Shown here: positions 1 to 64,000 of the stretch, one piece after another | Numbering within the stretch: the first letter of the stretch is position 1 | Layout of the letters: each line of letters begins with the position of its first letter | Assembly: GCF_037392515.1 (NCBI RefSeq) | Contig: NC_090280.1 | Span: 74,574,504 to 74,638,503, forward strand | DNA length: 64,000 nucleotides | Source of the DNA: Haliotis asinina | Taxonomy: Eukaryota; Mollusca; Gastropoda; Lepetellida; Haliotidae | Direction: 5' to 3' | Program-made: the position numbers and the translations under genes | Notes under the pieces: model-generated | What the model saw: only the letters and a program-made list of their open reading frames with translations | Told to the model about the DNA's origin: nothing | Database searches by the model: none

Positions 1-3000
1 TACCATACTGATCCTATCATGGAAAAGGTGAAACAGATCGCACAGAGGGTCAAGGCTTTTGCTGAAGAGATCAAACAGGACGCTTTGGAGTTCTACCACG
101 TACGTTTTAGGCTCAAGGTTAAACTATGCGTGTATTGTAACATGTGTACTGCCATATTCAGAATGGTAATATATTTTTTTTCCAAATGCAGGTGATTTAC
201 AATGCAAGTCAAAATATGCACATATCAGCCCAAGATCCTACGTGATTGCTTGTAGTATTCAATATATACATTTCCCGTTCTCTCAAATCAGACCCCTTCG
301 ACGTGTGGGTGTTTTGTACAAGGATTTTTCCTTAACACATACGAAGTGACCATGTGGCCCGACTTGATAAACTGCAATACGTGATTCTGTGCCAGCCTAC
401 TCTGGCACGATGAATCGTTATCGTTGCTATTAATGTTAACAACCATCTAGTCGGTTCTGTCGAATCTTTCCAGGTTACCGGTATACCTTTGTGAATGGTA
501 CTTTAACAAAAGCCCTTATTCAAGTATACGTTGTTCGTGAACATGACCAGTATTTAGATGTGTCCTGCTGTCGCACTGAAATGTTCTAGTCTGTGTTTGT
601 TATTCCAGAGCATAGCTGACCCCGTCGTCATAACGCTTCCAAAAGTGGGCAAGATGCTGAAAGAGGCTGGAGATGATATCATCGCAATCTTCACTGACTT
701 TTTCAAAAGCCCAGCACAATCCTTCTCCAGAATTGGTCAAGCCGTCATGAAGTATTAAATGAATTTGCGTCATTAACCACTTAGATTATGATTAAAATAT
801 ATGCATAAGCATTTTTCAATTGACATGCACACATTACAAAATGGTTGAAATGTGCCCCACCATCTGGCCTGAAGGGGTTGTTGCACAAATTATTGTTTTC
901 TACTTTTCTAGCGATGAGGGGCGGTTAGGTAGTCAAGTGGTAGTCTTAACGCTAAAGACCCGGGTTCACTTCCCCATATTCGCATAATGTGCTCCCCGCC
1001 GTGATATTCCTGAAATATTGCTAAAAATGGCTTTAAAACTAAATTAACTCTAACAATAACCATATTATCATTCTTACTAAAATGTCTTCTTCAGGGTTCG
1101 CCTTGCAGTCTCAATGGTAATAGATGCCAAGAATAAAATAGTGGACGCTTGTTCATTCTCCAAAGGTATTACAACAATCCCACAATATACTTAAACAGGA
1201 TATCTTGTAAATATTTAATGTAACGTATTAAATGAAAGGCGACATATTTGTAAAGCCTCATCACTGTGCATCGATAGTTAGATATGAAGTGTTGGTTGTT
1301 CCGAAGCTAGCTTTCTTAAACTGTGTAATCTGACACTTGTATGCTGAACACTTAAATTATATGATCCCTTCCAAGGAACAAGTCCGTTCTGGATGCATAT
1401 CGGGGAAGGAGGGACCCAATTAACATATGACATCAAGGATTTGGTTGCCATGGTTAGGGCCAAGGTCAACAACATCATTCATCCCCGATTGCCAAGCTCG
1501 GATGGTACCAACGATGGCATCATGGGACCGGTTTGTATATTATTTTACCTGTTCTTGTATATGACGTACCTGCTCATTACGTCACGTAAATGTACTGATC
1601 ATTGTGGCAGGATTGCGGAGACAAGGGGGATGTATTTGTATGGTTTGCATTTAACCTGTGGTTTTAAACTAGTCATCAAGCCAAACTGGAAACCACAGTG
1701 TTCTAATGGTCAAAAGAGTAAGCAAATAAATGTTTTCGCTTCAATGTTTATGACGACAAACTTGACTACGCACCAAATATTTGTGCAAATATTTATATGT
1801 TCATGAGGCAATATTTGAGACACTTGCTCACATTTGCCGACAAATTAATGATACAGAATTTTATATATAGCTATAATGTTCAAACTAAGGTTTTCTACTT
1901 ACCACGCCTCAATGATGCGAACCTTTAAGGGGTTTACTCATTCATACAATCACCCCAGTTGACCGCCTAATCCATCGAGAGCAATGGACAAGACACATTT
2001 AATACTTACTTTCAGTACAAGATGAAGAGCTGGTTTCAGAATGAGACACAGGTTTTGCTGTCAAACGTCACCGCAAGGATGTCAGGACTGAAGAACATTT
2101 CAGATCCTTTCTTCAAGGCGTACAAAGACGTCACTGGCGTCGTCACTGGTGTGAAGATGGCATTTGAAACCGTGAAAACAGTGTAAGTATTCACGGTTCT
2201 GTTCATCAGTTACTGAAAGACACTGCAGACAACTACACGTGAAATGTTTATAGTTTTCATTGGTTTTATCTGGTCAAAAATGAAATAAAGCAACACAGAA
2301 ACCACCCAGCTGACACTTCATGTGCTGGTTACAACGTCTGATGACACCTCAGTTCCTTCATAGTAGAGGTTTAAAACTGGTTCTACAACATGGCCACCCC
2401 AGCAGCCTTACTGAAACCCTAAACACACACATATTTTCGTAATATTTAAATTCGCTTGTTTTTCACTTATATTGCCTTCGGATCATTCGTATTGTTGTCT
2501 CATGCTTTAGTCCTGAACATGATTTACCGATATTATTTGAACATGAATGTTGGCAGAAACTTTGATAAATTCTCTGTCCTTCTTAATGATCCATTATCGA
2601 GATGAATTACTATTATGTAGCACTATGTGTCAAAAGTTATTCTGATGTAATGAGAAACAGATTATGCTTTAGCATGATGAGTATTGCTCCTATGTGTGAA
2701 AGGTATAGGTATATTTCTACCTCATTAACCTCATTTTGCTGTGCATGACTCTTTCCGAACGTCCTCCTTAATGCATCCAGGGTCAATGTGGGGAAGTCAC
2801 TGGTTCAGAAGATATTTGGGAACAAGTTCCACCGCAAATTTCCATCTGAGAGAGTTAGCGGATCCTGTACAGAAGCTGTGTATCCTTCCACAGCAAGTGG
2901 CAAGTATGAAACCATCGGCGTTGATGTTACTGCCCACTCTGGACTTACGGTGAGTTCCATTCACTTCAAGTTGTAGAAATGGCAATTCATAAAGGATGAG

Positions 3001-5274
3001 AATGTATTGCAGCTCTGTACATATTATTAACGACATTCCGTACATATGGTTTTTGACATAGTTAATTCCAAATGATTCGGTTAATATCCATCTGGTAATT
3101 GTGACATATGACATGCATATGGAATACCTTGATACTCTCTCTGGTGGCTTATACTTACAGCTGCTATGTAGATAACCGACTGTCTCAACGATACACTACC
3201 TTGCAAATACATTGATGAAAACATGTAAACAGAAAGAATCGAACACAAGCGTTATTATACAGTACGCAGTTTTGAGCACGAAATTCGCGGGGGAATTTGA
3301 TTTTCGGATATGGAGAATACAAAATTCTTGCTCCAAAACTAAAATATGTATGTCTGTTTATATTTCAGATTGTTAATCCTGTAGCTGGTATCGTCATGTC
3401 AACCGGTGATGACGAAATCACAATTACACCTACAGATGACAACTTCATGGAATACGAGATCGTCATCAACAACGTCATCCCCAACACTGAGGTCACAGAT
3501 GAAGGCTCCGTCATGGAGGCCGGAGACGATATCGGCACTGCAGGAGACAGCAACTGCGATTCCAACTTCATACACGTTGCCCTTCGTGTCCGAGAAACAG
3601 GAGAATATGCTGATCCGTCTAAGTATTTGGACAGACTTTTGCCGATTCCACGTTGGGAGCAGGAATGCAATGACCACACGTTCCGCTATATTGGCAAGAC
3701 ATACGAGGCCGACAGTACCACGGATGGATTGCCCAAAGAGACTGTTGACAGCTACATGTCTCCACATTTTACAAAGATGAAGTCTTTATCCCATGTCGAT
3801 CCTGACCCCGCTCCTCCCTTTACACCTGATGGAACAGATCAGCCTAAGGTCAAGGCTCTTGCAGGGTCCTTCCATAACCTCTTATCGCCGCTGAAGAACT
3901 TTGGCCAAATGCTAAAATCTGTCAGGTATGTATACATTTATGGAAAGCCGGCCAGTGCCAAAGATTCACTAATTTGTTATGTTAAGTGGATCCCAAAATA
4001 ATGATAATGATATGAACATAATGTTCCTTCCTAAACTTTGTGACTGTATGAATTTAATCTGATTGACGGACTTACCTTTTCAGGACGAAGATTCGTGTTT
4101 TGAAGTTTCGTTGTCAATTCTATGCCTGTGTCTAAATCGCTCTTCTCGTCCTACAATAGGGTTCCAGGTATTAGCTCTGTCTTCAATCTCAACACAATGA
4201 CGGTATCCAAGCTCAAAGATATATTGAGAGCGAGCGTGGACATCGTGAAAAGAATAGACGACTTTGTTGCCAAGGTTGACCACTGTCTTAACTACAAGCC
4301 TGTTGAAGAGCCAGTTTCCCTCTCGACCTTTAAACTACGTAGTCTTCTTGCACTTGGCAAAATACCTGTCATTGGAGACAAGATTGGAATGGTCAAATCA
4401 CTACTGACACATGGACTTGACGGTAATGTTAATATTGTGTCCTCTTTTCAATTTTCAGCAATTTATCCCTAACAAGTATTTGATGACCTTTAAATATTGG
4501 TTGGTTAAATATTCAAACCAAAATATGATCGCCCATCTTTAAGGGGACTATATGTGGACCGTGTGTCCAAGTTTAACCTTGTCGCCACATTATCTCCTTC
4601 TGTTTTGTTAAACTACATGTTTCAAACCATTATTTTAACGTACATTGATTCATTTATTACAACTTTTTACAAGAATGGTCACACGAATCGTAAAACTAGA
4701 ATTGAATGTTTGTTATTCATGGGTATTCATAATCCTTGATAATGTCCATTCTCCTCTTTCACTTCAGCCTGTCCAAACCTGAAATCAGGACTAGCGCTTG
4801 GCTTCGGCCATCTGTGCACCCCTGATCGCGACTGTCAGGGCATGTCATGTGGCCTCATGTTTCCATATTCCCACTACCACAAGACTGTCATAGTGCATAT
4901 CAGAGCATGTGGCTCCAAGTTAAAGATTCAGTTTCCGGGTATGACAAGAGAACATGACGCTAAAGGTATGCCGATTGAGAATGAAGACTAACAATGCAAT
5001 AGACCTATACCTCCGTTCGTTAATAATTAAATATGTGGCGAGGACCACTTCATGAGACACGTGAAGATCCGGGTTAGACAGGGTTGACATATGCCATTAG
5101 AGCCCAGTTGCGTAGATTGATGTTCATGCTGTTGATCCCTGGATTGTCTAGTGCAGATCAGAATATTTTCCAGTGATATAGCTCAAATATTCCTGAGGGC
5201 GGCGTAAAACTGAACTCACTCACTCCACGTCATAAGACATAAGGTATGCGAGTTGAGGATGGCAACTATCTACA

Positions 5275-5369
<95 letters not shown>

Positions 5370-8300
5370 TACATATTTATATATTTATATATCCATGGGA
5401 TAAACATTAAACATAGTTGGATTATGTTACTTGTACACGACAGTATAAAAATCTATGAATGCATATACGCATGTAATCATTCACTACTACAACACTCAAC
5501 TAAATTAAATTAAATTACAGTTTAATACGCTGGTGTTTGTCTTTCAAGATGGCCCTCAAATCATCGATGTACCTCTCACAGACAGTTTTGTTAAAAGTTT
5601 CCACGTCACCTTCAAACTGGACACGTCCAAGAGTGGAGACGATTTGGTAGCGACTCTCACAGGCAATCTGTGCTCAACCAACTTCGGCTCTTGCCTGCCT
5701 ATGGTGAATATTTTGAACAGAACGAAGTTCAACAGTTCAGATTGCAAAACAGGTAAGACTTAATATCTTAACCTCTTTCCACTGGTATATCTATGACAGC
5801 CTTATAGCTGTTTTTATGTAAGGCATAGTTCTCATACAGCACAATGCTATAAATGTTTGTGTTCTCATACAAGTTCTGTATGACACATCGGTCCAAATAC
5901 AAGCATATTGAGAGTCATAACATATTATGTTTTATAAAAGTATTTTGAATCAGATTTGTTGTTACAGGAAGTGCAAATGCCAATTTTGCGTCAAAAGTCG
6001 AGTCTATGAATATCCGACAATGGATGTCAAAGATATCCCAGTGTCATCTGGACATGCGAGGGGCTGGGGAGTTGCTCAACGACATCAGGCAAGCCGTTCT
6101 CCATGTGGTACGTATGTACTTCATTGTCAGGAACCCGATATTGTAGTGCCAGCTCAGTAGTTCCGTACAGGTATTTAAATAGATATTCAGTGGAATAAAT
6201 TATGGGTGATATATGAATTATATGAATAATGTCATTAAATCGAAAATAGTAATTAATATCTTAGGTTTTAAGAATTTAGAATTATAGATCATTCGCCCTG
6301 GAAAATACGTAAGTTCCTAGTCAAGTATTAGAGTGTCACTGAAACGGATACATAAAAAGATATGTCAGTCAAAACCGACCCAAAGAACCTTGTATAAGAA
6401 TATGATTGATGGGTCCGTCCGAGTCTCAGGTACTAAAGGCAATTTTATGGTAAACATTCAGGAACAGTTTAAACATAGGTTTTAGAAGGTGTTTGTTGAT
6501 GCGACATTTTGATGCCATCACTCTATTTGAAGTTATCCTGATAAATTCGAACAACTAGCATTATTTTCAGTTTGGTATTTTCATTTATCAAATGATTGCC
6601 GGCGTTTTGTATACCTTTTTGTTGTACCTTTCAGCTGTTTGACACCATCAAGAATCCCCTAAGAGCATTGCAACAGGAGTTCAAAGAAAAGAAAGACAGT
6701 TGCAGTCGCAGAGAAATCCCATTACAACCTATTGAACTGACATTTTTTTCATTCGAGAATCTGTTTATGGTCGGGCCAATTCCAATGACACTAGGTACGC
6801 ATTTGTCCTCATTTCTGAATATATTCAAACTTAGATCAAAACAATGAATTTGCATAAACAATTTCCTGGCCAGATTTCTGTGGTATCAATTTGACATTTG
6901 TGTTCTCAAAGAGATGCATTTGAATGCATTTTGTTCATAGTGTTCATAGTTTGTTCACCTGATGCGGTATGCAGTTGACTTCAACAGACAACTCAAGAAT
7001 GTAATCATTGGATTTCAGGATTTGGTGCTGGTGGCACTGTTGGCGTTCAAATTGAACTTGGAGTATGTTTCATGAGCATGAAGTTGGAGGTAAGGGCCCT
7101 ATGTGATACAAAGTGTGCTTCTTTGTTGACTTCGTAAGGCGATGCATACAGCTGAATCAAGAGCATATGCACAATGAGCATCTATCCATGCATCGATCAT
7201 CTTATTCAATTTGTCAACCTGTGCTGCAAACACACGAGTAGGTCAACGGCGACCAATATTCAGTGAGTGAGTGAGTATTCATGTACCCTAGAAATGTACC
7301 CATGTGGATAATCGGACCTTGTCTTCAACGTGACGAGAGAATATCTTTTCATGTTGTGTGATTCTCCCTTTTTAGTAGTTAGTTCAGATATATTTAAAAT
7401 CAAAATGGCCCGTTTCAATATATTCCAGGGGAAGCTGACACCCAGTGCTTCCATCAACGTTTGGGGGAGTCTGGGAATTGACATAGGGTTTGCCTATGGA
7501 GGAATCAAATTGACTGGCTATATCATGCAGACCAAGTTTCCGATTGGTGGCACGTTAGGGTTTGCGAAATTCCCACTGGATGTGACGTAAGATATCTTTC
7601 AGAAATTATATATGTAAGGAGTACACTGAGTACAAAAGAAACGTCGTAATATTGGAAACTGCATATAATATCAATGGTGCATTGGAACCTTCATTTTTTT
7701 TAAATATACACCCGAAATCAAGTTCGCGAAAAATTTGAATCATGGTCGTATAGCCTGTATTGTCCAAAATGATATTGGTTTAGACTGAGGTTTGAAATGT
7801 TTTCGTTTGTCAAAAGAGAAGACCTCGCACAAAGACGACATTTAAATCGTACTTCGAGCATGCATTCAAGCCTACATTACCGGTTTGAAAGGCAATCGTT
7901 AACTTGTTCTCTGAACATACTCGTAGCAGCTATGGTTCGGGTAACGAGAGCTTAACGACAACACGCCACTGGACGTCTAGACGCTGGTCAACGCGTTCGA
8001 GTCACTGTTAATGACGTCTACACTTTTATTTGACACGTGTTTTAAAAACCACCCCTGGTAGTGATGCTTGGTTGAAAAAATATTTATTTACGTCTGTCTT
8101 TCATGTTTGCAGTGCTCGTATGGATATGGAGATGGTACCTCTAGCCCTAAAACTTGAGGCGTACGCCAAGCTGAGACTGTTGTTTGTAACTGTCACCGTG
8201 TACAGAGGCAATATTTGGTCCTATTCGACACCCACAATTAAGAGGAATATTTTCACGACGCCACACAAAGGGAGTGACGCATCGCCGCCAACATTTTCCA

Positions 8301-11300
8301 AGAATTCCGTTGGCAAGAGAAGCAAGAGATCTGCTGACGAGGGCGGCTGTGAGGTAACGCAGATCAAAGGACGCTCCCCATCAGATACTGCGTTCATTCT
8401 GAAGGCTACATCCGATGATGATGTCAGTGAGGTAAAGATGTTCTATGCTATAGGGACATATTCAGGTGGTACTGATGCAGTAGACTGGACGGAAATGGCT
8501 GGGAACACACTTATGGTGCCTATGAAGCTTCCATTTGGTGTTCCTCTGTATTGGACATTGAAGGCCAGGAACAGTGAAGGCGGGGAGGCTAAGACACAAT
8601 GCATGCTGCAAACGTACGACAACACACCTCCAGATGGTAGAGTTGATGAAGATTTCAGGATATCGAGTAATCCTTTCGAACTTGGAGGCACGGTGGTAGT
8701 GCTGGATGACAGTATAGTCGATCCTCAGCAAGAGATAGCTCTCGGGTTCAGTTCTGGATCACAGGGGAGCGAGATCATACCTTGGGAACCCATATCTCTT
8801 GAACAAACCACTGTGAGATCAGGAGAACCAACAGAACTGAAATATTTCTCCCTGCCAAAGACTGGAAGTCTGACTGCTGAACCCCTGGAAACTTTAAAAA
8901 CTAAGTTTGACTATGAATGTGCTAAACAGTGCATTGATTTCGGTCAAAAGTGTGTTTCATTTGATTTTGAATACAATTCTCAGGAGTGTGAGCTCCATTC
9001 CGTCGGGGAAGGCCCAAATGCTGCACTCAGATATAATGGAAACTACAAGTCCTTTGAAAGACTTGGCGTTGGTCAGAAGCATTACAAAATCTTCAAAAAT
9101 CTGAACTTAACACACAAGGAGACATATTTCATGAACACCCATGTTACCAATGAACTTGGGTATGAGAGCCATCTGACCTCGCACGGAACATTAATAGATC
9201 TGACGCCTCCAAGTCCTGGGCCTGTCGGGAACTCCACGAAGGATGAAACAACATTCGATGGCTGCTCGGCGTCCATTCTCCAGAGTTGCAAGGAATTGTC
9301 AAAACTTCCTAATCACAGGTGAGTAGTTTTGCTCCTAACAGGTGGCTTGAATCATAATTCATGACATATTAACGGATACCAGTGGGATCAAGTACTTGTG
9401 CTTCATACAAAGTGCAATACATTTATTGAGAAGTTAAATGCCGCATTTTTCAATACATATTTATTATGACGTTTACACATGGTGCATGATTTTTGGCATA
9501 TAGTCATGCAGTGCCGTTGCTTGTTGACATCAACCCAAGGCATGCTGCATCTTCACTGACACACGCTATTATGTCTTTGGTGACGTGATGACAGAGCCTA
9601 TATTATATGCGGTTCAGTATTGACTGATTTGGGGATTAGAATTCAGATTAGTTTTCTTAAAAGAATTGAGAATGCTTGATGGAATGGTGCCCATTCACCC
9701 GTTCCTGCATGTGTTGCACAAATAGTTTTGCAAAATGTGCATTTTGCAAAATAAATTCTCATCTCCTTTTCTCTGTTTAGGAAAATAACTGATGGAACTG
9801 ATGGTGGTACTGTCTTCAACGGACACAAACATCTGTATGATGAAAAATATACTCTTTCCAACAACCTTATTGCTGGTAAACATTTACATTAAAATGACTC
9901 ATGGTTTTACATGTGACGTGTAAAGTCTGATGCCCCATAATACGGAAGCAACATTTCCAACTAGACAACTCCGAGTATATCATATGCAAGTGCCAAAAAG
10001 ATAAGATGGGCATATCCTGCCCTAAAGATTGCATTACATACAAAGACAAGTCAATGTTTCATCCAAAAATCTCATTTGGAGAAATCATAGTAGGTCGTAT
10101 GACATAATTCTCAAATTTAATTACTGGTCAAAGATGTTTTTTTCTGCTAGAATCCCGTTACCTACGCTTGTCGTAAGAGGCGACTAACGGGACCTGGTGG
10201 TCAGGCTCGCTGAGTTGGTTGATAAATGTCATCGTATCCCAACTGTGCAGATTGATGCTAATGGTGTTGATCACTATATTGTTTAGTCTAGGCTCGATTA
10301 TTTACAGACAGCTGCCATATAGCTGGAGTGCAAATTTGAATCAAAGCTCCAGAAAGACCTTGATTGTTGTAACCATAATATCATTTTACATATACCTCGT
10401 CAAAAAGGAATATTAGTATTTGTTTTCTCAGTAAACTTCAGCTGCCATATGCTTTCATTTAATAACCAATTCTCTGACCACAACATGAATATTTAACACA
10501 GGAAACTGGGATGGCTTCCATGACAACGAGACCGGTATCTATGGTTACACTTGGGCAGCTGGCACATCTATATGTTCACACGACGTAGTTGACTACAACG
10601 ATCCTCATTCTAAAATACCCAGCAGGGATGAGTGGACATACAGCGGGCTGACCTCTGGCCTTCACCTCTCTGATGGGCCTCATTACGTCACAGTTCAAGC
10701 TGTCAACAACATCATACATGGAGGTGCCCTTGTCACTACAGTTTGCCACTCAACACCGCTCATTGTAGACACGACGCCTCCTATCTTCAATGGCATAGAT
10801 GACGTCTTCTTTGATGGCGATTTTGAGCTCCTCGGACTGTACTACAATGGATCAGATCCTCTCTCAGAAATCGCCCATGTCCACTTTGGGCTTGGATCTA
10901 CCCAAAATGATGTGAAATTGCGGCCCTATGAAGAATATAAACCCCTTGGTGACCCTAAACCATATGTACTTGTTGAAGACTTTCACCTAAAGCAAGGAGT
11001 TGCTGCCTGGCCCAGAATTCGGCTTACCAACAATGGTATGTCGAGTTTTTTCTTGTCAAGAAGAAGACCCCTCTTTCTGTCTACCTTTGGTTTTCATGTC
11101 CATGAAACTTGGACTCTGCACTCGATCACTCACTAGCTCACTCATGTAACCACTCAGTCATCCAATCACTCATTCAACCTCTGAAGCACTCCCACACTCA
11201 ACCACTCACTAAACCAATCCCTGAGAGAATCACTCAACCCTTCACTTAACCACTCCCTGAGACAATGACTCAACCACTCACTCAACTCATTACTGAATGA

Positions 11301-14300
11301 GAGCATCACTCAACCACTCCCTCAGTCACTCCTTGAAAGGCTCACTCAATCACTCTCTGAGAGACTTCTCAACTGCTCACTCAACCCCACACTCACCCAC
11401 ACAGTGTCCCCTGTTTTGACATTGCTGGAATAATGCTAAAAGCGGCGTAAAACCCCAGTCACTCACTCACTCACCATTCTATTTTGTCTAGTGGGGCTTT
11501 CTACAAGTGGTCATGCTAATGAGCCAATCATTGTTGACGACTCTCCTCCAGCAGTTGGTATCATCAACGACGGAAGTACTGTTGGCATAGATGCGGACTA
11601 CCAAGCAGATGCACATATCATCTGCGCTCAGTGGGAAAATTTCTATGACTCGGAATCTGGAATTAAGAGGCATGTGTCTACTGCCGTGTTCACAATATAT
11701 GTTAATGCATTTATCCTTTTACCATAAGTGTTTTTGTTGAAGAGTAGTGATATACCGTTTTACGATTTTGTGTGGTATTTATTTCACTTCCGTGATCTAT
11801 AAGTCAGAACATCACATTGTGGAATTATTCACAGATCATTAGTAATGAGTATTTCGGTCTGACTTATCATAAGAGAAGCAGGACATATTGGCGGTGTGAG
11901 TATCTTAAGCAACGAATAAACTTTAACTGCTTCTTTGAAACAGACAGAAACTGAAGAACCATATACAGAAACAATACATATTTGTTTTCAGGTACTTGTG
12001 GGGCGTTGGTACAAAGCCTGGTTCGGATGACATTGTCAAGTTCAAAACGGAGGACCGTTCGGTGCACAAAGACTGTAGCAGTGTTTTACTGACTCATAAA
12101 ACCACGTATTACTCAACCGTCATAGCGTTCAATGGGGCGCTGAACATGAAGAGGGTTAATTTTACTTCAAATGGAGGTATGTAAATCCATACAAGATATC
12201 ATTTTTAAGAACATGATTTTTTATTCATTATTTTGTAAACGCTAAAGTTAATTCCCCATCAATACTGACAATGGACTATATCACATTCCACTCGTCCTAT
12301 AAGTATTACAAATCCCATGAAAAATATGATTGAAATAATGTGTTTCGTTTAAATCTGTTTCACAGTCCTGGTGGACATCACAGCCCCAGTAAAGGGATGG
12401 ATCAAAGATGGGGATGATGCAAAACATGATGTCTCTTATTCATCAGAACAAGCGCTGATTCAGGCAGTTTGGGGAGGTTTCTCTGATCCTGAGAGTGGAA
12501 TTGTTAAGTACGAAGTAGACATATACATCAACAATCAGCACAGGAAGACTAACACAATCTTACCAACCCATGATGACCTGTTTTACTACATGAACGAGAA
12601 AACACTAGAACTGAAGCAAGGTGATGTTGTGCATACAAAGGTCAGAGGATTCAATGGAGCAGGGAAGAGTGTAGAATCCACAACCAATGGCTATACATTA
12701 GACTTGACACCACCAGTAGCTTACTTTGTTCACGACAATGATGGGCAACAGGAGTACCAGTTGGACAAGGCAGCACTTCATCTGTCATGGAAGTTTGAGG
12801 ACGCCCAATCCGGTATTGAGAAGTATATGGTTTCCGTTTTTGAGGACTATGCTGGCATGAAGAGACGAATCTGGCCCTCGACAGATAAAGCAAAGGACAT
12901 ACCCGCAACGGGTGGACAAATGTCATATCCTTTGACAAGTCTTACCCTTGTGGATGGGGCACGCTATTTTGCCCACGTAATAGCTGTCAATAAGGCCAAG
13001 ATGTCAAGAAGTGTTGATTCTCTGGGTGTGGTGATAGATTCAACACCTCCTGAAGTTGACAAGGTTCGTGTACACAATTGTGATGAAGACTCTAAAAATT
13101 ATGATTGTCTCCATATTCCCATTACTTGATAGTACGGATAATTATACAATCTGATAATTTAGGGGAAAACGTAATGTTGAAAATGTAAGCACCATTTTCA
13201 TAGCTTCATCAATGTATTGATATTATTCGACATGTTTCAGATCCACCTTGGACCAATGAAAGAGGATGAGGAAATTGAAGATGGAAAACTGATCCATACA
13301 GACAAATCCAAAATGACAATCTCCTGGAAGGTTAGTGATGAGGAGAGCGGCATCACTGAGATATATGTCGCCATTGGAACCTCGCAACATGATCAATCCA
13401 TTACCAATGGATTTCTCACTTTCTCACACACAAGCGAGGTGACACTGAAACATCTGAACCTTATTGATTATCAAACGAGTGGAAACTATTACTTCATCCA
13501 GATTAAGGTAAAGAACGGTGCAGGTGCAGAGTCCAATCTGCTTATCTCCAGGCCAATCAAACTCCTACCCGGAAACGTACCAGGTGTGATATATGATGGG
13601 AGGAAACGTTTTGTTGATGCAGACTTCCTTCATGATAGATCAACCTTTGCGATGTCTTTTGCTGGCTTCCAGAGTATTGCCTGTGGTATTGTGGCCTATG
13701 AGTGGGGAATTGGAACTGAGCCTTATGTGACAGACATCGTGCCTTTCACGAGCTTTGGTATTGTCAAAACTAATGAATCATCAGGCTTTGGACAGACTGA
13801 CATACAGCTGTTTGAAGGTGTAAAGTATTTCACGACAGTTCGAGCAAGAACCGGACATAAATGTCCCGAGGAGCACATTGTGTCAACATCTGATGGTATT
13901 CTTGTCGACACACAAGGACCTGCAATCAAGGCATCCAATATCAAAGGCCACACAATCCCAGATGTAAAGGCCTGGGGAGTTGTGTTCCAGAATAAAACCG
14001 ACATAGTTGAAGTAATGCCTGATATCACTGATCCCTCTGGAGTCAATGTCAGCCATGTATGCTTGGGATCCTACCCGTATGAGGATGACATCCACAAATG
14101 TAGTCCTCAGAATGAAAAGAGCGTCAAGGGGCTATCTCTGAAGCCAGGATCATCAGTCTTCATAACCATCAAGGCAACGGACAATGCTGAGAACAGTGCC
14201 ACATGGGAATCTATTGCCTTGATTCCTGATTCAACTCCACCCGAACTGGTCAACTTCACATGCACAGAGGAAATATCCAGCATGCGATCTAGGATAGAAT

Positions 14301-17300
14301 GTGTTTGGGATGAGGCAAAGGAACATGAGAGTCACATGGAGGCTATCAGTATCTGTCTTGGTGAGGCTGGTCTTCCATGTTCATTGTCTTCCTTTGAAAA
14401 CATACCGCTCCAAAAGAGATCATGGAAAACGGACACCTTTAGATTCATTGACAGGGTAAAAGTGGATAAATTTTTTGTCACGGTTCACCTAGCAAATGCA
14501 ATGAAAAAGGAAACTAGTTTGACAAGGGAAGTCGTCGTCGATTCAACAACACCTACAGCTGGTAAAGTTTTGATTGTCACCAATGACCGAACGAAAGCTA
14601 AAACTACTCATCAGCAATGCCAAGTACCAAACTCCTTTGTTGAAGTCATCATATCTGGATTTGAAGACCCTGACACCGGAATAAGCAGGTACTTAACTTT
14701 GTGTTAGTTCTCAAAAGATTATGACAATGCAATGTATGACAATACTAAGAACATCCATTATATCACCTTTTGTATGCGTTGTGCATATTTTCATCAGTAT
14801 TGTTTTCGTATTTTAGATGTGAAGTGGGACTAGGTCGGGAGCCAGGATCAACAGATGTTCACAGAATGAAGACTGGTCAACCAGAGACTGTCATTTTTTT
14901 CGGAAAACTGTCTCTACAACCAGAAGATAAAGTCTATGCAACAGCAGAATGTCTAAACAGGGCTGGTCTCTCGGCATCTGCAACATCGGAAGCAGTGGTA
15001 GTTAGCCCGAACCCGCACCTTACAGTAACGGATGGCTCCGGAGAGAATGACAAAGATTTCCAGACAAGTCTCTCTGCTTTGGAAGGTCACTGGCATTACA
15101 CAAGCGGCTGCCCTGTGATGAAGGCGGAGTGGCAGATCATGACAGTTAGTTGGACTGCATTCCAAGATTTCACATCAATACCAGAGTCTCATGGAACATT
15201 CTTCAGCGATGAACTTCGTCTAACAGCAGGGTTTACCTACATCAACGTGATACGTGTAACAGATGCGATAGGGCGAATTCACGTCGCACACACTGATGGT
15301 GTAACCGTTCTTATAGAACCACCACACCCAGGAGCAGTCAGAGATGGAGCAGAAAAAGATATAGACTACCAGACTTCCACAACAGAACTATCAGCTAACT
15401 GGGATGCATTCGGTAAACCGAATAGTACAGATGCGACTCAACAGATCGATCGCTATGAAGTTGCAATTGGTGATGATGTCAAGAACCCAGCTTCACGCTA
15501 CAACGTCCACTTCTTTGAAACTGCTCACCTGAACACCTCGTGCACATTCAAAAACCTGACACTGACAGCGAAGTTGATAACATATTACGTCACAGTACGT
15601 GCCTACAGCAAGGCTGGGAGTTTTGAAGAAGCTTACTCTGATGGCATCAAAGTTGGATATGATTTGGACATATCTCCCGGGAGCATTGACGTAAGCAAGT
15701 ACAGTGATAGCCGTGAAGATCTGAAGGTCTCATGGAGTGGTTTCTACTCTGATGTTGGACTCACAGAATACACTGTTGGAATCAGCAAGGACAATATTGC
15801 TCTTCCAGGTAATACTACTACCTGTAAATCGCTGATGACGGCCATTTCCAACAACTATAATGCATCGCTCCAATCCGCGGGACTTGACACTGTTGTGCAT
15901 ATGCACCATCTTGCTCTCAAACAAGGTCACTCATATTATTTGACAGTCATTGCCCATGACAAGGTTGACTCTTGCATTGGAGTTTCTCAGGGTCCTGTTA
16001 CCATTGACACAACTCCACCTACACAAGGTCACATATCTGTACAAGGAGGTTACAGTACAAGGGTTGTGTACATCAGCAGGAGAGACGAGGTGACCCTACA
16101 CTGGAATGGCTTTGAGGACACTGAAAGTGGTATTCAGACATACCACATTGAGCTGTTTTCACAAATGCCATGCAAGCAGGAATCGAAGAAACTTGTAAAA
16201 GTGATGGATGTTCACAATACGTCAGACATTACTCTTTACAGCTTAAATCTAACACTCACCCTGATGTATACGTTTACAATAACTGCCATCAACGGGGCTG
16301 GTCTTAACACTACAGCTGCAACACTTCCCATCCTTATTGATGTTTCAAGGCCACAAGCAGGAACCGTGAAAGTTGGCAGAGACTGGCACACATCAAGAAG
16401 CTTCCAGAGTGAAGACGACAGGGTTGCTCTGCGAACAGCAGTTGCAAGAAGCAGGAAAGGGTCAGAATGCAAACGAAATAAGGAGATCTTCCCCAAACTT
16501 TCAAATGAGGAACCTTGGCAGTTCCTTGACAGAACGGACATATCGAATTCCTCTGCTCTGGTTGATAAGTATGCACGGATAGCCCTCACATATGATGAAA
16601 ATCTAAGAGATATCGTGCGTGGAGGGTTATTTCTTCAGCTTGAGGACACACTGGCAGAAGGAAATTACACATTCAAGTTATTAAGTGCTAAGGGGCAGAA
16701 TGTCATCACTTCCCTACATATTGAGTTCTCTGATATATCGACCTATCAAACTCCAGTCCTGAAGGAAATGCCAAGACATGATGACAACGATGTGCCTGAA
16801 GACGTCAATACAACTTCTAATGAAACTGATGATGTAATTCAGTGCCTGTCATCACCAGGGGTTGCAGTGTTTTTCTATGGTTATGATGATGTTACCCATG
16901 CTTGGAAAGGGCGAATCTGTTTGAAGGATGATAGCAAGGAAACAGAATCCTGGTTTGACTTGCCTGGTGATCCATCAGACTATGTGTATGAAATCAGCCT
17001 GCGATTCATGAAAGACACTGAGAATGTGAAGAGAACGTGGAGAACAACACTTTTCATCGAAGGTCATCGCAAAGCAGATATTGAGGGTTACACATTTTCT
17101 GGAAAGCCAAATATCATCTACCGTGTACACAATCTCAATGATTACAAGCCTCCTGTTGGAGACCCTCTTCATCCGTTCTTTACGCAAGCTGTACTAAGCT
17201 ATCTGGCTGTACCTGACACAGTTGACAAAGGATGTTTACATGGCACACCGTTCTATGATGGAGAAAGTGGACTGAAAGAGATATGGGTTGGAATTGGAAC

Positions 17301-20300
17301 AAATAAATCCCATGTGGACAATGTGCTTCCTTTCACTTTGGAATCAACGTATTGTCTGCCATGCATGAATGGCTGTATGGAAATTTGTGATCCAAACTGC
17401 ACCGTGTCATCAACTGTATTGTCTATACTGTCATTGGAACTGCAGAACCTAACTTTGGACCACAGCGAAAAATTATCTGGCAATAAAGTTACAAACTCCT
17501 CAGTGATGGATTTTAAAGCCCCAACATACTACGTCAGCGTAAAAGCCGTGAACTTCGCTAATCAATCGACGGTTGTGATGTCAAATGCTTTCCAAGTTGA
17601 CATTACTCCACCACAATTCGATTATATGATGTGTGTTGATCCTCAACATTCTCTGGACGAACCGACCACCTTCATTGGCTCCAATAACAGTGTTGGGGCT
17701 TTTTGGGAATGCAATGAAGATGTCAGTGAAATAGCAGAATACACAGTGCAGATCGGCAATAAGGAAGGCGGGAACGATATTCTGAATGCAACATCGGTTG
17801 AATTAAAGAGAAAAGTTGGTTTGACACTGGAGCATGCGATCCTGGAAGATGGCAAGACGTACTACGTCACGGTGACAGCTATAAATTCAGCAGGATTATC
17901 TGCCAACACGACATGCAATGTGACGGTCATGATGAGCGCACCTGCTGTCTCTAGCGTCTACACACACAGTCTCTTCACCTCAGGGTACACAAAACAGGCC
18001 GTTTCGCTGAGTCCATCACAACGCAGCATCGGTGTCAGTATACACGGCGGATATGACAACCTGTACTATGGTGAGTTTATGTTTGTTTGGTGGTTTGGTT
18101 GTAAAACACCGCACTCTGCAATATCCAAGCTATATGGCAACAGTCGTTAATCTCTGACTCCAGGCAATGCAAACATCAACAGCATGAATATCAGTCTGAA
18201 GTCTGACCACCCGAACCCGTTAGTGTCCACTTATCATAAGTATGGTTTGCCAATGACCAATTCTGTCCAATTCTGTTGAGTTTATACCGATATCCTGATG
18301 TAATTGTATCAGTGTCAGTTATAAGGAAGGGTTTAGAATGCAAACTAATATATTATATGTAATTTGTTTTGGTTATGTTATTGAAACATGAGTAATGCAA
18401 TATTAGTTATAATATTTATTTGGAAGAAAACATCATATCCGAATGCTGTGTATAATATTGTAAATTACGCTGTTTCAGAATGGACAATTGGCACTGTCCC
18501 CGCAACTGATGACGTCTTCCCCATCATCAAAGTGGCAACACCAGCAGATTCCGAAATATCCATTAGTCAGGGGCAACTGATGATCGATGGAAAACTGACG
18601 AACATCTCTCTAAGTGACTACAACACCAACAACACAGGCACCAATATATCCAAATCAGACGGATCCTTCCTGATGCTGGAGCCAGGCAGATGCTACTATC
18701 ACAGTCTCAATGCAGTGAGCCGTTCCCATGTGGCAGTTGCTGTGTCTACTCAACCAGTCTGCATAAAACGTCAGTATCTTGCTTTTCTTCACTTCAAGCC
18801 TTACTAATGAATTTACGAGGTGAAAACGGGGAAGGAATCTTTGTTAATTTCACTTTGACAGATGACGTAAATAGATTCTGTAGATATAGCAAATCATTTT
18901 AAATCAGTTGCATTACTATGAGTTTGACAGCAAGGCAGCTTTCACCAAATAAGTTCAGAATTATTGTTACATTGTCGTTTCAGGAAAGGGTGATATTCTT
19001 GTTGAACTTGAGGATCACAACAGCACCATAAAGACAGTTGTGATTAATGCATCATCAGGTGGCACCAACGAAAGTCTGCAACTGACTGTTAAAGGTAACG
19101 CTGTTCTTCCGAAATATTATTTTGATTGTAATTATGGTTTAAAATGTGTAGCAATTACATTATCGTTAATTAAATTAGAATATGTAATAACTGAGTTTAC
19201 GTATGCACTTGCACAGTGTCCTTTGCCAACAGGCCCTGAGGTTTCAGATCAAAATATGTTTCGGGTTCATTGCAATGGCTAATGGTTCATGTATTAGCGG
19301 ACATATGATTCTATCGAATGATGTATCATATTTCTTCACGTGTTTCCTCTACAGGCTACAACGGAAGTCTCCTAATTGGCAGTTTAAACTCAACTGATTT
19401 TTCATATTTCTTCACGTGTTTCCTCTACAGGCTACAACGGAAGTATCCTAATTGGCAGTTTAAAGTCAACTGATGTTAAATATTTCTTCACGTGTTTCCT
19501 CTACAGGCTACAACGGAAGTCTCCTAATTGGCAGTTTAAACTCAACTGATGTTTCCATGATTTATGGAAGTGCAGCAACTGCAGAATACGTTCCTTACAT
19601 TACTGACCCGCTGGAAACAATGCAAGCTACTTCAAGGCTTCTGTATGGGCGGTATGGAAACTTTCTGATCAAAGTAACGCAAAAAACATCAATGACGGCA
19701 ATCGCCCCTAACACCTAGCTGACATACACACTGGCAATATTAATTTACGCCATGTCGTAAACTAAATGATGTTTATGGAGAACGGGGTTATGGCAGAGTA
19801 GAACTTAATTGTGTGATTTCCGCATTGAAACAGGATCAGGAAGTCGTCGGGACTGACATTCTACATCTCCCCAGCCACCGAAGCATTAGTAGACCCACTG
19901 ATGGATGGCACTATTCATGGTGTAATTCCCGAAGATGCAAACAAGAGCGTCGCCCTGCTTGCTTGGAATAAAGGTATGGCATAGCAACATATGCACATCC
20001 TATTGAAAATAAAAGTGTCATTTCCTCGTGCATCCTTTTGCATTGAATATATGTAAATATCATAAGTATGCATGTGTCTGCAGATGCACAGGAGTGGGAA
20101 CTCGCCCAGGAACACTGCCCCAAAAGCAGCTCTGCAAACAGCAGTACAATGGGAAAGGTAGCAAACGATCCTCCTGTTTCAAAATGAATAAATGAATGAA
20201 TAAACTGCTTTTAGTTACAAGTTCAGTCGAGTGAAAGGATGGAGACGGCACAGCACAGGCTCATGGATCAACACATTTGTCCGAATTTGTGCTCGTGCTC

Positions 20301-23300
20301 CTCGAACCCATCCCTAGTACCAACAGTGAACTGTGTCAATGAGATAGTTTGTTAAACGACTATGACTTCTCAGAACAATTCTATGTTTTCGTTATGACCA
20401 GCGTTTCACTGAGTATAGCAATATAACTGTTCAATAGTTTTCCAGTTATTATGCATTCCATCGGTCCGCATTTGAGGGAAACGGGCTGTAGTTATAAATA
20501 ACCTTGTATGTATGTATGTATGTAATTTCAGTTGTGTCTCCAAGGCGATAGACAATCCATAAACGCAAAAGATTATATCACAATTAGACAACCCCAGCTC
20601 CTGAGCGTATTTGAAATAGACAAGGATGTTCAGAATACACCACCAGTAGTCATCACAAAGACAATTACAACCGACGAAGACGCGCTCCTGACAGAATACA
20701 TTGATGTAATGGACAGAGAGGATGACGAGATTTCCTTTACTCTCACGGCCCAAGGACAGCATGGAAAGGCGTTCCTTACAGCTGATGGATATCTTACGTA
20801 TACCCCTGAACCAGACTATTGTGGAGATGATTCTGTTACGGTAGAAGCAAAAGAACAGAACATTCCTCTTGGAGCCAAGCCATACAGTGTCGTACAGGAC
20901 ATCAACATCCAGGTCCTCTGCACCGAAGATCCTCCAGAACTACGATTCATCAGTCCCAATGATGACGTTTATGATGCAGACGTTGATGCCACTGTGAATG
21001 TTGAACTTTCATCTTCGACAAGCACCTCGACCAGGAAACTCCTAGGGTTCTTTATTCTGTCTGATCGAGACGTTGACACTCTTGACATTGTATTTGACTC
21101 AGCAGCTGCAAAGGAGGTAAACATCGAACTGAAGAACACCACCCAGACTGAATCTGTGAAAGCTCTAAGCAAGCTCAGCCATCACAAAGAAAAGTCTAAC
21201 CTGGTGTATGGGGTTTGGGTCACCGTGCCTGCAAATTCACAACATAATAAAACCATCAAGTTCCGAGCCAAAGACGATATGAAGGTTCACAGTAATCTCA
21301 TATCCTTAGAAATATCTGTCAAGAAGGGTTCGTGCCAAGGTCAAGTTTGTGACGCAATCAAAACACAGGGCCTGAAACGTGATAACGGTAAGCACACTCA
21401 TACATCGACTGATAAAATGAACAGCATGAAACATGCGTTCTTCCCTGAAACAATAGTCTGTGAGTAAATGAGTTTAGTTTTACGCCGTGTTAAGCCCTAT
21501 TCCAGCAACATCACTGTAGGCAACACCAGAAATGAGCTTCACATATTGTACCCATGTGGGGAATCGAACCTGAGTCTTCGGCGTGACGAGCGGACGCTTT
21601 AGTCATTCAGGCAACATTACAGACCCTATATTTTGTGATGAGGCTGGTAGGAGAAACAAAAAGTCTTTCTGAAACATATTGTATAAATGCGTTGAATGTT
21701 CTTTCTGCAGCCAAAGTCTTCAACGACCACCAAGCAGGGAACAAGATGCTCACACCACCTCCGCAGTTGTTCAGGAACGATGTAAGGGCATAGTATCTTT
21801 TGATTATGTTCACCACATTCACTACTGGTGTGAATAATTGACGTGGATGCACAATGAACTAGAATGTTAATGTACAAGGGAAAAGTTACTGGACTAGCTC
21901 TACTAACTTCGGTCTATGCACAAATACAAATCTCGTTGATGCTTTTTTGCTATCGGATTTTTTAGCACCTACTATTTCCACGGTTCCTTGTACAATTTGG
22001 CATTTGATCATTTTGGAATGATTGTACGCAGTTCCTGGGGAAAGGATCGATACAAGGTGGAGCTTCAGGCTTGCAGGGGAGGAGTGTATCTCTCACCAGA
22101 GATGGAATCTTCTCGCTGGCTTTGGACTCTTCTAAGGCCACAGAGGACCATATGGTCTTGACAGCAACAGGTTTGAATTGTTAGGAGGAGAATAATGTCT
22201 AATGGTGCCATGCTGATGGCAATATGACCATGTGTCCTGATCGTCATCGTCCTGTGGCGATTCTGGTTACAATTGATCTTCGGCAACCCTTGCTTGTCGT
22301 AACAGGACAGGGTGGTCAGGTTCGCTGATTTGGTTGTTTCATGCCAATGTATCCCAGCTGCCTAGACAGATGGCCATGGCGTTGATCACTGGATTGTGTG
22401 ATCCAGATTCGATTATTTACAGATCATATGGAATACATACTACTGAGTGTTGTGTTAAGCAACAAACATTAATTTCATCTTACCACTGAATATTATGCAT
22501 TGCCGCTTGTTTATACTTATCCCTTTTGTTGTTTAGGAAAAGTGAACATCTCCACAGCTGACCAAGTTACTGTTGAACAGATGAACTCGAACGCAGACCG
22601 AAACAATAGAGGAAGGTTCGTAGACCAGTTGTTAAATGCAAATATAGTGAACAGCAAATGGTTCGAGAAAATGAAGTAAGCGTTCTTGGTTATGGGTTCT
22701 ATTTAGTTGCCTTTCTTTTTGCCGTTCCGTATAGATGCATTGTTTCTGAAAGCCTGGTATTAGGCTGACTAAAGTTTAATGTACAGAATAAATACATGAA
22801 TGATTGCAGTTATTATCCTCTTATCTCGGTCACAATGTGTGGGTGTGGTTAACACGTCTAATTTGTTTAAAACTAAACTCACTCACTCACTCACTCACTC
22901 ACTTTAGTTTGACTGTTTAAAGTGCGTCTGTCATAAAGTTGGATATTTCTATCGCGATTTAATGAACATAACGATATTTCCGCTGTATTTTAGGTTCGTT
23001 GAGCAACTCGGCACACCGCTGACAATGAATGTCAAACATGAAGACCTAAATGGTACACATGTCGATATGAGAGTTAAATCGGCCCATGACAACACGACCA
23101 GTGTGAAACTTTTCTTCAAAACCAGTGGTAAGCTTATAGTGTCGCAACCATCTCCATCGCACAAAGTCAGCGACCTCCGCGGCCGCCCATCTCGTCATTT
23201 TTCTCCAAAACAATGGGTTTCTGACAACTGGTGGTCAGCCTTGGGTACTTTGTGTACCCCTCTGAGAACTGAAAGTAATCTCTGACTGAGTGAGTATGGT

Positions 23301-25181
23301 TTTACGCCGCTTTTAGTAATAATCTAGCAACATCTCGACGAGTACCCCAGAAATGGGCCTCACATTTGTACCCAGGAAGCGAACCGAACATGGGTTTTCG
23401 GCGTGACGAAGGAACCCTTTAACCACGAGGCTACCCCACGGCCAGCTCTGACAAACACATTGAAATGAATTCTTTTCAAAGGGGAAGGAGTTGTTTTGTC
23501 ATCAGTTTAGAACACATGGTGCTATATGAGTGCAGGATGCTGTATAACCCTACAATTGATTACACATGTTCTTTTCATGCACAGATGATAATATATCAAA
23601 CCTTCGATATTCCCTTGATTTGTTTGGTTCAGATGGTGCCTGGTATCAACTACCTGATGTGTGTAACAGAACGAAGTCAACTGTTCTGACAGAGTACCAG
23701 TACCAAGTGTCTGTAAGTGCATCTTGAGATGTAGTACAAAAAGAGAACCTGAATACTATTGAGCAACAATGATCTTGGCATGTGCGTAATTTTGACGGAA
23801 CAATTATAATGTCAGGGTGTTATATTTCAGTACAATATAGGTTATAGCACAATACTGACAGGAGAGAATATAGTTATTCAAAATATTTGAGAGTGTATTT
23901 CATATTAGTAGGTTATAGCATAAAATTGACGGGAGACGATAGTGATATAGAGAGCATTTGAGCGTGCATTTCATTTTACTAGGTTATAGCGTAAAATTAT
24001 TGAGCGTATGTGTGCGTGTGTTATATTTAAGTGGTATCGTATTTTTGACAGAAGCGGATCGTACACATAGTCGTGTTATGTATTGAAGTTGGTGATAGAG
24101 CAATAATGAGAGGAGAAGACCATATTAGGACAGTAAGGGAAAGTGTTAGGGCGTATATATGAATCGAGCAATATTGATAGCAGGCGGTGTGTGACAGCAT
24201 TTCATCAGCATAAATTCTGCTTGATGTTGACTACATAGCACCAGAGCATATTAATCATAAAGGGTAGGCAACATCACTATTCCAAGTATAAATTCATTGT
24301 ATATTGCTGTGTTCCTTTGATTTTTTCAGCTGTGTCCAGTTCTCTTCGATCAGATGAACCTCACCAAAGCCACCAGCGGAGTCGTATCTATACACGTGGC
24401 AGTATTTGCCGTCAAGGACACCCCTGTGAACACCCCACCAATTCTAGAGGACACCGTCATCTACGTTCAGGAAAGTCATTCACTAAATCACCAAATCAAG
24501 GCAAAAGACCCTGAGGGTGATAAATTCACTTTCCGTTTGACAACGCGCCCAAAACATGGCTACGCTGACGTTCGCTCCACAGGTGGTCTGTTCTATTCAC
24601 CAGCGCCTCACTACAACGGTTTGGATTACATCGGGATTGAGCTTGCGGAGGTGCCCGGAGATGGTGTCAAGCCAAATGTTCAAACATATACCGTTACTAT
24701 TACTGTAACTGCAGTGAATGACCCGCCTCTCATTTACTACCTTCCCCCAAACAGTGGCATGTTCCGAGTAGAGAACAACGACAATGTGGAGCTGGACATT
24801 ACAAGACCGATCCCGTACCAAACAACTGCCGTTGACCTTGGCAACGTCGTCGCGGCAGACTGGGACGAGGAGGATGAGTTCACGTACCAGATAATAAGCC
24901 TGAACAAGACGGATCAGTACTTTGTTGTAGAACCAACTTCTTTACCTGATTCTATCTGGACCAACAAGCTCTCTGACATCAAACGACTTCCACAAAAGAA
25001 AGTCTCCCACCTAGCTCTGCGTGTACCGTCACAGTTCAAGGGCACTTTGATGTACACGGTGACTGTTAAGGATAAGGGTGGAGCACAGGTTCTGCTGAGT
25101 CTGAACGCTAGGGTTTCTTACAAATCCTGTCAAGCTGGAAGTGTGTGTGTTGATCAAGTCAACGCATGGCGCACGGCTTAA
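1..25181 (+). CDS. Gene 1: giant modular extracellular protein (FN3-like and cadherin-like repeats), 5' end outside window
   Basis: No named gene is recognised. I read 34 exons: 1-99, 609-751, 1095-1165, 1376-1530, 2016-2182, 2781-2949, 3369-3925, 4160-4422, 4768-4965, 5549-5752, 5968-6107, 6635-6794, 7019-7089, 7429-7586, 8113-9318, 9781-9875, 10502-11035, 11492-11669, 11992-12176, 12366-13063, 13241-14688, 14817-18070, 18479-18769, 18984-19094, 19507-19651, 19834-19973, 20084-20157, 20532-21387, 21711-21781, 22032-22170, 22537-22675, 22994-23127, 23585-23712, 24330-25181. Lengths sum to 13,233 nt (4,410 codons plus TAA) and every phase joins. Position 1 lies inside or at the edge of an exon, so start and signal peptide are unseen. 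Residues 1-850 are helix-rich then hydrophobic/beta-like with no family recognised. Then come a furin-type site, a PAN-like segment, FN3-like repeats, and two cadherin-like modules. There is no obvious transmembrane segment near the C-terminus, so a secreted matrix role is inferred. Exon 18 ends at a GC donor. Introns not listed separately hold nothing I recognise. Confidence 0.85.
915..1050 (+). mobile_element. SINE B (tRNA-headed), in intron of gene 1
   Basis: The head reads like a tRNA promoter: GGTAGTCAAGTGGTAGT (A-box-like) and GGGTTCACTTCCC (B-box-like). It is followed by GTGCTCCCCGCCGTGATATT and the tail block CTGAAATATTGCTAAAA, then TAAAACTAAATTAACTC. The 3' block is the same as in the other SINEs here. 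Confidence 0.7.
5058..5225 (+). mobile_element. SINE A copy, internally deleted
   Basis: It starts with CACGTGAAGATCCGGGTTAG, jumps to the middle (GATTGATGTTCATGCTGTTG, GGATTGTCTAG), and ends with GGGCGGCGTAAAACTGAACT and CACTC. It lies in the same intron of gene 1 as the (TA)n run. Confidence 0.65.
5278..5366. repeat. (TA)n microsatellite
   Basis: About 44 uninterrupted TA dinucleotides in the intron before exon 10 of gene 1. A long Tyr-Ile open frame across it is a by-product of the repeat. Confidence 0.95.
7261..7335 (-). mobile_element. SINE B fragment, minus orientation
   Basis: GTGAGTGAGTGAGTAT is followed by ATGTACCCATGTGGATAATCG and CAACGTGACGAG, which are the reverse-oriented tail and middle of SINE B. 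It lies in the intron before exon 14 of gene 1. Confidence 0.55.
8312..8340 (+). other. Furin-type processing site in gene 1
   Basis: The translation here reads GKRSKRSAD, which fits the proprotein convertase consensus R-x-K-R followed by S. It separates the unrecognised N-terminal part from the repeat-built remainder, so cleavage would release two chains. Cleavage is inferred from the motif alone. Confidence 0.5.
8900..9080 (+). other. PAN/apple-like domain segment in gene 1
   Basis: Within exon 15 the translation has four closely spaced cysteines: ECAKQC, then KCVSFDFE, then QECELHS. This is the helix-plus-strand Cys pattern of PAN/apple domains, which bind proteins or carbohydrates outside the cell. 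It interrupts an FN3-like unit that ends with the motif IDLTPP near 9200. Identification is by pattern only; a full PAN domain is usually about 75-80 residues and the edges here are approximate. Confidence 0.6.
10150..10345 (+). mobile_element. SINE A copy, 3'-truncated
   Basis: It carries CGCTTGTCGTAAGAGGCGAC, TAACGGGACCTGGTGGTCAG, TTGATCACTATATTG, CGATTATTTACAGACAG and CCATATAGCTGGA, then loses similarity before the tail. It lies in an intron of gene 1. Confidence 0.7.
11120..11400. repeat. Degenerate CACTCA-rich minisatellite
   Basis: The intron before exon 18 of gene 1 is filled with CACTCAACCACTCA-like units of about 12-20 bp with many variants. It leads into a SINE B tail of the same sequence type and may be an expanded SINE tail. 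Confidence 0.7.
11405..11478 (+). mobile_element. SINE B 3' fragment
   Basis: It has GACATTGCTGGAATAATGCT, then AAAAGCGGCGTAAAA, and ends in (TCAC)n, immediately upstream of the acceptor of exon 18 of gene 1. Confidence 0.65.
18165..18360 (-). repeat. Composite repeat: SINE A part plus extra unit
   Basis: A reversed SINE A part (AACATCAACAGCATGAATAT, TGACCACCCGAACCCGTTAG) runs into about 110 bp that also follow SINE A sequence at 27950-28060 (CCAATTCTG, TGTCAGTTATAAGGAAGG, AATGCAAACTAATATAT). It lies in the intron before exon 23 of gene 1. Confidence 0.6.
19328..19555 (+). repeat. 76-bp tandem triplication containing a 3' splice site
   Basis: Three copies with an exact 76-bp period each contain the polypyrimidine tract, CTACAG acceptor and the first about 50 bases of exon 25 of gene 1. 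The acceptor G bases fall at 19354, 19430 and 19506. Only the last copy continues into the rest of exon 25. Confidence 0.9.
20505..20525. repeat. (TGTA)n microsatellite at an acceptor
   Basis: Five TGTA units lie just before the TTTCAG acceptor of exon 28 of gene 1. Confidence 0.8.
21462..21615 (-). mobile_element. SINE B copy, minus orientation
   Basis: It starts with the reversed tail (GAGTTTAGTTTTACGCCG) and includes ATTCCAGCAACAT, GTACCCATGTGGGGAATCGA and CTTCGGCGTGACGAGCGGAC, the full SINE B order in reverse. It lies in the intron before exon 29 of gene 1. Confidence 0.7.
22278..22468 (+). mobile_element. SINE A copy
   Basis: CTTCGGCAACCCTTGCTTGT, CAGGGTGGTCAGGTTCGCTG, TTGATCACTGGATTGTGTGA and GATTCGATTATTTACAGATC, ending in a GTTAAGCAACAAAC tail. 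It lies in an intron of gene 1. Confidence 0.7.
22835..22905 (+). mobile_element. Degenerate SINE tail with (ACTC)n
   Basis: AAACTAAACTCACTCACTC is preceded by weak SINE 3' similarity. Only the tail is clear. Confidence 0.5.
23283..23447 (-). mobile_element. SINE B copy, minus orientation
   Basis: Reversed tail GGTTTTACGCCGCTTTTAGT, then AATCTAGCAACAT, CCCCAGAAATGGGCCTCACA, TTTTCGGCGTGACGAAGGAA and CCACGAGGCTACCC (the reversed A-box region). It is near full length and lies in an intron of gene 1. Confidence 0.7.
23820..24185. repeat. Degenerate minisatellite of about 80-90 bp units
   Basis: GGTTATAGCACAATACTGAC, GGTTATAGCATAAAATTGAC and GGTTATAGCGTAAAATTATT open successive units, each followed by a GAGAG-GATAGT-like block and a GAG-GTGTATTTCAT-like block. 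Two more worn units follow. It lies in the last intron of gene 1. Confidence 0.65.
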
Positions 25182-25377
25182 AGAATCCCACTGTTCACGG
25201 ACCTCTTTATCACATAGCTCAAAAATGTTTTATCACGCACTGTGTTATTAGAGAAAATTGCATGACTTGATATACATATTCATTGGTTTACATAACCAAA
25301 TATACTTTATAGATGTTTATAGTGATAAATTTTCAAGAAAGAAACATGATTGCATTTAGATAATGTAAATTTCAACG

Positions 25378-25383
25378 AATAAA
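25378..25383 (+). promoter_or_regulatory. Polyadenylation signal of gene 1
   Basis: AATAAA lies about 200 bases after the stop codon at 25181, at a usual distance for a short 3' UTR. The transcript should end near 25400. Confidence 0.75.
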
Positions 25384-25531
25384 AGCTTGCACTGCATCTT
25401 CTTATTCATGTTCGTTTCTTTGCATGTGAAGGTCAGTGTAGTAGCTGGTGAAGGGAATCCTGATGGAAAAGAGGTGGGTGGGGAGCGGGGACTGGTTGGT
25501 CTGACAAATGTCCTGATTCACTGGACAGGTT

Positions 25532-26105
25532 CCCCATGAAGATTCCTCTTAGAACTGGTCTTCAACAAAGCTTGTTTTTCGTAGGAGGCGACTAACGGGA
25601 TTGGTTGGTCAGGGTCTCCGACCTTGTTGACCTATGTCATCTCACCACAAATCCTTAGATCAATGCTCATGCTGTTGATCATTGGATTACGTGGTCCAGA
25701 TTCGACCATCTACAGATCAACGTCACATAGTTTGCTGGCACTGGATGGTCAGACTTCCTGATTTAGTTGTCACGTGTTATCGTATCCTAGATCAATGCTC
25801 ATACTTTTGATCACTGGATTGATACAGGTTGAATTATTTACAATAAACTGCCATGTAGCTGACATTTTTGAGGACATCGAGTTGGTCAGACTCACTGACT
25901 CACTGACTTGGTTTACTTATGTCATCGTATCCCAGATCGGACACAGACTCGCAGACTTTGTTGACACGTCATTGTATCCCAGATCTATTTTCATGTTATG
26001 TTGATCCTTGGATTGCCTGGTCCACATTCGATTATGCACAGACATCCACCCTGTAGCTGGAATACTAGCGTGTGTGACGTTAAACAACAAACAAACAAAA
26101 AACAA
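25532..26105 (+). mobile_element. SINE A array: several partial copies head to tail
   Basis: The SINE A middle block (TCAATGCTCATGCTGTTGAT / CACTGGATT) occurs three times, near 25660, 25790 and 25990, and the GGTTGGTCAG / CTGACTTGGTT block at least three times, all in the same orientation. The last copy ends with GACGTTAAACAACAAACAAA. It looks like nested or internally duplicated insertions. Confidence 0.6.
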
Positions 26106-27462
26106 ATGTCAGTATATTTAACTGTTCAGTTCCGTGTGGTTATGGTTAATTTTAACGCCACTGGTCAGATATATAATTCACTGTTGTAGTAATGTGGCTA
26201 CAGATCTGGACAGCGATGAAGAATACCCACGCTTTGTTCAATCCTGAGATAAAGACAGTTTTAAAAGATAATACAAAATTAATAAATACAAAACGAATAA
26301 TACAAAATATACATATAGTGGAAGCCGGCACTGATCGGGACTGAAGAAATAATCCAGTTTAGACAACGTGCCGGGTTGTAGAGCTGATGATGAGTGTTGA
26401 AGCCACAGACGGGACTGACATTTTATGCCGGATTGAACAGATGTCGGTTTGACAGCTTCCACTGTATATAATCTCAGCATATTTACTTTACCCCTACCAT
26501 ATGACCAGATGCATACACAGTACCCACAGTGAACAATTAATTTTGTCTTTAATATTGTCATAATATTTGGTACATTATCCTCCCAAATCATTTTGTCTGA
26601 AACCAAGTTGTATGGTTTATATTAAACTTCGTCAGATACGAATACATACTCAGTAACATACAGTGGGAGCAAACGTTGTGGTATTGAAAACAATAACATA
26701 ACAATAAAGTCCTGTCTCTGACCAATGTTTCACCAGTACAACTTCATTTATGAAGCCATACTTGATAAAGAAGGGAGGGCTAGGCAAAGCGGGATGGTAT
26801 GACAACCCAATTAACAAAGTCAGTTTCACTTGTTGCCATCAAATGCGTTGATACATCTGAGAGAGCTAAAACTTAGCCAAAATGAGCGTGAGTCCCCGAC
26901 TTCTTCCCCTCCTGTCGTAGGTGTCACTCCGTCACAGAGTCAGACGAGTGTTATCAGGAAATTAAGGACATCGCTCCTTTCTCAGCGAATCCAAATATGA
27001 TTTCTGACGTGATATCTGTTTTCGTTCTTATCCATTGATTCTACATGTTTCAGATTTTGAACAGTCGTAAAAGTTAATATGAATTCCGCTTTCTGGTGCA
27101 TTTTCACAAAATGAGAATAACTTACTCTCTATATATCCCATCTTAAACCGAAATAGGTTTGTTGGGCAAGATTCGATACTCAAAAGAATATTGGAACCAT
27201 CTAACGTCTAAATTTGTACAAGCTCGAATTATAGTCTTTTGAGAGCATTTCTATTCTTTTATACTATAATCTGTTTCACGTTTATCTTCCCATTTTGCAA
27301 GTTGTGAGTGTTTCCCAACTGTAGATAACGTAGGGTGAGAACGCTGTGTGCGAAGAATATTCATTATCTGACAACTTTCGCACGCTGTTATGAGAAAGTG
27401 TTCTTCATCGTTAAACAAGATAAGTTTTTGTGCGAAAGATTTCTCCAATACCACTGCGAGTT

Positions 27463-27736
27463 AGCGAGTGAGTAAGTGAGGTTAGTTTAACGCCGCACTC
27501 AGCAATATTCCAGCTATACGACGGCGGTCAGTAAATAATCGAATCTGGACCAGACAATCCAGTGATCAACAATATGAGCATCAATCTGCGCAATTGGGAA
27601 CCGATGACATGTGTCAACCAAGCCATCGCGTCTGACCACCCGATCCCGTTAGACGCCTCTTTCGACAAGCATGGTCGCCTTTTATGGCAAGCATGCGTTG
27701 CTGAAGACCTATTCTACCCCGAATCTTCACGGATGC
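27463..27736 (-). mobile_element. SINE A copy, near full length
   Basis: It runs in reverse from a GAGTGAGTAAGTGAGG tail through ACGCCGCACTCAGCAATATT, AATCGAATCTGGACCAGACA, ATCCAGTGATCAACAATATG, ACCACCCGATCCCGTTAGAC to CCCCGAATCTTCACGG. Confidence 0.8.
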
Positions 27737-27837
27737 AAGTGGGCTGGACCAGATATTTAAAATATTTAAGATAACAAACTCCTGTACTGTCTGTAGTGTG
27801 CCTCATCCGAGATTCGAACCTACAAAATACCTTTAAA

Positions 27838-28146
27838 TAGTCGACTATGGACCTGACAATCCAGTGATCAATAATATGAGCATCGATCTGAGCAGTCTGA
27901 CCACTCGAACTCGATAGTCGCTTTTTATGATAATCATGGTTTGCTAATGACCAAGTCTGACCAATTCTTTACGGGTCTGATGAGTTTATATCGACATCCT
28001 GGTGCACATTTTATCATTGTCAGTTCTAAGGAAGGTTTTAGAAAGCAAACTTATATATCATATGACCACACGATCCCGTTAGCATAGTCGCCTTTTATGC
28101 AAGCATGGGTTGCTGAAGACCTAACCTACCCCGGATCATCATTATG
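27838..28146 (-). mobile_element. SINE A with internal extra unit
   Basis: Reversed SINE A (GACAATCCAGTGATCAATAA) is interrupted after CATGGTTTGCTAATGACC by about 110 bp like that at 18245-18355, then resumes with CACGATCCCGTTAGCATAGT and CATGGGTTGCTGAAGACC. The resumed part repeats sequence already present before the extra unit. Confidence 0.6.
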
Positions 28147-28590
28147 AGCGGTTCATATAACAAAACACGCATCATCCCCAAACAAAAAATATAAATATAC
28201 CCTGACTCTACCTGTGTCGAAAAATATTTTGTGAATGAAATCAACAACCCATCTCTAGTACAAACCCAGTATACAGTTCCGACTTAGTCATAAGTATTTC
28301 AATCGGTTTTAGACGTAACTTATAATAACTGAATAATGCGTCAAATTTAGATATGCCATCCGCAAGAAACATTTTAAAACATTAACCACAAAAGCTACAA
28401 CCCTCAATAAATATCTTTGGACCAGGAGTCGTATCTGTGAAAGTTTCATAGAAAGGACACGCCAGATTGTCAACCAAAGGTTGAAGACACGAAAGGCATG
28501 CACTGCTGAAGTGTTCCTCGACAAAGACTGTCATGGAAACGTCGAGTTTTGAAAAGTAAAATGGACCCTAAAGTGACGCGCCACCAGGAT

Positions 28591-28788
28591 TAAGTGAGTG
28601 AGTGAGTGAGTTGATTTTTACGCCACACGTAGCAACATTCCAGCTATATTGCAGCGGTCTGTAAATAACGAAGTCAGTGAGCCTCACCACCTGATCCCGC
28701 TGGTTGCCTCTTAACACAAGCATAGACGCTTTTTGTGGCAAACATGGGTTGCTGAAGGCCAATTCTACCCCAGACCTTCACGTGTGCG
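28591..28788 (-). mobile_element. SINE A copy
   Basis: Tail (AGTG)n, TTTTTACGCCACACGTAGCA, CATTCCAGCTATATTGCAGC, CACCTGATCCCGC, then CATGGGTTGCTGAAGGCCAA, in reverse order. The middle is partly deleted. Confidence 0.75.
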
Positions 28789-29386
28789 CCCCCAGGAACA
28801 ACGTGTTTATTGTGATGAATGCTTGACCTTATACGACACGTACAAGGAATGGTTTACTAGGTTTTCACAGCTGTCTACAAACCTATTACGTATAAGCACT
28901 ACAACACTGAGCAACATGAACACACTGTACATCAATCTTTGTCAGTCAGCTGTGTAAACTCAGTTCATCTTCATATTCTCCTTGTGCATGATGCTGTTCA
29001 TCACTGATTTGACGACAATGTTGTTTCCCCACAGAAACTTTGCATCTAATGCAATACAGAAGAAGTCAATCCTTAAAACGTGTTCCTGTTGGTGTGAGAG
29101 TATATTCTCTGGCGGCGCGATGGCCGATTCAGTCGAGTCACTTCACATGTGACCAGTGAGCACACAGCGCCTTTCAGGAAGTGGTCAAGTGTAACATAGT
29201 GTTCTAGGGATTACAGTTTCTCAGTACATATTCTAGAATTTTTTTGGGTAGAATCCGGTCGAAAAAACCAATGTGCCACACAGTACACTACAATAATAAC
29301 GACTTCAAATGAGCCACTGTAGTTCGATATAGCCATAGTCTTTTATACGCAGTTCAATTAATATCTATAGCAAGTTGGCTGGGGTG

Positions 29387-29635
29387 GGTGTGAGAGTTTC
29401 CTTTTACGCCAGACTCGGCAATATTCCAGCTATATGGCGGCGGTCTCTAAATAATCGAGTCTGGACCAGATAATCCAGTGATCAACATCATGAGCATCGA
29501 TCTGCACATTTGTGAGCCGATGACATGTGTTAGGTACGTCAGCGGTTAGTCGCCCCTTACAATAGGCAGTGTCGCCGTTTGTGACAAGCACGGGTTGCTG
29601 AAGGCCTTTTCTACTCCGGATCTTCACGGGTGCGA
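29387..29635 (-). mobile_element. SINE A copy
   Basis: TTTTACGCCAGACTCGGCAA, ATATGGCGGCGGTCTCTAAA, CAGTGATCAACATCATGAGC and CGGGTTGCTGAAGGCC, in reverse order; almost complete. Confidence 0.75.
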
Positions 29636-31815
29636 GTTGGCGAGCTGACCAGATCTTCATATCCTTGTTGTTGCTTGAGAGACCATTTACCTGATGACGG
29701 GACAAGGAGTAGCCCAGAAACGTCATGGTGTAAAGACGTACGTTGTAAATCCATACCATACGCTGTTATGTATCACATGCCATGGATAAATGTATGTAAT
29801 ATTTGGAATGAGAAAATCATGTACTTTCCCTAGTGTGTCTCAACCGGGATTCAAACCTACATCCCCAAAGTGTCTCTTTAGGTGGCATACAAAGTCATCG
29901 AACTGTTAAGTTATGTATGGCATTTGTGTGGACGCTGCGGTGGCAGAGAGGGTTAGATTGCCGACCTTTGAAGCTGATTGATCTTACAATCAAGCTGATA
30001 TCAGATAAAATGGCAGGTAGCCACCATCAAGAAAACGGTTAGTGTAAGTATTAGAAGGAAGAGGTTCCACCAAGTGCAGATCCTTGACCAAATGACATAG
30101 CTGTGATTTGACATTTGTATGTCGCATGCACACTCGTTCAACTTTGATAAAGAACACCTGCCTCCCCTCAGCCAACACTTGAGACACAGTATCTTTATAA
30201 GTTTGATTCTTTAACTTAAAATAAGTTCAGATACACCTTAGTATCTGACTACGTCAAAATTTCATGATCGACTATGATCAGTTTGATCTTAGCAACCTTG
30301 AAATGTAAACTGATAAATTATTCAAGTGGATTTCTTTTAACACGAGAGCTGACAAATGTATTGCCACGACTAACACACTTCCTTGTTTGCCGCGATTTAG
30401 GTTTTTGTGCCCTTGACATTTATCGGTATCACGACATCTATCAATGTGTTTTGTGTCATACCGTTATCACATGCGTGATCATCCTTGTCCAATATCCCCC
30501 GGCGCTCCCCCTGTACAACCTTCAAACTTGTTTTTTAGTCCCACGCCATCTTGAGTGCCATCCCACCTGATCTACTTACGATGATGTTTCCACGTACATA
30601 TGAAATAATAAATTTAGAAAAATGATAATTTACTATGTGTATGTTACAGTCAATGTGTAAAATGAGTCAATTATAAACTATTTGATATTTTCGGCCAAAT
30701 TGTTGCTAATTAAGTCATGCTTAAGATACAGATCCACTGAGCTCTCCTAAAGGAAGTAGGGTAACGGGTTTAAAATCAACATAATCAACCAAAGTTTGGA
30801 CAATTCAAGATAATCCATAAGGCTGTGTGATTGGAAAATGTGATGGGCAGGGTTTCACCAAAAGCTACTTTTCTAAGAGTGGCAATCAGTGTGCAACAAA
30901 CGAGGTTCTATAAAGCTTGGTGTAAATGCAAAAGCAGGGGCCACGAAAGTCTCCCTTGTGCAAACAGAATGTGCGCAAACACCCAATGTTTTAATGTTCT
31001 GGAACAATAGAATATTGTTTAATAATAATAAAGATGTTTCTGTGTCTCAGGTTTTTCTCTAAAAGTTAAATGTTACACTAATAATGATAATACACACTGA
31101 AATTGACTTTCAGTCATTCTGTCAAATAAATCGGCTTACTTTCAGGCAATTTGCTATTTGTCTGATTTAACACATTTCCTGAATCATATACACTGACCAG
31201 ATGTTTTCAGCTGATATATTTGTACATTTTTTTCTCTTCTGCACCTACTTATTTGCGCATTTTGCCTTGGGAGAAAACATAAAAGACATTTGTTTTGATG
31301 TATAATATCTAAAGCAATACAGCAAGGTAAATTCTGAATTGACATGTGTTCCCAAAAATATTCTTACTGTTTTGCCTACTACTTGATAATTGGTAAAATG
31401 TGGATCTCAATATCCAATGCTATGGTGATTATTTCTCGACCTATTTGTCAAAGTTTTCAGAGGCACGAGTATCGTTAGTGTGAACCAAATTAAAGTGATA
31501 AAGTACTTCATACTTGTGTTGGTACAAAGGAACAAAAGTATATAATTGATCACTTAAGTGTCAGACAAAAGTTCTCCAAACGTATCTAAACTTTCAACAT
31601 CTTATGTACTTGTACAGATATCATTGTGTGGGTCAGAAGCAAATTGGTGTAAATGGCAAAACCTCTGGATAACATATTGATTTTACCACACGTCATGTTT
31701 TCTATGTAGGCTGATGTATGTCGGCCACAAAGTCACCTTGATGACAAAAAGACGAACAAGAAATAATGTCCTCGTTGCCCTACAAAATGCTACCCCCCAA
31801 AGTGTGACTAATGTG

Positions 31816-32003
31816 TTGTTTGTTTGTTGTTTCATGCCCCACCCATCAATATTCCATGTATATGGCAGCGGTCTGTAAATAATCGTGTGTGTACCAGACA
31901 TTCCAATGATCAACAGCATGAGCATCGATTTCAACAGTTGGGATACGATGACAAGCATAGGTTGCCGAAGATCAGTTCTAACCTGGATCTTCACGGGTGT
32001 GAC
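31816..32003 (-). mobile_element. SINE A copy with AACAA-type tail
   Basis: It starts with GTTGTTTGTTTGTTGTTTCA (the reversed AACAAACAA tail) instead of (AGTG)n. Then come CAATATTCCATGTATATGGC, GATCAACAGCATGAGCATCG and GGATCTTCACGGGTG. Confidence 0.7.
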
Positions 32004-32042
32004 TAATGATAACATATGTAACTAGGAGATAAAATACACATT

Positions 32043-32264
32043 ATAATTCAACATATCAATAGTCAGAAATACACAAAACATGAAAATGTGAATAATATTC
32101 ATATTTAAAATAATCGTTTGTAAATTTATAAGGAATTGGTAGAAAATCGAATCATAATTCAACATATCAGAAGTCAAATATACACACAACACGAAAATGT
32201 GAATAATATCCGTATTTAAAATGATCGTTTGTAAATTTATAAGGAATTGGTAAACAATCGAATC
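32043..32264. repeat. 111-bp tandem duplication upstream of gene 2
   Basis: Units start at 32043 and 32154, both opening with ATAATTCAACATATCA and closing with AATTGGTA-A-AATCGAATC. The two copies are about 90% alike by eye. They lie 275-495 bases before the gene 2 start codon, in the probable promoter region. Confidence 0.75.
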
Positions 32265-32537
32265 ATATCGAGTCAATAACAATGTGGTTCACGCAGCTTC
32301 TGCAGGGAGTCTTCAATGCTTCTTTTTTTATAAAGCAAAATGAAATCAATCTTTTGCTGAATATATCTCATGTTATGCAAAGTCTACATCTTGGTAGTAT
32401 TTCCCTAGAGTACCTTATCAGTTATAGTGAACGTGTCCAGTTCACCTTGGTTGGGCTGTACAATCTATAACCGGTTAATAGATCCGGTTTGTGTTCTACT
32501 GAAAGCCACACCGACTACACACACCAGAAGGAACATC

Positions 32538-35500
32538 ATGAAGATTGTACCGTTATGGATTGTTTTCTGTGTAATTTTTGTTAGCAGTACCAATGGCGGG
32601 CGTCGATTTAAACACCAAAGTCGAGGCAGCGATGCTGACGACAATGCTGAATGGGAACTGAACTCTAGAGGGCTTGTGTCACACATCGTCAATCTCGATG
32701 TCCTGCCTGACGTCAGTGTATGTATTCTTTCATGGATCATATCAAGTGACTAACTGACTTAATATCTAACGTCACAGACCCGTGAAGATCCGGGTCTTCA
32801 GCAACCCATACTTACCACAAAAGGCGACTCTGCCTGTCGTAAGAGGCGACTAACAGGATCGGGTGGCCAGGCTTGATTCGACTGACACATGTCATCGGTT
32901 ACCAACTGAGCAAATCGATGCTCATGCTGTTGGTCACTGGATTGTCGGGTCCATTATTTACAGACCGCCGCCATATAGCAGGAATATTGATGAGTAAGGC
33001 CTAACACTCACTCACTCACTCGGCAATGTCACATTGGCAATGTCTAAGGCATATTGGTATACAGAAACTGAAGATAAACTTCTTAATTGTATGTGTTAAA
33101 AGAAGCATTTTATGTTTCACATGTCTTCATACATATATATTACTTGTAATATATGTCAGACATCATCCCAGCGTCCTGAGTGACGTCAGTGTATGTATTC
33201 CTTCACATGTATCATGTCATGTGACTGATGGCGTTAATATTTATGTCACATCGGCAGTGTCTCAGCAAAATCGCGACGAAAACAATTTAAACAACATGAA
33301 CACATTTTGAAGAATAAAAGCTATCGACGATGGACAGTAAAAATACTAGAGTGTCATAGATATGAATATATAACTAGCACGTAAAACTAAAATATTTTAA
33401 TGGTTAATGCTATAGATCACCAACAACTGAGGTATCATATCTTATATCTTTTATGCTGATACATAAATTTTATGTTCAAACCTCAAAACGGGAACACTTT
33501 GCATTGTACATACCTTAATGTTTCAACTACATACAATTTATTTTTTATCGAAAAATAAAAAAGAACGTATTTTTAACCTATTCATAAACAAGATAAATCA
33601 GTAATAACTATGTTATTTCATGATTTCATGCACGACAGAAGCCCATTTCAATTTGCAATTGTCCACATAATATCATCACATTGATGATCACATTGTATTC
33701 CCTGACTGACCTGTACGCATGATTATATTCTATGGTTGAATTTTCATGAGTTTTTTCTTTGCATGGTTTAAATAACAGGTTGCCGAAAACAACAAAGGTG
33801 AGATAATCGTGAATCTTGAGAACAGCTCAGCTGCTTCAGCATGGAAACCAGGGTGGTATCTCATGAGCACTAACGTCCGTCAAAGACAAGGTTTAGAAGT
33901 CAAACAGGTTGCCATTGTCAAGAAAATATTGAATGTAAATATCGTCAGTCCAACAAAGGTCAAAGTCCATGGAATCGACGTCAGGTAAGCATATATTTAC
34001 AGACATTATTTCATTTTTCTTTATTTTGATAGAAACGACGTCTCGAAGTATACTCTGCAAAAAAGTAATGGAACTGTACTTTCCATGTACGATTGTCAAA
34101 ACTGGGAGATACTGGCATTGAATCAATGTTCATACAACAATAATGGATGTTTTGAGACTTCAGCTCCACGTGGATTTCATTCAAAAAAAACTTTGACCCT
34201 CAAAACCCTGACCGTGCACAGATGCAAGACAATTATCGGAAAAAATGGTCTACAGTGATTTGTCGACCTGCCTGAAAAACATCAAGATTCATAATGACAC
34301 CCCATGCACATGTAGGAGGTCCCTGCGTGATTGTGCTTCCTATGCATTGTGTTTGCGTGTGGTGATAACGTGAAATAATGCTGCATACACAAGATGAATG
34401 TCACTGTAACTTTTCTCAATGGGTTTTCTTTCTACCAGACTTCATAGTTCCGGTTCCCCTACATTTTTAAGAGTATACGTTCTTACCCGTTTATCATGTG
34501 GATGAAAGAGTGAGTGAGTTTAGTTTTACGTCGCACTCAGCCATATTCCAGCTATATGGCAGCGGTCTGTAAATAATCCAGTCTGGACCAGACAATCCAG
34601 TGATCAACAGCATGAGCAATTGGGAACCGATGACATGTGTCAACCAAGTCAGCGAGCCTGACCACCCGATCCCGTTAGTCGCCTCTTAGGACAAGCAGAG
34701 TCAACTTTGTAACTAAAAGATTAGGAAATAGACAGACATGTACATACATATAGTCGTCTGTTTCCTAGTCTTTTTATTCTGAGAAAATAAAGTAATTGAC
34801 TGCCATAAATTCCCGTCTTTATGTGTATCATTTCTGATTACGCCGTTCAAACACGCAACATTATTTCAGCTGATGTTAGCATTTCTTCAACTTTCGTTTC
34901 CAGCGCCTTAGACCTACTTCAGGAAGCACAGGTGTTTCTCAGATATCCCCACACAACCAGCAAATATGGTCATCGCCAGAAGAGATATGTGTCCAATCTT
35001 CTCTCTGACGCCTTGGACAAAATCAGCTTCCATGCAATTGATGCTGACGAGTCCATCAACTTTAATTTTGACCCCAAGACTGGTCAGGCAACCCATACGT
35101 ACAATGTATACAAGGAGGAAGCAGGCAAATTTGCCAAGCTCGAAAAGCTCAGCGGAGGACAAAATAGTGCCGTTCCTAGAGATGCAGACTTTCGCCTTTC
35201 GTGTAAGAACTGTTATGAACAGAGACACACTGGGTACACAATGTGAGTACTTCATGATGTATTAAACAGTTTTAAAGAAGGTTGAGTTTGGCAGCATTTC
35301 ACGACTGATTACTTTTTGTTTTCAGGGATCTTCAGATTGAAAGACGAAACAAGACAGCTACTGTCAAGAAGTTTCTAATGCAGGTTATGTTAGAGATTTA
35401 ATATTTCATTTATGAAATTAAATCTAATATATTTACTTCTTTGCCTGCCGTACATTCTGTTTCATTCAGTCATTAAGGATGTAAATTTCAATGGGCATGA

Positions 35501-38500
35501 ATCTTTAAAATCGATTAAATAGATTATTTTGAAAACGGAACACTTATTTTTAATACAGAGTGACGTCAGTACCGACCTCAACGTAGAGTTCGAACTCAGC
35601 TTCCAAAAAGCTCTTGGCCTCTCAGAACGAATTATCATGGAGAATACATCTTCCACCATACTGCGGTCCATACCAGTTGTTGTAGTGGACCAGAAGTTGC
35701 CACACATACAACTGGTCATCTCATATTCCAAAACTGTGTTTCTTGAAATTAACGCAACATCTCATGGACCGATAGACTACAATGGCGAATTCCACATTAG
35801 GGGAAATTACACCATGAGTATGAAAACATTTCTTTGAAAACATTCCAATTGACAGTGTTAAAAATGTATGTTTCTAAAAATCCTTGTACTACATTTTCAC
35901 TTATGATATACCAAACATATAAGAATATATCAAGCCAATGACAGCAACTTCAATATAGATATCACTGGTAAATCACTTTTGTCTACAATACAGTACCTTG
36001 ACGACGTGTTTCCACTTCCTCGGTTGTCTCATTTAGTGCCTGTGTGAGGACATATGCAAAGTAATGTATATTGTTGGAAAATGGGCATCACTGACCATGT
36101 ATTTCCTCAGCTTCTACGGAGTCTTCGGGACAGGTCCCCAAAACAGATTTGACCACAACATCCTGGTCATCTTCAGTTCATTCATTCTCTGGGCGGTCCT
36201 CAAAGCCTTACGTCATCTCAATGTCCCTGTATCAAGAGGTGAGTCGACAGACAATTCTGATGAATTCTTTTCTTCATTCGTTCATTCCACCTTCGGCGTG
36301 TGTCTTTGGGTTTAATTTCTTAGGAGTATTTCATAGAGTGAACGTGTGTGACGTATAACGTTCCATTAGATTTGTCAAGATCTTCCAACAGCTATTAGTG
36401 ATTGGGCAAATTCGGTTTTAGCTATGTTTACCATCTTGTTTGCCAGGTTACTCTGCACGCTTCCGTCAAGTGGTCCGAACATGACGCATCTATAGTGTTC
36501 GCGCCACCGGAAGTCGCAAGCTTCAAGCCTGTTCTCTTCGCCTATACATCCAACGACGAATACAGTCGGTGTGAAACTGCCACGCTAACAGTTGACGGAT
36601 TATTTGCGCACAACAAGTCGGACTTTGTGGCCAAAGCTTTCGATAAAACCATATGGTAAATCATACTCTTCTCCGTTTTGAATATTACCTTCACAAGCAG
36701 TTTTTCCTAACTGCAAAGCAGTTTTCCTTATTGCAAAGATACAACACTTATCAGCGAATACGTGTTCCTTTTGCATGTACCAAATGCTGCAAATATTGCC
36801 CACAGGTTGTATGAATCCAGTTCAGTCTAAGCAGGACAACGATGACTAATTGTACATATAACAAACAATTTCTTCATATTTTAGGGACCTAGCTTTAATA
36901 AGCACGTCCTTCGTTCATAAGACTTTGATGACAGAAACCGTTTCCCACATTTGCTCCGCAAACTGTGGTGGTCTGGCAGCTGATGTTAGCGGGAAGGCCA
37001 TGGAAGACCTGTGCGGTCCAGCGGGCGACAGGATTGTTAGAGGAGACAGCAACTTTCACAAGTAACCTTAAATATGCAGTAGTAGAATGCACGATATTCA
37101 TATAGAAGATATGCAGGTTATTCATATAGAAGTACAGTTTGTGTCACGTTTGTCTTTGAAGCCTTAATTGATTATTACTCTTTTTATCATAGATGCCTTT
37201 TCACGAGCATTACTGAGACAATATTGCTAATTCAAGCTGGTTATCGTTGGTGTATCAAATGTTACTCCCCTCGGTGCCTCGAAAACTGGTGAACAAAAAT
37301 TTTTCAGAAGTGTAATTGTGCATTATCTACTCGTAACCATTTCTTGCAGTTACTTAGGTTATTTCTTTCATGAAATAGATTAACGCTGCTTCAAGGCGAT
37401 TTCATCCTGTTCCGGTCAGAAGAAAGCGAGAACGCTAGCTGGTGTGGAAAACCTGGTAGAAGATGTCATCAATGTGTTTGGAGTGATAATGGCGATAGTA
37501 ATGTTGACGCCTGTGCAGACAGGCTGATGTCGGCAGCAGCAGCATCAAGACTGACCAGTCTGGGTCATCTTGCTAAGAAGGAATGGCCAAACAGTAAGGC
37601 GACGTCGTTTTAGCAAATTCATTCTTTAATCCACAATTCAAAGATGGGGTATGATGAATATACTTTAGCATGCACGTTAGAGTACAAGACCCTCAAAACG
37701 TGTAGTTATTGTTTTTTATATGCCAATAAATGTATCACAGGAAAACTGGTGGTGCTTGAGGCATGGGATGAACCAACGTCAGATCACTCTCAAGGAAAAC
37801 ATGGCGCTTCTTCACTTCACTATTCCGGAAGAGCTCTCCAGGTGGCGCTGACAACTGAACACCCGAACAAAACTACATCACTGCAGTTGGAAACGTCCAC
37901 ATCACTGTTGAAGAGACTGGCAGAACTTGGTGTTTGTGCTGGGTTCCCATTCTTCAATGTCACTTCCGGTCAGGTGCAGTTCTGTGTCCATGATGATTAC
38001 TTGTCAAAGAGTTCTGCCATGGACAATAAGGCAGAGAAGGACTATTTTATGAAAACCTTGAATAAAATAGGTAAATATTTGAGCAAATACATAAACGTCT
38101 GTTCAAGTTTAGTATTCTCAAAACAAAAAAATGTTTCTAGCATTACGATGTGTCACTCTAACTTTTCGCATTCGTTTGTAGTAAACTGCCATTTATACTG
38201 CCATTCAAATATCTCTATCAAAAATGAAACTAAACTCGTGATACATATTCTTTCAGGGTTCAATCATAGCGACATCCAGTGCATTGTAGACAGTATCAAA
38301 CCCTTTTTTCATGGTGTTGATTTTAAAGAAGTCATCAATCCTCTTTTGCAAGACCGTAATATTCAGCACAGGTACAGTTTCTTCTATGTTCCCAAGCCTA
38401 CTGAATTCACAGATTACAGCATTAAACACCATACACTTCCCTAATCCTGATTGATATATTAAAGCAATACGACAATATAATACAAAAGTTTCTGCTGTAC

Positions 38501-41500
38501 GAAATTATGAAGCAATAAGTTAATATGTCCTATGAATCTAAACCCAGTCTTCTGAAGACATTTGCCTTGTACAAACTATATTTTCCACAGGCTAATTCAA
38601 TATCCTTTCGAAGACTTCACATTTGATCCGGAGGGATCCTCGTCAGACACGTGCTATCAGTCGACAAGAAGGTGCAGAAGTACCTGTGAGTTGTCTGTCA
38701 GCGAGGACCCCTGGGATTGGTGTCAGACAAGGGTCATGACTGCCAGAATGGCGATACGGCTCCGTCGACTGTTTCCCATTGTCCAACAGCGTTATCCAGG
38801 TGAGTGTACATGACTTGCAATTACCATCTAGATTTTAATAGTCACATTGTTAAAAGTAAGTTTGACGTTCCCAGTTAACGTATTCACCTTCTTGTCATCA
38901 ATTTCATCAGTTTCAAACGTCTACATACTATGTTTAAGTTTGAGGTTTTCAGTTAAGTATACAATTACTTAATGGTGGCATATGGTCCAGTATATGTGGA
39001 GAACATGTACATATACATGCAAATATCCTATTTCAGGTGTAAAATTGAGAGTAACAAAGAAGGTACAGAATGGCGCTTCTAAACAAAAATCATTTGAAGC
39101 AAATGGCAGGTAAATATTTGTATACGTTAAACCATATCACGAGAAACCAAAGACAACAAAGGAGCTAATGAAATCACAACAATCAAACAGGAGCACTGTT
39201 GGGTTATAAAACAAAGATGCTCCGAATTCGATGTCTTTGAACCTTTACGGCGTCAATAAATCATGATAATTCAATACTACATGTTAGAGTGTGACAATGC
39301 TTTAATATTTCCTCCTAAAGATATCATCCTATATTTACAGGAAAGTACAGATTTCTCCCCCATCCGGCACAACGATGTCTATATCCACGCTCCGCTCAAT
39401 GGCAAACTGCGCAGGTTTTGACTACATAAACAGTTCCAAGTCTTCATCCATTGACGTCTATGTTAAGCTTCAAGACGGTTACCAGGCAACAGTTGTCCCT
39501 TTCCAGGATACGACACTGTTATCTGTTGGGGTTGATGACGAAGACTATGCTTATCCAACAGAACTGAAGAATGAATTTAGAAAACCGTACCTTTTTGACG
39601 GATTTAATCCTGACGTACAATTATCGGAGCACTTCAAGGTATCAGATTTCAAACATTCAAAGACGAGGTTCTTCAGGCTTGACCAGTACTTAGCAGACTG
39701 TCTCGAGCTTGTGGCACAAGAATTTGGTGAAGCCATCAAAATCATTCCCGATTCAGCCTACAGGTACAACACTCACTAAAACTTTCAATGCAACGCAACA
39801 ATGTACGGTTACACTTGAACACGTTGTTAAGTTCATCATATTATTTAGTTCATTTTGAATCTTTATCATACATCTATACTGGTGTATATTCATAGTTATC
39901 ATTCACCACGAATAGGCCTTCAGCAACCCATGCTTAACCTAAAAAAGAGACTTTGCTTGTAAGAGCCGAATAACTGGAATTCCGAAATCTGTTTTCAAAC
40001 AGGATGTCCATGTGGGAAGGATAATGTCGTGATTGTAGGGGTTTGATTACGCTCACGTCCGAAACTCATTTGAAATGATTCTATACAAAATAGACAAGCG
40101 CCAATATGAAAAACGTTTGTATAAGTGCGGGACTAATGGTACCAACATGTTTAAATTGGATTGGCTGTAACATGACTTTCTTTGAAGATATTAGTGTTGG
40201 ATTAATTTATATTCAGTGTATTAACTGTGTGTGTGCTTTTCAGGCCCCATTCCGTCAACATACGTGACATTGCTCACAGACACCCCCAGGAAAAACTGAG
40301 ATTCGAAGCTGGACAAGCTGTGTATGTCACTCCCATCATAGACCAATCAAAGGATTCCCTTGTAAATCTTGGATACTCATTTCTGAGGAGCTGCCCACCC
40401 ATACTTCGTCTGCAGGCACGTGGCCTTGGCATTGGTTGTCACAGCGACAAAATGTACATCGACATTCGCCCGATGGAAGGTGATGAGGATATTGCCGACG
40501 TGTGGAATGTTGATTATGAGCCTGTGTTCGAAATCATCCAGAGAGCAATGGATGATCTTAAGAGAGGTAATGTAATTATGACAGAATCGTGTTTGATACA
40601 ATCCTGCTAGATAAATGACGACATACTCATAAGAGGTTGTGCAATAATTTGTAAATGTTAGCACACTATCTCACGGCTTCAACTTCGTTCTTGACATTTG
40701 AGTTTCGCAGATCTAACAATGTTTAGAAATAAATATATCTGCATGTAACTGTGTATAATTTGCAAAGGTCAGAATATACCAGATATTAAAGTTCGTAATT
40801 TAAGGAGGACCAGCCATACATCCACTGAACGTCAAGAGAACATGTAAAGATCCACGATTTGGAGAACAGTTCGCATACTACTCTTTCAATAAGCACTCAC
40901 TTGGGTACGTATATAAGATTGAAGAAAACAAAGGAGTATAATTAAAAAAGAACAAAGCGTATAATTGCTGTTAAGATTGGTTGTAAAGTCAGTGAAAAAG
41001 AAAAGAGTACACGAATAGCGTATGGAATTCCTGACTGAAAATAGTCGCGTATCAGAGACAATACTAGTATATTACATAGTGAGTGGCTCCTGTGTACAAT
41101 TGTGTTCTAGTATAGTGTACGCTGTACCGATGATGTATCCAACAGGTTCTGTTTCCACGACCGAGAGAGCGACTTCTGCCGTGACACCAGGGAACACAGA
41201 CAACATCAGGCCGACAAACTACGAGATGACTTGATGAAAGTTGCAGGCACCACGATGACCAGGAGAGCGATAGAGCCGGATCTACAGAAGTGTGTTCTGG
41301 ACAACTGTGGCGGATGTCCTGGCAAGGGTAGGACACATGTAAACGTGCTATGGTTACTCTGTCACCCAGGGTTCCGAGACTCATCTTGGTAGCAGGTGCA
41401 TTATTTTGTTGTTCTTGCACTAATTTTGTGTCAAAACAGTTGATCTGATATATACTTATCCTTGATACCCTTGCTGGTCTGAAATTCTTCGTGTCATTAC

Positions 41501-43228
41501 CATTGGGTATAGTTCGGTTCCCTCAAATTAACATTAAGGAGTGCTTGCTTGTGATGATGGTGTCGGTGTTGCTGATGTTGATGCTGATACTACCTTCATT
41601 CTTAAACGAATACTATTTCTCAGGACGAACGTGGGATAAGAAGGTTGAAGGGTGTCTTGGAATGGTCCACACGTACCTGACTCTTGCCAACAACCAGTTC
41701 AGTAATGTGGTCGACAGAGCCGCCTTCTTCAACACCGAGAACGCCGAGTCCAGCGTACATTCACTGGCGTGTCATGATGATGCCCTGTGCGTGGAAAACA
41801 CGCAGCTATACTCACTCATAAGTACGAACCTTTCCTTCATTGACAGACCCATCTTAACCTTTGGGTTCGAATTGATCTTCATCATGCTTGTTGTAAAATT
41901 CGACTATCGGGATTGGGTGACCAGACTCTCTGATTTGGCCCAAATGCCTAGATTGGTGATCATGATGTTGACCACTAGTCCAGACTGGACTCCTTGAAGA
42001 CTCATCGATATAGCTGGAATATTGCTGAGTGCGGCGATAAACAACAAACAAACGAAAAATGGTCGAAATGAACTGTTCTTGCAAACTTCCATTTCAGTAT
42101 AGATTTGTTCATCAATATTGCCAGGGGGAGCAGGTTTTGGTAAAATGATCCTTATAACAATCATAAAGGAATGCAACGTTTACGTTACACTATGAAATTG
42201 TACTTCCAGTGCCTCTGTTGAACTCCAAGTTCAAGCCTGACCCAAAACAGAGCAGGGAGGAGTTGTTGTACAGCGGCGACAACAACCCTTCACCATTGAT
42301 AACCCTAATAGAACAGGAGTTTGCAAGACAAGTGTCTGGGGTTGTGAAGGTTTATATAGAGTCGGAGACAGACATGGCTGTCCTCAGAGATGTTATAAAG
42401 GTATATGGAAAGACAGTCTGATCATTTCGAAGATGTCGTGGTGATAATGCTAACATAATGAGCTTAAGAAAGTTTTATGAGGTTTTACCATTCATTTAGC
42501 AATATTCCAGCAATACTACAGGAGACACTAGAAATTGACTTTTCACAGTTTACCCATGTGGGCAAACCAACTCGGATCTTTGGCGTGACTAGTGAACGCC
42601 AACCACCTAACAACAGCCAAACGTCGCGCCAGAAAATACTAGACAAAGAACTGAAAACGTTTGCTATGAATATAAACCTCTTAGAAATTACGGCATGCAT
42701 TCTACGTCAATGGTGTAGATATTACCTAATTGTGTGTGTTCGATCTTTTGGTAGTACATACATTATAACGAATACAAATTGTTAACCATGCAGATTGAAT
42801 CTTTGTGTATTGCGTACTAGATTAGGAAAAATGAATACTGACTCATTTCATACATGAATCTTCAATGTATTAAACAAAAGAGTCACTGTAATATAATATA
42901 GTTGTCTCCACAGAAACACAAACCCATTCTTTCTCACGGATATGTCATATTCTAGATCCTTATGATATACAACCGGGACGTGACAGAGGTGGAGTTCCAT
43001 CTGACGGACACGGTGGACCAGGACAACGTAATGTCTGCCCTGCAGAGGAAGCTGGAGTACTGGTCAGGGACAGTCTGTCCTCGGTGGAGTCGGTTTGCTG
43101 CTGCTGGCTACAGCGTTCACGACATACCCCATCACAGAAGGAGGAGGAGTCTTGAAAGGAGCAGAAGCAGGAACAAGGTGAAGAAAGCCATGAAGGAGTG
43201 GGAGCTGGACTGGATCAAGAAGATGTGA
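32538..43228 (+). CDS. Gene 2: secreted protein with two Hedgehog-N-like domains and a peptidase M15-like domain
   Basis: Twenty exons: 32538-32717, 33779-33984, 34904-35242, 35326-35383, 35559-35817, 36111-36238, 36447-36655, 36885-37061, 37379-37593, 37741-38070, 38257-38371, 38591-38799, 39037-39109, 39341-39763, 40244-40566, 40711-40744, 41146-41327, 41624-41821, 42210-42400, 42956-43228. They total 4,122 nt (1,373 residues plus TGA) with unbroken phase; the 34-nt exon 16 is the least certain. The ATG at 32538 starts a signal peptide (MKIVPLWIVFCVIFVSSTNG). Residues 60-500 are unrecognised and beta-like, with a furin-type site RQKRY near 34975. Residues about 502-690 resemble the Hedgehog signalling domain, 740-890 a second more diverged copy, and 915-1060 an M15-type domain. 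The C-terminal 300 residues are unrecognised and end in a basic tail (RRRRS). There is no Hint domain, so it is not a canonical hedgehog. Ligand-binding or structural roles are more likely than catalysis. Confidence 0.85.
32775..33021 (+). mobile_element. SINE A copy in intron 1 of gene 2
   Basis: Near complete: CAGACCCGTGAAGATCCGGG, CTTCAGCAACCCATACTTAC, CTGTCGTAAGAGGCGACTAA, CATCGGTTACCAACTGAG, CGCCGCCATATAGCAGGAAT, then (ACTC)n. It sits between two copies of a duplicated exon-1/donor segment. Confidence 0.8.
33172..33250 (+). repeat. Duplicate of the gene 2 exon 1 end and donor site
   Basis: GTGACGTCAGTGTATGTATT and the following about 50 bases match the exon 1 end, donor and early intron at 32700-32775 at roughly 80% by eye. 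The SINE A copy at 32775-33021 lies between the two copies. Confidence 0.6.
33236..33470 (-). mobile_element. 3'-end fragment of the RNase H LINE family
   Basis: The stretch matches the LINE 3' UTR at 58830-59060 in order: a TTAATRTTTA-type tail start, GTCACATCGGCA, a CGTGACGA-like block, a GACAGTAAAA block, a CTAG..TATCA block and ATAGATC with CACCAACAAC. It is diverged and 5'-truncated, as expected of a dead LINE insertion, and lies in intron 1 of gene 2. Confidence 0.6.
34505..34697 (-). mobile_element. SINE A copy in intron 2 of gene 2
   Basis: GAGTGAGTGAGTTTAGTTTT, GCACTCAGCCATATTCCAGC, AATCCAGTCTGGACCAGACA, GTCAACCAAGTCAGCGAGCC and CCCGATCCCGTTAGTCGCCT. High similarity to the other copies suggests recent insertion. 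Confidence 0.8.
37011..38030 (+). other. Hedgehog-N-like domain 1 of gene 2
   Basis: Across exons 8-10 the translation has CGPAG, then HKLTLL, then CADRLM, KLVVLEAWDEP, SSLHYSGRALQV, LKRLAELGVCAGF and QVQFCV. These line up in order with Hedgehog CGPGR, KKLTPL, GADRLM, KLRVTEGWDED, SLHYEGRAVDI, LARLAVEAGFDW and HIHCSV. Of the Hedgehog zinc ligands, the first His (in SLHY) is kept, while the Asp seven residues later and the late His are both Gln. Residues matching calcium ligands are partly kept (E and D of EAWD, D of ADRLM). Confidence 0.75.
38650..39480 (+). other. Hedgehog-N-like domain 2 of gene 2 (diverged)
   Basis: Exons 12-14 give CQTRVMTARMAIRLRRL, then QRYPGVKLRVTKKV, EANGRKVQIS and STLRSMANCAGFDY followed by IDVYVK. 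PGVKLRVT is identical to the Hedgehog core motif and AGFDY matches AGFDW. All zinc-ligand positions (His, Asp, His) and the calcium-ligand Asp/Glu positions are replaced. This fits a tandem duplicate of domain 1 that keeps the fold but not the metal sites. Confidence 0.65.
39600..40500 (+). other. Peptidase M15-like domain of gene 2, metal ligands lost
   Basis: Exons 14-15 give LSEHFKVSDF, then RLDQYLADCLELVAQEFGEAIKI with a Tyr-Arg (AYRR) after it, then FEAGQAVYV, GLGIGCHSDKMYIDIR. The order matches M15 D,D-peptidase-type domains of animals (SEHF entry, Y-R turn, SxHxxGxAxD metal motif, late HxD). The expected His and Asp of the metal motif read as Phe and Tyr, and the late His as Tyr. Catalysis is therefore unlikely. 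M15 peptidases and Hedgehog-N share one fold superfamily. Confidence 0.6.
39905..39985 (+). mobile_element. SINE A head fragment
   Basis: AATAGGCCTTCAGCAACCCA is followed by a diverged AAGAGCCGAATAACTGGAAT. It lies in intron 14 of gene 2. Confidence 0.55.
41866..42056 (+). mobile_element. SINE A copy with AACAA-type tail
   Basis: GGGATTGGGTGACCAGACTC, GATTGGTGATCATGATGTTG, GATATAGCTGGAATATTGCT and GAGTGCGGCGATAAACAACA, then AACAAACG. It lies in intron 18 of gene 2. Confidence 0.65.
42478..42604 (-). mobile_element. SINE B copy, diverged, minus orientation
   Basis: TTTACCATTCATTTAGCAAT, then ATTCCAGCAATAC, TTTACCCATGTGGGCAAACC and TTTGGCGTGACTAGTGAACG follow the SINE B order in reverse. It lies in the last intron of gene 2. 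Confidence 0.6.
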
Positions 43229-43564
43229 TGAGCATATTGTACACCTGCTGATGGCTACGACTTATTCTAAGCAAAGAAGGATTTTTATATGTATTCCGAG
43301 TATGATATCAAATAATAGATTCCATGGAAAATATGTAGTGATTCCTGATTGACATTTGACTTTGTACCTGTTTCAGCGTATGATGTAAACCGATTCATGA
43401 ATACCTTTTTTCATTCAGAATAGTGCGTTATGAGCATATCCATATGGCGATCGGAGGGTACTAATTTGTAGCTTAACTGTACATGTTACGAGAGCGATAG
43501 AACCCGTAACTCGCACACACATTATTGTTTTTTTATGTAAAATTGATTATTTTTATGCAGTGCA

Positions 43565-43570
43565 AATAAA
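43565..43570 (+). promoter_or_regulatory. Polyadenylation signal of gene 2
   Basis: AATAAA lies about 340 bases after the TGA at 43228. No earlier match stands out in the 3' UTR. Confidence 0.65.
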
Positions 43571-43709
43571 CAGTGGAAACTGGTGTAATATGGATTTCTG
43601 CTTTACATTCTTAATTTACTATCACTCATTTTTTAATAAATGACTATGTTGATGATTTGTGATCTTCAGTATTTCTGAAAGGGTAAACACATTTGCTTCT
43701 CTGTTGTCT

Positions 43710-43924
43710 ACAGCCGCACGGGGCAATATTCCAGCTATATGATGGCGGTCTGTAAGTAATCGAGTCTGGACTTGATAATCCAGTGATCCAGAGCATGAAC
43801 ATCGATCTACGCATATGGAATACGATGACATGTGTGAGCCAAGTCAGCGAGCCTGATCACCCGATCCCGTCACGACAAGCATGGGTTACTGATGATGAAA
43901 TCTAACCCGGATTTTCACGGGTCT
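43710..43924 (-). mobile_element. SINE A copy
   Basis: GGCAATATTCCAGCTATATG, ATCGAGTCTGGACTTGATAA, CAAGTCAGCGAGCCTGATCA and CCCGGATTTTCACGGGTCT in reverse order, just past the gene 2 polyadenylation signal. Confidence 0.75.
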
Positions 43925-45196
43925 AAGGATGATAGATGTTAGACATTTTGATGGTAGACTATTGACTGCTGCCCACCAACCCCCGGAGAAGAATTACCTC
44001 ACAATCGGCCACGTTTGCAATTGCCGCTAGTCCGGCGTACACCCTCCTGCCGTGAGCATTCCACAAATGTTATTTAGGGGCAGTCCAATGTCTGAAGCCC
44101 CTCATGTCGGAGGTAAGAAGTGACGACCCAGGATCGATGTGGAAAGGTATTTTGCTTTCCATTTCTAGCGAATGGAAGACCAACAAGACGTATACTTTCG
44201 TTAACAAATTTCTGGGCCTAGATGTTCGAAGCTCTCTTCGCGCTAAGAAAGTGGCATACATGAACGTTAACACACGACTATCTTAACGCTAACAGAGCTT
44301 CTAGGTCAGGGTCAGTAAGATTCACATCAGCAATAATTCGTTAACATAACGTCGGTCAACGTTCTCTGGTTCCAGGTTTGAGCCAAAATATAACGGCAGT
44401 AAAGGGCCAAAAATAGAAATCGTTTTGTTTTGTTTTTCTCTTGAGGAGGTAGCAAACCAATTATTGTCCTTCGAGAAGTATTTGGTTTGCTACTTTTCTT
44501 GTAGTCAACAAAGAAATACACCTCATGACCAGCTTCACCTTCCAGGATTTGCTCTTTCATACACACGATGGCGATCCATTGCCGTACATTCTTTTATCAA
44601 TTTCTGTTGCGATTCATCATCTTCATCAAATCACAAAGATAACAGTTTGCAGGAGTCCCATGGGTTACGGCACACCTCGACACTGCTGGATGCTAAGCTT
44701 TACGCCATTGATTTTGTTGTTGGTTCCAGAAAATGTACTCGCTCTTTCTTCAAGGCATTTCTTTGGATAATACCATGGGAAAACAAATCTAAAGTTCACA
44801 ATTATGGACAATATATTGATTTTGTACGGATTCCTTTTCAACAAATGTATACCACAATTGAAAGGAATGATCACTGTTTGGAGACAAAATTGTTCGTTTA
44901 AACGCGAGGATGGTAAGTTAGGTCATCCACTGAACAGAAAATGCGGCCACGAGTATCCTTCCTTAGCCTCAGCACGCGCATAAAGCAGTAACAAAGAAGG
45001 ATATGCAAAGGATAACTGCAGAATGGGCAAAATGGTGTGCTTAATTCTTTTGAAAAAAAGTGTGTCATCACTGGTTTTATCACAGGTTTTACTTAAATAA
45101 TTGTCACTGCTGCATTGCCTATTACGACCAAAAAAGCCTAATTCGGTGAATAATAGAGACATGTTCTGGTGGCTTCCACGTATGTATTTGCACTGT

Positions 45197-45313
45197 AAAA
45201 AAGGTGGGATAACAAAGCATCAAAGAAAGTTACATGACGAGCTACGATAACTTGATGATAAGCTGAAATAACATAAATGAGATCAGAGTTAATTAGTTAT
45301 CCCACTTTTGTTA
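45197..45313. mobile_element. Possible MITE of about 117 bp
   Basis: AAAAGGTGGGATAAC at the left is matched by its reverse complement GTTATCCCACTTTT at the right, with one base difference. The interior is AT-rich and non-coding. No target-site duplication is certain. The superfamily is not assigned. Confidence 0.4.
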
Positions 45314-46245
45314 TTGTTATCTCATTATCATATTTACATGCATCCTTATAAACTGGTGTATTCCATCATGTTCCCATATGTCTGAAACCAAAATGAGAAA
45401 GCAATACAATAAAGCTGATCATCCATGAGGTTTTGTCATCTTTACACTTAGTCTACTTATAGAATGCCACTCAAACCACCCAGGTTACCCGGTACATATT
45501 TGGTTACATATCACGAAAACATTGCCCAGTACAGTCAATTCTTTTCATTACTGTTTATTTCAAATATTAAAATGGATACTATATGATTTAATGAAAATAT
45601 TATAAGAAACTATCATTGGTTGGGAAATTTTTAACTGTCTCTTTATCATAATATCATAATGTTGCTCTGAGAATTTGAATACTATTCACATTAGTCAAGA
45701 AAACATTATGGCAAGCGAGTTTATTGTTTGGTAATTTTGTAAATATGTGCAAAATATTGCGTTGTCTGATTTGCGAAGGCCATGCAGTTCAGAAACAAGT
45801 TTATCTTTGATGGCTCATTTGCAGCTACCGATAGTCTAGCGAACAGTCTCGGGCCGAGAATTACTTCCGTGTAGGGACAGGTCAAAGCACATTTACAGAG
45901 ATAGAGGTCATTTGAAAGACATGTCCTTTCAAAAATGTTTCAAATCACACCTGTGGGGTTTACAATCTTCAATTGTCAAGCAGGAATACAGCGACCGTCA
46001 TAGTGTTTTCTGTTATCTCTGGAGTCCTTTACCATTGACTGACACCTAAGATATATCACTGATCCTCTAAAAGACTTTGATGAACGAACCAGAACCTATC
46101 GCTTTTTGAAGTGTTGAAGTGTTGAAGTGTTTTGACAAAAAGCGTGGCGTGATTTCTATACACCAGAAGAGTCAATATATTTTGCTATTTCACTCACTTA
46201 TCCGTTTCGTATGGAATTAAACTGTATAACAACGGAAGTCATTAT

Positions 46246-46432
46246 GGTGTTGAGTGAGTGAGTGAGTGAGTGAGTTTAGTTTTACGCCGCATATTCCAGC
46301 TATATGGCGGAGGTTGTAAACAATCGAGTCTGGACCAGACAATCCAGCGATCTGGGAACCGATGACATGTGTCAACCAAGTCAGCGAGCCTGACCACCCG
46401 ATCCCGTTAGTCGCCTCTTACGACAAGTATGG
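46246..46432 (-). mobile_element. SINE A copy
   Basis: (GTGA)n, GTTTAGTTTTACGCCGCATA, TTCCAGCTATATGGCGGAGG, GTCTGGACCAGACAATCCAG and CCACCCGATCCCGTTAGTCG. Well preserved with small deletions. Confidence 0.8.
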
Positions 46433-46539
46433 TGTTTAGGATATATAAAAATGCGATGTCTAACTTAATATATATTCTATTTGAGTCGACATGCGGTTCA
46501 AGTACAACAAGAATAATGTGTTCCTTGTCATTAGTCGTT

Positions 46540-46625
46540 GGTGTTTGCGTGTGTGCGTTAAATTCAAAGTCATATCGGCAATATTTCAGCCATATCGTGA
46601 CTAAAAGAAGTTGTAAATTCACCAT
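46540..46625 (-). mobile_element. Short LINE-tail fragment
   Basis: The stretch contains GCGTTAAATTC, then CATATCGGCAATATTTCAGC and CATATCGTGAC, which match the last about 70 bases of the LINE at 58820-58880. It lies just downstream of a SINE copy. Confidence 0.5.
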
Positions 46626-47357
46626 AAATACATGCACATTATTAAAGCAAAACTGTCAATGAAGAACAGTATAACCAACTAGAATATCAGTTGGAGTCCT
46701 GCTATGTTTCTGAACGGGTGCACAGACATTGTCTGCTAACCACACGAATGCTATCATTATAAAATGGTTTCCTACATGTTGTGGCTATATCTATTTGTCA
46801 CAAGATAGTTAATCTGATATACAGAATATTTAAACACCTATATATCATTGTGTTGTAGTTATTTCACAACTCTAACGGGCATAAAAACGAATAAAATATC
46901 TTTGCGGTTTGGTGCGTCACATTTACCTGAATCGATTTGATCGAAACTGTTGCAGTTATGATTTGATATATTTCGACTTAATACTTAAGACCTTTTCGAA
47001 GTTGCATTTCAAAAATATATTTGACTGACTATAATTTAACACCTAAAAATAGAACAAACAGGTGTTTGTGAAATAGACTATTCACCCCGAATCTGTCACC
47101 GGTAAGTCATATTTACTTAAATAATCTGAAATATGGTGCCAAAACGTTTGTATTAAACGTTTGAACCTAGACACATGTTACTCAGTATCGTCTTTCCTTA
47201 GAAGTCGATGGAACTACAATATGATGTGCACATCCTCTTTATACATGCAAATATTGTTGTACTAAATGCTTACTCCTAATGATATGAATTGCGTCTCTCT
47301 CACAAAAAGGTATTAGATTGTTGAGTCGGAAGCTCAGTGTAAAATTCTGCAATACGT

Positions 47358-47745
47358 GATATGTGATATCATGTGGAATGTGATGTCATGTGATATGTGA
47401 TGTCATGCTGTATGTGGTATTACGTGGAATGTGATGTCATGTGTTATGTGATGCCATGTGGAATTTGATGTCATGTTGTATGTGTTGTCAAATGGCACGT
47501 GATGTCATGTAGTATGTGATGAAGTCGTATGACATCATTATGTGGTATGTGATTTTCTGCGATATTTGATGTCATGTGGTATATCGTGCCATGTGGTATG
47601 TGACGTCATGTGGCATGTGATGTCATGTGGTTTGTGATGTCTTCAGGTATGTGATGTCATATGATAGGTGATGCCATGTGGTATGTGATGTCATGTGATA
47701 TATGATATCATCTGATATGGAATGTTATGTGATATATGTTGCAAT
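47358..47745. repeat. 17-bp minisatellite, TGTGATGTCATGTGGTA-like
   Basis: About 20 units of a 17-bp motif containing TGATGTCA, many with one to three changes and a few with TGACGTCA. It lies in the intergenic region upstream of gene 3. Confidence 0.85.
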
Positions 47746-48099
47746 GCGCTTTTGAAACGCCAGACGGATTTCATGCGACATAATAAAAAGGTTATGAATG
47801 TCTTAAAACCTTTCCGAAACTTTGGCAAAAGCTTTTAGTTTGTGACATTTTTAATTATCAACATTAAATATGCCTTCTATCACAATGCAGTTAAGTGTTT
47901 AGTGAACATGTGATCGAAAAGACATAAAACCCATGTAGAGAATATACACAGAATAATAGTTTGACTATTTCATAAAACACAGACGTTTTCTCAAATTCTT
48001 TTCACCGAATATGGCTGTCAGAGATAAGTTATATTACAGTTAATCCCCTTAGGGAATTGATTATTACATGTTCTCCATTGAGTATATCGACACAATATG

Positions 48100-48240
48100 T
48101 ATCTGGTTGTCTTAAGCGACGCCTAACGAGATCAGTGTTCAGGTTTCTTGACTTGACTGATACACCTCATCGTCTCCCATAATGTCCATGATGTTAATCG
48201 GTGGATTGTTTGGTCCAGACCAATGATGACCGTCACTGTA
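48100..48240 (+). mobile_element. SINE A fragment
   Basis: TTGTCTTAAGCGACGCCTAA, CGAGATCAGTGTTCAGG, TGATGTTAATCGGTGGATTG and TTTGGTCCAGACC; head and tail missing. Confidence 0.55.
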
Positions 48241-48327
48241 ACTTGCAGTGAAGCATACCAATATATGTGACTGTCGATAGCCTAATGGTAATACCATTCC
48301 AGTCCTTGAGCTTCATTCAACACATAC

Positions 48328-48375
48328 GGCCGGCGGGATAGCTTAGTGGTTAAATGGTTAAGCTCCGCCGTCCCA
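48328..48375 (+). mobile_element. Possible tRNA-like SINE head fragment
   Basis: GCGGGATAGCTTAGTGGTTA resembles the tRNA-derived head of SINE B, but no clear B box or body follows. Confidence 0.35.
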
Positions 48376-48929
48376 TGTTTCTTTAATAGACGAAACAGTG
48401 TCAGATACTTCATATTATAACTGTCGCGAGTAGTTGCAAAAAATGGCTGATTAGGCATTGAGTAATAAGACAAAATGTACGCTTTCAACAAGGATGACGT
48501 ATTCACCTACTCCCCCCACCGCACCCCCTCTAGTGTGTCTTGAATCCGTTGCCCTTGACATGGATTTAGATATGACTTCAAACATTGGTAGAGGTGTAGT
48601 TTGGCAGAAATACTATCTGGCGAGTTATATCTTGCGGGGGGGATCGTGTACGAGTCAAGAGCGAGAGAGAATATCGCCAGGTGATATGTTTTGCAAACTT
48701 TTGTATTGAAAACAGTATACATGAAACCAAAGTGTGCCTAATCTTTGTGTAGTAAGCCGTTTAACTGATATTTGTGTATGAACCATCAACTTCTACATGA
48801 TTTATACAGCTTTTGAATATTCAACGGTATATCTATACAGATTCACGAAAGCCATCTTACATGTTCAGTGGTAACATTATGACTGATCATTTTTGACCAC
48901 ATCTTACAGTGATTTCAGCATTGCCAGCG

Positions 48930-51900
48930 ATGAGATCATGGGCTTGCCTTGCGTTTTTTACCATCTTCAATTGCTCAAAAGCAGAAGGCCTGAGTCATAG
49001 TGGGTATGTGTCCATTAATCTTAACGACGTTAAGTTATTTGCGGCAAAGTGCGTTTGATGCAGTGTTCAGTTGGAGCATGAATATAGAGAATGTTTCATG
49101 CAATATTTCATACCTGTATACAAATAGTTTCTTGTGATGTTTTATCTATATCCTCTGACGTTATGATGGAGCATTACGTAATGTCAAAGATCATCAAACT
49201 GCATGAAGATGTTTCTTTAATTTACATTTGAAAATATGTACACAATTCGTGAAAATGTTTATCTATTTCAGTGACAATGTCTGTCATCACTATGTAGTAA
49301 GCAAGACCTCGACCAATGAGAAATACACGGTCTCGTGTAACTTCTGGAATTGGGGAAGATGCACTAAATATAGAACAAAGTAAGAATATTTTGATATAAC
49401 AATGTTTGAAAACTGGTATTAAATACTAAATCCAACGTGTTAAGAGCATTCATATTCGTTATTTGTATTGTGACTTCAAGAAATGACTTAATGGCTCATA
49501 CTTTATCAACGACCAAGGACGGTCCAGACCCATGGTGAGATGGCGTGAGAGCAACTATTAAATATGTCAACAAATGTACATTAATTATGACTATTGCTAC
49601 ACGACGATTACACATATTCATTAGGTTTACTTACATTTTAGAGGTTTGTACACTCTTGATAAAGTTTTGTCTGAAACAGATATTGATATCAGTTTCCGGT
49701 CATGCTTGTATCTATCTCATGTTTTCTACTTGTTTATCTGACCCTGGTCAATGCTAACTCTAGAGTATGAGTGTACGTTTATCCTTGACTGTGCTTTAAA
49801 ACCTTTGTGTGACTGCTTCGGGTTATTATTCTGTTGCCATTGATGTTGTAATCATTATTTTATCAAGTCGAATCTGGCATTCATTATCAGGTCAGTTTTG
49901 TTCACATTTGTGAGGTATATTCAATGGTATTGCATCCATGAATGCACAGTGGACACTATTACGGTGAGGGTGATTTCAAAATCAAGCCGACAAGATCAAG
50001 CCCATGTCACATGCGTTAAGTTAATCCACAATTTCTACAGTTGCTGCAAGCATTCTTTCAATGCAACGAACATGGTCTTTATGACAATAACATCATCGGA
50101 CAGAAAATATCCTCCATGCAATACCATGGGATACATACACTCAATGCTAGACAGACAGACAGACAGACAGGCAGACAGGCACTACTATATTGTACCTGGC
50201 TTCCAAATCCCTGTCACGTCATCACATTAGAAGGTTGTTATTTAACATGCTTTTTGCTATCATTGGCCATATACGTATGGCATTATTTTGCAATATACCA
50301 TCGTCTCTTCATTTAGTCTTCTCACAAGGAAGTGGGTAAATATACTAATTTTACAGTTAAACACCAAATATAAATTGTCCATCAATTATCACATACAACA
50401 TGACTGTGGACATAATGCTTTAATTATGAATTTACAGATACACCACCATATCGCGTGCAGTATATGCGTGCTGTTCAGGATGGCGGTCTGCCAACAACAG
50501 GGATTGCGACTTGGGTATTGTATCTGATAACCCTTTTCCTTAACATTCATATTTGGTGTTGTGGCGCCTTTGGGTCCCATTGCACTCCGATTTGCTTTCT
50601 ATAGTCGTGTGGACTGAACAATTGCTGGTGTGTGTCTCGCAAAGGGAAATGCCCGTGAGCTGCGTCGCCGAGACTCCAGTTCAAATCGTCATTAAGCAGG
50701 ACTCACTTACATATGTTGTCTGCAGAAGTGATATGAGGGAGCTGGCATTTATCTTTCTGAAAGGTTTTCATTCAATCTCCAAACGTTTACTGTGTATTAG
50801 GGAATTATGTCCGCCATGTCTTACTGAATAACCATAACCATTTACATGTATTACTGAATTACGTTAACCATCTATAACTGAATTTCGTGAGTCATATTCA
50901 AATATTACTGAATTACATTGTCCTTCTACTGCTGAATTACATGGACCATATGCATGCATTACTGAATTATCATATCCATGACTGTATTAATGAAGATTAC
51001 AGCATCCATGTCATACTGAATAATAACCATTAAGTTTACCATAATTACCCTTGTTCTTTATACTGTTATGCCAACGTAATGAACCTTTCCAACATTTTTT
51101 CCTGCCAGATTTTATTCGATGTCGATGTCGAGGTTTGATATAACGGTAAAGTAGTTTAGTGATTCAGCAGAGGTTTCTTGATAAAATATACAACGTAAGT
51201 AAAAGTTAAAAATAATGTCGGTAGAGATTTCCGTCCAGTCATGATATTTCGGAACAGTGAATATGCGTCTTGATTTAACCCAGCAACACGAAGACATTAC
51301 TCCCAGATCATCTAGCTGTGTCCCTACGTTTGCCAACGTATAACATCCATAGATAAGTGTTTATTGTACTGACATAACTGTTGTCTCTACCAGCCATCTG
51401 TGACGGCAAGGACAACACAAACGGAGCCTGCAACCGGAAAGGAAGCTGTGTTGCACCAAACAAGTGTTCCTGTGAAACTGGTTACACTGGATCAAGATGT
51501 AGTAAGTGCCACGGCTGTATTTATTGTTTGTCTACTCTTAGTCTAAGGGATTTTGATGAGCTAGGATTCACCCTTTCCTTGTATTACATCAGCTAACCTG
51601 ATATAAATTTGCGTCATACATGACGCCAGCTATCAATGTGCTCCAACTCTAAATTAGATCCCAGTGTACGTTAATTAAACACGGAGAAACTCAACATGAG
51701 TTTCCGAATGAAATGCGATTTTCCCTAAAGTACAGAAAATATATTTTCAAAGTTTGGAAATGGCTGACAGTGTTTGCAGAGGTTTTGTTTTGAAATGTTG
51801 GTTAGTGTGGACATATTTGGGGACAGAGAATATATCCGTGTTAGTCAAAGTAAGCGTTCGTCTCTGTAACCGTTAACCAGTGATTACTGAATTACGTTAA

Positions 51901-53819
51901 CTTCTTATTACTGAATTAGGTTAACTATCTATAACTGAATTTCGTGAACGGTATTAATGTATTACTGAATTACAGTAACCATGAATTACTGAATTATACC
52001 AACGGTGACTGCATTACTGAATTCCATTATCCATGTATCACTGAATAACGTTAGACACTACTTTTCCTTGCTTTTTGGATGCCCTGTGTTGAAACCTTTG
52101 TGCTAATGAACTTTGAGTAATGAACCTTTTTGAAGGCATATTTGAAGGCATAGTTTTTATTCACATGGGACAGAAGTCAATTTATTGAAATTCCAACCTC
52201 CCCAGTTCTTCTTCCCTTGTGACAAATAAATGAAAGTGTTGGTTTATCCATTAGGAGCTGACAATATATCAATGTAACAGCAAGCCATGACATTCTGAGC
52301 AACGTCAATTCTCTTTACCTATGCTGTAATGTTAATACAAAACTTTTTCAAGCCATAGTGTTGTGTTCGTGGAAGAACCAATGGTGTTGGCCTGGAGACT
52401 GTCCAGATAGACAGCTGAGGACGTCCTGTATGTGCAGGAAGGGCTTTGTTAAGAAAGACGGCGGTTCTAGTTACACAAAGTGTGACCGTAAGTAATCTTT
52501 CGTAAATGTTATTGCTAACAACAAAGTAAATTTAATTATGACATTAACAGGAATTGGTAAAGATTCAGACTAGAACGGATATGGGGGATGGGGATATCAG
52601 GCTCACTGACCGGTTGACACATACCATTGTATTCCAAATGAGTGTGTCAACGGTGATGATGTTAATCACTGGATTGTCTGGACTAGACTCGAATATTTAC
52701 AGACCGTTGTATATTGCTGTGTGCGGCGTTTAACAACAATCAGGCATCTGACGTTAGTTGTAAAGTCAATGGATGAAATCATGATGATATGTTACTGAAG
52801 TTCTGATCATATGAACATACTGTTATTGAAAATATGTTCAGGTTCTGTCTCTGATTGTTATGCGAGACTTATATTATTGCTATATTCTGAAATACACGGA
52901 AGCAATCAGGGAAAAGGAGATGTCAAACTGAATGCAGTTTATCACAGGTTGAAGTTCTGACTATATATCTGATTATTGTCCCATCCATTTGCAGTTGTTG
53001 AAAAACCAGAACTTCTGACATGCCGCATTGGGATGGTAGATGCAGACGGAAGCACCAAGAACTCCACACACGGCTCAAATACTGGATGTCAATATGAATC
53101 TGATTCGTATATCAATCTGAAACCCGAATCTATGTTCTACATGTTTGAATCAAAGTTCGACAATATCAACATCACAAATCCCCCAAACTTCATCTACGAG
53201 CAAGGATGTGGAATAACTGCTTCTAAAGCGACATTAACGAAGATTCAAATCACTGGTACAGTCATCTTATCGTTTTGACCAACACATGATCTGATAATTG
53301 AATTTAATTGATAAATGGTTTAATTGATATATGCATGTGGTTTAATGAAGGGGAGAGGTATATAAGAAATCAGTTTCTCGTGTAACTAGACTTCAGCTCG
53401 ATGGACAAATGCATAAACCACTCGATTATGCCATGTCCCTTACTATCAAAATTCGACAATTCTGACATAAAAACAAATCAAATAGCATCAGAGTGAGTCG
53501 ATGTGAAAACAATTGATGTCCTCTTTCATTCAGAACACCACAATGTGACCATAAGCGAAACAAATATGCCTAAATAGAAGAAATTACGGCACTCAGAAGC
53601 ATACAATCATATTTCATCGCAACAGTTTTCACTTAATTACTTCACAAAACCTTCAGATCGCTTGTATTTTCCTAATACAGGGGCAGAGTCAAGTCTGTCC
53701 ACAGTACCACTGCATGGAGGTGATGCCTGCTCGAAGACATTGGGTGATACCAAGCCATCTAGTAACTTAAAGTGTTCGAGGACTCTACAGATATCAACAG
53801 ACATGCAGGACGGGGAAAG
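48930..53819 (+). CDS. Gene 3: secreted EMI/EGF protein, VWDE-like N-terminal part, 3' end not seen
   Basis: Seven phase-consistent exons: 48930-49003, 49272-49379, 50438-50514, 51394-51501, 52359-52487, 52995-53255, 53681-53819 (896 nt, about 298 residues, ending at a GT donor). The ATG begins a signal peptide (MRSWACLAFFTIFNC...). Residues about 27-87 form an EMI domain: NVCHHYVVS, then CNFWNWGRCTKYR, then the ACCSGW motif and a final Cys. Next comes an EGF-like domain with six cysteines (CDGKDNTNGAC ... KCSCETGYTGSRC), then a second Cys-rich segment (WCWPGDC ... SCMCRKGF), then a beta-like region with N-glycosylation sites. This order resembles the start of von Willebrand factor D and EGF domain (VWDE-like) proteins, which is a family-level inference. 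A 5' UTR acceptor (TTTCAG) lies just upstream of the ATG, so an upstream non-coding exon is possible. The next exons would lie beyond the transposon-filled stretch after 53820. Confidence 0.75.
50148..50180. repeat. (GACA)n microsatellite
   Basis: About eight GACA/GGCA units in an intron of gene 3. Confidence 0.85.
50817..51030. repeat. ATTACTGAATTAC minisatellite, block 1
   Basis: TTACTGAATTACGTTAACCA and variants recur every 25-35 bp in the intron before the EGF exon of gene 3. Confidence 0.75.
51882..52052. repeat. ATTACTGAATTAC minisatellite, block 2
   Basis: The same unit family as at 50817-51030 recurs in the next intron of gene 3, again followed by a CTAATGAACTTTGAGTAATG-like sequence. 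Confidence 0.75.
52575..52742 (+). mobile_element. SINE A copy with AACAA-type tail
   Basis: ATCAGGCTCACTGACCGG, TTGACACATACCATTGTATT, GTTAATCACTGGATTGTCTG, ATTTACAGACCGTTG and GTGCGGCGTTTAACAACAAT. It lies in an intron of gene 3. Confidence 0.65.
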
Positions 53820-54115
53820 GTAATATGAGCACTGCAGTAGTATTTATAGACGGGCACGAGTGCAGCCCCCTCTATGGTATGCTACAGGTTTAATTCCGGC
53901 ACAAAGGGTATGAAATAGGATGCGAAATGATTCCAGAACGACAATGTGTTGTCCTTGTTTGTTTGGTTTTTTGTTGTTGCTGTTGTTCTGTTTCTGTTTT
54001 CTGACGTACCATCCCGGTGTTTTTAAATATATTAAATATAGCTATTATATTCTGCTACAACGTTATGAATGGGGCCTAGCATAAATTTATAAGTCAGCAA
54101 AGGAGTGGGTTGAAA
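53820..54115. other. Start of the last visible intron of gene 3
   Basis: The stretch after the donor at 53820 contains a T/TTG-rich run near 53960-54000 and no exon that I can support. The Polinton fossil follows. No downstream exon of gene 3 was found up to 64000. Confidence 0.45.
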
Positions 54116-54119
54116 ATGG

Positions 54120-56280
54120 AGTGGCTTCTGTGGACTCCAGCCACGCCACGTCTCACCTGGACTTGGTGCTTGGCTAGCAGCTGCGAGACGGCTCCCTCGT
54201 GACCAGGGTCAGTTTGCAGGAAGGCAGGCCAGGCCAGGCCAAGTGACTGCGTTTGTAGATGTATTCTAAGGCTTTGGCAACTTCATTTGAATCTTTGGTT
54301 GTCAACGGTTCAGCTCCCCTGTAGTGACTGGAAACGTCAATGACGGTCAGTGCATACTGTAGAGATGGTGGCCACGTCTTTCCAGTATCCATCTGGGCTG
54401 TAATTCATGATTCTATGTACGTAAAGTTTCTCTTACTTCAACATTCGCATGTGTTCATATGCGTGAGTCGTGAGCGTCCATGACAATCCATCATTTGGTG
54501 TCCATATGTGGCAAGGAGGTTCTGGTAAGGGTGATGCTATAGATGTTATAATTATGACTTCAGAGCATATTCATTTGATGTTTGAACGTTATATTCTTGA
54601 AAAGAGCTTGTTTGTAGTGGTAGTGTTTGATGGATTAAGAAATACGTCATGAAACAACACAATATATTTTGGGTCGTAACCTGATGTATTCTGCGATCGG
54701 CGTCCACGCGCATTCGTCCTTCATTTTGCCGTGCATTATATTTTTGTGACATGTCTGCGCAAAGGATGGTCTTTCGGGTATTCAGTGGTGTCATACAAAT
54801 GGCTATGATCAGTCATTTCCTTGTACACGTCTTTCCATCAGCAGCAATTTCGTGTCACTATCCAGCACTTTGCACTTGTCACCGTGCTGTTGTTTCAATT
54901 CCTTGTTGCAAAAGTCATACATGAGGTGTTTGGACAGGTCCAGGATGCACAAACCCACATCTTGTGGGCAGAGTCGGGTTCTGTCAGGTACACCAATTTG
55001 ACTTTGAGTATGGTACCGATGTTCAAACCTGGTGTGATGTTCATGATGTCCATTTCATCGTCAAACCATTCGAAACTTACTACAGGTAGATAATCACTTA
55101 TAGCCCTAACATGGAATTTGTTGCCATCAAGATAGAGGATGTGGTTGGAGAGCTGATTCAGATTATAGCCATCCACATATTTCTTGTTGGTCTTCGTGTA
55201 CCCTTTGTAGACCATGGAAATCCCAGCGTGCATTTCTTGCTTGATGGACAGGATCATATATCATAATCTGTTCGGAGGTCAAGTTTTACACTGGGTTTCT
55301 TCAGCAGAGCATCCCAAGAGAGACCGCAGCTGGTGTAGTACCAGGCAGAGTCAAACTGATTCTGTTTAAACGTCTTTTTATAAATTTTGAAGACGCCAGC
55401 GAGCAGGAGCACGTCTGTTTTCAACTAGAGATCATGATAATTGCTTAACTGCTGACAGTTGAGTTTGTCTCACACATTGAGGCCGTGTTCGTAATCGTCC
55501 TTGTAAATGTTCGAGTTGGCTAAGCAACAATAAAAGCAGTCGATAGGAGTCAGTTTCGCTTCCATGAATCGAGTCCAATCGTTCATGTATTCGTAGGGGT
55601 ACATCCCCTTCCTCAGGGGCAGAGATCGAGTCTTGTCAGTGTATGGATTCTTGATGGTGAAATTGTCCGAGCCGCTGGCCTTCAACAAACTGTCAAGGGA
55701 TGACAGGAGAAAGTGGGCACTTTTGACGGATCTCTTATAACGAGAACAAGATTTATTTTTCCATTTGTTGGGATGCACATTAACTTATTGTCGATCTTTG
55801 AAGTGGCCTGCATGATAAGGTGGGCTTCATAGCCGTGAAGGTTGTAAAAACAACACCACAAGGATGGGTACTGTTACGAGTTTGACGTTGCACGCGTTGT
55901 GGGCGGCACCTCTGTATTGACTGGTGGTGATGTGGCAATGATCACTTAAGACATCCCTGTTCAGAGGTTCATCACATACGTGGCAGTAAGTTCTGTTGTT
56001 GTGAGCTAGTAGTCGTCTGGAGTCACTGGCATGAGCACGATGTTGGATATAGGGTTGTCCGAATCGTTTTTCTTCATGCAGTAGGCAGGGGAGGAAACGT
56101 TCATATGGGTCTTCGACCTCGGTACACCACAGGCTCTTTTGTTTGTCCATCACATCGTATGACCAAGTAGCCGAACCGAAGCATTGTGGTGCTGGGTGCT
56201 GGGTTTTGTACGTGAAACTTTGTTCAGCTGTGTCGGTCGTGTCGTGGTCGATATGCAAAGTCGAATGATGAATTAGTTCA
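54120..56280 (-). mobile_element. Polinton/Maverick fossil: integrase and protein-primed DNA polymerase B remnants
   Basis: Two recognisable parts lie on the minus strand. At about 54120-54400 is a piece resembling the core of a Polinton integrase (LTVIDVSSHYRGAEPLTTKD). At about 54890-56260 are pieces of the protein-primed family B polymerase (CHVCDEPLNRDVLSDHCH followed by RGAAHNACN; YEYMNDWTRF). The element is clearly broken, with at least half a dozen breaks, and covers only a small part of a full Polinton of 15-20 kb. No capsid part or terminal repeats were seen. It looks moderately old and is best treated as a fossil in or beyond the last visible intron of gene 3. Confidence 0.7.
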
Positions 56281-56430
56281 AATGCAAAAATCAGTTAATG
56301 GATACGAATTGATGTCAAGGATTACTTTTTACACTTGATATGTGTATTCATGTATACATGTAGGGGGATTTTTCATGAATTTGGGGTTTTTTGGGGGGGT
56401 TTTTTAACTGTTGATTTTAACTTGAATGAG

Positions 56431-56590
56431 TTGCTAGGTAAAGCAATATGGCTGCCTGACCTAACAATGGGGCTTTGTCCAAGACCCTTGTTGCTAGATC
56501 AGGAAAGATGGCTGTCCAGCCAAACAATGGGCCTTTGTCCAAGATCGTCGTTGCTAGGATAAGCAAGATGGCCACCAAACCTACCAACGC
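56431..56590 (+). repeat. 60-bp tandem repeat, about 2.7 copies
   Basis: Units start at 56431, 56491 and 56551, each opening with TTGCTAG and containing AAGATGGC or AATATGGC and, in the first two, CTTTGTCCAAGA. The period is exactly 60 bp and the last copy is partial. It contains a short open frame but no sign that it is coding. Confidence 0.7.
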
Positions 56591-56899
56591 CGATCAATAA
56601 AGCATGGGACAGCGTTTATTTTTCACAAAATATGTGAAATATTGAATGAACCATTGATGTAGAATAAATTAGACTAAACAAACTATCTATATTACTCAGC
56701 CTGTTTCCAGACTCAACAATCTGTATATGTATCAACAATCAGATTCAGTGATCTATCTATGCTTACATGTTGTGATGATTATTTTTATGATTGATTTCCA
56801 ATTCTCTTATTGTACTCATGACCCACAGATCTTGTAAATTAGCATTAAGAATGGTGTCAAGAACTTTAAAGTTGCCCGTGTGCCAAATGTAAGTTTTCA

Positions 56900-57450
56900 C
56901 ATAGCTTAATATTTTTGCCAGCCATAGAGCCTATCCAGATAGCTTTTGGTTTTTCCAATGTCCATTTTGAGGCCAGACATTGCATGAAAGGAATGTAATG
57001 TTTAAATATCGGTTTTTAGGCTCAATTCATATCCTTTGAAAAAGTTGATCAGAAAAAGTTGAGTATCGTTTGCATATTGCCCTAAAACATGTCCTTGCCC
57101 ATTCAAAGTGATACCTTTAATATCTTTGTTTTGCCTAATCAATCAGCCTGTATTTTGGCTCCGAATAAGAAGAGGTAAGGAGACATGGGGTCGCCTTGTC
57201 CATAGCCAAGTTCATTATAGAATAGTGAAGATAAATGGCCATTTGTACATAATGAAATCTTTATAGACAGTATCTAACGCTTTGTCAAAATCGATCAACA
57301 GTAACATACTAATTTTCTTTACTTCCTTCATTTCAAACATAATATCACAAGGTAACCTAGTGTTGTCACTCATACATTTACCTGGGATAAATCCTCCTTG
57401 ATGTTTATGAATGAGTAAGGACAGAGTTTTCTTAATCCATACATGAACTG
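56900..57450 (-). mobile_element. Old LINE reverse-transcriptase remnant (L1/Tx1-like), decayed
   Basis: On the minus strand the sequence can be read in pieces as reverse-transcriptase blocks in the right order: QGGFIPGK with SDNTRL, then LLLIDFDKALD, then GDPMSPYLFLF, then GQYANDTQLFL (the catalytic YADD box changed to YAND), then MSGLKMDIGKTK. These are the blocks of L1/Tx1-type LINEs. Stops and frame changes interrupt them, so it is an old pseudogene unrelated to the LINE at the right edge. No endonuclease part or tail is identified. Confidence 0.65.
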
Positions 57451-57581
57451 ATAATTTTATATACAGAATTTAACAGCGGCCTCCAGTTTTTTAGAAGTTT
57501 CCTATTTTTTGTTAGCTTCTGGAATGCAGGTAATAAGCCCCTAAACATTGTAATAGATAATATTTCATGTGTTTGTGTGTA

Positions 57582-57589
<8 letters not shown>

Positions 57590-57612
<23 letters not shown>

Positions 57613-57636
57613 TCGAGAGAGAGAGAGAGAGAGATC
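57590..57636 (+). repeat. (GA)n microsatellite
   Basis: A run of GA dinucleotides with one interruption (ATC), preceded by a short GT-rich run. Confidence 0.85.
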
Positions 57637-57639
57637 TGC

Positions 57640-58796
57640 TTCTAAAGTCAGATCTTTTGCATGTTCTTGTTTGATATTTTCAGGTTTCAATTTGTCTGAT
57701 GATAATTCGGCAAGGAGATCCTCATTAATTTCTTGAAAATTGTTCCTTATTTCATCTTTTTTCCATTTCTAAAGTTTCAGTATTTTTCCTTTTTGTTTTA
57801 TTTTTTAAGAGACAGTTTTGCCTCTGACTTTCACGATGAATGTCTCTAAGAATAGTGGATCACTGATAGTAATTTCTAACTAAAGTTAAAATAGTTCTAA
57901 ACTGTAACTATTCATAGGAGAACAATATCCGTGTATTCCATAATTCTCAGAAGAGATACGTTGAATCTCCAGCACCTTTTTTTCTATTCTCAAAGCGTTA
58001 GATTAGTATCCCCCAATTGTTAACTTCGTCAATATCACCATTATATCCATGATGAGATAGGGATAGGTAATCATTCTATTGATTATCCAGTTCAATTTAG
58101 ATTCGATTATTGCTTCGTCTCGTTGGTATACATTGTTTGGTAAGTGCAATACACATAAAGCCTTTTTGTCCATACTGGGCTGACCGAAATTCTCTGTGTC
58201 CCCAAGATCCGAGAACACGATGGTGGCAGTTCGACTCGGGTTTAAAACGTCACCCACGGTTATATTCATATTCTGCCACAGTCTTAAATTGGTTTTCCGA
58301 TACTTTCTCTGACGAGATTTGTTTTTAGGTAAAGAATCTTTGTGACCACGATTTTTTTCTCCAAGTTAATCGACATTTGCATGAGTATTAACGTCTTTCT
58401 GTATATAATCGAGCAAACATGATATTGATGTGTTTTTAGGCCAACAGAGTTTTACTCCTGGTATAATTTCAAGATCTTGGTGATGCCTCTCAGAGAAAGA
58501 CTTCGATATAAAGAATTGTTTGGAATCCCTTGTACAGCATCTAACTAATCTTCGAATTCAAGCACTAACTATAAGTAAACTCGTATTTGTGTTATCCGGT
58601 CGACTCGCTAGCAAAAGACCAGTTTTTCTCAGGATGAGATTCATGGGCACACTCCTTCTGTGTGAGGGGATGTAAGCTGCGATGAGAATCCCCTTACTGA
58701 TGACTTTCATTAAATAATGATCCTTCATCACCACAAACAGGTTGGGAGAAATGAGGGTGATATCGAGTAACCAGTCAGTTTGGGGAGATCATCATA
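57640..58796. other. Unassigned stretch between the two LINEs
   Basis: On the minus strand an open frame of 88 codons (58003-58269) continues upstream as decayed coding-like sequence to about 58790, which suggests one more dead mobile-element gene. I cannot assign the family. 57640-58000 is AT-rich and shows nothing. Confidence 0.35.
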
Positions 58797-59350
58797 GTGA
58801 GTGAGTGAGTGAGTGAGTGAGTGAGTTAATGTTTAACGTCACATCGGCAATATTGCAGCCATATCGTGACGAGAACAAACATGACAAAAAAGAATATATA
58901 TCGATATTATGAAGACCTTGTCTACGAAGGACAGTAAAATCACTAGACTATCACAGTTAGTATTAAAACTAGCGTTGAAACTTAAAAAAAATGATAGTAT
59001 CACTATTTGGACAGTACAACATAAAAACAGGCTATAGATCGCCAACAACAGAGGGTAGATCACCATACCAGGGACCATGGGGACTTACAGTACCTCTGCT
59101 ACCTGCGGGTCCCTGGCTGGATTTACACCATCCCCTCAGCTGTTGGTGACTGTATACAAGATTAGCCACAAATTAAAATGACACATATTCTACGATTAAA
59201 AAAGTGGAAGATTAAATCTTAAACCGTTTTGGGACTTACGTACCCTCTCAGGAGGACAATACTTTTACGGTACTTCAACCCCCTTCGAGGATACAGCCAC
59301 TAACAATCTTAGCTGCTAATTCAACTTCCAATCATAAAATACTTATTTAT

Positions 59351-62300
59351 TTACATATCAGTCAATAAATTCAATTCTTTTAAAAATGCAATAATTAAAT
59401 GAGAACGTACGTTACTAAAAAGGTCCTTCATAGTTCTTGATTTAAAATAATTGTCCCTTGTGATGGAATATTCAACACAGTCAAGCAAGATATGCTTGAC
59501 CGTGATGATGTCATCACAAGGGATGCAGAACGGAGGATCCTCACCTTTCAAAAGATATTCATGCGTGTACCTAGTGTGGCCAATACGACATCGTCGTATA
59601 ATGACCTCTTCAAATCTGGATTGACAACCTAAGTAGGTGTAACCAACAAATGGTTTTATTGTATGTAATTTAATGATACCTACTTGGGTGTCCCACTTCT
59701 TCTGCATCAGATCACGGATGTAAGATCTAATGGTAGCTTTATAATCAGTATAGGGAATATGAAGTGGTGTAACAGATTTGCTTAGCGCTGCCTTAGCAGC
59801 AAGGTCAGCCAAAGTATTACCAGAGATTCCAACATGGCTGGGTAACAAACAGAAGACGATGTAATATTGGCCAGTCGCAAGATAGTTATAAAGTTCAATA
59901 ATTTCTATTAAAAGTGGATGTTTACATGCTAGGTTTTTAATAGCCTGAAGGTTCGAAAGAGAGTTGGAATAGATTATGTACTGTTTGTGTTTAGGATGTC
60001 TTTGAATATATTTAAGAGCTGTTAATATGGCGTTTGCTTCTGCAGTAAAAGTAGAGCTGTTATCTGGAATTCTAGAACATATTGTTCTGGATCCAATGAC
60101 AGTGGCACAAGCTACTGCACCACCGTCCTTGGAACCATCTGTAAATAAGGATTTATAATTGCTATATTTAGTTTTTAATTGATTATATTCTTGTTTATAT
60201 TGTAATTCATTAGTTTCTGATTTTTTAAATGAAGTTAATGTTAGCTCAACTTGTGGCCTAACCAACTGCCAAGGAGGAGAAGCAAGAAGACGGGAGGGAG
60301 CTATGTTTTGCAGCTCAATGCCGGCCGAAGAAAGAAAGGGTTTAATTCTGTGTCCTAGAGGTGGAACAAGAGAAGACCTCTTGTCGTACAAATTCTCATA
60401 AAGCGGACTGAACACACAGTTATAGGCAGGGTTAGATTTATTAGAATATAATTTAGTAATGTATTGTAAAGACAGTTTTATACGGCGTTGTGTAAGAGAT
60501 GGTTCATCAGCCTCAACATAGAGACTGGCAACAGGTGAGGTTCTAAACGATCCAAGACAAAGTCTTAGACCTTGGTGGTGGGCAGAATCTAATAGTTTAA
60601 GGTTGCTTTGACAAGCTCCACCATATACAATGGAGCCATAGTCAAGTTTAGATCGTACCAATGATCTGTATAAGTGAAGGAGGGTAACTTGATCCCCTCC
60701 CCACTTGGAATTTGAAACAACCTTTAACAAATCGAGTGCCTTCAGACATTTAGCTTTAAGGGATTTAATGTGTGGCAAGAAGGTTAAATGAGAATCGAAA
60801 ATTAAACCCAGGAACTTGGCCTCCTTTACAACCTTGATGGGAGAGCCATTTAAAGATAGCTCAGGGACCTTATGCGGCTTATATTTCCTACAAAAATGTA
60901 TGCAATTAGTTTTGGATTTAGAAAATTTAAAGCTGTTTTCAAGGCACCATTTGTTTATTTCATTTAAACAAAAATCATCCACAAAAAGTGATCCATCAAT
61001 TGAATCATTTAAAACCTTGGATAAACTGTTGATTTTAATACTAAATAAAGTGACGGACAAAATACTACCTTGAGGGACACCCTGATCCTGATTGTAATGA
61101 TCAGACAGGGTTGAACCCACTCGGACTTGAAATTGCCTGTCTTTTAAAAACTCTGATATAAAAAGAGGCAAACGGTCTCTGAACCCCAAATCATGTAAAT
61201 CCTTCAAAATGCCATGCTTCCAGGTCGTATCATAAGCTTTCTCAAGATCAAAGAAAATCGATACAGCACATGTTGTTTATTTACTATAGCATTTTTAGCG
61301 AAGGATTCTAAACGTACCAAATGATCAATGGTACAACGATTTTTCCTGAAACCACACTGAATATTTGTGATCAGGTTATTGGTTTCAAGATACCAAGTTA
61401 ATCTATTATTTACCATACGTTCCATGGTTTTACAGACACAGCTGGCTAGTGATATCGGTCTGTAATTCGACGGATCTGTATGATCCCTGCCAGGTTTTGG
61501 TATTGGGACTACAATGGCATTACGCCATGAAGGGGGAAATTCCCCCGACGTCCATATTTGATCAAATATATCTAAAAGTGCCATTAGACATGGTTCAGGT
61601 AAGTGTTTCAGTAGCTGATAATGTATATTATCATCACCAGTTGCAGTGTCATAAGCTTGCTCAAGTGCAACATGTAGCTCATGTAATGAAAACGCTTCAT
61701 TGTAGTCTTCACCATTATTTGAAGCGATATTAAGTTTTGTCTTTTCCTGTTGTTTCTGGTATCTCTGAAACTCAGGAACATAATTTGTCGATGATGAATT
61801 TTTGGCAAGTGCTTCTCCAAGTTTATTTGCAATTTTAGGTGTGTCAGTAATTAAATTGTCACCATCTTTAAGATGGTGAACAGCAACTTTTGAACCTTTG
61901 CCTTTAATTCTTTGAACCATGTTCCATACCTTAGACATTGGCGTACGTGAGTTAATTTTGGAGACATAGTTCCTCCAAGATTGCCGTTTATTTTGTTTGA
62001 AAGTACGACGCGCCTTGGCATTGAGTATCTTAAATTTGTTTAAATTATGGACAGTTGGGTGACGACGGAAATAATTTTCTGCCTTTTTCCTCGCTTTCCT
62101 GGCTTGTCTACAATCTGTATTAAACCATGGTTTCCGTACATGTGGAGTTGTAGAAGACTTTGGTATACATTCATCAGCAATTTTATTCAAAACATCAGAA
62201 AATAATTGAATAGGATCGGTTATATGACTGAAATATTCGGGTCTTAATTTAGATGCACATAAAGTTTGAAATAACGACCAGTCTGCCTTGGCAAAATTCC

Positions 62301-62980
62301 ATCTGGTATATGATGGAGAGCCAGATGGGGTATTTTCTGATAATATAGTTGGCAAGTGGTCACTTCCACAGACGTCATTGTGGACTGACCAATCAAATTC
62401 ATTAAGTAGAGTAGAGTCTGCGAGAGACAAATCTAGACAAGAGTAGGTGCCAGTTGCAGGATGCAGATAAGTGCTTGAATCATCATTGTACATACACAAG
62501 TCATTATTGGCTATAAAATCTTCCAGTAGTTTACCTTTAGTGTTCCAGTAGTTTACCCCAAATTGGGTTATGGCCATTGAGATCACCCATTATGATGCAT
62601 GGTTTAGGAAGTTGGTCATAGAGACCTTGTAGATCAGACTGCTGGAGTGCTGAAGAAGGCGGAATATACCGAGAGCATAGTGTAAAGGTAACATGAAGAG
62701 TTAGTCTCACTGAAACAGCTTGGAGATTAGTTGTGAGTGCTACAGGACTATGGATAACATCCTGCTTTACAAGGATTGAAGAACCTCCAGTGGCCCTGTC
62801 ACCCGGAGGTGACAAATAATTATATGAAACGAACTGACGTAAATCGAAAGTATCTGTCTGCTTCAAATAGGTTTCCTGCAGACAGAAGGCCGATGGTGCA
62901 AAATCCTGGATTAGTAGCTGTAACTCATTGAAATTGGTCCTTAACCCTCTACAATTCCACTGTACTATAGTTTTGGAACG
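59351..62980 (-). pseudogene. LINE ORF2: AP endonuclease, reverse transcriptase, RNase H, broken
   Basis: The frame opens right after the ORF1 stop with an endonuclease start (TIVQWNCRGL) and carries CLQET, IIMGDLNGHNPIWG and SDHLP. Reverse-transcriptase blocks follow (IPKPGRDHTDPSNYRPISL, QCGFRKNRCTIDHL, QGVPQGSILS, LFVDDF), then a RNase H domain (FTDGSKDGG, FTAEANA, SHVGISGNTLADLA) and a C-terminal Cys-rich end. Breaks: a 15-bp local duplication near 62525-62560 shifts the endonuclease frame; a second shift lies near 61210-61260; about 20 residues appear missing just after FVDDF compared with related elements; and the third RNase H acidic residue reads as Asn (YSNS instead of YSDS). It is therefore inactive. 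Confidence 0.8.
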
Positions 62981-62982
62981 GA

Positions 62983-63971
62983 CTATCTTTTAGGGGCATT
63001 GATTGGGGATCTGCCCCGCACTTGTTTGGTGGGCGACAAGCTATGTGCCCTTTGATGGGTGTGTTCGGACACTTCCATGCCCTCAAGCGAACCATATTTA
63101 TTATAAAGTTGAACACGATTTTCTGATCCTTTGGAGACTCTGCCACTCTGAAGTTTTTTGAGAAAGATCTGGCCTTGGTTTGGGTTTACTTTTAACAACC
63201 TGTTTGACATTTGCAGTTGACTGAGATGGTGCTATCTCCTGTGGTGTAGATGTGTCATGATTACTCAAAGCCTCAGATTGGATTTGGGCTGAAACTGATG
63301 TTTGGGTGGATTGTTCCGGTGGAAACCTCTCGGGAGTATTAGTTTTCACCCATGTCAAGTCTGTTTGACAGGTTATTGACGTAGTTTTGACTTTGGATTG
63401 TTTTAGGGTTGAATCTGATATAGGTCTAGTTACTGATGCATACGTTTCAGTTAGTTCTGGAGATTGTACACGTTTTTTAGCTTCTGCAAAACTGATGTTT
63501 CTAGTAAATTTAATTTTTCTAATCTCCATCTGCTTTTTCCACATCGGGCACTCCTTGGAGGACGACGAGTGTGCTCCAAAGCAGTTGGCACACTTTCTAA
63601 AACTGCTCTCACAATCTTCCGTCACATGCGTCTTCTCACTGCAGTGAGCGCACGTGACAGACAACGCACAGGTGTTCACACCGTGGCCAAACATCTGACA
63701 TTTGAAACACCTGAGAGGGTTGGGAATGTATGTTTCAACCCTGATATTGCAGTAGCCAGCCTTTATGGATTGAGGAGCAGTTGGAGAAGAAATGGATTTT
63801 TGTTTGATGGATTTCTGAGTTTTTACGGGTGGTAAATCGTTTGACAAACGTGACGCCTTGGTCTTTCATTTCGGTGGCTATATCTAGTTCAGTCATGTCA
63901 GAGAACAATCGATCCCGATCTCTTACTATACCTTTACTTGTGTTAAGTGTTCGGTGTGCAGAAACGGACAC
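62983..63971 (-). pseudogene. LINE ORF1, gag-like RNA-binding protein, frame-shifted
   Basis: The protein has three zinc-knuckle motifs in a row: CFKCQMFGHGVNTC (C-x2-C-x4-H-x4-C), CAHCSEKTHVTEDC, and CANCFGAHSSSSKEC. They follow the usual lead-in IPNPLRCFKC. The upstream part (VSAHRTLNTSKGIVRDRD) lies in another frame, and the end (ending NAPKR then TAG at 62983) in a third, so there are at least two frame breaks, near 63840 and 63130. ORF1 proteins of this type bind the LINE RNA for retrotransposition. The true start may be to the right of the window. Confidence 0.75.
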
Positions 63972-64000
63972 AGGTGTACCAACAAATGATTCAATGGAAA

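Follow-up and report, generated by a model that had tools for sequence, protein, structure and literature searches.

A stretch of 64,000 nucleotides (the window) contains a gene, gene 2, whose predicted secreted product carries two Hedgehog signalling (Hedge) domains followed by a Peptidase_M15_3-like domain, all three having lost residues of the zinc site. The gene evolves under purifying selection and belongs to a family of paralogues, in a genome that carries a canonical hedgehog gene elsewhere. As judged from sequence, this small family of large secreted proteins adds a new case in which an enzyme fold is reused beyond the hedgehog signalling proteins, apparently without a working zinc site.

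Gene structure and domain organisation

The exon chain of gene 2 was built from splice sites. All 19 introns are of the GT-AG type with compatible phases, and the 1394 codons run without a stop to a TGA ending at position 43228. The features discussed below are the following (positions in the window, all on the + strand; P2 and P3 are paralogues):

32538..43228, +, coding region of gene 2, 20 exons, 1394 aa
32538-32717, 33779-33984, 34904-35242, 35326-35383, 35559-35817, 36111-36238, 36447-36655, +, exons 1-7
36885-37061, 37379-37593, 37741-38070, 38257-38371, 38591-38799, 39037-39109, 39341-39763, +, exons 8-14
40244-40566, 40808-40904, 41146-41327, 41624-41821, 42210-42400, 42956-43228, +, exons 15-20
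32538..32600, +, signal-peptide-like N terminus, aa 1-21
32601..37011, +, exons coding for aa 22-502, without recognised domain; aa 153-156, RQKR, form a furin-like site
37012..38009, +, Hedge domain 1, aa 503-680, exons 8-10; HH_signal and fly Hedgehog matches
37428..37514, +, Cys-rich insert of domain 1, about aa 536-564, flanked by the DEE and ADRLM motifs
38591..39479, +, Hedge domain 2, about aa 739-879, exons 12-14; HH_signal and Indian hedgehog matches
38634..38723, +, Cys-rich insert of domain 2, about aa 754-783, which matches the domain 1 insert
39585..40565, +, Peptidase_M15_3-like domain 3, aa 915-1081, exons 14-15; from profiles and the predicted structure of the P3 domain
40566..43225, +, C-terminal exons, aa 1082-1394, without recognised domain
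3276..25178, +, open frames of gene 1, upstream neighbour of gene 2; FN3, PAN and cadherin-like/Big_9 matches

The protein begins with a signal-peptide-like sequence, MKIVPLWIVFCVIFVSSTNGG, which holds its most hydrophobic 19-residue stretch and is kept in P2 as MKIVPVWIVFCVVSVSTTNGG. A second hydrophobic segment that could act as a membrane anchor was not found in the protein, the next best 19-residue mean being 1.24. The conserved start agrees with the earlier note, which had described a secreted protein. The furin-like RQKR is also present in P2, and the C-terminal region holds a polybasic RRRRS (aa 1365-1369).

A Pfam scan of the whole protein returned HH_signal only (9e-25, in two stretches). 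No Hint/Hog domain was found, and the seven Hint matches reported in the genome all lie away from the three gene-2 loci; the proposed architecture lacking Hint was thereby upheld. The N-terminal half had been called unrecognised, and the approximately 480 aa before the domain block indeed gave no Pfam match, nor did the approximately 310 aa after it; VWA and cadherin repeats were likewise without a Pfam match in the protein. Five other parts of the protein, compared with both the Hedgehog and the M15 profiles, reached a probability of at most 2.5%. The possibility of a degenerate fourth domain beyond aa 1090 was rejected, as neither signal was seen there. Exon-wise genome searches did not report gene 2: Pfam HH_signal gave two matches, both to canonical hedgehog, and Peptidase_M15_3 gave three, none in the window. 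Neither copies nor an Rfam match were found within the window.

The earlier note had placed the domain block at 37011..40500. Its start agrees with the codon of C503 at 37012, and its end falls just past the final conserved domain 3 motif, with the gene continuing further. The extension to 43228, the loss of the zinc sites and the presence of two paralogues in the genome are additional to that note.

Two Hedge domains related by duplication

Domain 1 alone matched HH_signal at 4.6e-13, and its best PDB match was fly Hedgehog (2ibg, 1.7e-9). Its identity to Hedgehog is 35% over aligned columns. Domain 2 matched HH_signal at 1.4e-9 and Indian hedgehog in PDB (3k7i, 6.8e-7), in keeping with the claim that one protein carries two Hedgehog-N domains. 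Compared as profiles, the two domains matched each other at 99.0% (E 6.6e-18), the Cys-rich insert being common to both. The introns bounding the insert exon have phases 2 and 1 in both domains, one at the same site and the other shifted by a codon. The shared insert and intron phases indicate an internal duplication.

The sequence CGPAG at aa 503 was considered as the Hedgehog lipid motif CGPGRG and rejected because in the alignment it falls opposite GASGR, further along in Shh. The mature N terminus has no CGPGRG-type start with a lipid-modified Cys, domain 1 beginning only at aa 503. In a small tree drawn with a midpoint root (15 rows by 98 columns, with 7 of the 12 inner branches open), both domains fell outside the clade formed by mouse, fly and the genome's own Hedgehog. 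No confirmed relative came out of viral and genome scans that used the single sequence of domain 1. By tblastn, one of 72,556 records matched domain 1 at E<=0.01, a bacterial Hedgehog (BacHh) on a Pararhizobium gei plasmid (36.5%, 3e-6).

A third domain of the Peptidase_M15_3 type

The M15-like third domain proposed behind the Hedgehog domains was recovered by hhalign: domain 3 aligned with its two paralogues matched Peptidase_M15_3 with 96.5% probability (E 1e-9, 109 of 116 profile columns), and none of 200 column shuffles came near. The single sequence scored 19.2 bits against this profile; of 20,000 shuffles, 12,446 were given a score, the highest being 12.1. Domain 3 also matched phrog_894, annotated 'endolysin', in PHROG (1.5e-4). 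Searched alone, it gave no M15 match in Pfam or NCBIfam, so that Pfam's own models recovered domains 1 and 2 and missed domain 3. The PDB sequence search returned no M15 enzyme among 21 matches, the list being headed by designed 'Cake' repeat proteins via many sub-threshold copies. The motif SxYR, whose Arg binds substrate in M15 enzymes, is kept (R974), as SAYR in the window gene, TAYR in P2 and SGYR in P3.

The predicted fold of the P3 domain resembles that of Peptidase_M15_3, the prediction being made from an alignment in which 30 of 35 rows were already viral M15 sequences. The PDB fold search with the domain 3 model was weak, with none of 534 matches at E<=0.001; the M15 enzyme VanXYc appeared at ranks 2, 3, 14 and 22 (TM-scores 0.33-0.37), behind and among IMP-nucleotidases. 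A half-domain model of exon 10 was also weak (pLDDT 73), and the 50 listed out of its 69 PDB fold matches included no Hedgehog.

Zinc and calcium sites

We took Shh H141/D148/H183 as reference for the zinc triad. The corresponding residues in domain 1 are H617/Q624/Q670 in the window gene, H,Q,E in P2 and H,A,N in P3. In domain 2 they are E829/Q836/D871 and, in P2, again E,Q,D; in domain 3 they are F994/Y1001/Y1045, Y,H,Y in P2 and F,E,Y in P3. A complete triad occurs in none of the eight readable domain copies across the three paralogues (domain 2 of P3, only partly readable, is outside this count), and all eight lack the H-X6-D / H-X-H motif of Hedgehog ligands. As a positive control, the canonical hedgehog of the same genome has all seven active-site residues, compared by eye with Shh. 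Judged by their ligands, the three domains would lack catalysis.

Domain 1, both in the window gene and in P2, retains five of six calcium ligands (Shh E90, E91, D96, E127 and D130), D132 falling at a gap in the alignment. Domain 1 may thus bind calcium. P3 keeps E90, E91 and D130 and has lost both D96 and E127, indicating that the site is not universal, and most ligands are lost in domain 2. The Cys-rich insert lies within the calcium loop and could disrupt the site.

Paralogues and selection

P2 is a full-length paralogue located 123 kb away, with 70% identity to gene 2. It was modelled with the same 20 exons in the same phases, two short exons (11 and 13) being placed by weak similarity. 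P3, on another contig, is more diverged; its blocks, 23-58% identical, are collinear with gene 2 from aa 132 to 1394, and this degree of divergence suggests an old family. The gene structure is that given by splice logic and these paralogues, whose common exon order argues against exons belonging to separate genes and favours the single gene first described. Between the window gene and P2, dN/dS is 0.224 over 1391 codons, 0.16-0.24 in the three domains and 0.09-0.31 in each part tested. These values indicate purifying selection.

Relation to known proteins

Gene 2 shares the Hedge motifs and, in domain 1, five of the six calcium ligands with Hedgehog ligands (HH_signal, PF01085). It differs from them in having two internal Hedge copies in 1394 aa, without Hint or zinc triad, and an added Cys-rich insert. 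Domain 1 has the same block order as BacHh, but the zinc residues that it has lost are present in each of the seven BacHh examined. Hedgling, reported from sponges, cnidarians and choanoflagellates, has a Hedge without Hog and an incomplete peptidase motif in a large extracellular protein (PMC6027127, PMC2362128). Gene 2 likewise carries Hedge apart from Hog in a large, predicted extracellular protein. As described there, however, the single Hedge of hedgling stands at the N terminus, and in Nematostella VWA, cadherin, Ig and EGF domains and a membrane segment come after it. In gene 2 both Hedge domains are internal and accompanied by an M15 domain, and no adhesion domain was recognised. Lophohog, described as a lophotrochozoan Hedgehog-related gene of molluscs and annelids, has Hog without Hedge (PMC9695228), and gene 2 would be its reverse.

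Domain 3 is similar in sequence profile and predicted fold to phage and bacterial Peptidase_M15_3 endolysins (PF08291), but lacks the zinc triad and lies beside Hedge domains in a secreted animal protein. An M15-type domain is also found in rusticalin, a secreted protein of ascidian blood cells with relatives in tunicates, amphioxus, coral and a placozoan (about 230-271 aa, with Cys-rich repeats). In the published account the catalytic residues are conserved in the family, rusticalin itself is truncated, and no Hedge domain is reported (PMC6339383). Gene 2 resembles these secreted animal proteins with an M15/MD-type peptidase domain, but differs from their pattern of two Cys-rich repeats and one catalytic M15 domain in its architecture and its lost zinc residues.

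The origin of the Hedgehog signalling domain and the importance of its zinc site are debated, at least in the account cited (PMC6027127). With Hedge duplicated, zinc dropped, most of the domain 1 calcium site kept and an M15 domain in the same chain, the family serves as a natural experiment in what binding requires of the fold. Alongside hedgling, it shows Hedge being used separately from Hog, here in an animal whose genome includes a normal hedgehog gene as well, and the domains are of a size suited to expression and testing.

Possible functions

The earlier note had suggested, as speculation, a hedgehog-related secreted factor or a decoy. Loss of the zinc sites and placement outside the Hedgehog clade in the small tree shift this guess at function towards a non-signalling binding protein. 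In the reading we favour as the probable one, the product is a secreted, probably furin-trimmed protein that uses the Hedgehog/D,D-peptidase fold as a binding module, neither enzyme nor lipid-modified signal. The chain would be exported via its signal peptide and cleaved by furin. Its tandem Hedge domains, duplicated internally with a Cys-rich insert in each calcium loop, and its M15_3 domain would bind without catalysis after loss of the zinc ligands, and the hedgehog-type calcium site of domain 1 would keep the binding surface rigid.

Rather unlikely is a role as decoy or modulator within the animal's own Hedgehog pathway, in which domain 1 would mimic the Hedgehog surface that contacts heparan sulphate or FN3 domains of the CDO/BOC type, in competition with true Hedgehog. 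The genome keeps a canonical hedgehog, and the retained calcium ligands fit the reported preference of CDO for calcium-loaded ShhN (PMC4102407). However, identity to Hedgehog is low, the CGPGRG-type start is missing, and the Cys-rich insert occupies the very calcium loop. We consider somewhat more doubtful a role in pattern recognition or mucosal defence, with the zinc-less M15 domain binding peptidoglycan peptides uncut and the Hedge domains aiding adhesion. The likeness of domain 3 to a peptidoglycan-peptidase family, the SxYR kept in three paralogues and the rusticalin precedent speak for it, but domains 1 and 2 are Hedgehog-like rather than M15-like, and selection is no stronger on domain 3 (0.218) than overall.

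That the protein is an active enzyme with altered metal ligands appears highly improbable. Domain 1 of the window gene retains the H135 and H141 positions, and P2 has H-x-E at the H-x-H of Shh; however, the D148, E177, H181 and H183 positions have all changed in the window copy, and no triad residue is in place in domain 2 (window, P2) or domain 3 (window, P2, P3). An artefact joining unrelated exons of adjacent genes can practically be dismissed, given 20 exons with equal phases placeable at a second locus, collinear blocks at a third and the low dN/dS in every part tested.

The neighbouring gene

The boldest reading makes an FN3 protein the partner. Speculatively, and with little probability, genes 2 and 1 might form a two-gene extracellular system, an ancient non-signalling Hedge branch surviving in this animal, in which the zinc-less, calcium-keeping double Hedge of gene 2 binds the FN3 domains of gene 1 through its calcium surface, as Shh binds CDO. 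If true, this would be hedgehog/FN3 recognition outside the Hedgehog pathway, and may predate it. In a 19-residue hydropathy scan of the open frames at 25.0-29.0 kb for a membrane anchor of gene 1, the highest mean was 2.03, and the frame that gave it has no established link to that gene. All three gene 2 loci have a copy of gene 1 nearby, a large extracellular gene of FN3/cadherin-like type at a distance of no more than about 60 kb.

Two Hedge domains and an M15-like domain in a single chain

Splice-site chaining yielded a gene of 20 exons (gene 2), with its ATG at 32538 and the last base of its TGA at 43228, 19 of 19 introns bounded by GT-AG, continuous phase and a product of 1394 residues. 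The features considered in this section are the following.

32538-43228 (+), gene 2
aa 519-681 of gene 2, HH_signal match in domain 1 (4.6e-13)
aa 747-879 of gene 2, HH_signal match in domain 2 (1.4e-9)
aa 153, 795 (within domain 2) and 1365 of gene 2, R-x-K/R-R sites
32046-32262, repeat of about 110 bp in two head-to-tail copies, directly upstream of gene 2 (by eye)

The earlier note had proposed that one chain carries two Hedgehog-N domains and an M15-like domain, and splice chaining, Pfam and profile-profile comparison indicate that this architecture is real. A Pfam scan of the whole protein at E≤1 reported HH_signal twice (9e-25) and no other family, and both Hedge domains were also matched as single pieces. 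The closest solved structures by sequence were fly Hedgehog for domain 1 (1.7e-9) and Indian hedgehog for domain 2 (6.8e-7). Domain 1 starts at aa 503, further upstream than its Pfam match; there, RIVRGDSNFHKL...ILFRSEES lines up with the block KIVRGTPEF...FKDEE found in bacterial Hedgehog-domain proteins, which we collected by tblastn of plasmids with domain 1 (Pararhizobium gei, 3e-6) and a scan with the protein so found (six loci). These proteins (L007-L013), with zinc residues intact, come from the Pararhizobium plasmid, a Sumerlaeota MAG, a Paenibacillus MAG, Algibacter, two Flavivirga and Lacinutrix. Searched exon by exon with HH_signal, the genome gave two matches, both in exons of the canonical hh; gene 2, whose domains are split by introns, was not reported. 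The most hydrophobic stretch of the gene 2 protein is its N terminus, which looks like a signal peptide.

Compared profile to profile, domains 1 and 2 matched each other with 99.0% probability (E 6.6e-18). The match takes in a Cys-rich insert of the pattern C-x6-C-x(2-3)-C followed by a fourth Cys. The insert is absent from mouse Shh, the animal's own hh and all seven bacterial proteins compared. The exon bearing it is flanked by junctions of equal phases (2 and 1) in domain 1 (E8/E9 and E9/E10) and domain 2 (E11/E12 and E12/E13); E8/E9 and E11/E12 coincide in position once the alignment is lengthened without gaps, and E9/E10 and E12/E13 differ by a one-codon shift. In a 15-row tree, with 7 of 12 inner branches open and long branches for domains 1 and 2, three animal Hh formed a clade (98/100) excluding both domains. 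As far as this small tree goes, neither domain therefore seems to have branched off late from this animal's hh.

Gene 2 belongs to a family

The finding is larger than the earlier note saw, since it concerns a gene family. A search of the animal's genome (1.143 Gb, 159 contigs) with the whole gene 2 protein gave at least 42 exon matches at E≤1, spread over the window locus (at least 19), C1:74472-74484 kb (15), C8 near 63.07 Mb (5) and C59 (3). Judged by its dispersed repeats, the animal is probably an abalone-like mollusc; the earlier note likewise speaks of a mollusc protein. For the paralogue on C1 (P2), a model with the same 20 exons and phases as gene 2 has 1404 aa and no internal stops; as these phases were required in building it, and similarity was weak where exons 11 and 13 were placed, the model shows that such a solution exists. 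All three R-x-K/R-R sites of gene 2 are present in P2, plus an extra one. The two genes are 70.4% identical over 1391 codons (dN 0.183, dS 0.817, ratio 0.224), with dN/dS of 0.235, 0.159 and 0.218 for domains 1, 2 and 3. Their last exons (window 42956-43228 and G000:C1:74484050-74484322) are 96.7% identical (dS 0.16), as against 68.4% (dS 0.91) for aa 21-1304, and gene conversion between these tandem paralogues is possible.

The diverged paralogue on C8 (P3) gave 14 tblastn rows; two were cross-matches between Hedge domains, and the other 12 ran collinearly from aa 132 to 1394 at 23-58% identity. The C59 matches (G000:C59:63649-70786, -, on a 71-kb contig) resemble part of P3 (98.8% over 4.9 kb, 89.7% over 1.2 kb), so that this near copy is either a haplotig or a recent duplicate.

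Among the open-licence PMC papers listed, no title or abstract start describes the gene 2 architecture. The nearest published kind found there was Hedgling, going by its description in PMC2362128 and PMC6027127. The family has an arrangement of known folds for which the papers listed gave no description.

Identity of the third domain

Taken alone, domain 3 was matched to M15 by neither Pfam nor NCBIfam, was not reported by a genome search with Pfam M15_3, and gave 21 sequence matches in the PDB with no M15 enzyme among them. Domain 3 matched the endolysin family phrog_894 of PHROG (1.5e-4). In phages, tblastn matched 26 records, singly not significant because their E-values were 1 to 5; the 20 listed comprised 8 annotated as M15 peptidases, 10 as endolysins, one as a kinase and one without annotation. 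One match, P0001, is a Peptidase_M15_3 by Pfam (5.5e-25), and together with 73 distinct sequences taken at phage and viral loci it made up an M15_3 profile. Domain 3 scored 19.2 bits against this profile, the best shuffle 12.1 (12,446 reported of 20,000 made). Profile against profile, domain 3 with its two paralogues matched M15_3 with 96.5% probability (E 1e-9, 109 columns), scoring 58.6 against a maximum of 22.1 in 200 column shuffles. Cross-controls gave 0.6% and 0.1% for M15_3 against domains 1 and 2, and 0.1% for Hh against domain 3. These four results (PHROG, phage tblastn, M15_3 profile and profile-profile) point to domain 3 being an M15_3 domain, at the level of sequence.

Elsewhere in the genome, Peptidase_M15_3 matched the small contig C132 (G000:C132:19807-20111, -, 4.3e-7, with an adjoining match at 0.396), which is either contaminating bacterial DNA or an M15 gene of the animal. 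In the canonical hh, the exon on C10 likewise gave a match to this model (27.2 bits).

AlphaFold2 modelled P3 domain 3, which is contained in a single open frame on C8, with pLDDT 84.6 and pTM 0.80. Against a viral structure library the model had 321 matches at E≤10, 11 of them at E≤0.001 with TM-scores of 0.47-0.62 by query length: seven named peptidases (three M15 or M15A), one putative peptidoglycan-binding domain and three unnamed. As 30 of the 35 rows of the input alignment were viral M15, this agreement is support for the fold and not independent proof. Matches to the PDB were weak (0 of 534 at E≤0.001), VanXYc standing at ranks 2 and 3 (E 0.081, TM-scores below 0.4) amid IMP-nucleotidases. 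Exon 10 of domain 1, modelled alone, was poor (pLDDT 73), with no Hedgehog among the 50 matches listed. In the viral structure library, a Microviridae protein named after Sonic hedgehog (BFVD A0A8S5SY19) matched the domain 3 model weakly (rank 25, E 0.039).

Zinc and calcium sites

PMC4102407 gives E127, H135, H141, D148, E177, H181 and H183 as Shh active-site residues, and E90, E91, D96, E127, D130 and D132 as calcium ligands. All seven active-site residues are present in the canonical hh of this animal. In hhalign alignments, domain 1 of gene 2 keeps E127, H135 and H141 and changes D148 to Q, E177 to T, H181 to Q and H183 to Q; the calcium ligands E90, E91, D96, E127 and D130 are kept, D132 lying uncalled at a gap edge. 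The D148 site is Q in both Hedge domains of gene 2 and P2, and A in P3 domain 1. In domain 2 the zinc triad reads E, Q, D, and most of the calcium ligands are missing. The M15 triad of domain 3, located by its H-X6-D spacing and by the HID motif, reads F, Y, Y. The triads of P2 are H,Q,E, E,Q,D and Y,H,Y for domains 1, 2 and 3, and those of P3 are H,A,N (domain 1) and F,E,Y (domain 3), domain 2 not being read. The zinc triad is therefore found in 0 of 8 readable domain copies. Drosophila Hh is a known precedent for zinc lost and calcium kept (PMC4102407, PMC6027127). For the gene 2 product, the likeliest reading is an extracellular binding protein without enzymatic activity.

The neighbouring gene 1

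The open frames of the upstream neighbour match, by Pfam, FN3, PAN and Big_9/cadherin-like families.

3276-25178 (+), gene 1: FN3 (3.7e-10 over several weak copies), PAN (9.2e-7), Big_9/cadherin-like (1.1e-9 and 7.4e-9)

Its largest open frame has strong paralogues at C1:74454 kb (77%, holding one stop codon), about 15 kb before P2, and at C8:63.136-63.139 Mb (37% and 33%), which lie on the opposite strand to P3 and some 55-60 kb away from it; a second frame follows the same pattern (53% and 26%). This linkage may be plain co-duplication. It also suggests, short of showing, that the two proteins work together. On a bolder and less likely reading, the Hedge domains would bind gene 1 FN3, by analogy with Shh, which attaches to CDO through one of its FN3 domains (PMC6223220), preferentially in calcium-loaded form (PMC4102407). 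According to PMC4102407, Drosophila Ihog binds Hh at another site and independently of calcium, so the analogy is not general. More distant copies of the FN3-like part of gene 1 occur on C1, C8, C16, C20, C119 and C152.

Downstream of gene 2 lie retrotransposon remains.

59354-62989 (-), retrotransposon remains; the 59354-61276 frame matches reverse transcriptase (1.6e-12) and RNase H (1.4e-5)
63104-63865, zinc-knuckle-like frame

By eye, the open frames up to 62989 and the zinc-knuckle-like frame seem to be parts of the same retrotransposon.
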